NCBI GenBank assembly: GCA_947646735.1
Contig: CANTFK010000961.1
Coordinates: 798,571-862,570 of the forward strand
Direction of reading: 5' to 3'
Length of the DNA stretch: 64,000 nucleotides
From: Peronospora farinosa
Lineage: Eukaryota; Oomycota; Peronosporomycetes; Peronosporales; Peronosporaceae
Part shown: one piece after another, positions 1 to 64,000 of the stretch
Numbering within the stretch: the stretch's first letter is position 1
Layout: the number at the start of each line of letters is the position of its first letter
Program-made: the position numbers and the translations under genes
Notes under the pieces: generated by a model
What the model was told of the DNA's origin: nothing
The model's database searches: none
Seen by the model: only the letters and a program-made list of their open reading frames with translations

Positions 1-125
1 TCTTTAGATGCGCATTCCCTACGTAGCTTAATTATAGTGAAGCTCGCGGATCGACGTTTATCTGTGACGTCATTCAATGGTAGCTGACGCGTCATTCTCT
101 TCAATTCGCAGACACAAGGGAGGGT
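1..125. repeat. Repeat D fragment (LTR-like), left flank of element 1
   Basis: This sequence resembles 28168-28260: both contain a GATGCGCAT block followed by GACGTCATTCAATG. The continuation after element 1 (from 8324) resembles 35810-35880. Element 1 therefore sits inside a copy of a dispersed repeat, called D here, whose right end at 35906 reads CCCGTTACA like the LTR ends in this window. No coding potential is seen. Confidence 0.6.
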
Positions 126-585
126 TGTAATCGGGCACCCTCCGACTATACTGATTACAGTATAGTCTACTTTCACATATTACAGTGAAAGCAGGTGCCT
201 CAATTACCTCTCTTACACAAGAGGCAGAGGAAGCTTTACTTCAAAACAAACGCTTAGAAGTAGAGGAAAAGAAAACTGTATTTAATATAGTTAACTATCT
301 TTATAAAACTAATCTGTTATAACCTATGTTAACTATATTAGACTACAACTATGTATGTTGACAACTTGCCCTCCACTCATTGCGCGCGTCCATCGGTCAT
401 TGGTCAGCGCGTTGGTTGATATGATGGCCCATATCAACCAATGAGAGGGCATCTCCAACTTCAAGGAGATCTAGGAACAATACTATAAGAAAAAGTAATA
501 TTGTCAAAATATTATTAGTTATAATAATATTTTATTGACACTTCATATAAGTGTCAATATTATGTAACGGGCTCACCCCGTTACA
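126..585 (-). repeat. Element 1 3' LTR
   Basis: This 460-bp LTR is the downstream one for the minus-strand element. It is almost entirely short inverted repeats: a 10-bp stem at 144-153/158-167, an 11-bp stem at 412-422/431-441, and terminal TGTAACGGG/CCCGTTACA arms near 563-585. It differs from the 7858-8323 copy at only a few positions, including a few extra A residues in the other copy. Confidence 0.93.
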
Positions 586-602
586 TCACCCCCCCCCTTC
601 CT
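586..602 (-). other. Element 1 polypurine tract
   Basis: Directly inside the 3' LTR the minus strand reads GGAAGGGGGGGGGGTGA. A purine run abutting the 3' LTR is the expected plus-strand primer site of an LTR retrotransposon. Equivalent tracts lie at 20617 (element 4), 28672 (element 3) and before 20161 (element 2). Confidence 0.7.
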
Positions 603-688
603 TAGCCAACAGTCACATTAGTGACTGTTTAGTGACTATGGGAAAGGAGCACTTGTTGAATTTTCTTTTATTCCAACATTTTTACGCT

Positions 689-2404
689 ATGACAAAGTCA
701 ATGCGCGTCGCTGCTAATGCAGCTAAGAGCTCGGCTGCTCGCCTATGTGCAGCCGCTACTGAGGCTTCACAGCCTCAGCCAGCAGACACTAATGTGTCTG
801 CTGGAAGGCAACATCAGCCTGCAACGCCTGTTGCAGGTTCACGTAGCGCTTCGCCACGTAAAGAGTGACCCAGAGTTAGTCGTTGACTACTCTGGTGAGT
901 CGGATGACGCATCCGACTCAAAGTCATCTCTTCCACTCCCGAGCTCTCCCCGGGGTGATACCTCGTCGTCTAATGTTACGAAGAGGGATCGTGGTACATT
1001 GAGTGAATCAATGTACCGTGAAATGTTCGGGTCGTCTAATGAATCCTTCGACTCGCCAAACGAGTCGAAGGATAGTGACTCGGGTGGGGACCGTAAGGGT
1101 GATGTCAGTGCTTCTACTGACATCAATGCTCATAGTGTCGGTACCTCTAGTGACACTATGCTCGTGGTGTCGGTACTTCTGTTGACACCACGCAGGAGGC
1201 TTTAGACCGCAACGTATTGCGTCTTGCTCCTGATCGCAAACCATGGATGCTACCCAAGCATCTGCTTGATCGTTGGTCTGGAAAGACCAACGAACGGTTC
1301 CCCATACCGTTGTTTGATGCGTCAAAGCTTAATGGCCTTGACGCCAGTGCGAAGAACTTTCGCACTGAGAACGATTATTACATCGATGTGTTTCTTGAAC
1401 ATCGATGGTATGGCCCACACAAGAAGCGTGAGGCTGACGCGTTCCTCCAATCTCGAAACGCGTTTATCACCAACGATTTAAACGTTGGGAAAGAGTCTTG
1501 GTTTCAAAGACTTTTTGCTAGCCGCAATAAGGTTGAGAAACGAAGTACGTCCGGTGCATGCTATCGTTTGCACCGGTTATCTAGAGAAGCAGGCCTGTTA
1601 TGCCTCTCTTGGGGCGACCCATGACCGGGGTGCCTGAGCACCTCGTCAAGAGCGCCTAAGGAGGCGTACCTCCTTCCTGAGCCCTGGTGGAGGGCTCGCA
1701 TCTCTTCTGAGATGCGTGAAGGGATTGCTACTTTGCAATCCATTTACGAGCGCGCTTGGCTCTAGTTTTTCGATGGTCCTTCACCATCGGGTGTCCCTTG
1801 TCGTACTGTTTGACAAGGCCGGGAACTTCGGCCATCAGTTGGGCCCGAGGTTTCCAGCTATCCGCCGAAGGCGGATAGCCACGCCACCGGACAAGATAAC
1901 TCGTCCGACGTCCCTCCACCTCGCGGTGCTTTAGTAAGCGTTCCACGAGAAAGCGCTTCCCGCCATGAGGGTCCACCAGCGGATGCGGTGGTGGAGGGAA
2001 AACACTGTCCGATTCTTTCATCGGACTTGGCTGCTGAGTTAGACGGGTTTGCCCGTGTAACTCGTGAGCTCCGTTGTGATGTTGATCATGAACGGGATAA
2101 GCGTCGCCGCTTAGAGGACATTGTGCGACAGCTTGGGTTTGACCATGAGAAGTCTCGGGCAAACAATGCTGTCGCACTATTGAAGAATGAATGGCGGCTT
2201 CATTCTCTAAGTAACGAGCTGGCGACAGCTCGTCAGGATATCGTCCAATATCATGGGAAGATCTCATCTCTACACGAAGGAGTATCGAATCTGGTTCGTG
2301 AAAACAAGGATCTGAAGGGGATTCTTGAGAGTAATGGCTATCTTCGTCGTTCGAAGAAGCCGCGTACTGAACGTACGGAAGAAGACGTCCCACGTAAAAC
2401 GTAG
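689..2404 (+). pseudogene. Antisense gene of element 1 (aORF), decayed
   Basis: The plus strand, antisense to the element, is open in pieces from ATG 689: to 868, then another frame to 1205, then 1217-1624 and 1988-2404 in one frame, with in-frame stops between. The pieces show an Ala-rich start, the motif DPELVVDY, an acidic Ser-rich stretch, a NERFPIPL motif and a long charged C-terminal coiled coil (about 1990-2330). Element 2 has DPSFVVDY and DRAFPIPV in the same order on its antisense strand, and element 3 has a VDY motif near its start, so these are homologous. The last 680 bp overlap the pol chromodomain region on the other strand. No known domain was recognised; a role as a coiled-coil accessory protein is inference. 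Confidence 0.6.
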
Positions 2405-3842
2405 GATGCGTACGCATCCTGCGTGGCAACTCGATCTTGTATGCTTTGCCTAGGCGGCGAAATACACGAAACGGGCCGCTGTACTTGGGCAACAATTTAT
2501 TGCTGCCCACGTTAGTCACTACATGTTTAGGTAGGTTTACTGTTGACAGTAAAACTAAATCACCTTCAATAAATGTCTGAGCATTTTCCCTTCCATTATT
2601 GTCTGCGTGTCGCTTTTGCTTATCCACCGCTGCTGCGATGGAGTCTTGCGCGAAACGGACTACCGCTTCACGAGTCAGCAGGAGATCCTTAGCTGACTCG
2701 TTGCTTTTGGCTGCAGTGCATTGTGAGTGCACTGCAGAGATATCGGTTACTAATTCATCGAGAACAATACTGTTCTCGTTTGTGATACCTCGAACAATGC
2801 TAATATCGTCAGCATCGTTATCAGTAAGAGCGTCATCGCTCTTACTTTCTTCCTCTTCACCGAAGTCGAATGGTACGACTTCGGTTACTTTCGCGTCGAC
2901 CATAACGTCGTCGCGTGATGAGCAAGAGCCATATTGGTTCTCGCTCGAGCGAGTTCCTCCCCCCTTTAAATTAGATTCACCCTCTACTTAGGTGGGGACA
3001 CGTGGATGGCGAAGGCCATTCACGTAGAACGGTGTATGCGTCGTGGAGGCATGCACGGAGTTGTTGATGGCGAATTCGACCATCGACAAGAACTCACTCC
3101 AACTCGTAAACGAGTGGACGTACCCTCGAAGAATCATTTCGAGGACGCGATTGGCGCGTTCAGTCTGACCATCAATTTATGGATGGTCAGAAGTAGACAT
3201 TGTGAGCCGTGTTCCAAGTGTTTGGAACACGGAACGCCAAAACTCAGCCGTGAACCGGGGGTCCCTATCGGACACAAGTTCACGGGGTAAACCGTGCAAT
3301 CGAAAGATTGTATCGATAAACACTCGAGCACAGCCCTCTGCTGTGATCGACTCAGGTACAGCAACAAGATGTACCATCTTGCTTAACCTGTCTACAAACA
3401 CGAGAATACCATTATTTCCGTGAGCGTCTTTGGGAAACCCAAAGACAAAGTCCATTGATACGAACTCCCAGCACTCTGCCGGAACAGGTAGAGGCTGCAA
3501 TGGTGCACGGAGTGAAGGACTAGGCTTCACTCGTTGACACACCTCGCAAGCACGCACGTACTTGCGCACAAACTTATACTGGAGTGGCCAGTAAAAGTCG
3601 CGACTGACCGTGAGGTAAGTCTTCTCACGGCCGCGATGCCCACTTATTGGTGCATCGTGACATTCAAACATGATCCGTAACCTGAGATCATGTTGTGGCG
3701 GTACAACGACACGAGGCGTGTCGTTGTTGACGGCTGTGTAGTACAGTAAGCCGTTCCGCTGGGTGTATCGATCGAGAGAAGATCGATACATGGCAGGCAA
3801 GCGCTTCTTAGCTTGCGTGGATGGGTCCTTGAGATACTCCAT
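1728..3842 (-). pseudogene. Element 1 pol: integrase and C-terminal chromodomain
   Basis: Integrase inserts the cDNA. From the N-terminus there is an HHCC zinc finger (ECHDAPISGH...CEVCQ), the core with a first Asp in SMDFVFG and second in SDRDPRF, then the third-acid motif around 3170, reading HP-stop-IDGQTER. The stop is CAA to TAA, at 3174-3176. Another in-frame TAA follows RVPT near 2990. The C-terminal part from 2903 has the RMRTHPTFYVGRL integrase tail and ends in a chromodomain (FLVERLLKHR...YLVRWRGYP). Chromodomains steer chromoviral integration to marked chromatin. The last 680 bp overlap the antisense gene. The domain order is secure, but function is lost through stops. Confidence 0.85.
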
Positions 3843-3894
3843 CAGGCGTACAAGATCATTATCTTGTGCGCATGCCCTTCTAATGTCGTCGAGC

Positions 3895-5235
3895 TTAGCT
3901 CGACGACAAGACGCTGGTACTCAGCGTGGCGACAGTGGTGTTCACATCACTGTCGGATTGCACAGTCGGCTCTAGGTCAGGCCGACGTGAGAGAGCATCG
4001 GCGACGACGTTAAGTCGTCCCGGCTTATACTCCACGGAGAAGTTGTACTCCGCGAAGAATGACAACCATCTCGCCATTCGTTGCGAGAGTTGTGGACTAT
4101 TTACAGCCGTGCGTAGTGACTCATGGTCTGTATATACAATGAACGGTCTATCTCCTAAAAGATAGACGCGAAACTTAGCCAGTGCATACTTCATGGCAAG
4201 GAGTTCCTTGTCATGCACCGGATAATTGCGCTCGGCCGGTTGCAGCTGACGCGATTGATAACAGACGAAACGCTCTGCGCCGTCTGTATCATATTGCATC
4301 AGTGCGCAGCCGATTGCAAAATCACTTGCGTCACAGACCACATGAAATGGTCTATCTTGATCGGCAATCGCCAATACTGGCGATTGCATCAAGCTTTGCT
4401 TGATGCGTTCAAAGGAACGCTGACAGTCAGCGTTCCAATTCCACTTTACATTTTTCTTGAGTAAACAAGAAAGATGTACTGTCATTTCGGCGTAATTGCG
4501 CGAGTACTTGTGCAAGTACGCCGCTAGCCCAAGGAACTTCCTTAGCCCCTTGACATCGACTGGCACTGGCCATTCGGTGATCGCCTTGATCTTCTCTGGA
4601 TCAGGGCGTACGCCGTTCTTGCCGACGATGCACCGAAGAAGTGGTATTTCGCTAGCTACGAATATACACTTCTTGAGGTTGGCGTACAACTTATGCTCGC
4701 ACATAAGTGTAAAAACCTTACGGACGTGGAGTCTATGGACTTCCACGTCTGTTTTCCCGTCCATAGCTCGACTATGGACGAACACAAAATCGAAGTAACT
4801 TGGTGCGAATTCGCGCACCGGTCTCAATAGATGTGAAACACATCTATTGAATGTGGCTGGTGCATTACTGAGCCCTTGCGGCATCACCAACCATTCCCAG
4901 ATCATACCACTGGGAGTGCTCACTGCTGTGTACGGGATGTCCCGTTCACGCATTAGGATCTGATAGAAACCATCCATCAAATCCATGGACGAAAAGATGG
5001 TACTATTAGACATACCATCTATGATTAGGTCCTTTCTCAATATCGGCGTTTGTGCCAGTATCGTTGCAGCGTTCAACTTGTTGAACGCGTGTACTATCCT
5101 CCACCCTCCTGTGGCCTTGCGCACACAGAAGGTCGGAGAGCTGTGAGGTGAAGTTGACTCCCTCACATGGCCCGCTGATAGGCGATCGGCAAAGAACTTG
5201 TCGATCGCCTCGACCTGTTCCCGAGGCAGGGGTCA
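3895..5235 (-). pseudogene. Element 1 pol: reverse transcriptase and RNase H
   Basis: RT copies the element RNA and RNase H removes the template. The region has the RT start (SSPTFCVRKATGGWRIVHAF), the palm DLMDGFYQI, then the active-site segment reading YFDFVFVHS where active relatives have YFDD, so one catalytic Asp is lost. RNase H follows with VVCDASDFAIGCAL, DKELLAMKYAL and YTDHESL. Just upstream, near 5230-5240, there is a frameshift relative to the protease segment and a TGG-to-TGA stop in the conserved QWPLP motif. This copy cannot make active enzyme. Confidence 0.88.
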
Positions 5236-6644
5236 CTGCTTCATGACACATTATTTTGTGCCAGAACAAGGTCGATTTCGTGTCGAGTACCTTTATCCTT
5301 AGGCAACTCGCACGGAACGGATTCAGGGAATACATCCTTGAATTCGGCCAAATCCTTGTACAAAGGATTTGACTTCAGCGACTCCCAGGATTGCGATGTA
5401 TATCTCTCAATCCGAGTCTTCTCATCAAGGACACTCTCGTCCATTGATGAGCTGCTGAGAACCCGTTCGTTCTCGGCAAAAAATGTTGCTGACCGAATTT
5501 CAGTCATGTACTCGTCCTCTGCGACGAGCACACAGATCTGCTTGGCTTTGCCACTACTCAGACCACGCAAGAACCTTTTAGGTTCTAGCGTAGGCAACTG
5601 AGTTATCTCCGAAGTTAACTTCGGAGGCGCGATCATATCAAGCGTATAAGCGCCTACGTTTGACCCGTCATTAACCAAGACGTTCAACGTCTCGGTTACT
5701 TCCTGGGGACTTATCTTCTCAGGGCACTGGGGACTTATTCCCTCAGTGATTATTTCCTGGGGAGTTATTCCCGCAGGCTCGATGGAACTTGTTCCATCGA
5801 CTTCCTCTAGCTGTGGTGGCGCAACCACAGCGAGATCCTCTACGATCAACTCTCCAGTTGATCTAGGATTACCGTGTTGCCGCTTCTGGGCAACCGGTTT
5901 ACTCTTCGGTGAATGCTGCCCTCTAGGCGAGCATTCATGTCCCAGTCCACTCGACTTATTCGAGTGGTGGACCTTCGGCGCTGCCTGTGCTTGTGCACAG
6001 CCACCGGCAGCTTGCTCCACAGCGTGATTGTCTGTCACGCTGAGCTCTTGTGCAGTCGTACTAACGACCGAACCACAAGTGAGGCCATCGCACTCACTCG
6101 TAGTACATTCACACGTTTGTGAACGCTCCAAGACGTTCATCAGATGGCCATCTGATGAACAAGCGGCAGGCATCTTCACGGTTTGATGCTGCCAGCTGAC
6201 CCATGGCTCGTACCTTCTGAGCCATGGTAATCCTAGGATGACATCAAATTTGTCATCCAGGTCAAGTACGATGAAATCATCATCGTACTTTTTGCCTTCA
6301 AGCGTGTAGTGAATTCCCACTACACGTTTCTTTACGGATACGCCAGTTGCAAGGCGCACCATCATCCTCGTTGAAGTGGTCTCGCGCTCAACATATATGA
6401 GCCTACGATCATCTAGCGATTGGCGTCGAACAAAGTTGTTTGACGCCTCCTAATCAACTAGGGCGCGAAGTGACATGTTCTTTGTCACTTCGATCTTCAA
6501 TGTGATGAGGGATACCTCATCACTGGGAACGGCAACACACAGTGACTGTGTGTTGGGAGCAACCTTCGTCAAGAGTCCCGCGAACTCTCTTGACGTTGCT
6601 GGATCAGTAGGGCGCTCCGCCCCTACTGACCCCGACCGTTTTTT
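5236..6644 (-). pseudogene. Element 1 pol: aspartic protease and repeat-rich spacer
   Basis: The pol frame is open in the -1 frame relative to gag from the slippery heptamer at 6638-6644. The retropepsin active site should read LVDSGAS; here it reads LVD-stop-EAS near 6450, so the catalytic triplet is destroyed by a nonsense and a missense change. Downstream the DVILGLPWL motif of the second half of the protease is intact. About 250 residues of low-complexity spacer with repeated PQE/SPQ units separate it from RT. The segment ends in KGTRHEIDLV, just before the RT domain and a frameshift. Confidence 0.8.
6605..6644 (-). promoter_or_regulatory. Putative -1 frameshift signal at gag end, element 1
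   Basis: On the minus strand the gag frame reads tcA AAA AAC, the canonical -1 slippery heptamer (6638-6644), then a 9-nt spacer (6629-6637), then an 8-bp perfect stem CAGTAGGG (6621-6628) pairing with CCCTACTG (complement of 6605-6612). The gag stop TAG (6623-6625) lies in the stem. The pol frame is -1 relative to gag and open across the junction. The same layout occurs at 14353-14392, 62662-62700 and 34023-34065. Confidence 0.7.
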
Positions 6645-7810
6645 GATGGTCCACCACGTTGTTGCGATTTCGCAGCAACGTGGGACCCACGTCTCTGTCC
6701 CTTCTTGGCAGACGGTCGATCGTCACTCCCAGTGTTACGAGACACTGGTCGTGGGGCACTACACTCATAAGCGTAGTGGCCCAACTTCTGACAGCGATTG
6801 CACTTTTGCAATCGCTTGTACCCTGGAGAGCGAGGTCGCTCGCTCTCTACATAGAAGAGGTCCATTGGTTCTGGACCTCCGCCCTCCTGTCGTCTCGGTG
6901 GACGATAGGACCCCGAGTGGACGTGAGCCTGTTGCAGGCTAAAGTCCTCCTGTTCCGCTGCAGAGATCGCTTGGTCCAGCAATTCTAGTTCCTAGCGGAA
7001 CAGGTGGGTCTTGACAGGACCATCTGTCAGACCCTTGATGAACACAGTAACCTGCGTGTGTTTCTCGATTGGGTTCAGTACGATACAGCTAACGAGGTAT
7101 CGTACGTGTTGGGCGTAAGCAGCGTGTATATCACGCTTACCCTGTTTCAAATCCAGGAGCTCAGCCCGAGCCCTGAATTCGGCGCGAGGCGGTTCAAACG
7201 TGTTTTTGAGCCGCGCCTTGAAGACGTCATACGTTGGGAAAACGTATGGGTCGTGCAGTTTGAGCCCTAAGGCCCAAGCTTTGGCACGTCCTCCCAAGTT
7301 CGACATGGCGAACTTGACCATCATCGCATCGTCATCGATGCGACAAGCCTCAATGGCATCGTCGAGCTCGACGAAACCTCTCAACAAGGAGTCGCTTTCG
7401 ACTGCCTTGTACTTGGAGACATCAATCTTCAAGGACTCGGGTCGACGTGTATACGTCGACCCGGCAGCAACAGCACTAGCCTGCTGTTGTCTCAACAGTT
7501 CAGACTGTTGAGCACCCTGCTGCATCAACAAGTCAGCTTGTTGAGCGCCTTGTTCTCTCAACAGTTCAACCTGTTGAGAACCTTGCTTCTCTAGCAAGGT
7601 GAGTTTCTTTACAACTTCGTCAAGTTCATGTTGTATGAACTTGGCGATGGTTGCATGTTGGTCGTCTCCGCTAAGAGAGAGCAACATGGCACCAACGGAA
7701 GGGTTGCCGATGGTTTCAGCCATACGATGAACCGCATTCCATTCGAGGTCACTCAAATGGTGGAAATCATCACGCGTTGCGTGATGACGTTCATCACCCG
7801 CTGATTTCAT
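6623..7810 (-). pseudogene. Element 1 gag (capsid and zinc knuckle)
   Basis: Gag forms the particle that packages element RNA. The first ATG is at 7810, 33 nt past the primer site. The N-terminal part has coiled-coil repeats (QQVELLREQGAQQ-like, about 7500-7620), then the retrotransposon gag core (FKARLKNTFEPPRAEFRARA). One in-frame TAG at 6992-6994 interrupts it; the frame then continues to the CCHC zinc knuckle CNRCQKLGHYAYEC (6761-6802) and stops at TAG 6623. With that single stop removed the frame is continuous, so the lesion is a simple nonsense change. Confidence 0.88.
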
Positions 7811-7842
7811 AGCGGGTGGTGCGGTGGTCGCTGAACGGACCA

Positions 7843-7855
7843 CGAAGTGCTACCA
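7843..7855 (-). other. Element 1 primer binding site
   Basis: Two bases inside the 5' LTR the minus strand reads TGGTAGCACTTCG. The first 8 bases, TGGTAGCA, are complementary to the 3' end of eukaryotic initiator methionine tRNAs (ending UGCUACCA). Elements 2, 3, 4 and 5 use TGGTAGC starts at the same place, so all share one primer type. Confidence 0.65.
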
Positions 7856-7857
7856 GG

Positions 7858-8323
7858 TGTAATCGGGAACCCTCCGACTATACTGATTACAGTATAGTCT
7901 ACTTTCACATATTACAGTGAAAGCAGGTGCCTCAATTACCTCTCTTACACAAGAGGCAGAGGAAGCTTTACTTCAAAACAAACGCTTAGAAGTAGAGGAA
8001 AAGAAAAACTGTATTTAATATAGTTAACTATCTTTATAAAAAAAACTAATCTGTTATAACCTATGTTAACTATATTAGACTAACAACTATGTATGTTGAC
8101 AACTTGCCCTCCACTCATTGCGCGCGTCCATCGGTCATTGGTCAGCGCGTTGGTTGATATGATGGCCCATATCAACCAATGAGAGGGCATCTCCAACTTC
8201 AAGGAGATCTAGGAACAATATTATAAGAAAAGGTAATATTGTCAAAATATTATTTGTTATAATAATATTTTATTGACACTTCATATAAGTGTCTATATTA
8301 TGTAACGGGCTCACCCCGTTACA
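7858..8323 (-). repeat. Element 1 5' LTR
   Basis: This 466-bp LTR is nearly identical to 126-585. It should contain the element promoter and polyadenylation signal, but no TATA box can be assigned with confidence. It has the same chain of inverted repeats as the other LTR and is followed by the AGGGT target duplication at 8324-8328. Confidence 0.93.
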
Positions 8324-8400
8324 AGGGTCGCATCAGGCGTAGCTACACACATACTAATGACCTCCCCGTTAAGTACTACGTAACAAAGCTAACGTGTGTA
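8324..8400. repeat. Repeat D fragment, right flank of element 1
   Basis: The sequence TACACACATACTAATGACC near 8341 matches TACACACGTACTTATGACC near 35823, and the following GTACTACGTAA matches GTGTTACGTAA. It continues repeat D after the element 1 insertion. Similarity fades past about 8400. The interval 8400-8460 holds nothing recognisable. Confidence 0.55.
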
Positions 8401-8465
8401 CATATGTTTCTAGCTACCTTCTATACCCTAATGATTACTAGCGCAGGTGATGCTGTCCGCTTAAA

Positions 8466-8637
8466 AAGCCCGGGGGGGGGAAACAGGGGGGGGGGGGCCC
8501 GGGGGGGGGGTTTAGAAAAGAAAAAACAAAAAACCCCCCCCCCCCCCCCCACCAAAAGGGTTGGGTAAGAGGGGGGGGGGGGGGCCCCCGACAAAAAACC
8601 CAAAAAAAGGGGCCCCCCCCCCGGGGGGGGGGGGGGC
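8466..8637. other. Poly-G/poly-C low-complexity tract, probable artefact
   Basis: About 170 bases consist almost only of runs of 8-17 G or C separated by short A runs. Nothing similar occurs elsewhere in the window apart from a C run at 35840 inside repeat D. Such sequence is typical of consensus errors at assembly gaps. It has no coding value. Confidence 0.6.
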
Positions 8638-8640
8638 TCT

Positions 8641-9181
8641 AAACAGTATTGGCTACATCATTTTACGCTTGAGCGTCCTCCATCTTAGTAGTAACATACC
8701 GTCTATTTTAAACATTAAGGATTGGTAAGATGTATGGAGTGCTTCTACCAGGACTTCGTCATTTTTCGCCTCGCTGGCTCATCCTGCTGGCTCGAGATGT
8801 CGGGCGTCACGGGGGACACTCCGAAAAGGGCACGTGGAATCGGTTATCCAGCCCGAGGTGTAAACAGTGGCTCAATGATCGCAAAAAGCGCCGGGCACCA
8901 GACTGATCAGTCCCGATCGACATCTGGTGCACCTGGACGGGGTCAATCAATTCACGTTCTTGGCAAGTTCGCTTAATGGGACCGGGATTCGCGCTCGGCG
9001 ATCGAGTCGGCGGCGATAGAGGGAGAGACTTGTCAAGTTTTCCTGGAGTGCGTTCCCCCAACGTGCACAGGAATTGTCTCAATATCGGACCAGTATTGCA
9101 CGGATAGAACCGGTACATGTTATTGATCCGATCTCAAGATTGTATGCTCTGGAATGCTGGGCACAACACGTGCCGAAAGAG
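8641..9181. other. Upstream region of the S33-like gene
   Basis: No gene is supported here. Short open frames exist on both strands but show no family motif, and their reading changes with every small open stretch. The interval separates the G/C tract from the promoter of the hydrolase pseudogene. Confidence 0.4.
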
Positions 9182-9198
9182 TTTTCATTCTCCAAAAA
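9182..9198 (+). promoter_or_regulatory. Oomycete initiator-like element of S33-like gene
   Basis: TTTTCATTCTCCAAAAA lies 38 bp before the ATG at 9236. It fits the oomycete initiator consensus around TCAYTYY, where transcription usually starts within about 50 bp of the start codon. Confidence 0.5.
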
Positions 9199-9235
9199 GC
9201 TTTCCAGACAACAAGCTTTCAAGACGACAGTAACG

Positions 9236-11090
9236 ATGAAGCTATACTATGCCATCTCACTGATGGCAGTGTTTGCTCAAGCCTCAGCTGCTCGACGTCC
9301 ATCGTTTCACAGCGATCTAAGTGAATGGAAGGCCTGCTCTGACTTCGACTCGACATCAAGCGCAAACCCCACAAACACAAAGGCTGAATGCGCTGTCTAC
9401 ATTGCGCCGCTTTGTTATCGTGGAATTTGTAAGGCACCAAAGCACGTAAAACCAACAATCGACGTTTTCGTAAAGCGCATCCCTGCTGTACGCAACTCAA
9501 AGAGTGCATCGAATCTCTGAGTGCTGTCTGGCGTTGACAGCGCTTCATCTGCTGACAGTAAGGCATTTTTTTTGTTTTGCTAACATAGTCTCTATATCTA
9601 CTAACCACTTTATGCAGCGGAATTTTTTCTATCAGAGATACATTCACAATTGAGTGGGAAGGTGAATGTCTATGCGATGGACCAACGTGGAATCGGTCGC
9701 AGTACAATGCTAAATTGCGTCGACATGCCTTTGACTTCCACCTATGTATCGTCGGGCAGCAGCTTTAATGTATCGCAAGTCCCTGTGTGCGCTCATGCTT
9801 TGGAAAAGAAATACGGATCCCTTTCTTCATTTTCGATCACGAGCGCTGCAAAGGATGTTGCAACTTTTATATCTGACTTCTCGAATGGTATGAATACTAT
9901 TGTGAGCGGCATGAGCTATGGTACCATCGTTGCAGAACGATTAATTCATCTCAACCCCCGTGAAGTGACGGGGTACTTTCTGGATAGTATATTCACGACT
10001 TCTGGAGCACCTCAAGACAAGACCTTGTACACTTCAGCTTGGGACACGAATTATGGAAAGGTGGGTGATGCTTTCATGGCTCTATGTAAAACGGATAGCA
10101 AGTGCAGCAAGCATTTTGTGCGAAACAGTCTGCAAGCTACGCTTCAAGATTTGATCACAAAATTTGATGAAAATCCAAAGTCAAAATGTGGTGCTCTTAT
10201 GAGCAAATTGTAGTGACCAGAGTAGCGATCCAGCTTCTTATGTTTTGCGTCAGACTTTGGGAAATTTGCTCTTAGACGCTAATCTGCGCACGCTAATTTC
10301 CCCTCTGGTATATAGACTGAATCGTTGCGAGGCCAAGGATATCGACGTGTTGAAACATGTCTTCAAGCTTATTAAAGAAACTAATGTTCAACTGAAGGAC
10401 GGTGACGCGTCCTTTATTTTTCTTTACTACATCGTCAGGTTTTCTGAGATGTGGGAAAGACCGACGCCGTCTATCAAAGAAATGAAGATGCGGTACACGA
10501 ATGCGCGAATGACGAACAATCGCGACGGGGGTCGTTATGATGTGCCGCTCTACTGTGCTTTTTCGAAAGAAGAATCAGCGGTGTGCGACAAACTTGATGT
10601 CGGAAACTACGTTGGCAATGGCCTTGTCTACGCGGCTGACAGGTATTGGAATACAAGTGCTAAGATTCCTCCTCAAGCTAGTGTTCTTATGCTGAACAGT
10701 AAATTGGACGCGGAGGCGCCGCAAAAATTTGCTAAACATTTGCTTAAAGAACTAGACGGTGACAAGAAGGAGTTGATCACGTTTGAGTATTCCGTGAATA
10801 TGGCCACAATGTTCACTCCATTAGGCCAAAGTGGTGAAACGTGCGGCATGAAGATACTGGTATCATATGTGACCAATGACGGCGATTTGGAGCGTGTTGA
10901 CAAGTCTTGCGTCGATGAGATGCCCGCGTTCAGTATGACTCCACTGCTTGATTATCAGCACTACTTTCTGAGCACGAAAGATGCCTATGACGGAGTGTAC
11001 GATAAAAGTCTGTATGCAAGTGTTACCGGTCCAACCTCAAGCACAAGCTCAGCAGGACAGGTGCTTCAGCTTGATGAGCACCAAAACTAA
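9236..11090 (+). pseudogene. Secreted S33-type serine hydrolase/peptidase, broken
   Basis: The product starts with a clear signal peptide (MKLYYAISLMAVFAQASAA) and shows an alpha/beta-hydrolase fold of the tripeptidyl-aminopeptidase-like S33 group: MDQRGIGRS, then nucleophile elbow SGMSYGT (Ser near 9914), a FLDS segment and a Cys-rich cap. A GT-AG intron of 60 bp fits 9558-9617 and keeps frame. Two lesions are visible: TGA at 9518-9520, where relatives have a Trp before the oxyanion-hole Gly motif (which is also degenerate), and a single-base frameshift near 10195-10215 that joins to the C-terminal part from 10216 to 11090. Such proteins probably act outside the cell on peptides or esters. 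It is a pseudogene unless both breaks are sequencing errors. Confidence 0.75.
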
Positions 11091-12455
11091 CTACTTTGTT
11101 CTTTACTCAGAGACAAGTAGGCGAGAAGACGACTGCAATGCGAATGCAACGAGGAAAGCTAGTGTTTTGCTTCACACGGATAGGAATATCTGATGTTTGA
11201 TAGTAGAAAAATCGTTAAATTTGCGAGATAATCTAGCATACTTACTTGATGATGCTGTCGTGAATATTTTACGTATCTTACAGATAGCAGGCGCATGAAC
11301 GTAAATTCTGGCTTCTATAATTTGATTTCATAAGGTAGATCCAACTTTTACACAACAGAATTTACCAGTAGTAGAAGTTCAGTAAATCATCTTCGCTTAA
11401 GTTGTTAAGCTTCAAGTGTCTGGCGAGCGATTTAGATTGTTGTCCGAAGCGAAGTAAATGAGTGCTAATGCACGAGTCATCGAAACTATTGTGATACGCA
11501 TGCTTCTTCCCGCACTGGTCGTAGTTCAACGACCTCTACCAATTTCACTGCTTTCTGTGCACGGTCGACTACAGCTGGATCATGGAACAGATCACTGCTG
11601 TTGCTGTAAAGTCGGTTGTTGTGGTGGAAGAAAAACCAAATCTGGTGCGATAGACATATCGTTTCGATGCTCGAAGGTCGCTTCAATGCAGTTCGTACCA
11701 AGTTTTATAGACCTCACCCAAAGTTGTGCGTGAGCCCATTTCTCACTTTTGCTACGCTACGCTGCTAAGACGCACAAAACGCTGTGGACAAGGAGCTCGC
11801 GTCACACGTCACAGCTTTAATGTAGAATGGTTATGTTTACACCACAAATGCCCGTCGAATCAGGAGTAATTACAAATGTTTTGTACGAAAGCTCTGTTAA
11901 AGTTGCTCACAGAAAAAGAAGCGGACAATAAAATCGCTACTGATCGGAAATAAGCAAGAGTCGCATATGACCATGACCGCTGGGATATCGGGGTCGTGAC
12001 CTCAAATGCCAATTTACTTACCTCTATTAATATATTGTAATCGGCACGGTATCGAAGCTCCTCAAACAAGTCGCTTTGCGAGAAGCACGTTGGTGACCAC
12101 ATCTCGAAATTATTGCCTCTATGCGTGGATTAATTAACGCACAATTGCCTCTCAAGGCCTTTGCATAATCGCGCAGACTATGGTGTACCGTAGACTATTT
12201 TAGGTAATAAGGGCCATTACGAGGTGCAGTAAAAATGGTTTTTACTAACTTGCTTCGTTTACGGTGGGCACTACAATGCAAGTACCGTGACGGCCGAGAT
12301 GCATGTGCAATGATACGAGTCGCTGCGCCTCGGCGCTCATCTTGCCATTCAGAATACTCATCGATCTTCGACGCTTTTTCACCACCAAATCACCTACTGA
12401 AGATGTTACTTGCGAACGCAAGTCTCCGGTATATCCGAAGCTAATAGTATGAAGT
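11091..12455. other. Intergenic region without recognisable gene
   Basis: AT-rich sequence follows the hydrolase stop. Short open stretches (for example 11458-11733 and 12235-12444) lack motifs, promoters or codon bias that would support a gene. No repeat was recognised apart from the adjoining microsatellite. Confidence 0.5.
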
Positions 12456-12626
<171 letters not shown>

Positions 12627-12642
12627 GTGAGGTAAGAGTATT

Positions 12643-13244
12643 TGTAACAGGCATTTAGTTATACTTAAACATAAAGTAATATACTTAATGTTTGGTCTAA
12701 AAGTATCCATGATTACTTTTGACCTGTCACTTGGGTGCGATACACAAACGTGATCCACCCTCGTGAATGTGATATCCATTTATGGATTTACATGGGAAAG
12801 GATGACGCTAGTTGAAGCTAGGCATCGTGACGTCTCAGAAGGACGTCATTAGCGAGCTTAAATCTATATTTAAGTTCATGCGACAGGATACGCTTCTAAA
12901 GAGTCGCGTATCCGATCTTTATACATATGTAGCTAATCAGTAGTTTAGTTAAGTTTATATTTAATTATAATTCATCAAATATAGCTTAGTATTGAATTTG
13001 CTAAATCGAAAGCACCGCGCACGAGAAGCCGAAAAGCTTCTACGTGACGTCGGTGACTTCTTGTTAAAAAGTTCGTTGCACTCTCGCTTAAGCGAGAAGC
13101 ATATGGTGGTACGACTACTTAAGCAGTCGACCAACCTCACATCCACCCTCGCACGCGAAGGTAAGACGGTCTAACCGCTTCCTCGCTTGTGCTGTAGATG
13201 TGCGCTAAGTAGCACGAGGCATTTCGTAGAAGTGCCCGTCTACA
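12643..13244 (+). repeat. Element 2 5' LTR
   Basis: This 602-bp LTR runs from TGTAACAGG to CGTCTACA. It aligns over nearly its full length with 60976-61553, with only scattered differences. It contains paired hairpin arms such as GACGTC/GACGTC blocks near 12829-12847 and CTCGCTTAAGCGAG near 13082. The primer site follows after two bases. Confidence 0.88.
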
Positions 13245-13246
13245 CT

Positions 13247-13258
13247 TGGTAGCGCTAG
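13247..13258 (+). other. Element 2 primer binding site
   Basis: TGGTAGCGCTAG starts two bases after the LTR end. It matches the primer sites of the other elements in its first seven bases; element 5 has TGGTAGCACTCG at the same place. Confidence 0.6.
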
Positions 13259-13303
13259 TAGTCCTTCCCACGATCCGTCTCTTCGAGCGTGCGTGTGGTT
13301 GAG

Positions 13304-14374
13304 ATGGTCCTCTAAATGGACTGGAGTGACTTCCCTCACCTCCCCCAACACCATAGAAAGTTGGTGAAGCATATGCGTAGAGACTTGGTGAACAAGTCCT
13401 GGCTAACCTCTTGCATTGTCCTCCTGAGCAATACGTTGCTCAGTTGAAGCAATTTGAGGCGTTTGTGTTTGGACAGCGCAGAAATGCGTCCGAGTAAACA
13501 GCCAAGCCACCGCTGAGTCCATCACTAAGACTCAGGATGAGCTTAGGCTTGAGCAGGCACGTAATGAGGCGCTCAACAGAACTGTTGAGACGCTCTCTGC
13601 CCGGCCTGCTCAACCGAGGCCCATTCGGATGGACCCTCCGAAGTTCGATGGAACTAGCCCTCACACGATTGTTCACTGGACATCTACAGTTGAGCAATGT
13701 AGAGTGGTGCAGCTCATCGAAGACGACACCAGAATGGTGTCGTATGCCATGTCCAACTTGCGTGGCAAAGCGTCAGAGTGGGCATACTCTGCGCTGATGG
13801 TAAATGCTGATGCATTCCATCATGGGCGATCTTGAAAACAAAGATTCGCGCCATGTACCAGCCACCTAACAACGAAGTGTTGCTTATGGCGAGCTTCTTT
13901 GGAGCACGACAGGCGAAACGCTCTCTGCAATAATTTGAGCAGGACATGCGTTCGCTGTCGGCGTCCATTAATGGGAAACCGATACCGGAACGAATCAAGG
14001 TGGCCACGTTCATGAATGGACTTAGGCACGACCCATCGCGTCAGGACCTTTTTAGAAAGGTGCCAGCGACGATGGAAGACATTGCCTTAGTTGAGGAGCA
14101 ATCCTGCAGCAGCGCCTCGGCTACATCCTATTACATGCCGTCGTCTGAGAAGTCTGATGCCACTCCTATGGAGTTAGGCGATGCAGATGTAATCTGCTAC
14201 AAGTGCGGCAAGCGAGGCCATATGATGGCTCGCTGCTATGCCAAGGTAGCTGCTGGTGCTAAGGCCGCCAGCAAAAAGGCTTCTTACTCGAAGGGACGTG
14301 CGAAAAATCAGCGTGCACGACGCACGGGTTCAGCACCTGCCCAAGATGGGTCGGGAAATGCGGGAGCGCAGTAG
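13304..14374 (+). pseudogene. Element 2 gag
   Basis: Gag begins at ATG 13304, but the fourth codon is TAA where element 5 has an open codon. Several frameshifts follow, with coding traces at 13629-13835 (MDPPKFDGTSPHTIVHWTST) and 13946-14374. The last part has NGLRHDPSRQDLFRKVP, DIALVEEQS and a complete CCHC knuckle CYKCGKRGHMMARC at 14195-14236. It ends at TAG 14372, inside the frameshift hairpin. The encoded capsid would package element RNA, but this copy is broken. Confidence 0.83.
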
Positions 14375-14392
14375 GGGCGGGATGCCCTACTG
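14353..14392 (+). promoter_or_regulatory. Putative -1 frameshift signal at gag end, element 2
   Basis: The gag frame reads tcG GGA AAT, a -1 slippery heptamer (14353-14359), then 9 nt, then a stem CAGTAGGG (14369-14376), 8-nt loop, CCCTACTG (14385-14392). The gag stop TAG 14372-14374 is in the stem. The protease frame is -1 relative to gag. In element 2 that frame later meets a TAG at 14416 not present in element 5. Confidence 0.68.
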
Positions 14393-14418
14393 TCGCGGAC
14401 TCTGAAGCTACCCTTTAG

Positions 14419-15240
14419 ATCAGAGTTATCGAACAAATGGATAGCATAGTCCCTGAGGTTCCGAAAGGTCGGACCTCAAACCTTTTGGTCTATAGCGCTC
14501 GAGTACGAGGCTATGACCAAGTGATGACCCTTCTCGTGGATTCGGGTGCATCACAAAACTTTGTGAAACTCGCGGCTCTGAAAAAGAGGCCGGCGAGTTA
14601 TGAGTCGCTTTGCCAGGATGGCAAGCGAGAAGAGGCGATCGTTCGTTTAGAGAACGGCGCGCTCGTTAAATCGGAGGAAGTTCAAATTGAACTCGCCTCC
14701 AGTTTCAGTGACTTCTCTTGTAAGGAGAAGTTCACAGTGCTAGGTATGGAAAGTCTGTATGACCTCATCCTAGGCATGCCTTGGTTGGCTAAACACCAAC
14801 CATGGATAGACTGGCGTACACGCACAGTCGCTAGCTCTACGCAAGACACCGGAAAGGATGTGCTCTTGCGAGAGGCTTATGTGGCTGATGCTGTTTCCAA
14901 CACAGTCGAGGGTGCGATGACGGTATGTCAATCAACACCAGGAACAACCCAGCTCGAAAGGAGTGGTGTAGTTGGAAGTGCACGGACAGAAAGTCAGGTG
15001 ACACATATTCCTACCCAGGTCGAAAAGACTGGTGTAGTGAATGGGGCGATGACAGGTGGTCATGCATCCAATAGTCCTGCACAGAGCCGAGAGCCTGTGG
15101 CATATGATGGTGGGGTGACAGCAAGTCAAGCGCCACAAGAACCGACACAGAGTCATGAGCCTGGTGCGGTTGGAAGGAGTGCGTTGGCTAATACAGCAAC
15201 GACACCTTCTCCCAAGTCAAAGGTCGTGGTGACTCGATGA
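14419..15240 (+). pseudogene. Element 2 pol: aspartic protease and spacer
   Basis: The retropepsin motif LLVDSGASQNFV is intact, followed by the flap and YDLILGMPWLAKHQPWIDW. A repeat-rich spacer of about 100 residues follows. The frame ends at TGA 15238-15240 (CGA TGA ACG), and the same frame continues after it into the RT region. Element 5 has the same TGA at 63549-63551, so the stop predates the copies or is decoded by readthrough. The protease itself looks functional. Confidence 0.82.
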
Positions 15241-16555
15241 ACGAGCACCAGACATATTAAGACGATCAAGGGCACGTCGAAACGAGTGACCTTTGGATCG
15301 GTCCCGGCTTATGAGTACGTACCTACAAACGAGTTGTTCGAGGCAGTCGAAGGCAAGATGCCGGAGGCATCCTCAGTTGAGGTGCTCCAATTTGTCTTGG
15401 CATCTGCCGAGGAGATAGTAAATCTCTCGGAGATGACGTGGGATCTGCTCCTGTTCGAATTAAAGGAAGGAAAGATCCAAGAGATAGTCGCACCAGTTCC
15501 AGAAGAGAACGTGGTGGACTGTTGCTCTTCATCAACAATGGACGAGAGCATCTTGGAGACCGACAAAAAGAAACGGTTTGCTGCTCAAGGCTGGGATGCC
15601 TTGAAGGACAGCCCGTTCTATGATGCTCTGTGGAAACACCGTGATGTGTTTCCAGCAGAAGTGCCGAGCCGCCTACCGGTCGATAGGGGCATCAGTCACG
15701 ATATTGGCCTGAAACATGGCACCAAGTATTGTGTGAACAGGCAATGGCCGTTGCCGAAGGAACAAGTCGATTACATCGATGAGTTCTTCGACAAACGAGC
15801 CAAGGCGGGACATGTACGTGAGAGCAAGTCGCCTCACTGCAGCCCGACCTTCTGTGTGCGTAAAGCAACAGGTGGATGGCGCGTGGTTCATGCTTATAAT
15901 AAGCTGAACAACGGCCACCGTTCCGGCTCAAACGCCGATCCCGCGGAAAGATGTTTTGTTGAACTCCATGGGAAAGTCAACTATCTTTTCCACGTTGGAT
16001 CTGAAGGATGGCTACTATCAGGTTCTCATGCGAGATACCGATGTAGCCAAAACGGCAGTAAGCACCCCAAGCGGTATGCTGTGGGAGTGGCTTGTGATGC
16101 CACAAGGGTTTATAAATGCTCCAGCAACATTTAACCGAGTAGTGGCTCACGTGATGCGTCAGCACCGTGCCTACGCGCCCCATTACTTTGACGACGTGTT
16201 CGTGCATAGTAGGGCGTAGGACGGTCTGAGCGCAATAGAGTCGCACAAGCGTCATTTATACGCTGTATTGCAGACTCTGGGTGACGCCCAATTATACGTG
16301 AACTTGCAAAAGTGCGTAATAGGGGTCCCCGAGATACCGGTACTAGGCTGCATCGTAGGTGCACATAGTGTACGATCAGGCCCAAATAAAGTAAAGGCTA
16401 TCAAATTATGGCCAGTCTCTCGACACGTGAAGGATCTGCGCCAAATCCTTGGGCTCGCTAATTACTTGCATAAGTACAGCAAGAGTTATGCGGAGCAGAC
16501 TAAGCCATTGTCTGACCTTTTGAAAAAGGATACAGAATGGACTTGGTCAAAGTAA
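15241..16555 (+). pseudogene. Element 2 pol: reverse transcriptase
   Basis: After the TGA the frame is open with a spacer, then SPTFCVRKATGGWRVVHAYNKL; a frameshift near 15910 shifts to LDLKDGYYQVLMRD and the intact active site HYFDDVFVHSRA (about 16183-16218), ended by TAG at 16217. The thumb/connection follows in another frame (LQKCVIGVPEIPVLGCIVG, LRQILGLANYLHKYS) to a TAA at 16555. The catalytic YFDD is conserved, but three breaks remove activity. Confidence 0.83.
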
Positions 16556-17244
16556 CAAGAAGATGCGTTCACTTCAGTGAAGCAATCTCTTGTAGAGGCA
16601 CCGGTCTTGGCATTGCCATACGCGGATAAGCCCTTAGCGTCGTCTGCGATGCAAGCAATTTTGCAATCGGCAGCGCGCTCATGCAAAAGGATGACAACGG
16701 CGTTGACCGTGTCATATCTTATCCGTCTCGGCTTTTAAAAGCTGCAGAGCTGAATTACCCTGTGCATGACAAGGAGCTACTTTCAATTAAGTATTCCCTT
16801 GTAAAGTTTCGGGTGCACCTCTTGGGCACCGAATCTTTTGTGGTTTATACCGATCACGAATCACTGCGGACCGCTATAAATTCACCGCACCTCTCGCCGA
16901 GAATGGCGAGACGGCTAACATTCTTCACTGAATTAAATTTCAAAGTTGAATATAAGCCGGGTAAGTCGAATGTCTTGGCTGACGCGTTATCGCGCAGACC
17001 AGAATTCGAGGCAAGACACCAGGATAGTGTGTCTCGTGCGAAAGCACAAGGTGAGTCGTCAACATTGGCAGCCATGAAGTCCAACCATGTGACGAGCTCA
17101 ATGGCCTCCCATGTAAAGGATTGCTACAGTCAGGACGAACATTGTGGCCTACTGTTGGACCATTTTGGTGGACGAAAGGTTACCCTTCCGTCGCACCTCA
17201 AAGCGAAACTAAATCGTTTTAGTTACAGTGATGGCCTGTTATAG
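16556..17244 (+). pseudogene. Element 2 pol: RNase H domain
   Basis: RNase H motifs appear in order: a damaged first Asp region (SSAMQANFAIGSALMQ-like, near 16640), YPVHDKELLSIKYSLVKFR, VVYTDHESLRTAINS, and the tether YKPGKSNVLADALSRRPEF. The open frame from 16681 ends at TAG 17242. It degrades the RNA strand during reverse transcription. Confidence 0.8.
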
Positions 17245-19190
17245 CATCAACTGTCACCCTGTGATCCCTTGAGAATCTATGTCCCTCATGACACAGATCT
17301 CAAGCTGATGATACTTCACGAGTGCCATGATGCGCCATCTGGTGGGCATCTGGTTCGTGCAAAGACATTCTTACGAGTACCAGAGGAATTTTGGTAGCCC
17401 CACCTATATCGGTGGGTGGCCAACTATATTCGCTCTTACGAAGAGTGTCAGCGCATTAAGCCTGCACCTTCGGCAGTGCGCCACTGAAGCCACTGCCGAT
17501 TCCAACTGAATGTTGGAAGTCGGTCAGTTTGGACTTCATGTTTGGCTTATCTCCTGACAATAATTGCAGGACGGGGCTCGTTGTCTTTGTAGACAGACTG
17601 AGCAAGATGATGCATTTGGCACCATATAGCACCAAGATATCACGAAAAGAGGCTGCCCTCTTGTTTCTGGATCACGTGTATTGACTACATGGGATGCCCG
17701 AGTCCATAGTATCGGACCTGGATCCGCGTTTTACGTCGGGGTTTTGGCGACATGTGTTTGAGCTGCTGGGTAGCAAGCTCCACATGTCAACCGCTGATCA
17801 TCCCCAAACTGATGGCCAAACCAAACGGGCCAATCGAGTCGTGGCGGATGCGTTGCGTACAGTAGCGACTCTCAAAGAATGGAGCAAGCAATTGCCATTC
17901 GTGGAGTTCGCTATTAATAACAGTGTTCACGCCAGTACGGGTGAAACACCGTTTTACATTAACAAACTGCGTCATCCTCGAACGCCAGTCTCGTTTGTGC
18001 GCAGCCCAAGTCTTAGTGAAGTAGGGCCCCTCACTTCGCTCGGTGCGAATGCCAAAAAGGGCCAAGGTTGCCCTAGTGACACTGCTAATTTAGCAGTGGT
18101 CACGACACCTATAGATGTCACAGAGGAGGCACGGCAAGAAATGCCAGTGCTCCTTGATGATGACACTATAGTGTTATCAACAGCGTCGACCCATGAACGA
18201 CCTCTTGGAAGCGTAATCGGCGAGCTGGATGCTAAAAGCGTGAGCGAAGCTCAGCGCTTTGTGGATGAGCGATTAGCCATCCCACGTAAAGTCCGTGACG
18301 CGATGGCAAGTGCACAGGACAAGCAAAAACAATATGCAGACCAGCATTGTCGCAAAAACAATGAACACTTTAGTGCGGGGGACAAAGTGCTATTAAGTAC
18401 TGCTACCCTACCTAAACATGCAATTTCTGTACTACCTGGTGGTACTACTAAGCTATTTCCCCGATTCATTGGGCCCTTTACAGTAATTGAAGAAGTTGGA
18501 GACCTAGACTATAAGCTCACTCTCCCACCGTATATGAAGACGCACCCCGTATTTTACGTGGGTCGTCGAAAACGGTATGTTGATCCAGAAGAGATCACAT
18601 ATCCAAATCGGTCTAATGATACCGATGGTGACGTCGACTGTGAGTCGAGCGTCGCGACCGATCAGGCGACGAGGAAGCCGATAGGCTCCCCGTATACGAA
18701 GGAGGCGATAGAGGACTCGGCGATCGAGGAGGACTCCGCGCTTGACGAGGGTCTCTCATCACCAGTCGCTCTAAAATGTACAAACGGGTCTTCAGGCGGT
18801 CATACCTCTGACGGTCTCTCGCCCTCACATCGCGCAGATCCGAGGTCAGTCGCGAGACTTGACTCTCGAGATCTGCCACCTGCCTCTTCAGCGCAGCAGA
18901 CTCAGCCTGCGACTGAACAGCAGCAGGATAGGCAGCCGCGAGTAGGTGGGCGTAATCTCCGCTCCTATCGGGCGCCACCTGTGCTGGTGGACACGGAAGG
19001 GAATAAGCGCTTCCTTGTTGGAAGGCTGTTGGCCCACCGGTTTGTGAAGCGAAAGCTCCAAATCCTGGTCCAGTGGAAGGGTTACCCAACGAGCTTTGAC
19101 TCATGGGAGCCTGTGGACGCTTTGCGCGTTGACGTGCCTGTTCTGGTGGATGCTTATGTGAAGCAGCACCAGCTGCCGTCTTTCTGCTAA
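17245..19190 (+). pseudogene. Element 2 pol: integrase and chromodomain
   Basis: The zinc-finger half (HECHDAPSGGH...YEECQRIKPAPS) spans 17308-17470 with stops and a lost finger Cys. The core resumes with VFVDRLSKMMHLAP and, from 17694, an open 498-residue frame: SDLDPRFTSGFWR, then HPQTDGQTKRANR, where the catalytic Glu of DDE is Lys. The tail has MKTHPVFYVGR and a C-terminal chromodomain (VDTEGNKRFLVGRLLAHR, LVQWKGYPTSFDSWEP). Positions 18613-19190 also encode the antisense gene on the other strand. Confidence 0.85.
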
Positions 19191-20056
19191 GTCCGGATGG
19201 ACTAGCAGAAGAAGCGTGGCGAGATTCAATTGGGGGTCGCTTACCACCTGAAATTTCATGCGCACGCTTCATGGCGAAGCTGATTAGCTGCGACCGTTTT
19301 TTTGTTGCTTCTTCCTGCAACGTTACACGGCGCCGAAGTTCAGTTTCATATTCGTCGGCTGTTTCGTTAGAACGCAGCACGACTGGAATTGGGAAAGCAC
19401 GATCAAGTGCTTTGCCCTGCTTTTTCCACAAAGGAAAACGCTATAAAATTTATGAGCGTCAATAGTTGCACGCTGCAAAAGCGCTGCGCTAGACCCATCC
19501 GAGTTCATCCACTCAGATGGAGGTGGCATTGGTGGCAATCCACCACTCACGTAGCCGCCCTCGCGACGGCGGGCTAGTGAGGCCGACGGTGTACTTGGTG
19601 GAGCTTTAAGCTCACACTCACCTGAGGCTGACTCTCCATTATGGATTGTCAAGACATCAGCCTGAGAAGTTACATCTGACTGAGTCGCGACTACTTCTTT
19701 CGAAGTAGCGTGCTCAGTCTTAGTCGCTGCGCTCGTAGGCGCAGACGACGGGGTTTACCTTCGCTTGTAGGAAGCATAGACGCTCCCTCAAGGACGGGTG
19801 CCTCAAATGATGGGGACATATGTCCCATCAATGCACTATGCACATCGCCACTTTGGGGTGATGGCAATGGCGTAGTCTCATTGTAGTCTACAACGAAAGA
19901 TGGATCTTCATCCACATTGTGGTGAGATGAAAGATTCGTCTTAGTGCCTGACGCACTTTGCGACGGCTTCGAATCATCGCGGCGCGTGCGCTTAGTGCTG
20001 AACTGCATGGGCGCCTTTGCAGGCGACCTATCAGCCTTACCACGTTTCGGTAGCAT
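18613..20056 (-). pseudogene. Antisense gene of element 2 (aORF)
   Basis: On the minus strand, from ATG 20056, three open pieces follow: 20056-19691 (basic start, then DPSFVVDYNETTPLPSP), 19652-19323 (acidic/Ser-rich, WMNSDGSS) and 19431-18613, a 272-residue frame with DRAFPIPVVLRSNETADEYE, a Pro/Ser region and a C-terminal coiled coil (LKRQVADLESQVSRLTSDLR) ending in an SR-rich tail. The pieces are in different frames, so one or two frameshifts have occurred. VVDY and FPIP motifs match element 1. The C-terminal 577 bp overlap the integrase-chromodomain frame on the other strand. The function is unknown. Confidence 0.62.
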
Positions 20057-20149
20057 GAGTACTGAGCAGACTAAAGCGGCTCGTTTATAGCGGCTTCAAG
20101 TCTCTCTGGCTTCTAGGCGATGTTTTACAAAATGTAAAAATTGCTCTAA

Positions 20150-20160
20150 TAAAGGGATGG
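20150..20160 (+). other. Element 2 polypurine tract
   Basis: AAAGGGATGG directly precedes the 3' LTR start TGTAACAGGG, as expected for the plus-strand primer of a plus-strand element. Confidence 0.55.
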
Positions 20161-20276
20161 TGTAACAGGGCATCTAGTTACACGTAAACATTTATTACTA
20201 CTTAATGTAAGGTCTACAAGTATCTATAATTACTTTTGACCTGCGATACACAAATGTGATCCATTCCCGTGAACGA
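20161..20276 (+). repeat. Element 2 3' LTR, truncated by element 4
   Basis: The first 116 bp of an LTR (TGTAACAGGGCATCTAGTTA onward) are present, then element 4 begins. Homology to 12643-12770 is clear but with many substitutions and a missing 10-base block (TCACTTGGGT). The remaining 480 bp of the LTR are not found after element 4 at 27302, so part was lost. Confidence 0.75.
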
Positions 20277-20616
20277 TGTAACGGGGCTAGAACGTACCGT
20301 CACTAGCTTACACGCGCGCTTGAGAAAGACTTAAGCCCAAGTATTAGGTATTAAGTAAATTTAACTCTTTTTATATTTTGGTTTTAATTCGTACTAATTA
20401 CGAAGACTTTTAGTCGTAATCAATACGACAGTGTTCCCGCCTTTCGGGAACCACACAATTTCAGGCTAATTTATCATTGGTCCATATTGGGACTTTAGGC
20501 CCCAATAATAAACCAATAATAAATTGCCACGCTGTGCCCGCTATTCGGGCCCAGCACCTGTCTACATATGCAATTGTTTATTTGTGTTAACTATGTGTGT
20601 AATGTATCCCATTACA
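20277..20616 (-). repeat. Element 4 3' LTR
   Basis: The LTR runs from TGTAACGGGG to CCCATTACA, 340 bp. It contains paired arms such as CCCGCCTTTCGGG near 20430, TTATTGGT-type arms near 20480-20530 and GCCCGCTATTCGGGC near 20536. Its partner is 26962-27301. Confidence 0.92.
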
Positions 20617-20632
20617 TCACCCCCTTTTCAAG
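20617..20632 (-). other. Element 4 polypurine tract
   Basis: The minus strand reads CTTGAAAAGGGGGTGA against the 3' LTR, equivalent in place and sequence to the tract of element 1. Confidence 0.65.
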
Positions 20633-20674
20633 ACAGCACGCACCAACCATGAGTGCTTAACTGTTTAAACTTTA

Positions 20675-21964
20675 ATGCTCACAAACGAACAAGCAATGCC
20701 CGAACACACGACTCCGAACGATGCAGCACTCCCAAGAACCATTAGCGGGAGTGCAACCCTTAACATTATGGCGCAACAACTCACTCCTTGGGCGCTGTAT
20801 GACTTGTCCGGAGCTCGTGATCCGGACTCACTAGAAACGATGCAGGACTATTTCCGGCGTTTTCGTAAACTGCGAGGAAAGATTCTTGATGGGATCGGAT
20901 ACAAAGCACTGCAACGTTCTTGGTGCGCCTTCATAAGACGTTGGAATCGATTGCTCGAGGATGGTAGCAGCTTCCAGCTGTGGCTTGCCAATCGAGAGAA
21001 ACTTCGCGCCTATCACTTCATCGGCGCGCTACGCGAAAGGTTGTGTGATAATGCTTGGAATGAGGACCGCCTCTGTTTCGTTCATGTCAATGAAGAATGT
21101 CAGTCTTGTGACTCGAATCCACGCCCAGCTCATGACGAATGGAGACGACACATCGCTGAGTGTCCACTCAGTGAACGCGAACAAAGTTGGATAGAGAAGT
21201 ATAAGCGAAGTCTGAGCAAACAGAGGACCTTAATTATTCGTGGTACACCTTGCTGGCAACATCACTCTCGACAGCGGAGTCAATCTCCGCGAAATAATCG
21301 ACGCAGGGAAGCAAACGTTCGCCTGCCCGTCCTGCTGCGCGGTTCTCGCCTCGCAGTCGTGGTGATATATATTCACTTTCATCACGAAAGCATTCGCGCT
21401 CGCGCTCGCATCGGAATAGCCAGACTCCACGGTCTCGTATGGCTGAACAACATCTGGAACGCCGCGAAGAAGAGATCTCCCACGTATCCTGCACGGGTGA
21501 AAACCCAATCCGGTGTATACAATAACTGCGTGCGAATGGCACCGCGCGCTTTTCATGAGCCGACTGTGTCACTGCTCGAGGAGGGTCCTCATGAACCACA
21601 ATACGATCCACAATCTAGCGTACCTGTCCTTCTGCATCCACAAGCGGTGGTGGGCCCTCGCGTCGGTAATGCTGGAGTCCTGGTTGACCAGGACGATGTT
21701 GATCAGGCCGTAAACAAGGCTTCCAATGCTCAGCTGGAAGCTGAGGCTGCCCTTGAGCGTGCTGCACAGGCGGAGAGAACCGCAAGTAAATATCCGGCAG
21801 TCGAACCGCGAAATGCTCGAACAGATGAGGTTTCGAGAATGCCAGGTCCTTGGACGTGCACAGACGGCATCGCAACCGCGCCCGATGTCATCGATGCGTC
21901 GAGTACGGCGAGGAGGCCGATCGACCTACGGACCCTTGAAGCCGGCATCGGAGCCAAGCCGTGA
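20675..21964 (+). CDS. Antisense gene of element 4 (aORF), intact 429-residue frame
   Basis: A single uninterrupted frame of 429 codons starts 59 bp inside the 3' LTR and runs antisense to the element. The N-terminal half (about residues 50-130) is helical with many aromatic and Arg residues (DYFRRFRKLRG, RRWNRLLEDG). A Cys/His cluster CFVHVNEECQSC...HDEWRRHIAEC near residues 134-168 could bind zinc. A basic stretch follows, and the C-terminal part (about residues 348-385) is an Ala/Glu coiled coil (LEAEAALERAAQAERTA). The last 530 bp overlap the chromodomain remnant on the minus strand. It remained open while pol in the same copy was destroyed, which suggests selection or chance. No known family was recognised. 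Confidence 0.55.
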   Translation: MLTNEQAMPEHTTPNDAALPRTISGSATLNIMAQQLTPWALYDLSGARDPDSLETMQDYFRRFRKLRGKILDGIGYKALQRSWCAFIRRWNRLLEDGSSFQLWLANREKLRAYHFIGALRERLCDNAWNEDRLCFVHVNEECQSCDSNPRPAHDEWRRHIAECPLSEREQSWIEKYKRSLSKQRTLIIRGTPCWQHHSRQRSQSPRNNRRREANVRLPVLLRGSRLAVVVIYIHFHHESIRARARIGIARLHGLVWLNNIWNAAKKRSPTYPARVKTQSGVYNNCVRMAPRAFHEPTVSLLEEGPHEPQYDPQSSVPVLLHPQAVVGPRVGNAGVLVDQDDVDQAVNKASNAQLEAEAALERAAQAERTASKYPAVEPRNARTDEVSRMPGPWTCTDGIATAPDVIDASSTARRPIDLRTLEAGIGAKP

Positions 21965-24320
21965 AGCGAAGCCGGATGATATTCCTTTAGCCAGCCCGAC
22001 ATAGAACGTCGGGTGGAGTCGCAATGACTACGGAAAGTCGAGTGTATAAGCGTCGCCAATTGCCTTCAGAACCTTGAATGGACCGATGAAACGTGGCGCG
22101 AGTTTGCTCGCGCCCAGGTTAGTGACCGCTGAATCCCTAGACCCTCTGTGGACAATGATACACGATCGCCTTTCTCAAAGTTGCTCATGTTCTTTTTTCC
22201 GTGTTTGTCAGCGTTTTCTTTCTGCTGGTCTACCGCAGACTGTAGTGCGTCGCGTAAAAACCAAGATGGCTTGACTTTTTAGTATAGACTCGGACACAGC
22301 CATGTCATCAATTGGTCGCGCCTGCTCAATCGGCGCGTATTTGACAGTAGGTGAGCGCTTACCCGAAGACGGTTCAACTAATTCCTGTTCAGTCCATCGA
22401 GCTTAAGGTGATTCCACGTCATGTGGCGTCGAAACAGCAGTCTTTTTTTTGCCTTCTATTGGGCTACTACATTCGCGCTCAAAATATCGAGAGCTGCACT
22501 CGATCCTTGTTTATCACCTTTATCCCCCCATAGTGGAGCCACTAGGTGCCGTGGGTCGCCTCCCGCAAGAAGAGGAGGAACTTGAGGATGAAGAGCCAAA
22601 TTTACAAAAATTGGCGTCAACGTTGAAGTGTGTACGGCATTATTGAGTGCGAGCTCAGCAAGTGGTAAGAATGCACTCCAACTTGTGAATGAAGTAGCAC
22701 AACTTCAAGGACTCAATTCACGCGCTTGGTTTGCCCATCCGGAAACGGATGGGCCGCAGTCGACATCTGTAGTTTTGTACCGAGAAACACGAACAGTGAC
22801 GTCCAAAATGCGGACGTGAATCGCGGATCTTGTTCCGAAACAATATATTCTGGCAGGCCATGATGACGGAACACCGCGTCGATGAAGTGCGCCGCGGTCT
22901 CTGCCGCGGTGACCTTAGCGTGAGCAGGCACGAGATGTGTCATCTTGCTGAATCTGTCAGCAAAAATCAGGATACCCGTTCGAGCTTGACTATCGGGCGC
23001 GAGCCCGAAGATGGAGTCCATCGAAATTGATCGCCAGGTCTCGGCTACAATCGGCAGTGATTGCAGGAGATCCTGCGACGATGGGGATGGCTTCGCACGC
23101 TGGAAGATTTTGCACGTTCGAATCCAGTTTCGTACCCACTTTTACATGTGGGCAGAAAAAGTCTCGAGACACAGCCGCAAAAGTCTTTTTGCATTCTAAA
23201 TAACCGCCAGTAGGGACATCGTGATACTCGTGGATGATTCTTGCATGCAGATCCATGTCGATGGCGATCACCGCGCGAGGAGCATCGAATTGATCGATGC
23301 TATACAGAAGCAAATATCCGTCTAAACTGTATCGATGAATTTGATCGCGCTTGTTTCTTGATAAATCTCCCAGTGCGACATCGCTGGGATCATGCAGATA
23401 ATTGATAATTTTCGCATAGTCTGGATCGCTCTTTTACGCTGCGACGATTTCGTCAAAGAAGCACAGCTCGTGTGTGACTCGAGTTAGTATCAGCGATACA
23501 CATATCGCACATCGGTCATCATCATCCTTGTCATCAGTCGCCTGACGACTTAACGCATTCCGAGCATCGTAGTCGGGAAGTCGTGACAGAGCGTCATCAA
23601 GAACATAAGTCTTGCCCGGATTGTAATGCACGGCAAAATTTTACTCAGAGAAGAATGAGATCCATCGTGCCATCCGTTGAGACAAGTGTGGGCTCTTCAT
23701 CGCTGTGCGCAGCGATGCATGGTCAATATACAAAGAAATGTACGTTCATCAGGCAGATGTACGCGAAACTTGATGATTTCATAGCGCATCTCTATCAAAT
23801 CCTAGTCGTAACCCGGATAGTTCTTCTTAGCTGGTTTCATCTATCGCGACTTATAACTCACGACTCGTTCACGGCCCTCATCATCAAATTGCATGAGGGC
23901 ACAACCGATTGCAAAATCACTGGCGTCGCAAACCACGTGGAACGGCTTGGAATCGTCTGGTAGGACCAGGACTGGCGCTGACGCTAGGCTCTTCTTTACT
24001 GCTTCGTAAGCTGCTTGATTCTCGGGACGCCACAACCACGTGGCGTCTTTCTTTAAGAGTGACGACAAAGGTTGGATATAACCAGCATAATCCTTCGTAT
24101 ACTTGTGCAAATAATTAGCCAAACCAAGCCACTGGCGCAGCTCCGTAGGGTTCTTGGGTGTGGGCCAAGAACAGATGGACGACACCTTCTCTGGATCAGC
24201 TCGAACTTCCGATTTACTCACATAACAACCCAGCACCGTAATCTCCGGTGCACACAATACACACTTCTTAAGATTCGCGTACAACTTGTTGTTCCGCTTA
24301 ACTTAAAACACCTGTTTAAG
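21430..24320 (-). pseudogene. Element 4 pol: RNase H, integrase and chromodomain remnants
   Basis: In minus-strand order: connection and RNase H (YANLKKCVLCAPEITVLGC, LRQWLGLANYLHKYTKDYA, VVCDASDFAIGCALMQ) to about 23840, a tether YNPGKTYVLDDALSRLPDY near 23600, a damaged zinc finger, then integrase core 22713-23021 (SEQDPRFTSAFW and FPDGQTKRVN). Both the second catalytic Asp (to Glu) and the catalytic Glu (to Lys) are changed. The integrase tail GPFKVLKAIGDAYTLDFP with LHPTFYVG is near 22000-22110, and a chromodomain (VDAEGQVR, then GFSPVQDTWE) lies at about 21430-21640. Stops and shifts interrupt all parts. Confidence 0.78.
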
Positions 24321-24976
24321 TGTTTTGAAGGTGAGCTTGAAAATTACTAAGGTTAACCTCAGCGCGAATATGGACAAAGATGTCGTCGAAGTAGCTCAGA
24401 GCAAATTTCCAAAGTGTTTTCAGCACATAACCCGCACTGCAGCGGCCTTCAAAAAATGCTTCAATAGCTTCGACTTGATCTCGAGGCAACGGCTCACAGA
24501 ATACTTCGAACCTGGCACGAGATCAATTTCGTGCCGAATACCACGGTCAGCAGGAGGTTCAGCCGGCATCTTGTCCGGTAACACGTCTGCGTACTCACGA
24601 GCAATGTCGTGAAAAGAGTTATCAGACTCTCGCAGAGCCTGCCGTGACTGTGATAGAAACCATTCCTTTTTACGCGCTGACTTTGGCTCAGCGCTTGGAG
24701 GACGCGCCATATATGCTCCTCGTTCGCCACAGTAATCACCCCGTTGGTGATTAGACAGTTCCTCCCTTAAGGTCATGAATGAAGTGGCGAACCGCAGTCA
24801 GGTATAAAACCATCACCCTGTCGAGGCACTGAATGTCCTTATTAATAATTTCCGGATACACTAGACGGGAGTATCCTAAACTTGACCGTCGTCACTTGAT
24901 GCGGGATCTCCTTCTCGCCGCCGTAAAGCCGTGTGAGAGCCCCTGCTCAACCACAATACGCCCATGTGGGAACCTC

Positions 24977-25340
24977 GGTTCGACCACAATGGGTGATGAT
25001 GAGAATCCCGGTTCGACCACAATGGGTGATGATGAGAATCCCGGTTCGACCATCATGCGCTCGCGTGGGGACTTCTTCCCTTACACGTTGTACACGTGTG
25101 AGAGACCCCTGCTCAACCACAAAATGCCCAAGTGAAAGCCTCGGTTCGACGACAGTGGGTGATGATGGGGACTCCGGTTCGACCGTCATGATCTTGCGTG
25201 GGGACTTTGTCCGTCCACGTCACATTCGTTGGCGAGACCTTGCTCGTCGTCACAATGCCCTTGTGGGAGCCCCTTCTAGACCACAATAGGTGCAGATGGG
25301 AACACCAGTCCGACCACTGCACATTCACGTCCGGAAACCC
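24977..25340. repeat. 33-bp tandem repeats in element 4 spacer
   Basis: GGTTCGACCACAATGGGTGA begins units at 24977 and 25010, with a third, diverging unit from 25043; the period is 33 bp. Degenerate versions with GGTTCGAC and GTGGGGAC cores recur to about 25340. It lies where protease is joined to RT. Elements 1, 2 and 3 also have repeats at that place. Confidence 0.75.
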
Positions 25341-25873
25341 CGGTTCAACCGCGTCAATGACGCGCCGCGGGAATCCTTGTTTGATCACATCGTTCTACTC
25401 GCTGTGGAGCGAGGAGTCACTGTCACTTTCGTAGCACAAGCAGTGCATAGCGGGCCATCTCTCGCTCTGCACACTTCCAGCGTCGTGAAATTGTGATCCA
25501 CGGCTGTGAAGTTCGGCCAGTCACTTGTACATCGTCAAGAGATAGGTCAACACTTCACTGACATCGATCTTGCGTCGGAGTCTCACTGGTCTGGCTAACA
25601 GTCGATCTGGGGCTTATAACGTGCCAACCTTGGCATTCCATTATGTAAACGAAAGCATAATTTATCGCGATCATAAAGAAATAAGTGTTACTGCGAAATC
25701 CTTTCATACGTATACAGCAACGATACTTCGCACCGCGATACGAGGTGTGGTTATCCGTAAGCTAGATTGACGACGACTTGTCCAGGTTCCTCACGGACCT
25801 GAATGCTGGGAGGCAGCGTCGATAAACAAGATTCACGAAGGATTTTTTTTGGTCTCTTCTAAGTCCAGGAATA

Positions 25874-25910
25874 CTCGTAGATGTCGCCGGACACCGGCGA
25901 CATCTACGAG
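25874..25910. repeat. Perfect 17-bp inverted repeat in element 4
   Basis: CTCGTAGATGTCGCCGG (25874-25890), loop ACA, and its exact complement (25894-25910). It is the longest of the many perfect hairpins in the retroelements that I checked. Confidence 0.95.
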
Positions 25911-25980
25911 CATGTGCGGACGGTACATCACCTTCATGATAGACGTCCACTACTAGCACCGATATCGGCGCTGGCGCACG

Positions 25981-26935
25981 TCACTTAGCAGCGCGATGCC
26001 CTGGATTTCGACAACGAAAGCAAACCATTTGACGCCCGGTGTGAGCATCGCCCTTATGGGGAATGACACGTCGTCGGTCACTCGACGACTCAATCACGTC
26101 GATATTCATAGGATCCGGACTAGAAGACCGGGAAACGGTAGCGACCGATGGCTAGGCATAGTCCTTTGTGAACCTTAAGTCCTCACGGGGTGCGATGGCA
26201 AAACCTCCTCCAATGTGGCAGGCTCGGCACGCTCCAGTGATAAGCGGGTCTTCCGTTCACGCATACCATCCACAAAGACATTCACCTGCGTGTACATGTC
26301 CATGGGGTGCGTGATAATACACGACGTCAGATGCCTAGCCATCTGCACGTAGCCGGGCATCTCCATTTTACCCTGTCGCATAGACAGGAACCTTGAGCGC
26401 ACCAATTTCTCCTCTTGCGGTGGCTCGAAAGCAAGCCAAAGATCGTCCTGGATGGTATATAGGGTGGGAAACGCGTGCTCGTCCACAACAAGCTTACCAA
26501 GGGCTCATTCCTTGTCTTTCCCGGTAAGGCGGGAAAGAAGAAAGTTGACCTTCGCCTGTGGAGCCTCAAGAAGTCTCAACGCGATGGCGATGTCAACTTT
26601 TCGGAACCACCGATTCAGCGACAACCGGTCCATACCTTCTCCTGAGTAAGAGGAGGTTTCCATCTTCACGGCCCCATTACGTGAAGGACGCGAGGGAGTA
26701 AAGCCTCGCCGGTTGGACTCGGCGAGCTCGCGTGCCATAAACTTATTTATGAAGAGACGTTGTGTATCAGGGATCGCTGGTATCATTAGCGACTCGACGA
26801 ATGCCTCTCCCGATATCGCCGCGGTGCGATTAAGGGCATCCCCAAAGTACCAGTAAGAGGAGGGAAGGTTTCGTGATTCGGAAATAAATCCGGAGCGTTA
26901 AAGAACGCCATTTCGCTCATCCCAAACTCGGGCAT
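25981..26935 (-). pseudogene. Element 4 gag remnant
   Basis: The first ATG is at 26935, 9 bp past the primer site. Coding traces change frame: 26786-26505 ([28 protein letters not shown]), then 26486-26175 ([21 protein letters not shown], typical gag core), and a zinc knuckle at 26022-25981 reading CFRCRNPGHRAAK then TGA in place of the last Cys. Confidence 0.75.
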
Positions 26936-26943
26936 AGGAAGGA

Positions 26944-26959
26944 CTACTAAGTGCTACCA
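26944..26959 (-). other. Element 4 primer binding site
   Basis: The minus strand reads TGGTAGCACTTAGTAG two bases inside the 5' LTR, sharing its first 11 bases with the sites of elements 1 and 3. Confidence 0.65.
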
Positions 26960-26961
26960 GT

Positions 26962-27301
26962 TGTAACGGGGCTAGAACATACCGTCACTAGCTTACACGC
27001 GCGCTTGAGGAAGACTTAAGCCCAAGTATTAGGTATTAAGTAAATTTAACTCTTTTTATATTTTGGTTTTAATTCGTACTAATTACGAAGACTTTTAGTC
27101 GTAATCAATACGACAGTGTTCCCGCCTTTCGGGAACCACACAATTTCAGGCTAATTTATCATTGGTCCATATTGGGACTTTAGGCCCCAATAATAAACCA
27201 ATAATAAATTGCCACGCTGTGCCCGCTATTCGGGCCCAGCACCTGCCTACATATGTAATTGTTTATTTGTGTTAACTATGTGTGTAATGTGGCCCATTAC
27301 A
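26962..27301 (-). repeat. Element 4 5' LTR
   Basis: This 340-bp copy has the same length as 20277-20616 with about six substitutions. Right of it, CTTCG begins unrelated sequence. Confidence 0.92.
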
Positions 27302-27328
27302 CTTCGCACTGTAAGGAAGATCCACATA

Positions 27329-27740
27329 ATGGTTGTTAGCAGTGACTTAGAATCGGATCTTAGCGAATAAGACGCTGAAGTAGATCGATGCAACATTTGC
27401 ATGGCTATAGTGCCGGATAGTGTAAAAATGTTTGACGATCAACGTGCTAGATCACAACATTCTAATAAGATCATGGTCCGAAATTTGGTACACTTTTTAA
27501 ATCTTGTACCCATGCGGATCAAAGATACAAGACGATCGCGGGTGCTGAAAGAGACTGACATGCAAAAAGTGTGGCCGTCGTTATCATTCTTCGAACAAGG
27601 TTTTTTGCGTGTATGCTGCTTCCGTGGATGTCCATGATGTTAAAAGATTTCCAATGGAAGAGTTTTACAATTTGATTCGCAAGTGGTACGTGCTGAACAA
27701 TAATGCTGGTATGCTCTTACCAAAAGCAGAAATATATTAG
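27329..27740 (+). pseudogene. Unassigned disrupted gene relic
   Basis: From ATG 27329 the frame reads through an acidic start (SSDLESDLSE) and a stop TAA at codon 14, then stays open to 27637 with CNICMAIVPDSVKMF and VRNLVHFLNLVPMRI. A frame change near 27595 continues with VFCVYAASVDVHDVKRFPM and FYNLIRKWYVLNNNAGML to TAG 27738. The composition looks like a real protein rather than random sequence, but no family was recognised. It is damaged by one nonsense and one frameshift. Confidence 0.4.
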
Positions 27741-27831
27741 GGCGCTCGCCAAAAATGGCTCTTGCTGATCATTTCAGTACCAGCATCTTTGGCATTATAG
27801 CGAGCCATTTTTTTTGCCAAGCTTGCCTTCT

Positions 27832-28080
27832 TTACAGCATAAGTAGTGACATTCGACCTTTCGCCTGCACATTGTAATAAGCTGTTGTCGAGGTACTGCT
27901 GTACGATTTCTCCTGAACCATGGCAATTTCGATTGCCTTCTTCAACGTCGCTAATAACTTTATAAGGGCTACTAAAGCTTTTAAGTGTAGGTGGGTGCCA
28001 AAGGTTGCCTCATTCATCATCAAGCAATCTTTGCCAGCTGCGTCGCGGAAGTCGTGACCCGTCTTTCTGCGTTCTGTCAT
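27832..28080 (-). pseudogene. Gag fragment of an element 2-like retrotransposon
   Basis: The segment TLKKAIEIAMVQEKSYSSTS, followed by TTAYY, matches the element 5 gag EEAIDIALVEDQSYNSALAT, AYY. It is a short relic with no LTR recognisable next to it. Confidence 0.5.
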
Positions 28081-28159
28081 GTAAGTAGAAAGTGTACGAC
28101 TGATTTATGTTAATATATATTAGATACAAATCAAAGCTATTAGCCAATATACAATGATT

Positions 28160-28296
28160 GGATGCACGTCTCTCCAGATGCGCATCCCTTCATGGCAAGC
28201 GTATATATGTACTTAGGCTCGCGAATAACATCCGTCTGTGACGTCATTCAATGACGCCAATCCCCTCTGGCCGTCATCCTAATGAATGTCGATAAA
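28160..28296. repeat. Repeat D fragment, left flank of element 3
   Basis: The GATGCGCAT and GACGTCATTCAATG blocks match positions 1-95. Repeat D resumes at 35788 after element 3. Element 3 entered this D copy about 52 bp past the GACGTCATTCAATG block, nearly the same place as element 1 in its copy. Confidence 0.55.
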
Positions 28297-28671
28297 TGTA
28301 GCAGAGCTACACATTTAATCTAAGTACCCTACACTAGATTAATTACTATAACAGTAATCATAATATGTAGACTTTGTTATTGGAAGATGTATCGTCTAAA
28401 CATCTGTGTATGATGTATCTAGTACGATGTATCGTCTATACATCTGTGTATGATGTACCTAGTACGATGTATCGTCTATACATCTGTGTATGATGTACTT
28501 AGGGTACGATTATCGAATAGGGGGGATACGGTATTATCGAATACAGTATCTTAACGCTCTTACTTTATACCTCTCTAAAGAGAAGTATCAAGAATACATT
28601 ATATGCAATAGAGGAAGCTTCAACCGTAAACTTTGGGAATGATGTTACAACCGTCGTGTAACCCCGTTACA
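28297..28671 (-). repeat. Element 3 3' LTR (short form)
   Basis: This 375-bp LTR starts TGTAGCAGAGCTACACA and ends CCCCGTTACA. It lacks a block of about 324 bp present in the other LTR (about 35148-35471) and holds three 40-bp units at 28386-28505, where the other has two. Confidence 0.82.
28386..28505. repeat. Three 40-bp tandem units in element 3 LTR
   Basis: Units start GATGTATCGTCTA at 28386, 28426 and 28466, each with CATCTGTGTATGATGTA. Each unit holds hairpin-forming arms (GATGTAT.../ATACATC). The other LTR has two units at 35546-35625. Confidence 0.93.
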
Positions 28672-28684
28672 CCCTCCTTCGCCA
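28672..28684 (-). other. Element 3 polypurine tract
   Basis: The minus strand reads GGCGAAGGAGGG against the 3' LTR, a purine run in the expected place. Confidence 0.5.
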
Positions 28685-28779
28685 TACTGACGTTCCCATA
28701 GAATGTCATTCGACATTTTTCCTCTTAGAGGTATTGCTTTAGCGAACGTCAAACCTTACGGTTGTTCACGGCACCTAAC

Positions 28780-30044
28780 ATGACGCCTCCTGGCAGTGAG
28801 TCACAGCCTCTACGGGATCTCATTGAGGGCGACCTTGACGAAGCGGTTGATTACGAAAGTGACACCGTCTTTGTGGGACCCGATGGGTTCCCTATTTAAC
28901 ACCCTTACGGGTGAAGATGACACTAGTCATGCACCGAATCCGTTCCCTGAACGTGGTGCAGCAGATGTGCGAACAGCGTTACGTGACCTGCCTGACGTAT
29001 CATCAACGGTAACGGTTACCAACCCACTCGACGAACAACAGCAGCAGACCACTGGTCAAGAAGAAGGGCCGGACGAAAAATATGGCTAGGCTTCAGGGCC
29101 ACCGACAGTATAGGTTCAAGCCACCTACAGCCTTAAGGAGGTATTTGGTCAGTCCTTAGCAGGCTGGGCCATCGGGCCTGAGGCCATTTCGCCTGAGGAT
29201 GTCGCTACGCGAACGGATCTTCGACAACGCTATATGGAACCTCATATCACTACGCAAAGCCTATACTTGGCACGACTCACTAGGCAAGCACGTGGTGCAA
29301 CAACCCCTGCCATAAAGGGTGTTTACATCCTTCTATTTGCGGGAAAAAACAAAAAGGGAGAGGATACGGCTTTTATCCTCTGGGCGCATTATACGCGACG
29401 TTTAAGCAGCATGTGGGCTCTTTGGTCAAGTGCCGACGTGGCAGATGTTCGTCTCGAACGAAAAATGCGTTACGATTACGCTATACTGAGATCTTATGGA
29501 AAGTTGAAGTCTCAACGAGCGCAATATGCGTCTGCTACCCAGCACCCCAATGTTTCGGCTACACCTGTAGCCGCGTGTTTACGACAGGCCAAGGCCGCTA
29601 ACTCGCCTACCCTAACACTACTGGTAAGAAGCGCCATCGCCAACAGGTTGGCCCTGCGCACGACGTTCAAAAACTTCCACGGCGTACGGGCAATCCTGCC
29701 AAAGGGGAACCTCGAACTCCTATAAGTTCCACGACTCAGGATATTCCCGCCACTTCACCAGATACTGGTTTTGACCATGGCGGCGAAGTTTCTGCAGAAG
29801 ACGTTCCAGATGGAACTGAAGGTTCCCCTGCTCATCAAGCATGCCGGAAGGGGCCAGTGTACCGGCACAATTTCATGACGAGCTACTTCAAGAGGTGAAG
29901 TATCTGCGTGAGACTGTGCAGAAGATGAATACTCGCCTCGAGTGGTTAAAGCAGAGTTCAATTCGAGTGATGGGACAGCTTGACCTCTTGGTCCAGATGA
30001 TCCGTCATGCGGCAATGCCAATAATCTCGGCGCGAGTGCCTTAG
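28780..30044 (+). pseudogene. Antisense gene of element 3 (aORF), decayed
   Basis: ATG 28780 opens a short frame with DLDEAVDYESDTVFVGPDG, carrying the VDY motif seen in elements 1 and 2; it stops at 28899 but another frame continues 28796-29089. A 163-codon frame 29234-29725 (LYLARLTRQARG, FILWAHYTRRLSSMWALW) and a last frame 29841-30044 with a coiled coil (LLQEVKYLRETVQKMNTRLE) follow. The end overlaps the integrase tail on the minus strand by about 290 bp. Order and position match the antisense genes of elements 1, 2 and 4. Confidence 0.55.
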
Positions 30045-31123
30045 CATTCACGTGGGACGAATCCCGATATGGCTTGAGCATGCCGACGTAGAACACGGGA
30101 TGTGTACGCAACTGCGCGACAAATCAAGCGTATACGCTAATCCCTTTTTGGCCACGAACGTTACGAGTCCGATAAAGCGCGGGAGCAATTTTTTTTAAAG
30201 ACGGCAGACACTACTCTAGTAGGTAGGTTCTTAGCATTTAGTAAGACTTGGTTTCCGACCTCATAATCATTAATACAACCTCTGCCTTTCGCATCTGCAT
30301 ATTCCTTTTGTTTATCTTGACTATCAGCCATTGCATCTTGCACATGTCGTAAGACATTTAGTCGCGTTGCGAGAAACGCATTTACCTGTTTCTTAACAGT
30401 GTTAGGGCTGACATCAGCAAGCCGATCGGCAACCTCTCCTCCACCAAGCCCTAAACTACTCGGTGGTAGCGTTAACGGAACGCGTGGATGCGTGAGGCCG
30501 TTTACACAGAACAGAGTATAACCTGTTGAGGTATGCACGGAGTTATTGAGCGCCAACTCAACTACAGGGGGCATAGAGCTCCATCGCTCAGGCGTTTCAG
30601 CACAAACGCTTCGGAGGATATCTTCAACAACGCGAATTACGCGCTCGGTTTGACAATCAGTCTGCGGATGATCCGCTGTGGACATGTCCAAACGGGTGCC
30701 CAGCACCTGAAAGACGGACTTCCAAAATTTACTCGTAAAAAGAGGATCACGATCAGATACAATTGCCACTGGCAAGCCATGTTGGCGAAATACTTGAATT
30801 ACAAACAGCTCCGCTTTACCCACACCATCGATCGAGTCTGGCACAGCTGCTAAGTGAGCCATCTTGCTCAAACGGTTCACAAAGACCATTATACCTGTAT
30901 TGCCATGCGAATCTTTCGGTAGGCCAAATACAAAGTCCATACTAATGGACTCCCAGCACCCAGTGGGAATAGGCAAACTAGCCAAAGGCGCTGCCGAATG
31001 GGGCGATGGTTTCACTTGTTGACACGTTTCACACGTACGCACATATGTGCTCACCCATATAATCTCGTCATGAGGAAACACAATACGCGGAGGATCCGCC
31101 ACATCTGTACGATAGTACAACAT
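29755..31123 (-). pseudogene. Element 3 pol: integrase
   Basis: The zinc-finger Cys pair (CETCQQVKPSPHS), first catalytic Asp in SMDFVFGLPKD, second in SDRDPLFTSKFW and Glu in HPQTDCQTERV are all present, so the DDE triad is intact. The frame is open to 30161 and a tail fragment (MRTHPVFYVGMLKPY) follows at 30111. The chromodomain is not clearly seen; the region left of 29900 is degenerate and shared with the antisense gene. Confidence 0.83.
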
Positions 31124-31138
31124 CCCCTCATCGATAGA

Positions 31139-32668
31139 TTATCGATGGAGGCTCGCACGTAATCGTGCCGACAATTTAATGTCCGAGTCTTCAAACTCCT
31201 CACTGCCAATAGTCTGTAGCGACGCTATACAATGATCATCTTTAGCATACGCCGTACGAATGAGATTGGTAATAGAAGACGACAACGTCGTCACATGAGC
31301 AAGCTCATAGTCAGGTCTGCGTGACAACGCATCAGCCAAAGCATTTTGCTTACCCGGCTTATATTTCACCTCGAAGTTATATTCGGCAAAGAATGACAGC
31401 CATCTGGCCATTCTCTGCGAGAGATGTGGCGAATGAGTTGCAGTGCGTAACGACGCATGATCAGTATAGATCACAAAAGGCTTTGAGCCCAGCAGATGAA
31501 CTCTGAATTTGACCAGGGCATACTTCATCGCAAGTAGCTCTTTGTCCTGAACTGGATAGTTCTTTTCTGCAGCTTTCAGCTGGCGAGATTCAAAAGCGAT
31601 CACACGCTCACGGCCTTCATCATCTGTTTGTAACAGAGCACTGCCAATGGCAAAATCCGATGCGTCACAGACGACTCTAAACGGTCGGTCAGGGTCTGGC
31701 AAAGCCAAAATAGGAGCATGTAGAAGGCTCGCCTTCACCGCTTGAAAATTGTCCTCGTGTTCGGCATGCCAACACCATTTTACATCCTTTTTAAGGAGAT
31801 TGGATAACGGCCGAGCCATATCAGCGTAATTCTCGCTGTACTTGTGTAAGTAATTGGCAAGGCCAAGCCATTTACGCAAGTCCTTCTAAGACTGTGGAAT
31901 AGGCCAATCGACTATGGCTTTGACCTTGGCGGGATCCACACTTAGGCCTCGCTTCCCAATGAAGCACCCTAAAAAGTACATTTCTTCGGCCCCGAAGATG
32001 CACTTCGATGCATTAGCATATAGTTTATTAGTGCGCATGCACTCGAGCACAACTCGTAAATGAAAAATATGGTTTTCGGTATCCGACCGCCCATGTTCAG
32101 CTCGACTATGGACAAAAATGTCATCAAAGTACGTCTGTGCATAACTTCGATGGGGTCGAAACAATTGCGTCACCAAACGGTTAAACGAGCCGGAGCATTC
32201 GAAATCCCCTAAAACATCACCAACCACTCCCAGAACATACCGCTCGGAGTACTAACCGCAGCGAGCGGAATATCACTAACTCGCATGAGCAGTTGGAAGT
32301 ACCGTCAATCAAGTCGAATGCGCTATACGTAGTACAACCGACCATACTTTTCCTGGGGAAACATCCTTTCTAGGTATTGGCGTCTGTGCAGGAAGAGTGG
32401 CCGTATCGAGTTTATTATAAGCGTGAACAATATGCCACTTACCATTCGGTTTCTTGACACAGAAAGTGGGTGTCGAGTGCACAATGTTGCTCTCGCGCAC
32501 CATGACCGCCGCGTGCTTTGCAAGAAAGAACTCGTCAATGACGTTACACTGTTCTTTGGGTAAAGGCCACTGCCGTGTTGCACAGTATTTGGTTCCGGGA
32601 ACCAAGTCAATTTCATGCCGTACACCCCTATCAGGTGGTAGAACCGACGGTGGATCGTGACACACCAC
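31139..32668 (-). pseudogene. Element 3 pol: reverse transcriptase and RNase H
   Basis: The RT start (RGVRHEIDLVPGTKYCATRQ, STPTFCVKKPNGKWHIVHAY) is in 32668-32309; a damaged palm follows; the active site QTYFDDIFVHSRAE is intact in 32227-31886, then KCIFGAEEMYFLGCFIG. RNase H 31879-31139 has VVCDASDFAIGSALLQ, DKELLAMKYALVKF and YTDHASLRT. Frame changes occur near 32230-32310 and a TAG near 31886. Confidence 0.85.
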
Positions 32669-33106
32669 GTCCTGGAAATTCCTTTACTAAAGGATAGTAG
32701 GGATCTGAAGGGTCCTTCAAGATAGATGATCCACTACGTGCAATAAGTGCCGCTTTTGTATCTTCAAGGACTGCCTCTTCGACAAGTGAGAATGAGTTCA
32801 ACTCGAGGTTAGATCGAATGACCACTATATCGGATAGATCACCAACCTTCAAAGCTTGATGAAATCGTCCACAAAATATTTTGTCCAGCTATAAGAGAGC
32901 ATTTAATGATGGGAGGGCCTCAAGGTCAACCTCACCTCTACATCACCTGTCACTGTTGACCAGGGTGTATAGCTGGTCACTGATATTACTACGCGATAAA
33001 ACAGACGCTTTGCGTCTCGCAGCCGCCATCTGGCGATGCTGCCGTCTCATTGACGAGACCGTACTCTTCAAAGTACTTGTAATACCATCATCCCCAAGGT
33101 CAACAG

Positions 33107-33367
33107 ACCCCTTGTCATTCACCTGCACTATGCGAGGGCCGATGTCAGTATTGACATCAAGCGAATCGCATTTACAGATAATTTAACTAACAAGGTCATC
33201 GACCTTCACTTGCTCTATACGAGAGCCGATGTCATTATCGACATCCAGTGAATCGCATTTACAGCCAATATCACTAACAAGGTCATCGACCTTCACGTGC
33301 TCTATACAAGAGCCGATGTCATTATCGACATCCAGTGTCTCAATATTACTTTGAGTATCACTCAACG
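33107..33367. repeat. 87-bp tandem repeats in element 3 spacer
   Basis: Three units of 87 bp (GGTCATCGACC starts at 33194 and 33281; an older unit precedes) encode on the minus strand the repeated motif LDVDNDIGSRIEQVKVDDLV. They lie between protease and RT. Each unit contains its own hairpin arms (GATGTC...GACATC). Confidence 0.88.
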
Positions 33368-33499
33368 GAGTACGTGCGTTCTACTAGGTGTCACTGAGCT
33401 CTGCTCGACACTATAATTATTGACATTGAAGTTTATCAACTCAGACACTCCAATGTCCAGCACACTAACTGAATCAGTTAATGTCTCGCGCCAATAGCA

Positions 33500-34020
33500 C
33501 TTCTGTTTCCTAGCGAAGGTGGATTCATGACTCTCTAAAGCTTCGCTAGGAACATTGCACGTTGCACGTTGCGCCTAAGGTATTGGATCTCCAATCGATC
33601 CATGGCTCATGGCGGTTCAGCCAGGCCATACCAAAAATGAGATCATATCTCGAGTCCAAATCAAGGACAAGACAGCGTTTAACGCTATTGAAGTCTAAGA
33701 ACTTTACACCTAAGTTTAACGGAACTTTAGAAACGGTGACACGTACACCTGTTGCGAGACGCACGGTTATACTGTCACCCTCCTGCGTTTCTATAGCTTC
33801 AGCATACAGATGACTTCCTTCAAGGAAACGACGTCAGACCTTATTACCTGACGCCCCTGAGTCAATTAAAATTGACCATGGTTTCTCAAAACCCTTAACG
33901 GATGCCGACTCAACCAACGAGCCTGACTAGTATTCCTGCTCCATAAAAGCTATCACGGAGTCACTTGGGACTAAGGCCTGTTTACCTCTACCTCTTAGAT
34001 GTTCAACAGAACTTAGTTCT
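33500..34020 (-). pseudogene. Element 3 pol: aspartic protease
   Basis: The second half of retropepsin is clear at 33764-33546 (VLDLDSRYDLIFGMAWLNRHEPWIDW). Upstream, near 33850, the minus strand reads ILIDSGAS in a frame broken by neighbouring stops. The protease frame is -1 relative to gag. Confidence 0.7.
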
Positions 34021-34022
34021 TT

Positions 34023-34065
34023 CCCAGTAGGGCGCCCCGTGCCTACTGGGAGTTGACGGTTTCCC
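34023..34065 (-). promoter_or_regulatory. Putative -1 frameshift signal at gag end, element 3
   Basis: The minus strand has the heptamer GGGAAAC (complement of 34059-34065), an 8-nt spacer, and a 9-bp perfect stem CCCAGTAGG/CCTACTGGG (34042-34050 with 34023-34031). The gag stop TAG 34043-34045 is in the stem. The heptamer is one base out of register with the gag frame as read here, so a 1-nt indel must be assumed. Confidence 0.5.
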
Positions 34066-35069
34066 CTGCTGTGCTCGCCTTTTGGCTAGGAGCAGGGTTT
34101 CGGCTCTACCGATTTGAACGTTGCTTTCGCAACGGACGGCTATAGCGGAGGTGCCTAGTGCTTCCGCACATTTAACATCTACGGATGTTACCTTGCTGCT
34201 CAGCAGCTTGAAACTCAGCTTCTTCAGCTTGACTGAGATCCATGGGTTCCGCCCTGTTAGAGGTATTTGATTAATACCAGGGCAGACCATATCGAGCAGA
34301 CTTAAGATTAAATCTAGCGTTAAACGCTATGCTTACTGCCTCCTGAAAAGTCGAAGGCTGGACACGGAAAACTTCCGTCCTAGCGACCCCAGTACGAAGT
34401 CCTTCCATAAATATGGTTACTCCGACTTCCTCTGCCAGTGGGTCCTGCTGCATAGCAGCAATGGGAGTTCTCAACTCTTGGACATAGTCCGACAATTCTT
34501 TCTTACCCTGTCGGGTAGCTAGGAAGCGTGAGCGCACACGATAAGCCTGATTAGGCGGTGCAAACACGCAAGTTAATTGCCTTTTTAAGCATTTCCCATG
34601 TGGGAAATGCAGCATTTACAGAGACATCGCTCGTTAGAGCCCACTCTCTAGCTCTTCCACCGAGCTTCGAAATGGCCAGGCCAACTCGTTGCTTATCTGA
34701 AACAAGCATGGCTGCATCCGTTGCCATTTCAACTTCTCGGATCCAGAAGAAAAGATTTTCTCCCTCCTTACCGTCGAAGTTCTTTACATTTAAAACAAGT
34801 GGGCGAGCCTTGTTTTAAATGTAAAGACCTTCGAGGGTAATTTGGCTCTGCATCGGGCACAGGTACCGGGATATACTTTGTAGGCGCAGCTGACGCTGCC
34901 TGGTTGTGGACCTGCCCGAGTAGCGTTGTCTCATAACGCTTGAAGGCCTCAAGGCGAGCATTGAGGACCTCCGGGCCAAAAGAACCTCGATACGATCGGG
35001 CCCAACGAACGCAGATAGTTTATCTAGGGCGAGTCGTTGCGCCTCAGAGAGGTGATTTTGATTCTCCAT
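34043..35069 (-). pseudogene. Element 3 gag
   Basis: The first ATG is at 35069 (MENQNHLSEAQRLALDKL). Frame breaks follow. The gag core is at 34615-34271 (YRVRSRFLATRQGKKELSDY, then VTIFMEGLRTGVARTEVFRV). The zinc knuckle expected near 34130-34170 is degenerate, with Cys and Gly residues scattered over two frames. The protein would form the particle shell. Confidence 0.75.
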
Positions 35070-35112
35070 CCTCACAGAGGGTCAGTCTTTAAAGACTCAG
35101 GTGTGGATTGAC

Positions 35113-35126
35113 ACCAAGTGCTACCA
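35113..35126 (-). other. Element 3 primer binding site
   Basis: The minus strand reads TGGTAGCACTTGGT two bases inside the 5' LTR. Confidence 0.65.
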
Positions 35127-35128
35127 AG

Positions 35129-35787
35129 TGTAGCGGAGCTGCACAGCTCTTTAGCCAGAGGAAGATTTTTCGGCTGGAAGCCTCTTAGTTCTAGAGAACT
35201 AAATAGAGTTAAGGATAAAAGCCACTTAGTTCTAAGGAACTAATTAAACGACTTTAAAGTCACCCTCTTCTAAGGAACTAGGAGAGAGATTTAGTCAGCA
35301 AGCAATAAGCTTAAGGTTCAGAGAACCAACGCACCGAGTACAAAAAAGCTAGAAGCTTAACGGCTCAGAGAACCAACGCGCGAAACGCACAAGAGAACAA
35401 GTCAGAACGACTTGCGATCTTAAACTCAAAAGGAGAACTGATTTTATTTATGCATTAAGATTTTATGAATAGTCCTACTCTAAGTACACTACACTAAATT
35501 AATTACTATAACAGTAATCATAATATGTAGACTTTGCTATTGGACGATGTATCGTCTATACATCTGTGTATGATGTACCTAGTACGATGTATCGTCTATA
35601 CATCTGTGTATGATGTACCTAGGGTACGATTATCGAATAGGATACGGTATTACCGAATACCGTATCTTAACGCTCATACTTAATACCTTTCTAAAGCAAA
35701 GTATCAAGAATACATTATATGCAATAGAGGAAACTTCAACCGTAAACTTTGAGAATGACGTTACAACCGTCGTGTAACCCCGTTACA
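35129..35787 (-). repeat. Element 3 5' LTR (long form)
   Basis: This 659-bp LTR starts TGTAGCGGAGCTGCACAG and ends CCCCGTTACA. The extra block contains three TTCTAAGGAACTA-like palindromes (near 35200, 35230 and 35270) and two CAGAGAACCAACGC copies (near 35318 and 35363). Two 40-bp units are at 35546-35625. Confidence 0.85.
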
Positions 35788-35906
35788 ATATAAACCTTGT
35801 GCGGTGTAAGTAGCAGGTCTAAGTACACACGTACTTATGACCCCCCCCCCCCCCGTGAAGTGTTACGTAATAACGTACATGTAACCATAGACTTTAGCCC
35901 GTTACA
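35788..35906. repeat. Repeat D fragment, right flank of element 3
   Basis: This part holds TACACACGTACTTATGACC, a run of 14 C, GTGTTACGTAA and the terminus GCCCGTTACA. A TCACCACCACTTTTAG purine/pyrimidine tract follows, like the tracts next to the LTRs of elements 1 and 4, so D is probably an LTR of minus orientation. Confidence 0.55.
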
Positions 35907-36298
35907 TCACCACCACTTTTAGTCGCTTTATCAGCAATTGTCACCCGCGGGGATACATCCATGTAATAATATTCAAGAACTCTTAAATAAATGTAAACGC
36001 TACCTAGGAAGATTGTTAGTATAATACTTTTACTTTGGCTATAAGGCGAGCAATTAATATCTCCGAAGAAGTGGTACAGCAAATAGTATCCTGCGAAAGC
36101 AGACACATGATCAATATGCAAGTATCCACTTGATACCAACTTCATTTAGCATTTTTCAAGTCGCATAGTTGTGTTAATTTCATTTCTCTCTTAACGCAAT
36201 ATCAACACTTTTCTTTTGGTAATGCTGCCATCTTTGTTTCTTGCTTGTCTTGATTTACGTCAAAATTCTTTTTCAGAGTGGCTCTTCCTCATAATTCC
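35907..36298. other. Region between repeat D and the M13 gene
   Basis: About 390 bp with no recognised gene. A minus-strand open stretch of 83 codons (35894-36145) has hydrophobic character but partly lies in repeat D and has no supporting motif. The rest is probably the 3' flank of the peptidase gene. Confidence 0.4.
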
Positions 36299-39200
36299 TT
36301 ACCAAATGACGCACTTCTTCGCTGGATTCATCGGTGTCCCCACGGGGCATGAAAAGACCTCGGCAAACTTGGCGTAATTCATCAACGGACCGTTCACACG
36401 CCACTTGCCGGGCGAATGAGTATCAATCGTTCGCAATAGCTCTGCGTATCCGGGTGTTCGCTTCTCACACCAATTCTGGGCAAACGCCGTAAAAAACAGA
36501 CGGTCATCTGCCACAGAATCGTCAGGTTGTGCAAATGCACGTGCCAGCTTCTTCACCATACTCTGGATCCGAGCGTCGCCGCCAGAAAACGGATATTTGC
36601 TCTCTGACAGCGTCCATTTGTGCCGTTTGGATCCACAGTCGGCCTCTCCCTTGCCACACCCATGGCTGATTATGTCCTTGTCTTCTTCATGCTTGTAGTG
36701 GTGTCCATGATACTCCTTTCGCCCGCAATCACCGCATTCTTCCGACCATTCTTCGTGGCGATGATGCTTTTTTTCAGCATGTCTCGCCTTGTGGTTCTCT
36801 TCGTAGACCTTGTCATGATGGTGATGATGCTTCTCTTTTTCATGACGGCGGCTTTCTTTCTTTTCTTTCTTGCGAGCTTCACGACGTTCTTTCTTGCTTT
36901 CATGCTTGTGGTGCATATGCTTGTCACTCTCTTCGCCGTCTTCATTACTGTGCTTCGCATGATGGTCCTTTTTGCTCTCATTCTTATAAATGTCTTTCGT
37001 CTTGTGGCTATGGTGTGAACCTTTGTGGCGATAATCACCTAGCCCATCGCCCTTCTCTTCGTCGCGGTGGTGACCTTCATTACGTTCGTGATCGTTGTGC
37101 ACGTCCTTGTCACGGTCGTCCTCTCGCTCGCTATCGTTGTGTTTACCAGACTTCTCCGATCCACTCTCATGATGCTTCTGTATTTCAGTATGATCCTTTT
37201 TCTCGGGCTCTGCTGAAGGCTCATCTTCTTCCTTCTTGTGTTTGTGCTTGCTAGTCTTGTCGGGTGAGACAATGCTTGGGCCTGGCTGCGGCACAACACT
37301 TGGAACTTTAAATGGTGTTGGTGTATTAGACGGACTTGGCGTATCGGGTGCGTCAGGCAGCGTTGGCGGTGTGGAGCCATCAGGTGAAATTGGCTGATAG
37401 GTGCGTCAGGAAGCGTCGGCGGTGTTGAATCATTAGGCGGAATTGGCGGATTAGTCACGTATGGCAACGTCGGCGGTGTTGATCCATTAGGTGAACTTGG
37501 CGTGTCAGGTACGTCAGGCAACGGCGGTGTCAAGCCATTAGGTGGAGCTGGCGTGTCAGGTATGTCAGGCAACGGCGGTGTTGAGCCATTAGGTGGAGCT
37601 GGCGAGTCAGGTGCGTCAGGCAGCGTTGGCGGTGCTGAGTCATTAGGTGGAGCTGGCGTGTCAGGTGTGTCGGGCAACGGCGGTGTTGAGCCATTAGGTG
37701 GAGCTGGCGTGTCAGGTGTGTCGGGCAACGGCGGTGTTGAGCCATTAGGTGGACTTGGCGTGTCAGGTGTGTCGGGCAACGGCGGTGTTGGGCCATTAGG
37801 TGGACTTGGCGGTTTAGGCACGTCAGGCAACGTCGACGGCGTTGAGCCATTAGATGGATTTGGTGTGTCAGGTGCGTCAGGCAACGTCGGCGGCGTGTTC
37901 GATAAGTCAGGTGGCGGCGTCGATGAGTCTGGCGTCACTATCGGTGCCTCCGTGGCAGACTCTTTTCCAGGAAGTGCAGGTGTTTTCTTCACCGGAGTAG
38001 GAACTTCAGGTACAGGATTAATTTCTTGAGGAATGTTCGCTGGTTGAGGTTCCGGCACGACCGTCGGTTGGGGTGGACTGCCACCAGGCGTTCCACCATC
38101 AGGCCCAGCTTGCGGTACTTCCGGTGCTTCGGCTTTGGGGACTGGGAGGACGGGAGGAGGCAACGTCTCTACAGGAATAGGCTTATCTGGACCAGTTTCA
38201 CTCGGTACAGGGACGACTGGGGCTGCTGGAATCTCCTTGCTGGGGACAGGAGGTGTTTGCTCCGGTGCTTGATCGTCTGATGGGGATGCAGTTGCCGGGT
38301 CTGGATTGGTTGCCTCCGGTTGAATCTCAGAGGATGGTTCGATGGGTGGAGGTAAGAACGTTCTTTTCCAGAGATGATACGCCTCGTATGCAAGACGAAT
38401 ACCACCATTGTCAGCTATGTTTTCTCCTAGCGTCAAGTTGCCATTCACATTACCAAGTACGCGTCCGTCTTCAATAGAAACAACCGGGAACGCTGAGTAC
38501 TGAGCTGCCAAGCATTGTGCTTTCTCGATAAACTCGGCTGATACCGATGGAGTCCACCAGGAACGAAGAGCTCCATTGCCGTCATATTTCCGTCCTTGGT
38601 CGTCGAATCCATGTGAAAGCTCGTGGCCCATCAGCATTCCAATACGAGCAAAGTTTGCTGCAGCAGGAAAGTGCTCAGCACTATAGAATGGTGGCTGCAG
38701 GATTGCTGCAGGGAAGACCATCTTGTTTGCACTCGGATCGTAGTAAGCGTTGACGGTGGAAGCGGACATTTCCCAAGCTTTCTCATCTACTGGCTTGCCG
38801 ACAGATTGTATTGCTTTTGACGAACCCAGCTGCAACAACCTTTTTACGTTGTCAAAAAACGCGTCAGCTTGGAGCTCAAACGGCAGCGGGGGCACATCAT
38901 CTGGTCCGCCAATGTAATTCTTGACCTTGCTCAGCTTTTCAACAGCTGCGTCATACGTGATTTTATCTAGCCATGCTTCCGTTAGCAGCAAGGCTTTTAA
39001 AGACTCCTCGATTTCCTCCACCAGGGACTCAGCCGCCTTTTTTGCGTCAGGACCGAACACATCTTGCATATAGTATTTTCCCACTTCATCTCCGAGGAAC
39101 GCCGTTGTCACCTGCATGCAATATTGATTCCGCGGAAGAAGATTTCCTGTGCCTAGGATTTTGCCATGGAAGTCGTGACTTACACGGCGGAAGTATTCGC

Positions 39201-40281
39201 CCAGAAGTGTACCAAATGAGTCAATCACATGGAAACTTAGATACTTTTTCAGCTGCGGTAGCAGTGCGTCATCGCTCAAAAATTGGTTCTGTGCCTCAAA
39301 AAAGTTCGGTGTTGCAATAATCGCGTGGAGCATCGGGAATGGTTCCTTCTTGTATATCCCATTCAAATAGGCCATTAAGAAGGGATATCTCTGAGCAATT
39401 TCCGCAAATGAGTACGCCATGTTGGTTGTCTCCAGGTCACGCAACGCTGTATTCGGTAGAGAAATATTGGCAAAAGTCGTCTCAATCTCCAGCACAGCCT
39501 CTGCAAACTCACTGACATTTTGATGGTCTAGTTCTCCCACTGCAAACAATTTGGTCACGTAATCTATATAGAGAGCTGCATAAGCGTCCACTTTGCTTTG
39601 TTCCAAGTAGTACTCTCTGGATGGCAATGTGAGTCCTCCTTGAGATAGTTTAAGGACGTTTGTAGTTGGATCTTGAGAGTCTGCACCTACGAACACACTG
39701 AAGAATGTACTGATTCCTAGACTTTGGTCCATTCCACCTGCCAACTCCATCAAAGCGAGAATGGAATTGGCTTGATGGACGTTATTCACCAATTGAGTGA
39801 CAAAGGCAAGAGCATTAGCGTCCACCTCCTCATCACTGAGACATGAGTGGTAGAATTGTCCTATTTGAGGCGGATTTTGGTCAAGAATTTGCTGAATTGT
39901 GTCCTTGTTGGTTTCCGAGACGACGTAAAAGGACGAGTCAATATTTGGACGGTCCGATGGAATTTCATGACTTTTGAGCCAACCACCACATGCGTAATCA
40001 TAAAAGTCAACACAAGGGTCCACCGAAGGGTCCTTGAAGGTCTCCGTACTGGACAAAAATGCTACGTCAGACGCGTCATCCGTGATAGCTTTATCCTCGT
40101 TAAATGACACAGTGACGTCAGCAATCTCCAGAGGAACCGAATTCTGCTGCCGAAAGAGACTCAAGATGCCAAGACTCAATGCACCCGCCAATACAAATTG
40201 CCATACACTACGATGGTGTTGAGGACGCGACTGGATTTTGTCATTGACAAGGAGGGGTGTAAACTCATTCACACGAGACAT
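36299..40281 (-). CDS. M13-family zinc metallopeptidase with large internal insert
   Basis: Neprilysin/endothelin-converting-enzyme-type membrane peptidase. The likely start is the Met at 40281 (MSRVNEFTPLLV); an upstream in-frame Met exists at 40368. A signal anchor is at residues 25-43 (SVWQFVLAGALSLGILSLF). The ectodomain has DPCVDFYDYACGGWL, the zinc motif GHELSHGFDDQGR (near 38612-38626) and the third ligand GENIADNGG (near 38430). The family's C-terminal end (LFFTAFAQNWCEKRTPGYAE, FSCPVGTPMNP, KKCVIW) is at 36505-36299. Between ENIADNGG and that end lie Pro-rich text, about ten 17-18-residue repeats (PPNGSTPPLPDTPDTP) and a 200-residue Lys/His/Glu/Asp-rich segment, none typical of M13. 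A missing base near 37393 shifts the frame inside the repeats; both sides are clearly one gene. It may be a sequencing error. Confidence 0.85.
37340..37900. repeat. 51/54-bp tandem repeats in the M13 peptidase gene
   Basis: Units encode PPNGSTPPLPDTPDTPA-like repeats; for example GGTGTTGAGCCATTAGGTGG recurs at 37682 and 37733 (period 51 bp), with 54-bp variants (TLPDAPDSPAPP). The high similarity between units suggests ongoing expansion and contraction. Confidence 0.9.
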
Positions 40282-40368
40282 CGCTTGGACTGGGCAAAAG
40301 TGATTGTAAGTTGAACGATCTCCATGATAAAAAGATCGTGGCCCTTCATATCTATTCGGTAGTATCAA

Positions 40369-41351
40369 AGACTTTGCACTGTAGACTTCTGACCAGAAAA
40401 TCTAGAAGAAAAAAGATCAACGATGTTCTTAAAGAACACTAATGAAAATTTGATTAGAAAAGACGAAGATGGGAGGATGAAAAACCACAAAATCTTACCC
40501 ATCTGCTTGATACCAAGTCTTTTAATAGTATGTAGCCCGCACGCAATGAACCTAAAATTCTTGCTGCCTTTGGAGCTTTGTGGGCCATACGTCATAAACA
40601 AACACTCAGGTCCGATTTCTTGTCGTGCGTGTTCTTCCTACACCGATTTGAACAACATTGTTAAAGAACTTGCAAACAGTAGAGCTGCTCGGTAAAAGGT
40701 CATTGTAGACTCCGTGATTGTCGAGAGTTGAAAGTTGACCAAAATCTTACTAAGCGCATTCGGTGATATAGTTAAACACGTAATACTTCAATATGACAAT
40801 CGACCGCATGATTAAGAGTTGCATACTGATAGCCGGAGGTAGATAGAGTGCTGAACTTGATGGTGTATCGTAACAATTTATATGGCGCTACTAGTACGTG
40901 GATGGAAGAAAGCGACACAGACCTTTTAGATAGAGACAAGAAGGATGTTACTATAGACATTCTTTCTGTCGATTGTAAAGTGACGTTGTAGCTGTCGGAA
41001 TTCGACATGTGAATCATACAAAAACGTGACAAATTTTGAGGTGTAAATTTGATTGCTCAAGACCACGATTGCAGGCACAAGAAGAAGTGGGTGTATGTCA
41101 ACTGAAGCACCTCTTTCGAGCAATCTAGAGGTCGCATGAAACTTTAAGTGAAGGTGACTAGAAGCTGATTGATGTGAGTACGGAACACCTAAGCACTATA
41201 TTGAAGAAGCTAAAAACTATGAAGCCATCTCAAATGAGTGCACGTGACCAAAGTTCAACCCTTTATAATATGATCTTTACGCTTTAATTTGAACCAAATG
41301 ATCGCAATATTAATGACCTTAATATTCCGTTTCCCGAGTTTCACAACCCCC
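40369..41351. other. Intergenic region upstream of the M13 gene
   Basis: No gene is supported. A 90-codon plus-strand open stretch at 40423-40695 has no motif and lies directly upstream of the peptidase start, where the promoter should be. Confidence 0.4.
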
Positions 41352-41366
41352 TTCATTCTTTAATTA
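41352..41366 (+). promoter_or_regulatory. Initiator-like element of the small gene
   Basis: TTCATTCTTTAATTA lies 15 bp before ATG 41381 and fits the oomycete initiator type TCATTY. Confidence 0.45.
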
Positions 41367-41380
41367 GCGCTGAATAAACG

Positions 41381-41664
41381 ATGTCTTCCCGTTTAACATC
41401 ATTCGCTGCCGCTGCACTACGTCGTCGCCAAGACCCGAAGCTTATGAAAAAGTTTAACTTGGCTTCACTAAACGACGGGAAGATCCATTCGTCGTATCGA
41501 GTAACCGGTTATTGAAGGTGTACAAGAAGCCGACGACGACGCCCCAGCAGCGCGTCATGGACAAATTCTCGCTCGAGTATCTACTTGGTCCTAGCAAACT
41601 TCAGACAGGCAAGACACTGGAGAAAAAGAACCCGTTTGACGTCACTAGCTCCAAGTTTATGTGA
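41381..41664 (+). CDS. Small unknown protein with one frameshift
   Basis: ATG 41381 opens a 44-codon frame (MSSRLTSFAAAALRRRQDP...) to TGA/TAT-TGA at 41513. Another frame then carries on convincingly: EDPFVVSSNRLLKVYKKPTT and FSLEYLLGPSKLQTGKTLEK to TGA 41662-41664. A single-base indel near 41455-41480 would join them into a protein of about 93 residues. The basic, Ala/Ser-rich start resembles a mitochondrial targeting peptide. The family is not recognised. A promoter element just upstream supports a real gene. Confidence 0.45.
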
Positions 41665-42092
41665 GCAGCATACATGCAACAGCACACTACTTATCGCCCA
41701 AAATCCGATTAGTCCACTCTTTTAACTTCTTATAATTTTCTTTTGACATTCTGTACAAGTCTTTTGGTCTTGCTTTGGTTAAAATAAGGTTTGTTGGTCA
41801 AAATGCCCTTAATAATTGACGCTGTATTAAAAATAACTCTTAAACCATTGTAAAACAATGGTTTAAGAGTTATTTCTAGTAAAATTTAATTTATTATTAT
41901 AAAATTATTAGATGTGTTTAGTTATGCACATTCATAACTATCATTTGGTAATGTAAATTAAAGCCACAATACATATCTTATACTGATGACGTACGTTTGG
42001 AGGTCGTTATACTGGCCTTAGTCTTTAGTTAGCTTACTAAACGATAACTTCAACATCTATTTTTATGTAGCTATATCGGTTTCTAGAGGTAA
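41665..42092. other. AT-rich intergenic region
   Basis: It contains an inverted repeat AATAACTCTTAAACCATTG/CAATGGTTTAAGAGTTATT near 41830-41875 (about 19 bp arms, short loop), possibly a small transposable element end or a transcript hairpin. No gene is seen. Confidence 0.5.
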
Positions 42093-42140
42093 TTGATCCA
42101 AACTTGCCCCTTAAAATCATCCCTTACGTCCCTTAAAACA

Positions 42141-43202
42141 ATGCTAAACCAGTTCCTTCTTGTTGTGCTGCTCCTCACTCTCTTTACCCCTTACACTACT
42201 TCCAACCACAGTGCACAGCTCCTTGCTCGACTGGGGAACCATGTTCCTGCTATGAAGCTCGTAAATGTGTCTCGGATGTCATTGGAAACATCCAAGACGC
42301 GTATACTTTGCTGGGTCAGCACATATTACGCTAATCACGACACGCGCCTGCCTGCCATCAAGCGAACGTGGGGCAAAAAGTGTGACAAGTTGTTGTTTCT
42401 AAGTAACGTGGAAGATTTACGTATCCCTACAGTGCAAATAGTGGCCCCACCATTGCATGAAATGTTGTGGCAAAAGCACTGGGAGATTGTGCGGCTCTTA
42501 GTGAAGGAATATCGTGAAGACGAATTTGACTGGATTTTTAAATGTGACGACGATACATTTGTAATTATGGAAAACCTTAAAACTTTCCTTAATTCGCCAA
42601 AAATTCGAGCAATTCCGAAAAGTGAACCAACTATTTTGGGACATCGGATGACCTTACCATGGTGGGAAATGCAACGTCCATTTGAACCTTTTGAAAATTA
42701 TGATCCTGAACATGTGACGGCAATGCTAAAAGTCAAAGATGAGACGAAAGAAAACGGAGGATTAATTTATACTCCTGGAGGTGGAGGATATGCCATGAAT
42801 TGGGCGTATTTGAAAAAGTTAGATGCGAGTTTTAATGAACCGTTTTGCTTCCCAAATGATGTGGTTGGAGATGACTGGGCCATTTCGTTCTGTATGCGGC
42901 ATTTTGGAGTGATACCATTGGATACAAGAGATGAAGAAAAGAGAGAGAGGTTTCATCAGTATGACCCCAATGATGTGTACACGAGATCACATGATGAAGA
43001 AGCATACAACCACAAAATTTTTACGTCGATTTACCAGGAAAATAATTGGTTTTCCGACCATAATGGAATTGGATGGCAAAATGGAGACAAGTGCTGCGCG
43101 CCTGACTCAATTAGTTTTCATTATGTCAAACCACCACTGATGGAGCTGTTTTACGAGTTCTATTACGGTGAAAACGCCACGGTGGAAATCTCGAGTCCGT
43201 AA
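42141..43202 (+). CDS. GT31 glycosyltransferase, core 1 beta-1,3-galactosyltransferase-like
   Basis: A type II Golgi-type enzyme that would add galactose to O-linked GalNAc or a related sugar. ATG 42141 gives a short signal anchor (MLNQFLLVVLLLTLFTPYTT); an in-frame ATG at 42093 is less likely. Family motifs are RILCWVSTYYANHDTRLPA, KRTWGKKCDKLLFLS, the metal-binding DDD in WIFKCDDDTFVIMENL (near residue 133), GGGGYAMNW, VVGDDWAISFCM and CCAPDSISFHYVKPP near residue 317. The length of about 353 residues fits C1GALT1-type proteins. The exact donor and acceptor in an oomycete are not predictable from sequence. Confidence 0.85.
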   Translation: MLNQFLLVVLLLTLFTPYTTSNHSAQLLARLGNHVPAMKLVNVSRMSLETSKTRILCWVSTYYANHDTRLPAIKRTWGKKCDKLLFLSNVEDLRIPTVQIVAPPLHEMLWQKHWEIVRLLVKEYREDEFDWIFKCDDDTFVIMENLKTFLNSPKIRAIPKSEPTILGHRMTLPWWEMQRPFEPFENYDPEHVTAMLKVKDETKENGGLIYTPGGGGYAMNWAYLKKLDASFNEPFCFPNDVVGDDWAISFCMRHFGVIPLDTRDEEKRERFHQYDPNDVYTRSHDEEAYNHKIFTSIYQENNWFSDHNGIGWQNGDKCCAPDSISFHYVKPPLMELFYEFYYGENATVEISSP

Positions 43203-43445
43203 GATGCGCGGCGAAGTGATGCATTCCATTTGAGCACAAGGATTTATTTCTCTGCATAGCTGTAGTATTATTTTTCTAGGAATATTACCGATCCATATGT
43301 TATAATAGACGTATTGCTGCTCTTCACAGACGGGGCAGTACTGGACTTTGTGATATAGTCGTTATCCACGTCAACTTCAACATCAACTTTGCCATCAATC
43401 ACACGTCACAGTTTTCATACAATCTGTACATTTTTACCACCAACT

Positions 43446-43459
43446 CGTCATTTTTAAAC
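43446..43459 (+). promoter_or_regulatory. Initiator-like element of ubinuclein gene
   Basis: CGTCATTTTTAAAC ends 4 bp before the ATG at 43464, close to the usual oomycete initiator form; the second Met (43470) may be the true start. Confidence 0.4.
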
Positions 43460-43463
43460 AATA

Positions 43464-45271
43464 ATGACCATGCCAAGTACGCCGGAAATAGCGGTGCTTC
43501 CTGCGCCCAATCCGCGACGTACAACCTTTCGCGTACCTTTAAACAGCAACGTACCAGCGGAGATTAACTTTAAGGAGCTAATGATCCAAAGTACGAATCA
43601 AGCAGAGTCTCCAATGCTCAGCATTAGCTCGTCAAACACAACGTCTAATTCCTTGCCGTCCATCGGAAAATCGGAGCGTGTGGTGCCAACAGCGCGCCCA
43701 CAGCGCTTTAACATTATTGAACACTTGGAGAAACGTTATGGGGGCGGCTCTGTGCTGAATGATGGTGACGGCAGCGACGTAGGCGGCACTTTGGACCGTC
43801 GAGATGACGATGATCTGTACGATTCAGAAGACTCTTTTATTGATGACGTGGAGCTGCAGCAGAACATTGAAGATGTTAGGGACCAAGTAAAGGTCAAGAC
43901 AAAACATTCTGGCTTTTTTGTGAGTGCTGGAGACGAGATTGAGACGTTGGAGAAAGAGGGAGAAGAAGAGAATGGAGAGAAAATGGGAAAGAGTAAACGA
44001 GGTACAAAGACGACAATTTGATGGAGCATGGAAAGTTTTTCTGAAGGAAATGTTTTTGTAGATGTTGTCAGTGATTGGCAGCCTGATAAGGAGGTGGTGA
44101 AGAGACTGGACGTGCTACGGACAGCAGTACAGGAATGTGAGTGGATGGTTACGGAGGGTTTTTTGGAGAGAAAGAAGAAGCGAGTGATGACGTGGTGTTG
44201 TTTTATTGATGCTGTAGTGGCCGAGACGATGCCGATCCCAAAAGTCTTCCCGAGATCGCTGGATGAACCACTACGTGCAGTGGATAAGCTAGTGGTGGAA
44301 GCTCATCCGAACAAGTGGCGTGTGACGGGATACTTTGCTACGCTCATGACCTTCTTGCCGTATACAAAGCAATATCTAAAGGTTTTGATGTGTTGTAGGT
44401 AATTAGTGGTAGTGATGCAATACTTGGCTTGCTGAGATGAGCTGGTTGCTACGATTTGTTTTTTTTGTAGTCGAATATGTTACGGCTGGAAGCTCGAGAT
44501 GTAGCAAGAAACAAGAAGGAGAAGCTGGATAGTGCTCTTGAAACACTGACTCAGATTATTGCTGTGTACGGAGTACGGGCTGCAACAGAGCCAGCTGATT
44601 TGATCAAAGAGCGTTCGTTTCCAGTTATTGAAAGGTCTCTTAAGAAATGCTCGCATGAGCTCAACATTTTGCTCTGTTTCTTCTCCGTGTTGCAGAAATT
44701 TCGAAGGACAAAGAATTGGGCACGATGCTGCATGCACTGTTGGAGCTACAAGACGAATGGGTTTCCAAAGAAAATGACTACCGGCATGAGTACTTTTACA
44801 TGTTCTTTGTGGAGTATGCATTGTTGACTATTTGATATTTCGTTTGGCAGACAAATGCTGAAGACGGAAGACAAAAAGCATATGAGCGAACCGGATTTTA
44901 AACCACTCAATCAGCGCCAAGAACGCAATCGAATGTACAACCGGGTATGGCCTTGTTGAATCAAGTGGCATGCCTCAGTGCCTAAGTACAGAAGATGACT
45001 TTGTGTGCTTTTCACACAGGTCGTCGCCCTTTTCACGCCTGGTCTCACTGATTTGCAAACGCTACGCGCTTTGAATAAAGCTGCAAAGGCTAAGACACCC
45101 AAGAAGCCTGCAATTGTCAAAGGAGCTGCCACGGCAGCAAAGAAGAAATCCGGCGAGCTAACTCACGGTGCAAATATTTCGGTCAAACGATCGATAAAGC
45201 CCTTCAAGTCACGGATGATGGACGAAGTTCCACCCTTCGTAGAGACTGACTTCGAAGATGTAGAGCAGTGA
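43464..45271 (+). CDS. Ubinuclein/Hpc2-like subunit of the HIRA histone chaperone
   Basis: The HIRA complex deposits histone H3.3-type nucleosomes outside replication; ubinuclein contacts the histone. The Hpc2-related domain is near residues 115-155: DLYDSEDSFIDDVELQ and KTKHSGFFVSAGDEIE. Exons are joined by small GT-AG introns that I place at 43993-44061, 44382-44470, about 44613/44624-44695, 44790-44851 and about 44949-45020; the third donor is uncertain. The middle exons (DWQPDKEVVKRLDVLR, LRLEARDVARNKKEKLD, ELGTMLHALLELQDEW) resemble the ubinuclein middle domain; the C-terminus is basic (KTPKKPAIVKGAATAAKKK). Convergent with the next gene, 50 bp apart. Confidence 0.78.
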
Positions 45272-45321
45272 GGAAAAGTCGACAATGAGCAATGGTATTA
45301 GAATGCTGATCCCATTTTTAT

Positions 45322-47807
45322 CTACTCAGCTTTAACGCGATCGAACACAATGATCATCTCGCAGTGCGGTGTGTGGGGGAACATATCAACCGGGACGGCA
45401 TGCACAGGCTCAAAGGCCCGACCCTGGAGAGATTTGGTGCTGGGACCACATAGCGTTACAGCGTCTCGCACTAGCGAGACAGTCGGATTGCAAGATACAT
45501 ACACGATACGCTCCACCGGTGGGCACGCACGAAGTGCACGCAGCACTTGGTGGTGGAGACCAGCTCGCGGCGGGTCCACGATGGCTACGACGCGGTTCAG
45601 GTGCTTCTCACTCTCCTCGCGCTTCTTATGCAGCAGATCCTTCATCACATCCTCCGCCTTTGAATTGATAAAGCTCACATTCTTCACGCCATTCAGTATT
45701 GCGTTTGCCTCGGCGTCATCAGTAGCAGGCTTGCAAATCTCAATTCCCACAACCTTGCCAACTCCTTTTGACGCACAAATGCCGATTGTACCAGTACCGC
45801 AACACACATCATAAAGCAACGTGTGCTCGTCTGCGTTAGCGAACTTTTTGACCAGAGAATACAACTTCTCGGCCCCACCCGTGTTAACCTGAAAGAAGGC
45901 GTTCGGAGACACTAAGAACCGCATGCCCAGCAGGTGTTCCTCAAGCTTGGTCTTTCCAAAAACGTGCTCTACAGGATCGTTATCCGAAGGAGTTGACAGG
46001 CCATTGTATTCTTGCATGTAGATGGAAGTCACCTTGAAAGAGTTGCAGTCGTCAGTGAGCCGCTTCACGATCAGGTCTCTGACTGCAACTCGCTCTTCTA
46101 ATGTCTGGCCTGCTGAGTTCACCTGCATCATGATCATGAGTTCACCCGTACTGACACTCTGGCGGACTGTCAGCACACGCCACACACCCGTTTTCGTGGT
46201 GACACTATACACGGGAATATCCGACGTCTCCAGAATGTTCTGTACGACAGCGCACACCGCCTTCATCTCAGTTGGTACATTCACGCATTCATTAGGCTTG
46301 CTGACAACCACAGAGCCCTCACGGAATAGACCAAGGCGAAAACCGACGCACGGCTTGTCCTCGTTGTCGAAGCCAAAGCTAAACTCACACTTATTGCGGT
46401 AGCTTTCAGTCACAGGAGAGGAATGAATGGATTCCATCGGGCAACATAATCCCTTGTGGCTGGCAAATCCGGTAAAACTCCCTCCCTTCAGATCCGCTGG
46501 CAAAGGTACGCTGGCTTTCACGTGGCCACTATTCTGCACAAACTCAATCGCTTCTGACGTTAGGAGAATTATCAGCGTGTTGTGTGACGTAATTCCGAAG
46601 GACTTTGACATGGGCACGACGCATGGCTCGAAAGTTAAAACCTCCAGCGCATTTGCGTCAAGCGGAGCGCGCGACCAAGACATCTCTTTTTCTAAAGCCT
46701 GGTTGTGCGCGTACAAAAATCCATTGTGGAGGCCAATCACGGTAGCACCTGGGACTTCACCCAGCTGCTTCCATTCACCAGACGCAAAACTACCCATGCC
46801 CTCCTGTTTGTAAATTTTTCCTTCGCTAGTGCAACCAAGCAATGTACCACGCAACGAAGAAAGCGATGTGATTTGCACTCCGTCAGGACCGCTGCAGATC
46901 TTCTCCCATGACAATCCATCAGTCGACGCCAAATTCGGCTTCAAAGCGTAGATTATATTGTCTTTTTTGACACCCACCAAGTTACTGCCAAACGATATGA
47001 TCGCCACTACATCTGCAGCATCCGCCACACGCGTCCATTTAGTGTACACATCTCCTTCATGTGGACGCGAGTACAGCACCTCGTTGGCCACTACAAAGAG
47101 TGATCCATGGCTATTAAGCCACTTGGGGATCGCCAACGAGTACTGTGGCTTTGCATCGTCCGTGTAAACCCCTACGACCGTGTCCTGTTTCGTTTTCGTC
47201 TCATATTCCTGTTTCTCGTGCTCTAATTTTCGTTTCTTCTTGGCAATATTGCGTTGGTCTTGTGCCACACGTTTCTCCTTTTGCCAAACTCTTTCCTCGT
47301 TTGACGCACAATCTTCACCAGCACCTTCTTCATCTCTGCTTCTTTGCGTTCCAGCTGTTCCTGATACGGGACAGTAGCCCATGGAGTCACTACGTCGCGT
47401 ACATCACGTGCCGATACGTCTTCCTCCTCTTTCTTGTCAACCTGGTCCTTCTCCTTCTCTTCTTTCTTACGGTGTTGCCTTACAAGCATAGGTTTCATAC
47501 TCTTCTTAGGCAGTGCATCTTTCACCTCCAACATCTCTCCATTCCATTCAATTGCTTGCAATTTGGGCATCGCTTCAGCTCGTTCTTCCTTGGAATGAAA
47601 AAGCACGAAACCAAATGACAATTGTCGGGTCTTCTGGACCTTAGAAAAGTTAATACCTTTCGAGTGCAATACGTCACTTAGCACCTTGGCGTCTTTCCAT
47701 TTCCCATAATTCATTACAATCACTTTCACCTCTTCTTTCTCGCTATCGTCATCATTTAGAGCCAGAGGTGGTGTCTGAACAGCATTCTTAGTGTCCATGA
47801 TGGTCAA
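45322..47807 (-). CDS. TRMT2A-like tRNA (uracil-5-)-methyltransferase with inserted propeller-like region
   Basis: Forms 5-methyluridine in tRNA using S-adenosylmethionine. The N-terminus has an RRM (VIVMNYGKWKDAK, FGFVLFHSKEERAEAM), then TPWATVPYQEQLERK, typical of TRMT2A. The TrmA core holds CCPMESIHSSPVTESYRNKC, GTGTIGICASKGVGKVVGIE, DPPRAGLH, the catalytic SCNP (near residue 772) and FPHTPHCEM. Between linker and core lies an unusual region of about 240 residues with repeated WxxI/V-SGxxLVG-type strands (SFGSNLVGVKKDNIIY, SLRGTLLGCTSEGKIYKQEG), like a beta-propeller. A one-base loss in an A run (47279-47282) shifts frame between the two halves; homopolymer error is likely. Confidence 0.85.
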
Positions 47808-48013
47808 AAGTGTGAGAAGAATCGATTGGACAGCACGTATAAAGTGATTCGATTGGGTAATAATACTAAAACCCCAATGGTAAATAATCGCGTACCACGT
47901 AATTTATATCATCGACCGATACTCTTATACTACATATACTCTTCATATTTTGTACCACAGAAGTAAATTACGTCTATATACTTTCATAATTAATTTCTTA
48001 TCAATACGAAGGC
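47808..48013. promoter_or_regulatory. Divergent promoter region of TRMT2A-like and SRRM1-like genes
   Basis: Only 206 bp separate the two divergent start codons. The plus side has ACTTTCATAATTAATTTC about 36 bp before ATG 48014, an initiator-like sequence. Confidence 0.45.
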
Positions 48014-49128
48014 ATGTCGATCCGTGGTACAAATGCTGCTCAGGATGGGCGTTATTTTACGCAAGAGAAGAAGCTACTGGCAAAGATGACGTTCCCTTTA
48101 TGTTTTAATCAACATGTAGATATGAATAAAGTACAGCGTGAAGTGATTAGTCAATGGGTTACCGAACGCATTACACAATTGCTGGGCTTTGAAGACGAGA
48201 TTGTTGTAGCTATGGCAAATAATTTACTGGAACCAAAAGTAGATGAAAAACTGGACCCAAAACAGCTGCAAATGGCACTTACAGGATTTCTTGAGAAACA
48301 GGCAGGAACGTTTATGGAAGAGTTGTGGCAGCTGCTGCTTAGTGCACAGAGTAATCCCACGGGTATTCCAAGCTCTATTTTGGACAAGAAGAAGAGAGAA
48401 ATGCAACGTCTTGCAGAAGAAAAGGATCAACTAAAGAAGGTTTTGGATGCCAAGAGGATGGAAAGTCAGAGGCAGAGTAGAGATGGCGATAGACGAGAAG
48501 AGAAACAGAAAGAGACTGTCGTGAAAGTTGAACGACGAAGTTCTTTTGGACCTCGTGAGGAGAGAAGACGGTCTAGAAGTTTGCAACGACGTCCACGTGG
48601 ACGATCGAGGAGTTTACGTAGACGTAGACGCTCACCTAGTCCACAAAAGCGACGACGGTCGCGTAGTTTACCACGAGGTCGATTTTTGAGACGTGGAAGA
48701 TCACGGTCACCGTCTGTGAAACGTCGTCGTCGACGTCGACGGTAAGTGGTACATCAAGATGTTTGTCTCGATCGGGATTCTGACTGTGCATATGTTGTTG
48801 TGGAGTATTGTAGATCGCCGTCTCGATCGCCAGACCGGATACGCGAACGACGTTCCGCACGTAGTGGGAGGTCATCGAGACGAAAGAGCAGGTATTGAAT
48901 GTTTTCTCGGAATTATTTGTGGCTGTCTATTTATCGATGTGTATTGTTGTCGTTATGATTGTGGTATGTTGCCATCGTAGCCGCCGCTCTCGTCGTTCTC
49001 CATCCAGCTCTTCGTCGGAATCCCGCCATCGCTCGCCGTCCTCTTCACGTTCGTCGTCCTCTTCACACTCACCATCGCCTGCTCGTCGCCGAAAGGATTC
49101 TTCTGATAGTGAATCGGACAGTGACTAA
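48014..49128 (+). CDS. SRRM1-like splicing coactivator (PWI domain and RS tail)
   Basis: SRm160-type nuclear protein linking splicing factors and mRNA 3' processing. The N-terminal part has RGTNAAQDGRYFTQEKKLLA and the PWI domain (VDMNKVQREVISQWVTERIT, LLGFEDE, LTGFLEKQAGTFMEELWQLL, GIPSSIL), nearly full family length. A helical linker and an Arg/Ser-rich tail follow. Two GT-AG introns fit: 48742-48813 (GTAAGT donor) and 48892-48980; joining 48014-48741, 48814-48891 and 48981-49128 keeps frame and extends the RS repeats to SDSESDSD before TAA, giving 317 residues. Without splicing the frame would stop at 48745. Confidence 0.88.
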
Positions 49129-51075
49129 TGCATGTTGTGATGTCATATTAGACTTGACTTGGTAAAGAAGAGGGCCATGTATCGGACTGCACATTTTACA
49201 ATGTGAAGCTGGGTCATCTCACTTCACGACAAATATATTTGCATTGAATTGGCACACGTTTTCGTAAAAGGTATAATCGGTCAGTATTTCAACACAGTAG
49301 CAAATGCTATACATCTGGTTTTGGACAGAGGTCATCACAAGTGGCAGCGATGCTGATATCGCAGTATCTCTTATAAAGAAAGTGGTGGAAGCAGATACCA
49401 AAAAGAGGAAAGGCATAGAAGACCGATGAAAACCTTATAAAGCTGTCCTTGGGAACTGCAGTAAAGATCGGACAGACAGCACCGGGTTTCTTGAGGTTTA
49501 CGGCAGGTGGAGCAACAGAGATTTCGTCTCCGATCTTCTTCCGTATCCACTGTTAGCATACTTCACATCAACTTGTGCCGAGTATTAGTAGCTCACACTT
49601 TGGTGATCTGAAGTACAGATTGCAACGGCTGCAATTGCACATTCAGAATCCAACCGCACTTGTAAGTTTTTTTCGTTTTGGTTTGTGGTGTTGCTATCTT
49701 CACTTGTTTCTTATTCTTGCTAAACGAACAAGCGTCGAACTGTGCTTGCAGACACGTACGTGATCTTGAAAGTGTGTGTTCACTGCTGTGTAAAGGACTC
49801 ATTCTCATTAAGCAAAATGCGGAATCCAATTCAAGCACTTGTTTCGAGGAGGTACCGATAAATGATCAGAGTGATCGATCTAGCAAACTGGTGTCTCGAT
49901 TACGACATCTAGGGACGCGTGTAGATTACCACCGATCAGCTTGCAATAAAAGCTTGAGATGCAATAACTTCGTAACTTGCTCCCAGCTCTTGAAATGATT
50001 GTACTCACTTTGCTCGTATTGCTGCTACCCGATCTGATGTTGGCGTCTCTGTTGCGATGACATCCTTCTTGCTTGTGGTGAAAGTTGCATAAAGCATTTG
50101 TCTTGCTGCTAGGAATGATCCATTCAATGGATCATCGTTTATGGTGGTACTTTATTTACTGGTACTGACGCTGGTGCTGGCACTGGTACTACTCTTGCTG
50201 GTATTGACGCTAAGCTGATATTGGTGCTTCTACTTGCTCTTTGTCGCACTCAATTCCATGATCTACCTCACGATATTCTTTAGACTCTACTTTAACTACT
50301 ACTATCGTTGCAAATGCTGCCGCTGCCGATGCTGGTATGTCACTTGCTGGCACTGGATCTGACGTTGCTGGTGCTGCCGTTGCAGGCGCAGTAGACGTTG
50401 ACAGTGGAAAAGACAAAGCCACTGCTGGTCCTGTAGTTGCTGGCGCTGTCATTGCTGAAGCTAACGTTGCTAAAGGAGCTGCTTGTGGAGTCGTTGCTGG
50501 AGCTAACGCTAAAAGCAGCAGCTACCGGCAATGGTACAACGAAATGGGTGCAAGTTGTATGTGACTTCGGCCTCGAAACGTTGAAGAGCATTCCTCCCCT
50601 ATCTACGACTTGATACGTTACATAGAGGTAAAGCAAGATCTGCTCATCGGTCGCGTAACTTCGGTTTTTTTGTATTCGGAGATGAATAGATACTTCTTCG
50701 ACAGCTGAAGTTACGTAGATATTGCGTCACGCACGACAACTGCTTCAGTTTGCTTTTCATACGATTAATTGCGCTGGAATCGGAGCTTTTCTTTTTGTTG
50801 CGGTCACGAGGAGCCTTGGCTCGCCTGATTTAGCGAAAACGTGTTTCTTATGCGATTCCACCTCAGCCCTCCATTTCATCCACATCAGTATAGTTAGAGC
50901 TCCATATCCGTCCATCGTGACCTGATTAACAAAAAGATTGCTGGAGAGTACAGCATTAATGTAAGATAGCTTGGTTGTTGAGATCCGAAAGTGGAACGCG
51001 TTTTTTGCATGTCTCGATTAGGCTTTATTGCATTGAACACGACTAGCTCGTCTTCGCCCACGCTACCTTTTCTTC
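49129..51075. other. Intergenic region with low-complexity and possible relic sequence
   Basis: At 49575-49998 there is an open stretch (HVRDLESVCSLLCKGL, IKQNAESNSSTCF) preceded by an intron-like GTAAGT...TTGCAG at 49656-49750, but frames do not join cleanly and no family is recognised. At 50150-50560 repeated GCTGGTACTGACGCTGG-like units make Ala/Thr/Gly-rich frames on both strands. No promoter or motif supports a gene. Confidence 0.35.
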
Positions 51076-52218
51076 TCAGAACAGTTCTAGTTTTGCGTCA
51101 GGATCAACGGCATAGACTCCCTTGTACGAGTCAAAAAGACTTTGGAGTGCTTCGACGTACTTGTCGTGATATTCCATAATGACTTCCTTGCTCGGATTTT
51201 CGACATGAGGCAGACGTAATGGCTTTCCGACGACAGTGATCAAATCCACGTCCGAGCGCGGCAAGTAGAAACAGAGAGGGTTGCCAAAGAAGATGACACC
51301 GGGGACCCGAAATCTGTTCAGCTGGCATCGCAACCACTGCAGATGCGGAAACGCATGATAAGTGTACTCTTCACCAAATGTGTATACCGGGTAAATGTCG
51401 TAGCCATGCTGTAGGGCCAACTTAATGAATCCAAGACGTTTCTTAATATACACGCGGTGTCTCCCTCGTTGATACAGCGTTGCTTCTTCGATTCCTCCTG
51501 GTAACAAACACAAGTTTTGACCGGTACGCATGATCCTCTGCATACTCTCCTTGGTGCTACTACTAAACTCCATCCAATGTAAAACATCACGCATGATCGG
51601 AAACAAAAAGAGAGCTTTAGCCGATATCCAACGGCAAGCCGCACGTTCAAATGCCACGTGGTGTACACCATTGATCGAGAAACCACAAGACAGGACACCA
51701 TGTGGATGAAACGCAAAGAGTGCGTGCTTGTTCGACTCAAAACACGAAGTTCTCTTGTTCTCCTCAACGACTGCAATTGCATCCTTTGCATCTAAGTGCC
51801 GAGTCGTATCGTCCTTCTCCTGTTGCGCTTCAACCACTACAACGTTTAGACGAAAGTAGGGAAAGTGTTGACACACATAGCGAGCTATACGTCGCATGAA
51901 TGGCCACGTGTGTTGCGTGTCTCGTGTGATATAATGATATCCTTCATATAAAGCCATTACAAGCACATTTAACTGTACTGCAAATGGCAATGGTGTTGTC
52001 CAATTGCCATGAAAAACTCCATTAAAGACTGCATGTGTGAAACAAAAGCCTGAGATGAGCCACAGACCCATGAAAAACAATGATCCAACGACCCAAAGAC
52101 CATAGAGGAACCACAATAATGCAGAGCAAAGGATATGTCCATATAAAGTCTGTAACTCTGGACGCACATCATTGTTTGGCCACGCCGACGTCCGTCCACA
52201 CGCAACATTTCGCAACAT
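51076..52218 (-). CDS. Diacylglycerol O-acyltransferase type 2 (DGAT2)
   Basis: Makes triacylglycerol from diacylglycerol and acyl-CoA in the ER membrane and on lipid droplets. The Met at 52218 (MLRNVACGRTSAW) is the likely start; an upstream in-frame Met at 52290 adds 24 residues. A hydrophobic hairpin is near residues 25-65 (LLWFLYGLWVVGSLFFMGLW). Catalytic FHPHGVLSCGF is near residue 173, then LLPGGIEEATLY, KKRLGFIKLALQHGYDIYPV and PRSDVDLITVVGKPL, all DGAT2 hallmarks. The length of about 380 residues is normal. Divergent from the ADCK2-like gene with a short shared promoter; a plus-strand relic of the same family lies at 55840-56215. Confidence 0.92.
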   Translation of the reverse strand: MLRNVACGRTSAWPNNDVRPELQTLYGHILCSALLWFLYGLWVVGSLFFMGLWLISGFCFTHAVFNGVFHGNWTTPLPFAVQLNVLVMALYEGYHYITRDTQHTWPFMRRIARYVCQHFPYFRLNVVVVEAQQEKDDTTRHLDAKDAIAVVEENKRTSCFESNKHALFAFHPHGVLSCGFSINGVHHVAFERAACRWISAKALFLFPIMRDVLHWMEFSSSTKESMQRIMRTGQNLCLLPGGIEEATLYQRGRHRVYIKKRLGFIKLALQHGYDIYPVYTFGEEYTYHAFPHLQWLRCQLNRFRVPGVIFFGNPLCFYLPRSDVDLITVVGKPLRLPHVENPSKEVIMEYHDKYVEALQSLFDSYKGVYAVDPDAKLELF

Positions 52219-52290
52219 TATAAAATGGGTTGACTTTTTACGCTCCCAGATGCAAATGATGTATCCCACATCATGATCAGTGGTGTACAT

Positions 52291-52384
52291 TACACCATCT
52301 TAAGCAAAGACGTGAATGTGATGTAGTCCACTCAACCGTTAAATAAATTGAATAGTCGCGTGCATTCATAATTCGACCAGAAGA
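52291..52384. promoter_or_regulatory. Divergent promoter between DGAT2 and ADCK2-like genes
   Basis: A compact spacer holds TGCATTCATAATTCG (about 52360-52374), initiator-like, 11 bp before ATG 52385. The DGAT2 promoter must overlap this spacer or its own 5' end. Confidence 0.45.
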
Positions 52385-54016
52385 ATGACGCTGCAATTTT
52401 TCTTGAGGTCTCCTCGTTCCTATGCAGCAACTCGTCGTCTATTGTACCCCGTACTCAAGTCTCAACGAATAACATGGCCTCGTCTTATTCCCCACCAATT
52501 TGTGGTGGTCCACTCGCGTCACCGTCTGAAGATTCACGCTCTTGCAGCTCGCGATGTCTGGACAGGCCGTAACGCCGAGTTGTTGCGTGAATTTCCTCAT
52601 ATTTTGGCTACATCTTCTACTCTTACTACTAAGAAGGAGTCATTGCTACAAATGCTACGTCGTCTACTACGTGTGGTGCTTCATTTCGCCAAATTATTAA
52701 GTCTTGCACTCCCATTAGCACTCACAGCTCCTGTGGCTTTCTCAGTTGGTATGATATTGCCTAAAGTAACAAATCAATGGTGGGAATTAGCTTTATGGCT
52801 TGCACAACATTCTTCTCCTACAGTGATGAAGTTTTTGCAATGGGCAAGTACTCGTCGTGATATGTTTCCAGCTTCATTCTGTGATCGATTTGAGATGTTC
52901 CATGAACATGCGCCAATGCATTCGTGGCTACAGACACAAGATGCTTTGAGAATGGCATTTGGTGACAATTGGAGAGAAATTTTAGAGGTTGACAGTCATC
53001 CTATCGGGTCAGGATGCATTGCACAAGTGTATCGAGCACGTATCAAAGAGACAAACGAAGAAGTTGCAGTTAAAGTGATTCATCCACATGTCAAGCAAAT
53101 GGTAGCACTGGATTTGCAACTTTTACATGGATTTGTAGCCATGTTGGAAGCTATACCGACGCTTAGATGGATAGGAGGAAAGGATAGTGTGACGGAGTTT
53201 GCGTCACTTATGGAACGTCAATTAAATTTGCGTGTGGAAGGAGAGAACCTTGCTTTGTTTACCAAACATTTCCGTAATCGGAAAGGATTACGGTTTCCAG
53301 TACCCCTCATGAACTACACGACAGAAAATGTTTTAGTCGAGAGTTTTGAAGGCGGATTGCATTTCAGTGAGATTCTTTCTACAATGGAACCGCCACGTCG
53401 TAAAGCAGTGGCACGAGTCGTGCTTGAAGCGTATCTTCGAATGGTTTTCCTAGACAATTTCGCACACGGAGATTTACATCCAGGCAACCTTTTGTTTGAT
53501 GAGCAAGACGGAGGAAGAAACGCTCGTATGTCGCGCTCTCAAGCCATTCGAAATGCCGGTGTTGTGGTCATAGATGCCGGGATCGTGACAAAGCTCGAGC
53601 AACAAGATCTGCGCAACTTTGTAGAACTGTTTTACGCAGTGGCAACAGGTAATGGGTACAAGGCTGGAGAGCTCATCGTGTCTCGCAGCAAGAGGAGTAG
53701 GGTCGGGCCAAATGGGGACACTGTGCCAATTAAGTGCAAGGATCTCGAGTCTTTCTGCACGGGGATGGAGAAAATTGTAGGCGAAGCGATGAGTTGGAGG
53801 CTCAACCTAAAGAATGTGCACGTTGGATCGCTGCTTCGCCAAGTCATGGAGTTATGCTGCACACACGAAGTGCAACTCGAGGGGAAATACGCGTCAATTG
53901 TCGTTTCCATTGCAGTCTTAGAGGCAGTTGGCAGGAAGTTGGACCCGGATATCGACATCCTGGCCGTGGCGCTTCCGATCATCACACAGTCGCTCATAAA
54001 AAACGTCTTAAGTTGA
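52385..54016 (+). CDS. ADCK2-like atypical kinase (UbiB/COQ8 family)
   Basis: Mitochondrial UbiB-family protein linked to coenzyme Q and lipid metabolism. The N-terminus is basic and hydroxylated (targeting-like), with a hydrophobic segment near residues 110-130 (LLSLALPLALTAPVAFSVGM). The family KxGQ motif appears as KFLQWASTRRDMFP (about residue 148), the ATP loop as HPIGSGCIAQVYRA (205), VAVKVIHPHV (226), the catalytic FAHGDLHPGNLLF (360) and metal-binding VVIDAGIV (395). The WASTRRD form is typical of ADCK2 rather than COQ8. 543 residues, one exon. Confidence 0.88.
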   Translation: MTLQFFLRSPRSYAATRRLLYPVLKSQRITWPRLIPHQFVVVHSRHRLKIHALAARDVWTGRNAELLREFPHILATSSTLTTKKESLLQMLRRLLRVVLHFAKLLSLALPLALTAPVAFSVGMILPKVTNQWWELALWLAQHSSPTVMKFLQWASTRRDMFPASFCDRFEMFHEHAPMHSWLQTQDALRMAFGDNWREILEVDSHPIGSGCIAQVYRARIKETNEEVAVKVIHPHVKQMVALDLQLLHGFVAMLEAIPTLRWIGGKDSVTEFASLMERQLNLRVEGENLALFTKHFRNRKGLRFPVPLMNYTTENVLVESFEGGLHFSEILSTMEPPRRKAVARVVLEAYLRMVFLDNFAHGDLHPGNLLFDEQDGGRNARMSRSQAIRNAGVVVIDAGIVTKLEQQDLRNFVELFYAVATGNGYKAGELIVSRSKRSRVGPNGDTVPIKCKDLESFCTGMEKIVGEAMSWRLNLKNVHVGSLLRQVMELCCTHEVQLEGKYASIVVSIAVLEAVGRKLDPDIDILAVALPIITQSLIKNVLS

Positions 54017-54508
54017 TTCGAGGATGAACCCGTTAGCAAGTTACAAGGTTTGTGTCATACCTACGAACGATGACGTCAGCTGTGAACGATGCCATTTGGC
54101 TGTGTTACGTACAGAACTACAGCAGACGCCGCTCACGCGATAGCAAATTGGCATTAACCCAACGGTGCGAGTACATACGAGAAAATGAAAAGCGCGTACC
54201 ATAGTAAGGTGTGTGCACTCCAGCATAGATGACGATATATAATAGATGGCATTCATATATGACAGTAAGCAGTCTCAGACATTGAGTCCTATGCTACATC
54301 GCGTGCACCGTGTCCTTTTTGCCAACAGTACACGGAAGACTCATCAGCTCTGACGATTGCTGATTCATGTCCGACGCAGTGACAATAACCATTGCAGACA
54401 CAATCGTGTATAGTTGAGACTTCCATTTTACACGAACGCAAAAAGGACCACAAAGCTGCAAGTCTCAGCTGACGTCACTTTCAGATTCACACCAACAGAC
54501 CGAGGACT
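54017..54508. promoter_or_regulatory. Upstream region of the fRMsr gene
   Basis: About 490 bp without a gene. GTCACTTTCAGATTC near 54474-54488 is initiator-like and 21 bp before ATG 54509. Confidence 0.4.
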
Positions 54509-55489
54509 ATGACGGTGCAAGTGACTCCATTGGACGCCGCTCTGCAGCTTTTCACTACCGTGCAGGACAATGTCACGAACTTTGCCGCAAAGTCCACAAC
54601 TAAACCGGTAGTGGTTTTCTTCCTGCCCCAACAGCCCGACCGCAAACAAAAGCGAGAGCTACAAAAACTTCTTGTGCCCATCGCGTTCCTGTTCCGCGGC
54701 CGCGACGATATTGTACGCCACTTTACTACAATAGCAAGAGTGAAGAGGTTCTAATGACTAATGACATTGCAGACACTAGTGCAGTCGCCTTCGAGTGAGC
54801 TTACACAATCGAGTCTTGCGGTGTTCAAGAATGGTACTCAAGTCGTTAATGTCACGATGGGGAGTGAACTAAAGGACTGCGTCAACACATTGGTGGAACA
54901 GATCGGCTGGAGTCCGGACTGTCCCGATGAGACGCAGCTGCACAACTACCTGTCGCCGATCAACGCTGAGGAGCTACTGAGTGACGTTGCGGCCTTCACT
55001 GTCACCACTGGCCAGCGTGACTACATAGCCAACACTGCTAATGTGTCGTCCATCATCTGGCACGCCTTCGTGGAGGCCGGACGTCCCATTAACTGGGTGG
55101 GATTCTACTTTTTCCGACCTCTTGCCAATCCCAAGGTGACGGACCACGACCACATCCTGATTCTCGGACCATTCATGGGCAAACCTGCGTGCAGTCGTAT
55201 CCGGTACCAGAGCGGCGTGTGCGGAGCATCATGGAGAACCAAGTCAGTGCAGCGTATCGTGGACGTGCATGAATTCCCCGGTCATATTGCATGCGACGAT
55301 GCCTCGGAATCCGAGTTGGTGGTTCCTGTATTGAGCAAGCAGGGAGACGTCATCGCTCTCATTGATCTAGACTGCCCGCAGAAGAACGGATTCTCGGCAG
55401 AGGACGAGCGCACATTCGTCGAGGTGGCGCGCATAATGGCGGATGCGTGCGATTGGAATAACGTTAAAGTGCCATACACCCAGCCGTAA
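54509..55489 (+). CDS. Free methionine-(R)-sulfoxide reductase (GAF type) with thioredoxin-like N-terminal extension
   Basis: Reduces free Met-R-sulfoxide, repairing oxidative damage. A GT-AG intron 54713-54772 joins exon 54509-54712 to 54773-55489 in frame, giving 306 residues. The C-terminal GAF domain has INWVGFYFF, LGPFMGKPACSRI, GVCGASWR, VDVHEFPGHIACDDASESEL; the three Cys (in PAC, GVC and HIAC) match the catalytic and resolving Cys of fRMsr. The N-terminal 130 residues (KPVVVFFLPQ, SLAVFKNGTQVV) look like a thioredoxin-like fold without a CxxC pair. fRMsr proteins are usually about 160-180 residues, so this is a fusion or extension. Confidence 0.85.
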
Positions 55490-55839
55490 GAGATTCACAA
55501 TCTTAGCTCAAACGTTGTCAACGGATGAACTTCGCTATGTGTCATGTATCTCGAAATCCATGTAGGTTGTACCTGTTGTACTATATAACTGATGGCACAT
55601 GTATCAGCTGCTAAGGCCGTCTGCTCCATGCTTTCTAAGACTCCGAAGCTACGAAATGACCGACGTACTTGATGCTGCATGTGGACGCGATTCGTGCTGC
55701 TGTTGTGAGTGCAAGCTATGTTCGCGGATCGAATGCTGATGAAGCAGCACAGTATAAGCACGACGCTGACCACATCAATGCAGCTGCAATGGCATGAGCT
55801 TTAAGAGCTCTGCTCGTCAATACTTGTCAGAAAATATGC
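55490..55839. other. Intergenic region after fRMsr
   Basis: No gene is supported; open stretches on the minus strand (55495-55773) lack motifs and are likely the transcript 3' flank. Confidence 0.4.
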
Positions 55840-56215
55840 TCTGGTTCCCATTCGCTTTGGACTCAATGGAGTACAGTAGCTACGCAAAAGCTATAGTTAC
55901 TCAAGATCATGCGTCGAAACCAGACATCAGTTATTTCTGGTGATTTGGTGTCCAGCGAGGCAAAAAAGCTCGTATCTCAAGAAATGCTTCGACTTCATCA
56001 TGTTGCACTGCAGCACGGCTACAATGAGCGCCCTGTGCACTTTTGGCAAACAATTACTTACTACGTTTTCCAGATATACCGCGAAATGGTATACCTGGAA
56101 CTCTCTTAGGTGACTATGTGCTTTGCCTGCCGTACAATGATGTGGACCTTATCACCGTGGTGGAGACGTACCAAGCGCAGTACGTACTGGCGCTAACGTA
56201 ACTCGTTATCATCTT
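55840..56215 (+). pseudogene. DGAT2 gene relic
   Basis: Fragments in changing frames match the DGAT2 protein of this window: LDSMEYSSYAKAIV corresponds to HWMEFSSSTKESMQ, VALQHGYNERPVHFWQTITY to LALQHGYDIYPVYTFGEEYT, and LPYNDVDLITVVE to LPRSDVDLITVVG, followed by a short tail YQAQYVLALT. At least two frameshifts and a deletion are present. It lies 4 kb from the intact gene in opposite orientation. Confidence 0.65.
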
Positions 56216-56428
56216 ATGACCTTATGATGTCAATCCAAATGCGACGTTGGAGGTCTTGTACATTATGCGAAAGCACACTACTTTTTTATAAGAAGTGGAT
56301 TGAACACTACTTCGTGGTATAATCCATCCTGCCCGTGCGCTCGTCAGCTATGCTTAAACTCGTTCTGGCAAAAGCTATCTATTCTATCGACAACTACGTA
56401 CACTCGCATCGAAAATCTACATACTTGC

Positions 56429-57643
56429 TCAATCACTGTCATCTTCCGGGTCCTCTTCGTCATTATCAATATCATCGTTATCATCGTCATCGTCATCGTC
56501 ATCATCATCGTCATCCTCCTCTTCGCTAATTTCAAGACCTTCATATACTTCCTCCTCTTCCTCGTCGTCATCAACAAAGTCTAATTCTTCATCACCCGCC
56601 TTGTGTTTTTTCCGTGCAGGTTCGTCATCAGCAACTGGGATATCCTTGAGCCCGTCAGAGCAGAACAAAACGCTGTTAAGACGCTGCTTAGCGTAGATTG
56701 TGTGACGGTACTTTCGCGTATTGACGTCAAACACGTGCACCATGCGGTCCAGCCCCACCGCCGCAATGTACGGTAGCGTCGGATGACACGCGAGGTCGCG
56801 GATGGAGCCCACGGGTCCCGTGCATCGCCCCATATGCTTGAGCGTCCGCAAGTCTAAAATGTCTAAGTTTCCTGCTGTGTCACCAACATACACCCGCATC
56901 TCATCAGGTGACACACACAGTGACTGGATAGGATTCTCACCAAAGTTATCGAGCTCCTGCACTGGTCGTCTCTTGGTGCTGGAGTCATAAATCCTGACGT
57001 GACGGTGGCCTGTGCCTACCACAACTCGGTGACCATTGCTGTTGCCAGGCACAGAAAGAAATCGAAGATCCTTAATCCACACAGGTACTCGCATATCCAG
57101 CTTATCATGGGTCACGTTCTTGGCTTTGAAAAGGACCTGCTGTGTCTCTAACGACCACAGATTCAGATCGTGTTCCTTGCCACCTACCCCAATGACCGTC
57201 TGCGTTGCAGAGTCAAGTCTCATCATGTTCAGATCGCCACCAACATTAAATTCGGCAGGTTTTTCTGCGTCCTGCAGCGTGCCGCGCACTAACACGTCGC
57301 CATTGACCGCGCACTGCACCACTGAACCAAATTTCTGGACCACGTCAAGTCCTATACAACTACTTGTTTCCTTATCGTTATCCTGCTTCGGCCAGGACCA
57401 ATCAGGTTCCTTCCTAGTGCTTATACTCTTGCCATGAGACGCTTCGTAGCTCTCCACGACACCGTCGGCTCGAGCCAACACCACGTTACGCTGAGAATTG
57501 GCCTTGTCCGCGTACCAGCAGAGACGTTGAATGCCTCGAGAACGAGCTTGAGGATGTGTTATACTGGACAGAATGCGCTGCTCGTTCTTCTCCAACTCGA
57601 TAGACTTGAGCAGACCAGTCTCGTCACCTACTAAGACGCGCAT
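56429..57643 (-). CDS. WDR74/Nsa1-like WD40 ribosome biogenesis factor
   Basis: A nucleolar beta-propeller protein needed for 60S subunit maturation. The seven-blade propeller spans about residues 1-330: MRVLVGDETGLLKSIEL, GGKEHDLNLWSLETQQVLFK, AKNVTHDKLDMRVPVWIKDL, VVVGTGHRHVRIYDSSTKRR, PVQELDNFGENPIQSL and AAVGLDRMVHVFDVNTRKY are typical of the family. The C-terminus has KKHKAGDEELDFVDDD and a long Asp/Glu tail (12 Asp in a row) encoded by ATC/GTC-rich repeats. 404 residues, no intron. Confidence 0.87.
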   Translation of the reverse strand: MRVLVGDETGLLKSIELEKNEQRILSSITHPQARSRGIQRLCWYADKANSQRNVVLARADGVVESYEASHGKSISTRKEPDWSWPKQDNDKETSSCIGLDVVQKFGSVVQCAVNGDVLVRGTLQDAEKPAEFNVGGDLNMMRLDSATQTVIGVGGKEHDLNLWSLETQQVLFKAKNVTHDKLDMRVPVWIKDLRFLSVPGNSNGHRVVVGTGHRHVRIYDSSTKRRPVQELDNFGENPIQSLCVSPDEMRVYVGDTAGNLDILDLRTLKHMGRCTGPVGSIRDLACHPTLPYIAAVGLDRMVHVFDVNTRKYRHTIYAKQRLNSVLFCSDGLKDIPVADDEPARKKHKAGDEELDFVDDDEEEEEVYEGLEISEEEDDDDDDDDDDDDNDDIDNDEEDPEDDSD

Positions 57644-58821
57644 AATGGCTACAGTCTGACAATGATGAAATGCTATGATGGTATGACTGGCAGTCGCAGA
57701 GCATGAATCTGATTGGTCAAAAACAAACTACTATGTAAATAGGTAGACATTATATGGAATTAAAGCTCATGTTAATGACTGTTATAATCTTAATAAAGGT
57801 CGTAGCAGTCGTTTGCAACATATTTTTTAATCATCAAGTGTCTCACTCAGCCTAATAACTTTGTAAGAATCCCCTTAATTTCAATAGCAAAATGCCCAAG
57901 TCTATGACTTATACGCGTGTTTCGTGACATCAAGAGATTATCAACAGTATTGCAGAACTTACAAAAACCTCAAGGCGGCTGGCGCTGCTTAGGTGAGACC
58001 CAGTGCGGTTCACCTTTGGTTCATGACGACCGAATTTTGCTTTGTAATTTGACATATAAGCATGTAATACATACAGGTGGTCAATGAGGCTGACTGAAAG
58101 GAGACATTCGGAGCAGCGAGCATGTAATCCTAAACATGCACGCAGCACTGGAGAAGCCTCGACAGACTCATTCGGTGGAATTTGATGAAAATGCGTATTT
58201 TAATGCGAGGCACAAAATCATGAACGGTGAAGAGAAATTGTATCTGTGCGAGACCAAGAAGCTGCAAACACTTTGGACTTTGTAGCTGTGCTTGAAAACA
58301 AATATGGAAAACGTGATGGCATCCATACCGATGCTTATAGACTAAAGACAAGATTCGGCGCTGTTGGGGCCAAGTTGGCTGCAGTTTTAACTTTAAATGA
58401 GATGACACCAGTGCGTGCATAGCATCCGATAGCAGAAAAGTATAGCGTTTGTGGATGGTATAAAACAAGAATACATCGAGGAAGAGGTCAGACCAGTTCG
58501 TTACAATCTCACAGACACATTATTGTAAGCCATCTTATGATGCAGCATGCCAGCCAACGTTCTTAAGGCTAAAGTTATAATACAACTGCCTAACAAAGAG
58601 CTTTGCGCTTTGATTGGAGGAATCTACAATCGAGTTGCCACGCATGACCAAAACTTGCGTTTATTGGTCCAAGCTCGCTTGGTGTCAGACACGGGATTGC
58701 GTAATAAACGAGATACTGTCGACGGAGTGTTTACGTAAAACTCTTGCTATCCAGAAGATCGAACGAAATCTTAGATCGTGGGCGACATTCATTCCTACCA
58801 TTCATTTACACGAGACGTCAG
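57644..58821. other. Divergent intergenic region between WDR74 and cystathionine gamma-lyase
   Basis: About 1.2 kb without a recognised gene. TTTCATCATTGTCAGAC on the minus strand (near 57665) is initiator-like for WDR74. Small open frames at 57930-58148 and 58130-58468 have no motif. Confidence 0.4.
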
Positions 58822-58834
58822 TTTTCATTTTGCC
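58822..58834 (+). promoter_or_regulatory. Initiator-like element of cystathionine gamma-lyase gene
   Basis: TTTTCATTTTGCC lies 37 bp before ATG 58871 and fits the oomycete initiator with a flanking AWTTT-type block. Confidence 0.5.
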
Positions 58835-58870
58835 TTTTCAAGCTCAAGTGACGAAACAGAAATTTTCATT

Positions 58871-60094
58871 ATGAGTAGCGCCGCTTCTAAATACGTTGAC
58901 GAGCACCACGGCTTTGGCACGACGGCAATTCACGAGGGCCAGGCACCGGATGAGTACACAGGTGCTGTAGCGGTGCCCATCACGCTAGCTAGCACCTTTG
59001 CACAGTCGTCTCCCGGCGTCGTAGCTGGTCGCAGCCAGGCCAATTCGTTTGGCAAAGGTTGGGAGTACTCACGTACAGGCAACCCCACTCGTGGAGCCCT
59101 CGAGCGTGCTCTCGCTGCCTGTGAGAAAGGCCGCTTTGCTGTCTGCTACTCGTCCGGCATGGCCGCTACGACGGCCGTGACACACCTGCTCAAGCACGGA
59201 GACCATGTGCTATGCATTGACGACGTGTACGGTGGCACCCAACGGTACTTCCGCCAGACCGTGAACCCAACATATGGTATTGACTTTGACTTTACGGACT
59301 TTGGAGATCTGAGTAAGGTCGAGAAGCTACTTCGTCCACAGACGAAACTCATTTGGATTGAAAGTCCTACGAACCCTACACTTAAAATTACCGACATTCG
59401 TGCCGTGTCGGAATTTGCAAAAAAGCACAAGTTGCTTCTTGTTGTCGACAATACCTTTATGTCACCTTATTTCCAGAATCCACTTACATTAGGGGCTGAC
59501 ATTGTACTGCACAGTATCACCAAGTACATCAATGGACACAGTGATGTAGTTGGTGGAGTCGTCATTACCAACTCGGAGGACATTAACACCAAGTTGCGCT
59601 TCATCCAGAATGGTATTGGAGCAATTCCCGCCCCGTTTGACTGCTACATGGCCCTCCGTGGTCTGAAGACATTGCACGTGCGCATGGCCACCCATGCCAA
59701 GAATGCTCAGGCTGTTGCAAAGTACTTAGAGGCACATCCTGCCGTTGAAAAGGTGTGTTATCCAGGTTTACCGTCGCACCCGCAGCACGAGATCGCCAAG
59801 AAACAGGCGTCAGGCTTTGGTGGCATGGTTACGTTCTACGTGCACGGTGGTCTCGACAAAGCGCGCACTTTCCTTGAGAACCTTGAGATATTCACGCTGG
59901 CTGAGAGCCTTGGCGCCGTCGAGTCGCTGGCAGAGTCTCCCGCCATTATGACCCACGCTTCCGTGCCCCCTGAAGTCCGCAAGAAGATCGGTATCTCCGA
60001 TAGCCTTATCCGCCTATCCGTTGGGATCGAGGGATTGCCGGACATCATCGCCGACCTGGAACGCGCGCTCGCCGCCAAAGGTAAAGATTCCTAG
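58871..60094 (+). CDS. Cystathionine gamma-lyase (PLP-dependent)
   Basis: Splits cystathionine to cysteine, 2-oxobutanoate and ammonia in the transsulfuration route. ATG 58871 (MSSAASKYVDEHHGF) is preferred; the frame is open upstream to 58778 but that lies before the promoter element. Motifs are YSRTGNPTRGALE, CYSSGMAATTAV, VVDNTFMSPY, the PLP lysine in LHSITKYINGHSDVVGG (near residue 217), IPAPFDCYMALRGLKTLHVR and LGAVESLAESPAIMTHASV, which favour the lyase over the synthase. 407 residues, no intron. Confidence 0.9.
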   Translation: MSSAASKYVDEHHGFGTTAIHEGQAPDEYTGAVAVPITLASTFAQSSPGVVAGRSQANSFGKGWEYSRTGNPTRGALERALAACEKGRFAVCYSSGMAATTAVTHLLKHGDHVLCIDDVYGGTQRYFRQTVNPTYGIDFDFTDFGDLSKVEKLLRPQTKLIWIESPTNPTLKITDIRAVSEFAKKHKLLLVVDNTFMSPYFQNPLTLGADIVLHSITKYINGHSDVVGGVVITNSEDINTKLRFIQNGIGAIPAPFDCYMALRGLKTLHVRMATHAKNAQAVAKYLEAHPAVEKVCYPGLPSHPQHEIAKKQASGFGGMVTFYVHGGLDKARTFLENLEIFTLAESLGAVESLAESPAIMTHASVPPEVRKKIGISDSLIRLSVGIEGLPDIIADLERALAAKGKDS

Positions 60095-60975
60095 TAGATC
60101 GGTTGATCGAATGTGTTGTTATTCGCACATTATCCGATGCAATACACGAACAGTTTTGTTGAGTAGCTATCAATGATGCCGGTCTGAAGGTGGATCGGCA
60201 CGTGTTTAGATCCTTCCTTTGCGTGCACCTTCCAGCTCTGTTTGTCTGAAGCAAACCACGAACGAGGACATAGCCCTGTTGATTTTGGCGCTTGAGCCAA
60301 TACAAGGTCTGACAATGGTTCACTACGGTGAGGTACGAAGTCCATGTTCAAAATGATATTGGATAACGGAGTGTTCGTTGAAACCTCACCAGTCTTCAAG
60401 TATATATGCTCGAAAGCTACTTCTCACGATGTTTCGATACAGACCTGTCAAACAAGCGATCTTGTTTTGCAGTTGTACCGGTACACTTCCACGGAATCTA
60501 CAAGAGTTTTGCTATAGACATTTAGGCATCGTATTCACTAAATCTGTACCCAGATTGCCATTGATTGCAGCTCTCAACTACATAAATTAATTTGAGTCTA
60601 GTACCGCGACCCATCTGCTAATGTGCTTCAGGTGACAGCTCTTCGATTAAATATGGAACTGTCACATAACAAGAAAGAAAGTGCTCGTGTGAATCGACCC
60701 GTCGCTACTCACCTAGACAATGTCGGTGGTTTGTCGAGCAAATTGGTGAGTCTCGTGCTTCGATGCGCAAACATCACTTTCAGTCCATTTAGCACGTCAC
60801 TTAATCTCCATCCTGAACATTTTCTCGGTGCAGTGTTTAGGATCAGACGTAAGGACCTTTATCTTGATAAAACGATGCATAAAAGCTGACCATTTAATGA
60901 AGGGAGCCGCTACAGCTACAAAACTACTAAATCCTAGACAACTGACTCAGCCATTTACAGCTCAGATAATTCAAA
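60095..60975. other. Intergenic region before element 5
   Basis: About 880 bp with no recognised gene. Short open frames (60130-60399 minus, 60623-60889 plus) show no motif or conserved pattern. Confidence 0.4.
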
Positions 60976-61553
60976 TGTAGTTACACGTAAACATAAAGTA
61001 GTATACTTAATGTTTGGTCTAAAAGTATCCATCATTACTTTTGACCTGTCACTTGGGTGCGATATACAAATGTGATCCACCCTCGTGAATGTAATATCCA
61101 TTTATAAATTCACATGGGAAGGGATGACGCTAGTTGAAGCTAGGCATCGCGACGTCTCAGAAGGACGTCAGTTGCGATCTTTAATCTAGATTTAAGTTCA
61201 TGCGACAGGAGAAGCTTCTAAAGAGTCGCGTATCCGATCTATATACATATATAGCCAATCAGTAGTTAAGTTTATATGTAATTATAATATAGCTCAGTCT
61301 TGAATTTGCTAAACACCGAAGCACCACGCACGAGAAGCTGAAAAGCTTCTACGTGACGTCGGTGCCTTCTTGTCTTAGAAGTTCGTTGCACTCTCGCTTA
61401 AGCGAGAGGCAACTGGTGTACGACTGCTTAAGCAGTCGATCAACCGCATAACCACCCTCGCACGCGAAGGTAAGACGGTCTAACTGCTTCCTCGCTTTTG
61501 CTGAGGGTGTGTGCTAGTAGCACGAGGCAGCTTCGTAGAAGTGCCCGTCTACA
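60976..61553 (+). repeat. Element 5 5' LTR
   Basis: 578 bp aligned with the element 2 LTR at 12643-13244; the first about 24 bp are missing or altered (TGTAGTTACACG start). It ends CGTCTACA before the primer site. Confidence 0.82.
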
Positions 61554-61612
61554 CTTGGTAGCACTCGTAGTCCTTCCCACGACCCGTCTCTCTGAGCGTG
61601 TGTGTGGTTAAG

Positions 61613-62683
61613 ATGGTCCTTAATATGGATGGGAGTGACTTCCCTCACCTCTCCCAACATCATAGGGAGTTGGAAGAGCATATGGCGCAGGTACTTGGTG
61701 AACAAGCCCTGGTCAACCTCCTCCTGAGCAACATGTTGCTCAGTTGGAGCAATTTGAGACGTTTGTGCTCGGACAGCGTAGAAACCCGTCCGAGGTAAAC
61801 AACTAAGCCACCGCTGAGTCCATCACTAAGACTCAGGATGAGCTTAGGCTTGAGCAGGCACGTAATGAGGTGCTCAACAGAACTGTTGAGACGCTCTCTG
61901 CCCGGCCTACTCAACCGAGGTCCATTCGGATGGACCCTCCGAAGTTCGATGAAACTAGCCCTCTTACGATTGTTCACTAGCTATTAGCAGTTGATCAATG
62001 TGGAGTGGTGCAGCTCATCAAAGACGACACCAGAATGGTGTCGTATGCCATGTCCAACTTGCGTGGCAAAGCGTCAGAGTGGGCATACTCTGCGCTGATG
62101 GCAAATGCTGATGCATTTCCATCAATGGGCGATCTTAAAAACAAAGATTCGCGCCATGTACCAGCCACCTAACAACGAAGTGTTTCTTATGGCGAGCTTC
62201 TTTGGAGCACGACAGGCGAAACGCTCTCTGCAAGAATTTGTGCAGGAGATGCGTTCGCTGTCGGCGTCCATTAATGGGGAACCGATACCGGAACGTATCA
62301 AGGTGGCCAAGTTCATGAATGGACTTAGGCACCGCCCATCGCGTCAGGCCCTTTTTAGAAAGGTGCCAGCGACGATGGAAGAGGCAATTGACATTGCCTT
62401 AGTTGAGGATCAATCCTACAACAGCGCCTTGGCGACAGCCTATTACATGCCGTCGTCTGAGAAGTCTGATGCCACTCCTATGGAGTTAGGAAATGCAGAT
62501 GTAATCTGCTACAAGTCCGGCAAGCGAGGCCATATGATGGATCGCTGCTATGCCGAACTTGCTGCTGGGGCCAAGGCGCCCAGCAAAAGGTCTCCCAACC
62601 CGAAGGATGGTTCGAAGAACCGTTCACGTCGCATGGGTTCAGATTCGACCCCCGACAAGTCGGGAAATGCGGGAGCGCAGTAG
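61613..62683 (+). pseudogene. Element 5 gag
   Basis: ATG 61613 opens MVLNMDGSDFPHLSQHHREL to a stop near 61798. The frame resumes at 62105-62683 with QPPNNEVFLMASFFGARQAK, NGLRHRPSRQALFRKVPATM and EEAIDIALVEDQS. The zinc knuckle reads CYKSGKRGHMMDRC: the second Cys is Ser (62516-62518), so it could not bind zinc normally. It ends at TAG 62681-62683 within the frameshift hairpin. Confidence 0.82.
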
Positions 62684-62700
62684 GGGCGGGATGCCCTACT
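62662..62700 (+). promoter_or_regulatory. Putative -1 frameshift signal at gag end, element 5
   Basis: The gag frame reads tcG GGA AAT (62662-62668), a 9-nt spacer, then CAGTAGGG (62678-62685) and CCCTACT (62694-62700), a 7-bp stem. The pol frame (-1) is open from here through the protease start, except for a one-base loss near 62838. Confidence 0.65.
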
Positions 62701-62701
62701 A

Positions 62702-63836
62702 TCGCGGACTCTGAAGATACCCCTAAGTTCAGAGTGATCGAACAAATGGGTAGCATAGTCCCTGAGGTTCCGAAAGGTCGAAACTCAACCCTTTTGGTCT
62801 ATAGCGCTCGAGTACGAGGCTATGACCAAGTGATGACCCTCTCGTGGATTCGGGTGCATCACAAAACTTTGTGAAAGTTGCGGCTCCTCTGAAAAAGTGT
62901 CCGGCGAGTTATGAGTCGCTTTGCCAGGATGGCAAGCGAGAAGAGGCGATCGTTCGTTTAGCTAACGGCGCGCTCATTAAATCGGAGGGAGTCCAAATTG
63001 AACTCGCCTCCAGTTTCAGTGACTTCTCTTGTAAGGAGAAGTTCACAGTTCTAGGTATGGAAAGTCCGTATGACCTCATCCTAGGCATGCCTTGGTTGGC
63101 TAAACACCAACCATGGATAGACTGGCGTACACGTACAGTCGCTAGCTCTACGCAAGACACCGGAAAGGATGTGCTCTTGCGAGAGGCTTATGTGGCTGAT
63201 GCTGTTTCCAACACAGTCGAGGGTGCGATGACGGTATGTCAATCAACACCAGGAACTACCCATCTCGAAAGGAGTGGTGTAGTTGGAAGTGCACGGACAG
63301 AAAGTCAGGTGACACATATTCCTAACCAGGTCGAAAAGTCTGGTGTAGTGAATGGGGCGATGACAGGTGGTCATGCATCCAATAGTCTTGCACAGAGCCG
63401 AGAGCCTGTGGCATATGATGGTGGGGTGACAGCAAGTCAAGCGCCACAAGAACCGACACAGAGTCATGAGCCTGGTGCGGTTGGAAGGAGTGCGTTGGCT
63501 AATACAGCAACGACACCTTCTCCCAAGTCAAAGATCGTGGTGACTCGATGAACGAGCACCAGACATATTAAGACGATCAAGGGCACGTCGAAACGAGTGA
63601 CCTTTGGATCGGTCCCGGCTTATGAGTACGTACCTACAAACGAGTTGTTCGAGGCAGTCGAAGGCAAGATGCCGGAGGCATCCTCAGTTGAGGTGCTCCA
63701 ATTTGTCTTGGCATCTGCCGAGGAGATAGTAAATCTCTCGGAGATGACGTGGGATCTGCTCCTGTTCGAATTAAAGGAAGGAAAGATCCAAGAGATAGTC
63801 GCACCAGTTCCAGAAGAGAACGTGGTGGACTGTTGA
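62702..63836 (+). pseudogene. Element 5 pol: protease, spacer and RT start
   Basis: The protease has the MDSGASQNFVKVA active site and YDLILGMPWLAKHQPWIDW. A missing base just before DSGAS shifts frame. TGA 63549-63551 follows VVTR as in element 2. The next open part (MTFGSVPAYEYVPTNELFEA) stops at 63836, where about 20 bp present in element 2 are deleted. Confidence 0.82.
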
Positions 63837-64000
63837 GAGCGTCTTGGAGACCGACAAGAAGAACGGTTCGCTGCTCAAGGCTGAGGTGCCTTGAAGGACA
63901 GCCCGTTCTATGATGTTCTGTGGAAACACCGTGATGTGTTTTCAGCAGCAGTGCCGAGCCGCCTACCGGTCGATAGGGGCATCAGTCACGATATTGGCCT

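Follow-up and report, generated by a model that had tools for sequence, protein, structure and literature searches.

The Ty3/gypsy LTR retrotransposon at 126-8323 of our window (element 1, family A) is saturated with hairpins from end to end, with approximately one short perfect hairpin per 75 bases in stem scans. Hairpin pairing is Watson-Crick only and equal on both strands, and among genomic copies of the element shared variants are rarer in stems than in loops, while private variants are not. We favour, at a probability of about 0.45, the explanation that selection on both strands during replication keeps the DNA of LTR elements hairpin-rich. The window is the whole stretch analysed, 64,000 nt of Peronospora farinosa (assembly GCA_947646735.1, contig CANTFK010000961.1, forward strand, 798,571-862,570).

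Anatomy of element 1

Element 1 was characterized from its LTR pair, ORFs, Pfam matches and hairpin scans.

126..8323, minus strand: element 1, Ty3/gypsy LTR retrotransposon with chromodomain (family A)
7858..8323, minus strand: 5' LTR, direct repeat with 126-585; 7 stems of at least 7 bp
6992..7843, minus strand: gag ORF (Pfam Retrotrans_gag)
5241..6365, minus strand: aspartic protease region (Pfam RVP_2)
3895..5166, minus strand: reverse transcriptase (RT) and RNase H (Pfam)
3177..3842, minus strand: integrase, H2C2 zinc finger and core (Pfam)
1728..2903, minus strand: integrase C-terminal SH3-like domain and chromodomain (Pfam)
586..1727, minus strand: non-coding spacer, the part richest in hairpins, with 19 stems of at least 7 bp (16.6/kb)
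126..585, minus strand: 3' LTR, direct repeat with 7858-8323; 4 stems of at least 7 bp

The two direct LTRs matched at 98-99% over two aligned pieces, and the Pfam domains on the minus strand followed the Ty3/gypsy order of gag, protease, RT, RNase H and integrase. The chromodomain (PF00385), as in a chromovirus-like branch, was found in element 1 and in families B, C, and D; it was not found in the family B2 ORF, which is truncated by the end of the fetched stretch. Family B has a single open frame of 2,209 aa encoding gag, RT, RNase H, integrase, and chromodomain. The element 1 copy is degenerate, with open frames in five pieces of at least 200 aa in the ORF list. For the piece at 900-1400, 40 of 180 candidate places were scored, one of them being that of the window itself, and the other 39 matched at 95-97%. 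RT relatives among named proteins came from Peronospora effusa (95% identity, with 70% of the query covered), P. matthiolae (78% identity), and Phytophthora (about 70%).

Hairpin density exceeds that of shuffled sequences

All 18 hairpins named in the original prediction were present where it had placed them, with stems of 8-17 bp; three (897-919, 1101-1124 and 1271-1292) had stems 1 bp longer than first given, and the eight listed first (897-1407) all lie inside the spacer of element 1. Stems in this element reach 13 bp at most and arm sequences vary between hairpins. Examples are:

1043..1073: hairpin, perfect 13-bp stem, loop of 5
3884..3908: hairpin in pol, 12-bp stem
6135..6160: perfect palindrome with 13-bp arms (12-bp stem, loop of 2)

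A scan of the window for perfect stems (loop 0-15, low-complexity arms removed) detected 91 stems of at least 8 bp and 61 of at least 9 bp in 126-8323, compared to means of 1.5 and 0 in first-order Markov versions of the same region (n=4); Markov versions of the whole 64 kb (n=5) averaged 14.2 and 2.6. Non-overlapping stems of at least 7 bp (loop 2-12) numbered 108 in element 1 and covered 23% of its bases. They occurred alike in the LTRs, in the spacer at 16.6/kb and in coding sequence at 12.4/kb, in agreement with the earlier claim that the hairpins are not one regulatory site.

The shuffle comparison proposed with that claim was also run. The 1,289-codon frame of copy L040 contained 56 stems of at least 7 bp, far above 20 shuffles that kept protein, codon, and dinucleotide counts (mean 6.4, maximum 11), and family A copies with a 1,280-codon open frame held 42-45 stems of at least 8 bp in the frame, compared to 1.2-2.6 in shuffles. 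Against synonymous shuffles, the fold energy of family A gave a z of about -36. The fold-energy excess amounted to 17 kcal/mol per 150 nt for each of the two strands. This excess was spread genome-wide over the element, in coding and non-coding parts. We consider it extremely improbable that composition, codon use, repeats or assembly created the signal. A tandem repeat built of hairpins does inflate the counts of family C, but the flanks on either side of it still gave z=8.2 and 14.6, the signal was removed by shuffles keeping protein, codons, and dinucleotides, and 30 of 30 family A copies hold 18-35 stems of at least 9 bp in 4.3 kb.

Distribution across the window and the genome

The other elements and the host control are listed with their fold-energy excess on the two strands (kcal/mol per 150 nt).

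12641..20276, plus strand: element-2 family (gypsy; ends approximate), -9.4 and -10.7
20277..27261: element 4, presumed LTR element with direct repeats 20277-20576 and 26962-27261, -3.1 and -3.0
28316..35787, minus strand: element 3, of gypsy family C, with its ends set by direct repeats
41001..60000: host control, with hairpin counts at the chance level, -0.3 and -0.2
60975..64000, plus strand: second copy of the element-2 family, cut at the window end, -9.9 and -11.9

The element 3 region (27262-35787) gave -5.0 and -5.0, and the excess across the window's other elements was 3-12 kcal/mol per 150 nt. These elements were also enriched in stems of at least 8 bp (10 vs 1.25, 12 vs 2.5, 11 vs 1.75 and 6 vs 0.25). 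Counts and fold energy thus uphold the original extension of the claim to elements 2-4, while the single hairpins cited for them, several of 8-9 bp, are no proof alone. The one ORF scanned in element 4 had no Pfam match, and L053, an open-frame copy of element 3's family, carried hairpins of 5-6 bp. At 41-60 kb there were 6 stems of at least 8 bp and 2 of at least 9 bp (4.5 and 1.0 expected), and the same scan found none of either length at 36-41 kb; within the window, host genes are at chance by stem counts and fold energy, in line with the earlier reading of the sequence. The host part also holds two unrelated ORFs of 404 aa.

Testing one ORF per family in this genome, we observed enrichment in 5 of 5 gypsy families and, mildly, in 2 of 5 copia ORFs; three LINEs, two Helitrons, and nine host ORFs of the same genome showed none. 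One short MULE had no stem of 7 bp and was not enriched by stem count, its ORF giving a z of -3.1 for sense and -0.4 for antisense. PiggyBac had no match in this genome nor in any control genome. No relatives were found in viral_contigs, and genome_contigs yielded one gypsy-like contig, from a marine MAG (L077), that was weakly enriched (22 vs 7.7 stems of at least 7 bp; z of -5.4 and -3.4; 5-6-bp stems, z of 1.7). The positions of hairpin pairs were mostly not common to families A and B.

Hairpin size and geometry

The stem length in greatest excess was 8-10 bp in family A, 8-9 bp in B, 8 bp in B2, 4-7 bp in D, and 4-6 bp in C. Stem lengths were capped by an upper limit per family, and the preferred length differed in most families. 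Favoured loops were 4-7 nt in family A, with a peak at 4-5 nt, and up to 6 nt in family C, with a sharp drop beyond; this peak and this cut point to physical hairpins. In codon register, third-with-third pairing was depleted in family A (10/56, p=0.015) and not in family B (13/40); pooled over five ORFs (p=0.08), it did not separate selection from a mutational origin.

Base pairing and strand symmetry

Among helices with one mismatch in families A-D, G.U occurred 21 times and A.C 29 times, and the fixed mismatches of family A comprised 9 G.U and 15 A.C. In E. coli rRNA, submitted to the same scan, helices with G.U outnumbered those with A.C. The antisense strand folded as strongly as the sense strand, and its z was more negative in 8 of 9 LTR ORFs. 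Because G.U was no commoner than A.C and the strands were alike, folding of sense RNA alone is insufficient to explain the hairpins. A G.U pair is good on one RNA strand and becomes A.C on the other; since such pairs were not accepted, we infer that the target is either DNA or sense together with antisense RNA.

Pairing restricted to Watson-Crick on both strands and a limit on stem length would also fit evasion of RNA silencing, in which stems below Dicer length, on sense as well as antisense transcripts, would make it harder for duplexes to form and for guides to bind. We give this explanation a small chance, as the LINEs and DNA elements tested in the genome have no hairpin excess.

Variants among family A copies

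Variants were compared among 30 family A copies over a clean region, after dropping all columns at 3950 and beyond as well as any with fewer than 27 copies. The clusters L013/L023/L026, L032/L037, L015/L016 and L011/L034 each lie within 27 kb on one contig, so sharing may partly reflect local duplication. A collapsed set retained one copy from each cluster whose members were separated by less than 100 kb of the same contig (24 kept, six dropped).

Variants in at least three copies were found in 16 of 910 stem columns, 21 of 284 loop columns, and 72 of 2,498 other columns (stem vs loop, p=1.2e-5; Fisher tests, variants counted as columns), where stem pairs had been picked as perfect in at least five copies, a slight bias against common variants. 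Private variants per column were 0.18 in stems, 0.21 in loops, and 0.21 elsewhere. After collapsing, the three-copy counts were 9/910, 14/284, and 37/2,501 (stem vs loop, p=1.4e-4). The contrast of stems with other columns was weak (p=0.07) and was lost in the collapsed set (p=0.32), whereas the stem-loop and energy contrasts persisted. Shared variants disturbed folding less than private ones did, on both strands. Mean ddG for private, two-copy, and three-or-more-copy variants was 1.52, 1.24, and 0.93 on the sense strand and 1.48, 1.31, and 0.90 on the antisense strand; the collapsed values were 1.47, 1.20, and 0.62 (p=0.027) and 1.49, 1.17, and 0.52 (p=0.0014). Stabilising variants were not in excess among shared ones in the 30 copies or in the collapsed set, and the shared-to-private ratio at inner stem pairs differed from control at p=0.054. 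A mutational process that repairs stems would likewise lower shared stem variants.

Measured against the window copy, stems had seemed conserved (0.019 vs 0.047), but this was mostly ascertainment and was discarded. With the defining copy excluded, stems of at least 7-9 bp gave 0.031-0.034 vs 0.037-0.039, with the direction reversed for stems of at least 10 bp, whose diversity was not lower than elsewhere (0.041 vs 0.036). In comparisons with 14 outgroup proteins, stem codons were the less conserved ones in all 14 (z of -0.4 to -3.3).

These data bear on selection for structured sense genomic RNA, for packaging or stability, a retrotransposon counterpart of the genome-scale ordered RNA structure known from some RNA viruses. 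A fold-energy excess in coding and non-coding parts and stems constrained relative to loops would be expected from it, but G.U was not tolerated over A.C, unlike in E. coli rRNA, antisense z was the more negative in 8 of 9 LTR ORFs, and shared variants spared the antisense fold: for C>T and A>G changes, which harm chiefly the antisense fold, antisense ddG was 2.30 when private and 1.46 when shared (p=0.010; collapsed, 2.23 and 1.23, p=0.005). We therefore disfavour this explanation as improbable. The structured-RNA cause suggested originally holds insofar as selection on stems is supported, but not for sense RNA alone. Selection on sense RNA was also sought through G.U among shared variants and rejected; there were 9 G.U, 4 A.C, and 5 other changes (7, 3, and 6 in the clean region; 4, 1, and 4 with neighbours collapsed), and the G.U:A.C ratio did not differ significantly from control for all or clean-region counts.

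Loop inversions and compensatory changes

Exact loop inversions, with the loop reverse-complemented and the arms unchanged, were identified in five hairpins, amounting to at least six events among the 30 copies; length-matched random windows yielded 19 in 3,700. The count was taken from 14 rows after nested descriptions of one hairpin were merged, leaving out two 2-base loops (one copy on either side) and one single-base difference. Three of the hairpins are as follows:

3703..3727: 11-bp stem, loop of 3; loop inverted in 3 of 30 copies (L013, L023, L026)
5779..5800: 10-bp stem, loop of 2; loop inverted on two different backgrounds
5947..5967: 8-bp stem, loop of 5; loop inverted in L020

The three copies inverted at 3703..3727 have 20 variants of their own in common and sit within 17 kb of each other on a single contig. 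The inverted loop at 5779..5800 is TT in L032 and L037 (separated by 26 kb of a single contig) and CT in L028. Both multi-copy inversions are restricted to nearby copies on one contig, so local duplication may have spread them. Template switching acts on the hairpins, through either reverse transcriptase or host replication. Point changes gave about 950 variant alleles over this region, and inversions were rare beside them. Two-sided compensatory changes in the clean region were limited to one inner and one edge pair; a set of 24 was rejected, since nearly all of them traced to 3' parts that are misaligned, recombinant or deleted in L014, L031, L035, and L036. Comparing families A and B (54% nucleotide identity, low power), we saw no arm conversion, neither arm being more diverged than the other.

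A purely mutational origin would have the element's RT switch template at imperfect inverted repeats and perfect them, leaving hairpins as a functionless by-product filtered only by the need for protein. Stems that are perfect, Watson-Crick and strand-symmetric, and seen only in LTR elements among those tested, would fit such a process, as would the denser packing of hairpins in spacer compared with coding sequence, the lower conservation of stem codons against all 14 outgroup proteins, and the exact inversions of loops, recognised in the excerpts of PMC8604942 as a sign of template switching. We nevertheless judge it rather unlikely. About 6 inversions stand against about 950 point variants, and none was traced to the replication cycle, the multi-copy ones sitting in neighbouring copies; two-sided changes are nearly absent once misaligned 3' parts are set aside, shared variants lack an excess of stabilising ones, and neither arm is more diverged (at low power). 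Stem length also has an upper limit, and three LINEs, likewise RT users, show nothing. Of the template switching first proposed as the cause, the occurrence of loop inversions stands, while their rarity, the few compensatory changes, and the lack of visible arm conversion speak against it.

A proposed role in replication

Under selection on both strands, active gypsy-type LTR retrotransposons would be maintained as whole-length chains of short perfect hairpins, with the hairpin size in greatest excess being a family trait. If DNA is the target, both cDNA strands, as single strands, would fold in the particle, and our first guess is that the hairpins might hold long single-stranded reverse-transcription intermediates compact and closed. 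LINEs reverse-transcribe at the target and would thus not need compacting hairpins. Template switching may add some change, as loop inversions, and does not appear to maintain stems. A more specific and tentative proposal, which we see as possible though doubtful, is a strand-symmetric 'hairpin code', where hairpin size is selected per family over the entire element genome because both cDNA strands must fold in the particle, matched to that family's Gag or RT.

Collectively, these findings suggest that an unrecognised pressure keeps the elements folded whenever they are single-stranded, and the effect points to some stage of LTR replication as shaping the entire element sequence. Structures adopted by single-stranded retroelement intermediates become testable from sequence, and codon use and substitution rates in hairpin-rich elements should not be taken as neutral. 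A 'hairpin code', if true, would constrain retroelement genomes in a way distinct from both protein coding and RNA structure of the usual kind.

Comparison with known systems

Ty3/gypsy chromodomain elements of Peronosporales (Phytophthora, Peronospora) have the same set of gag, protease, RT, RNase H, integrase, and chromodomain; judged by titles and abstract openings, the literature found makes no mention of hairpin saturation in them. The genomic RNAs of Ty1, Ty3, and HIV-1 are A-rich and well-folded over up to 30% (Ty1, Ty3) or about 40% (HIV-1) of their length, according to excerpts of PMC11381356. They resemble element 1 as LTR-element RNAs with well-folded regions, but dense perfect hairpins are not among the features that those excerpts describe. 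Template-switch mutation at inverted repeats is described, in the portions consulted, for yeast (PMC8604942) and for rRNA hairpins (PMC8794818), and the likeness lies in short perfect inverted repeats in coding sequence and in inversion of the spacer, or loop. The difference is that those are isolated events in the same excerpts, whereas the element has more than 100 hairpins, few inversions, and no sign of arm conversion. Of the hallmarks of template-switch hotspots, loop inversions were found in the element, while compensatory double changes were confined to one inner and one edge pair and arm homogenisation was not seen, at low power.

A miRNA or MITE-type hairpin is one long hairpin with a stem of about 20 bp or more. 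This type was considered and rejected, as the stems of element 1 end at 13 bp and the arms differ from hairpin to hairpin. Genome-scale ordered RNA structure (GORS) of RNA viruses is a whole-genome excess of fold energy over shuffles, coding sequence included. The element shares with GORS an excess spread over its whole length, but the tolerance of G.U that structured sense RNA would bring was not observed (21 vs 29; 9 vs 15), and it differs in having discrete perfect hairpins, equal strands, and a hairpin size specific to each family.

Hairpin saturation of a Ty3/gypsy element

Element 1, at 126-8323 on the minus strand, carries gag, protease, reverse transcriptase (RT), RNase H, integrase and chromodomain sequences and a pair of LTRs, and is a Ty3/gypsy LTR retrotransposon; it is a degenerate copy of family A, one of the gypsy families (A, B, B2, C and D) of this genome. 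Among named proteins, those closest to its RT belong to Peronospora effusa, at 95% identity across 70% of the query, and P. matthiolae, at 78%. Copies were sought in the genome, which has 46.9 Mb. For the 900-1400 piece, 40 of 180 candidate places were scored, the window's own among them, and the remaining 39 had 95-97% identity. Near-alike family A copies, including L013, L023 and L026 on contig C189 and other same-contig neighbours, were grouped within 7-27 kb, with a spacing in part of about one element length, as expected of tandem or nested arrays. The 3' part of one further copy (L036) looks recombinant with element-2-like sequence, and that of another (L014) has an internal deletion joining pol to the 3' part.

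The original prediction named 18 short perfect inverted repeats (hairpins) and described the retroelements as saturated with them. All 18 were present in the sequence, and saturation of element 1 was borne out, with a wider spread than first claimed. Low-complexity arms were excluded from the stem counts in this paragraph. Element 1 held 91 perfect stems of at least 8 bp and 61 of at least 9 bp (loops 0-15); Markov sequence with the same composition averaged 1.5 and 0. After removal of overlaps, 108 stems of at least 7 bp accounted for 23% of bases, with a mean spacing of 76 nt. Per kb, the two LTRs had 8.7 and 15.0 stems, the spacer 16.6 and coding sequence 12.4. Three copies with long open frames (L039, L040 and L041; 1,280-1,289 codons) had 42, 45 and 44 stems of at least 8 bp, compared to 1.2-1.6 in synonymous-codon shuffles. 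A shuffle preserving both codons and dinucleotides, the control proposed with the prediction, gave 6.4 stems of at least 7 bp and 2.6 of at least 8 bp for L040, where we observed 56 and 45.

Loops of the L040 stems of at least 8 bp peaked at 4 nt (31), followed by 5 (18) and 6 and 7 (11 each), and counts, which take in both LTRs, were near background once the loop exceeded about 15 nt. Compared with synonymous shuffles, the L040 ORF had a fold energy lower by 20 kcal/mol per 150 nt, with z of -35.7 (sense) and -37.1 (antisense). From the loop-size peak and the fold energy, family A inverted repeats are hairpins in the physical sense.

Distribution among mobile elements and host sequence

Fold-energy excess in the window relative to dinucleotide shuffles, in kcal/mol per 150 nt (plus/minus strand)
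126-8323, minus strand, element 1 (gypsy family A): -16.8/-17.2
12641-20276, element 2 (gypsy): -9.4/-10.7
60975-64000, second copy of element 2: -9.9/-11.9
20277-27261, element 4: -3.1/-3.0
27262-35787, element-3 stretch (gypsy family C): -5.0/-5.0
8324-12640, 36-41 kb and 41-60 kb (the last being the host part, our control): -0.3 to +0.7

The phenomenon is confirmed and extends beyond its first description. All five gypsy families, compared through one ORF per family in this one genome, were enriched in stems of at least 7 bp; with loops of 3-6, observed and expected counts were 33 vs 1.7 (A), 22 vs 2.4 (B), 17 vs 1.8 (B2), 6 vs 1.5 (C) and 12 vs 1.5 (D). Among five copia ORFs, two (L060 and L061) had z = 3.0 for 5-6-bp stems, with energy z of -6.8/-8.9 and -2.5/-2.7 (sense/antisense), respectively; the remaining three had stem z of 0.9, 1.0 and -0.3 and energy z of -1.7/-3.0, -1.1/-0.7 and -1.1/-2.2. 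Hairpins were at chance level in three LINE ORFs, two Helitron ORFs, both short (556 and 658 aa), and nine host-part ORFs. The single MULE ORF (303 aa) had no stems of 7 bp, z = 1.4 for 5-6-bp stems, and energy z of -3.1 sense and -0.4 antisense.

Several other features were recorded. Element 4 has a perfect stem of 17 bp around a 3-nt loop (25874-25910), longer than all its other listed stems of at least 9 bp. The host part holds a lone perfect stem of 21 bp, again with a loop of 3 nt (41831-41875); allowing up to 3 mismatches, no further copy was found within the window. An AAGA microsatellite of ~180 bp (12452-12634) adjoins element 2, and a Peptidase M13-type ORF (37039-40368) includes a degenerate repeat of about 51-54 nt at 37314-37935. 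A gypsy-like ORF of 2,869 codons (L077) with weak hairpin enrichment lies on a contig, perhaps a eukaryotic contaminant, that is assigned to a marine Phycisphaerae MAG.

Hairpin size is family-specific

Counts of family A stems by exact length (loops 3-8) were 33, 16, 29, 23, 19, 8 and 3 from 6 to 12 bp, with none longer. Counted likewise, family B had 10 stems at 8 bp and 11 at 9 bp, and B2 had 11 at 8 bp. The excess in family D was at 4-7 bp, while family C had 82 stems of exactly 5 bp compared to 24 expected, few above 6 bp, and a loop-size cut-off after 6 nt. Family C holds an 87-bp tandem repeat made of hairpins, outside which z was still 8.2 and 14.6. This repeat, each unit a row of short perfect hairpins, lies at 33118-33378 in element 3 and at 697-1236 of the family C ORF L053, within the open frame. 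Families A and B have their hairpins at different positions.

Pairing rules disfavour ordinary RNA folding

The original prediction offered selection for structured RNA as one cause. Selection on sense RNA would be expected to tolerate G.U pairs and to reject A.C pairs. Across families A-D, helices of at least 8 pairs with exactly one such pair included 21 with G.U and 29 with A.C. Fixed mismatches in near-perfect family A helices (9 G.U, 15 A.C, 8 other) were consistent with transition-biased decay, and the first mismatch beyond the stem, in five gypsy ORFs and one copia ORF, was G.U in 43 cases, A.C in 38 and other in 167, with similar results in shuffles. As a positive control, E. coli 16S and 23S rRNA helices of at least 6 pairs gave 46 containing G.U vs 25 containing A.C. 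Antisense z was below sense z in 8 of 9 LTR ORFs (sign test p=0.04; B2 was not among the folded ORFs). With G.U not preferred over A.C and the antisense strand folding at least as strongly, structured sense RNA is disfavoured as the cause; the hairpins are not ordinary RNA folding.

Shared variants avoid stems relative to loops

We aligned the pol region of 30 family A copies (L009-L038), using the first 3,950 columns and dropping those with fewer than 27 copies. Private variants, found in one copy only, were indifferent to structure, at 0.18 per column in stems, 0.21 in loops and 0.21 elsewhere, and presumably reflect mostly post-insertion decay. Variants common to at least three copies were not: there were 16 in the 910 columns of stems, 21 in the 284 of loops and 72 in the 2,498 remaining. 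The contrast of stem with loop gave p=1.2e-5, that of loop with other p=3e-4 and that of stem with other p=0.07. Close same-contig copies may be local duplicates. Retaining one copy per neighbour cluster (24 of 30) left 9 in 910, 14 in 284 and 37 in 2,501 (p=1.4e-4, 4e-4 and 0.32, in the same order); private variants were again 0.18, 0.21 and 0.21, a small difference (stem vs other p=0.04). Shared variants destabilised less than private ones on both strands, with no excess of stabilising variants. Purifying selection acting on both strands in the active phase would leave such a pattern.

Counting against selection, the inner-pair shared:private ratio reached only p=0.054 against control, diversity was not lowered in stems of at least 10 bp, and stem columns were not clearly below other columns, maybe because the latter include weaker helices. 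Collectively, the data are best read as selection of both strands of LTR-element nucleic acid for short perfect hairpins during replication, with a family-specific size.

Template switching is real but minor

The main rival is a reverse-transcriptase ratchet as the source of the hairpins, and RT template switching was the other cause originally proposed. In a scan for clustered changes matching the reverse complement of their neighbourhood, the best six rows were all exact loop inversions. A dedicated scan of 185 overlapping hairpin sites found inversions at 5 hairpins, representing at least 6 events, compared to 19 in 3,700 random windows. One inversion was common to three sister copies that a single contig carries within 17 kb, and another to L032 and L037, 26 kb apart on one contig; since multi-copy inversions were confined to same-contig neighbours, none is demonstrably from the replication cycle. 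Two-sided pair changes were almost absent from aligned family A copies, and the arms were equally conserved against other families. Departures of family A from conserved outgroup residues did not differ between stem (3/76) and other (5/266) columns (p=0.38). Family A stem codons were somewhat less conserved than other codons. The two values were 0.460 and 0.549 in the comparison with B, 0.394 and 0.513 with D, and 0.488 and 0.517 with C; conservation of stem codons was also lower against all 14 outgroups. In family B, conservation was not lower for stems of at least 8 bp (0.551 vs 0.525) and slightly lower for at least 7 bp (0.500 vs 0.531); stem codons in C and D were less conserved, on few codons (20 and 34). 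Template switching at these hairpins is real, as the exact loop inversions attest, but minor.

No description of hairpin saturation was found in titles and abstract openings of the top 5-20 entries in lists of open-licence literature running to as many as 4,795 papers, and the word stems 'oomycet' and 'stramenop' are absent from the text of an inverted-repeat survey of 118,019 genomes (PMC13155455). Template switching in SARS-CoV-2 is treated in PMC12619124. According to two further papers, spacer inversions arise in yeast when DNA polymerase switches template at perfect inverted repeats (PMC8604942), and template switching is able to create and maintain hairpins (PMC8794818).
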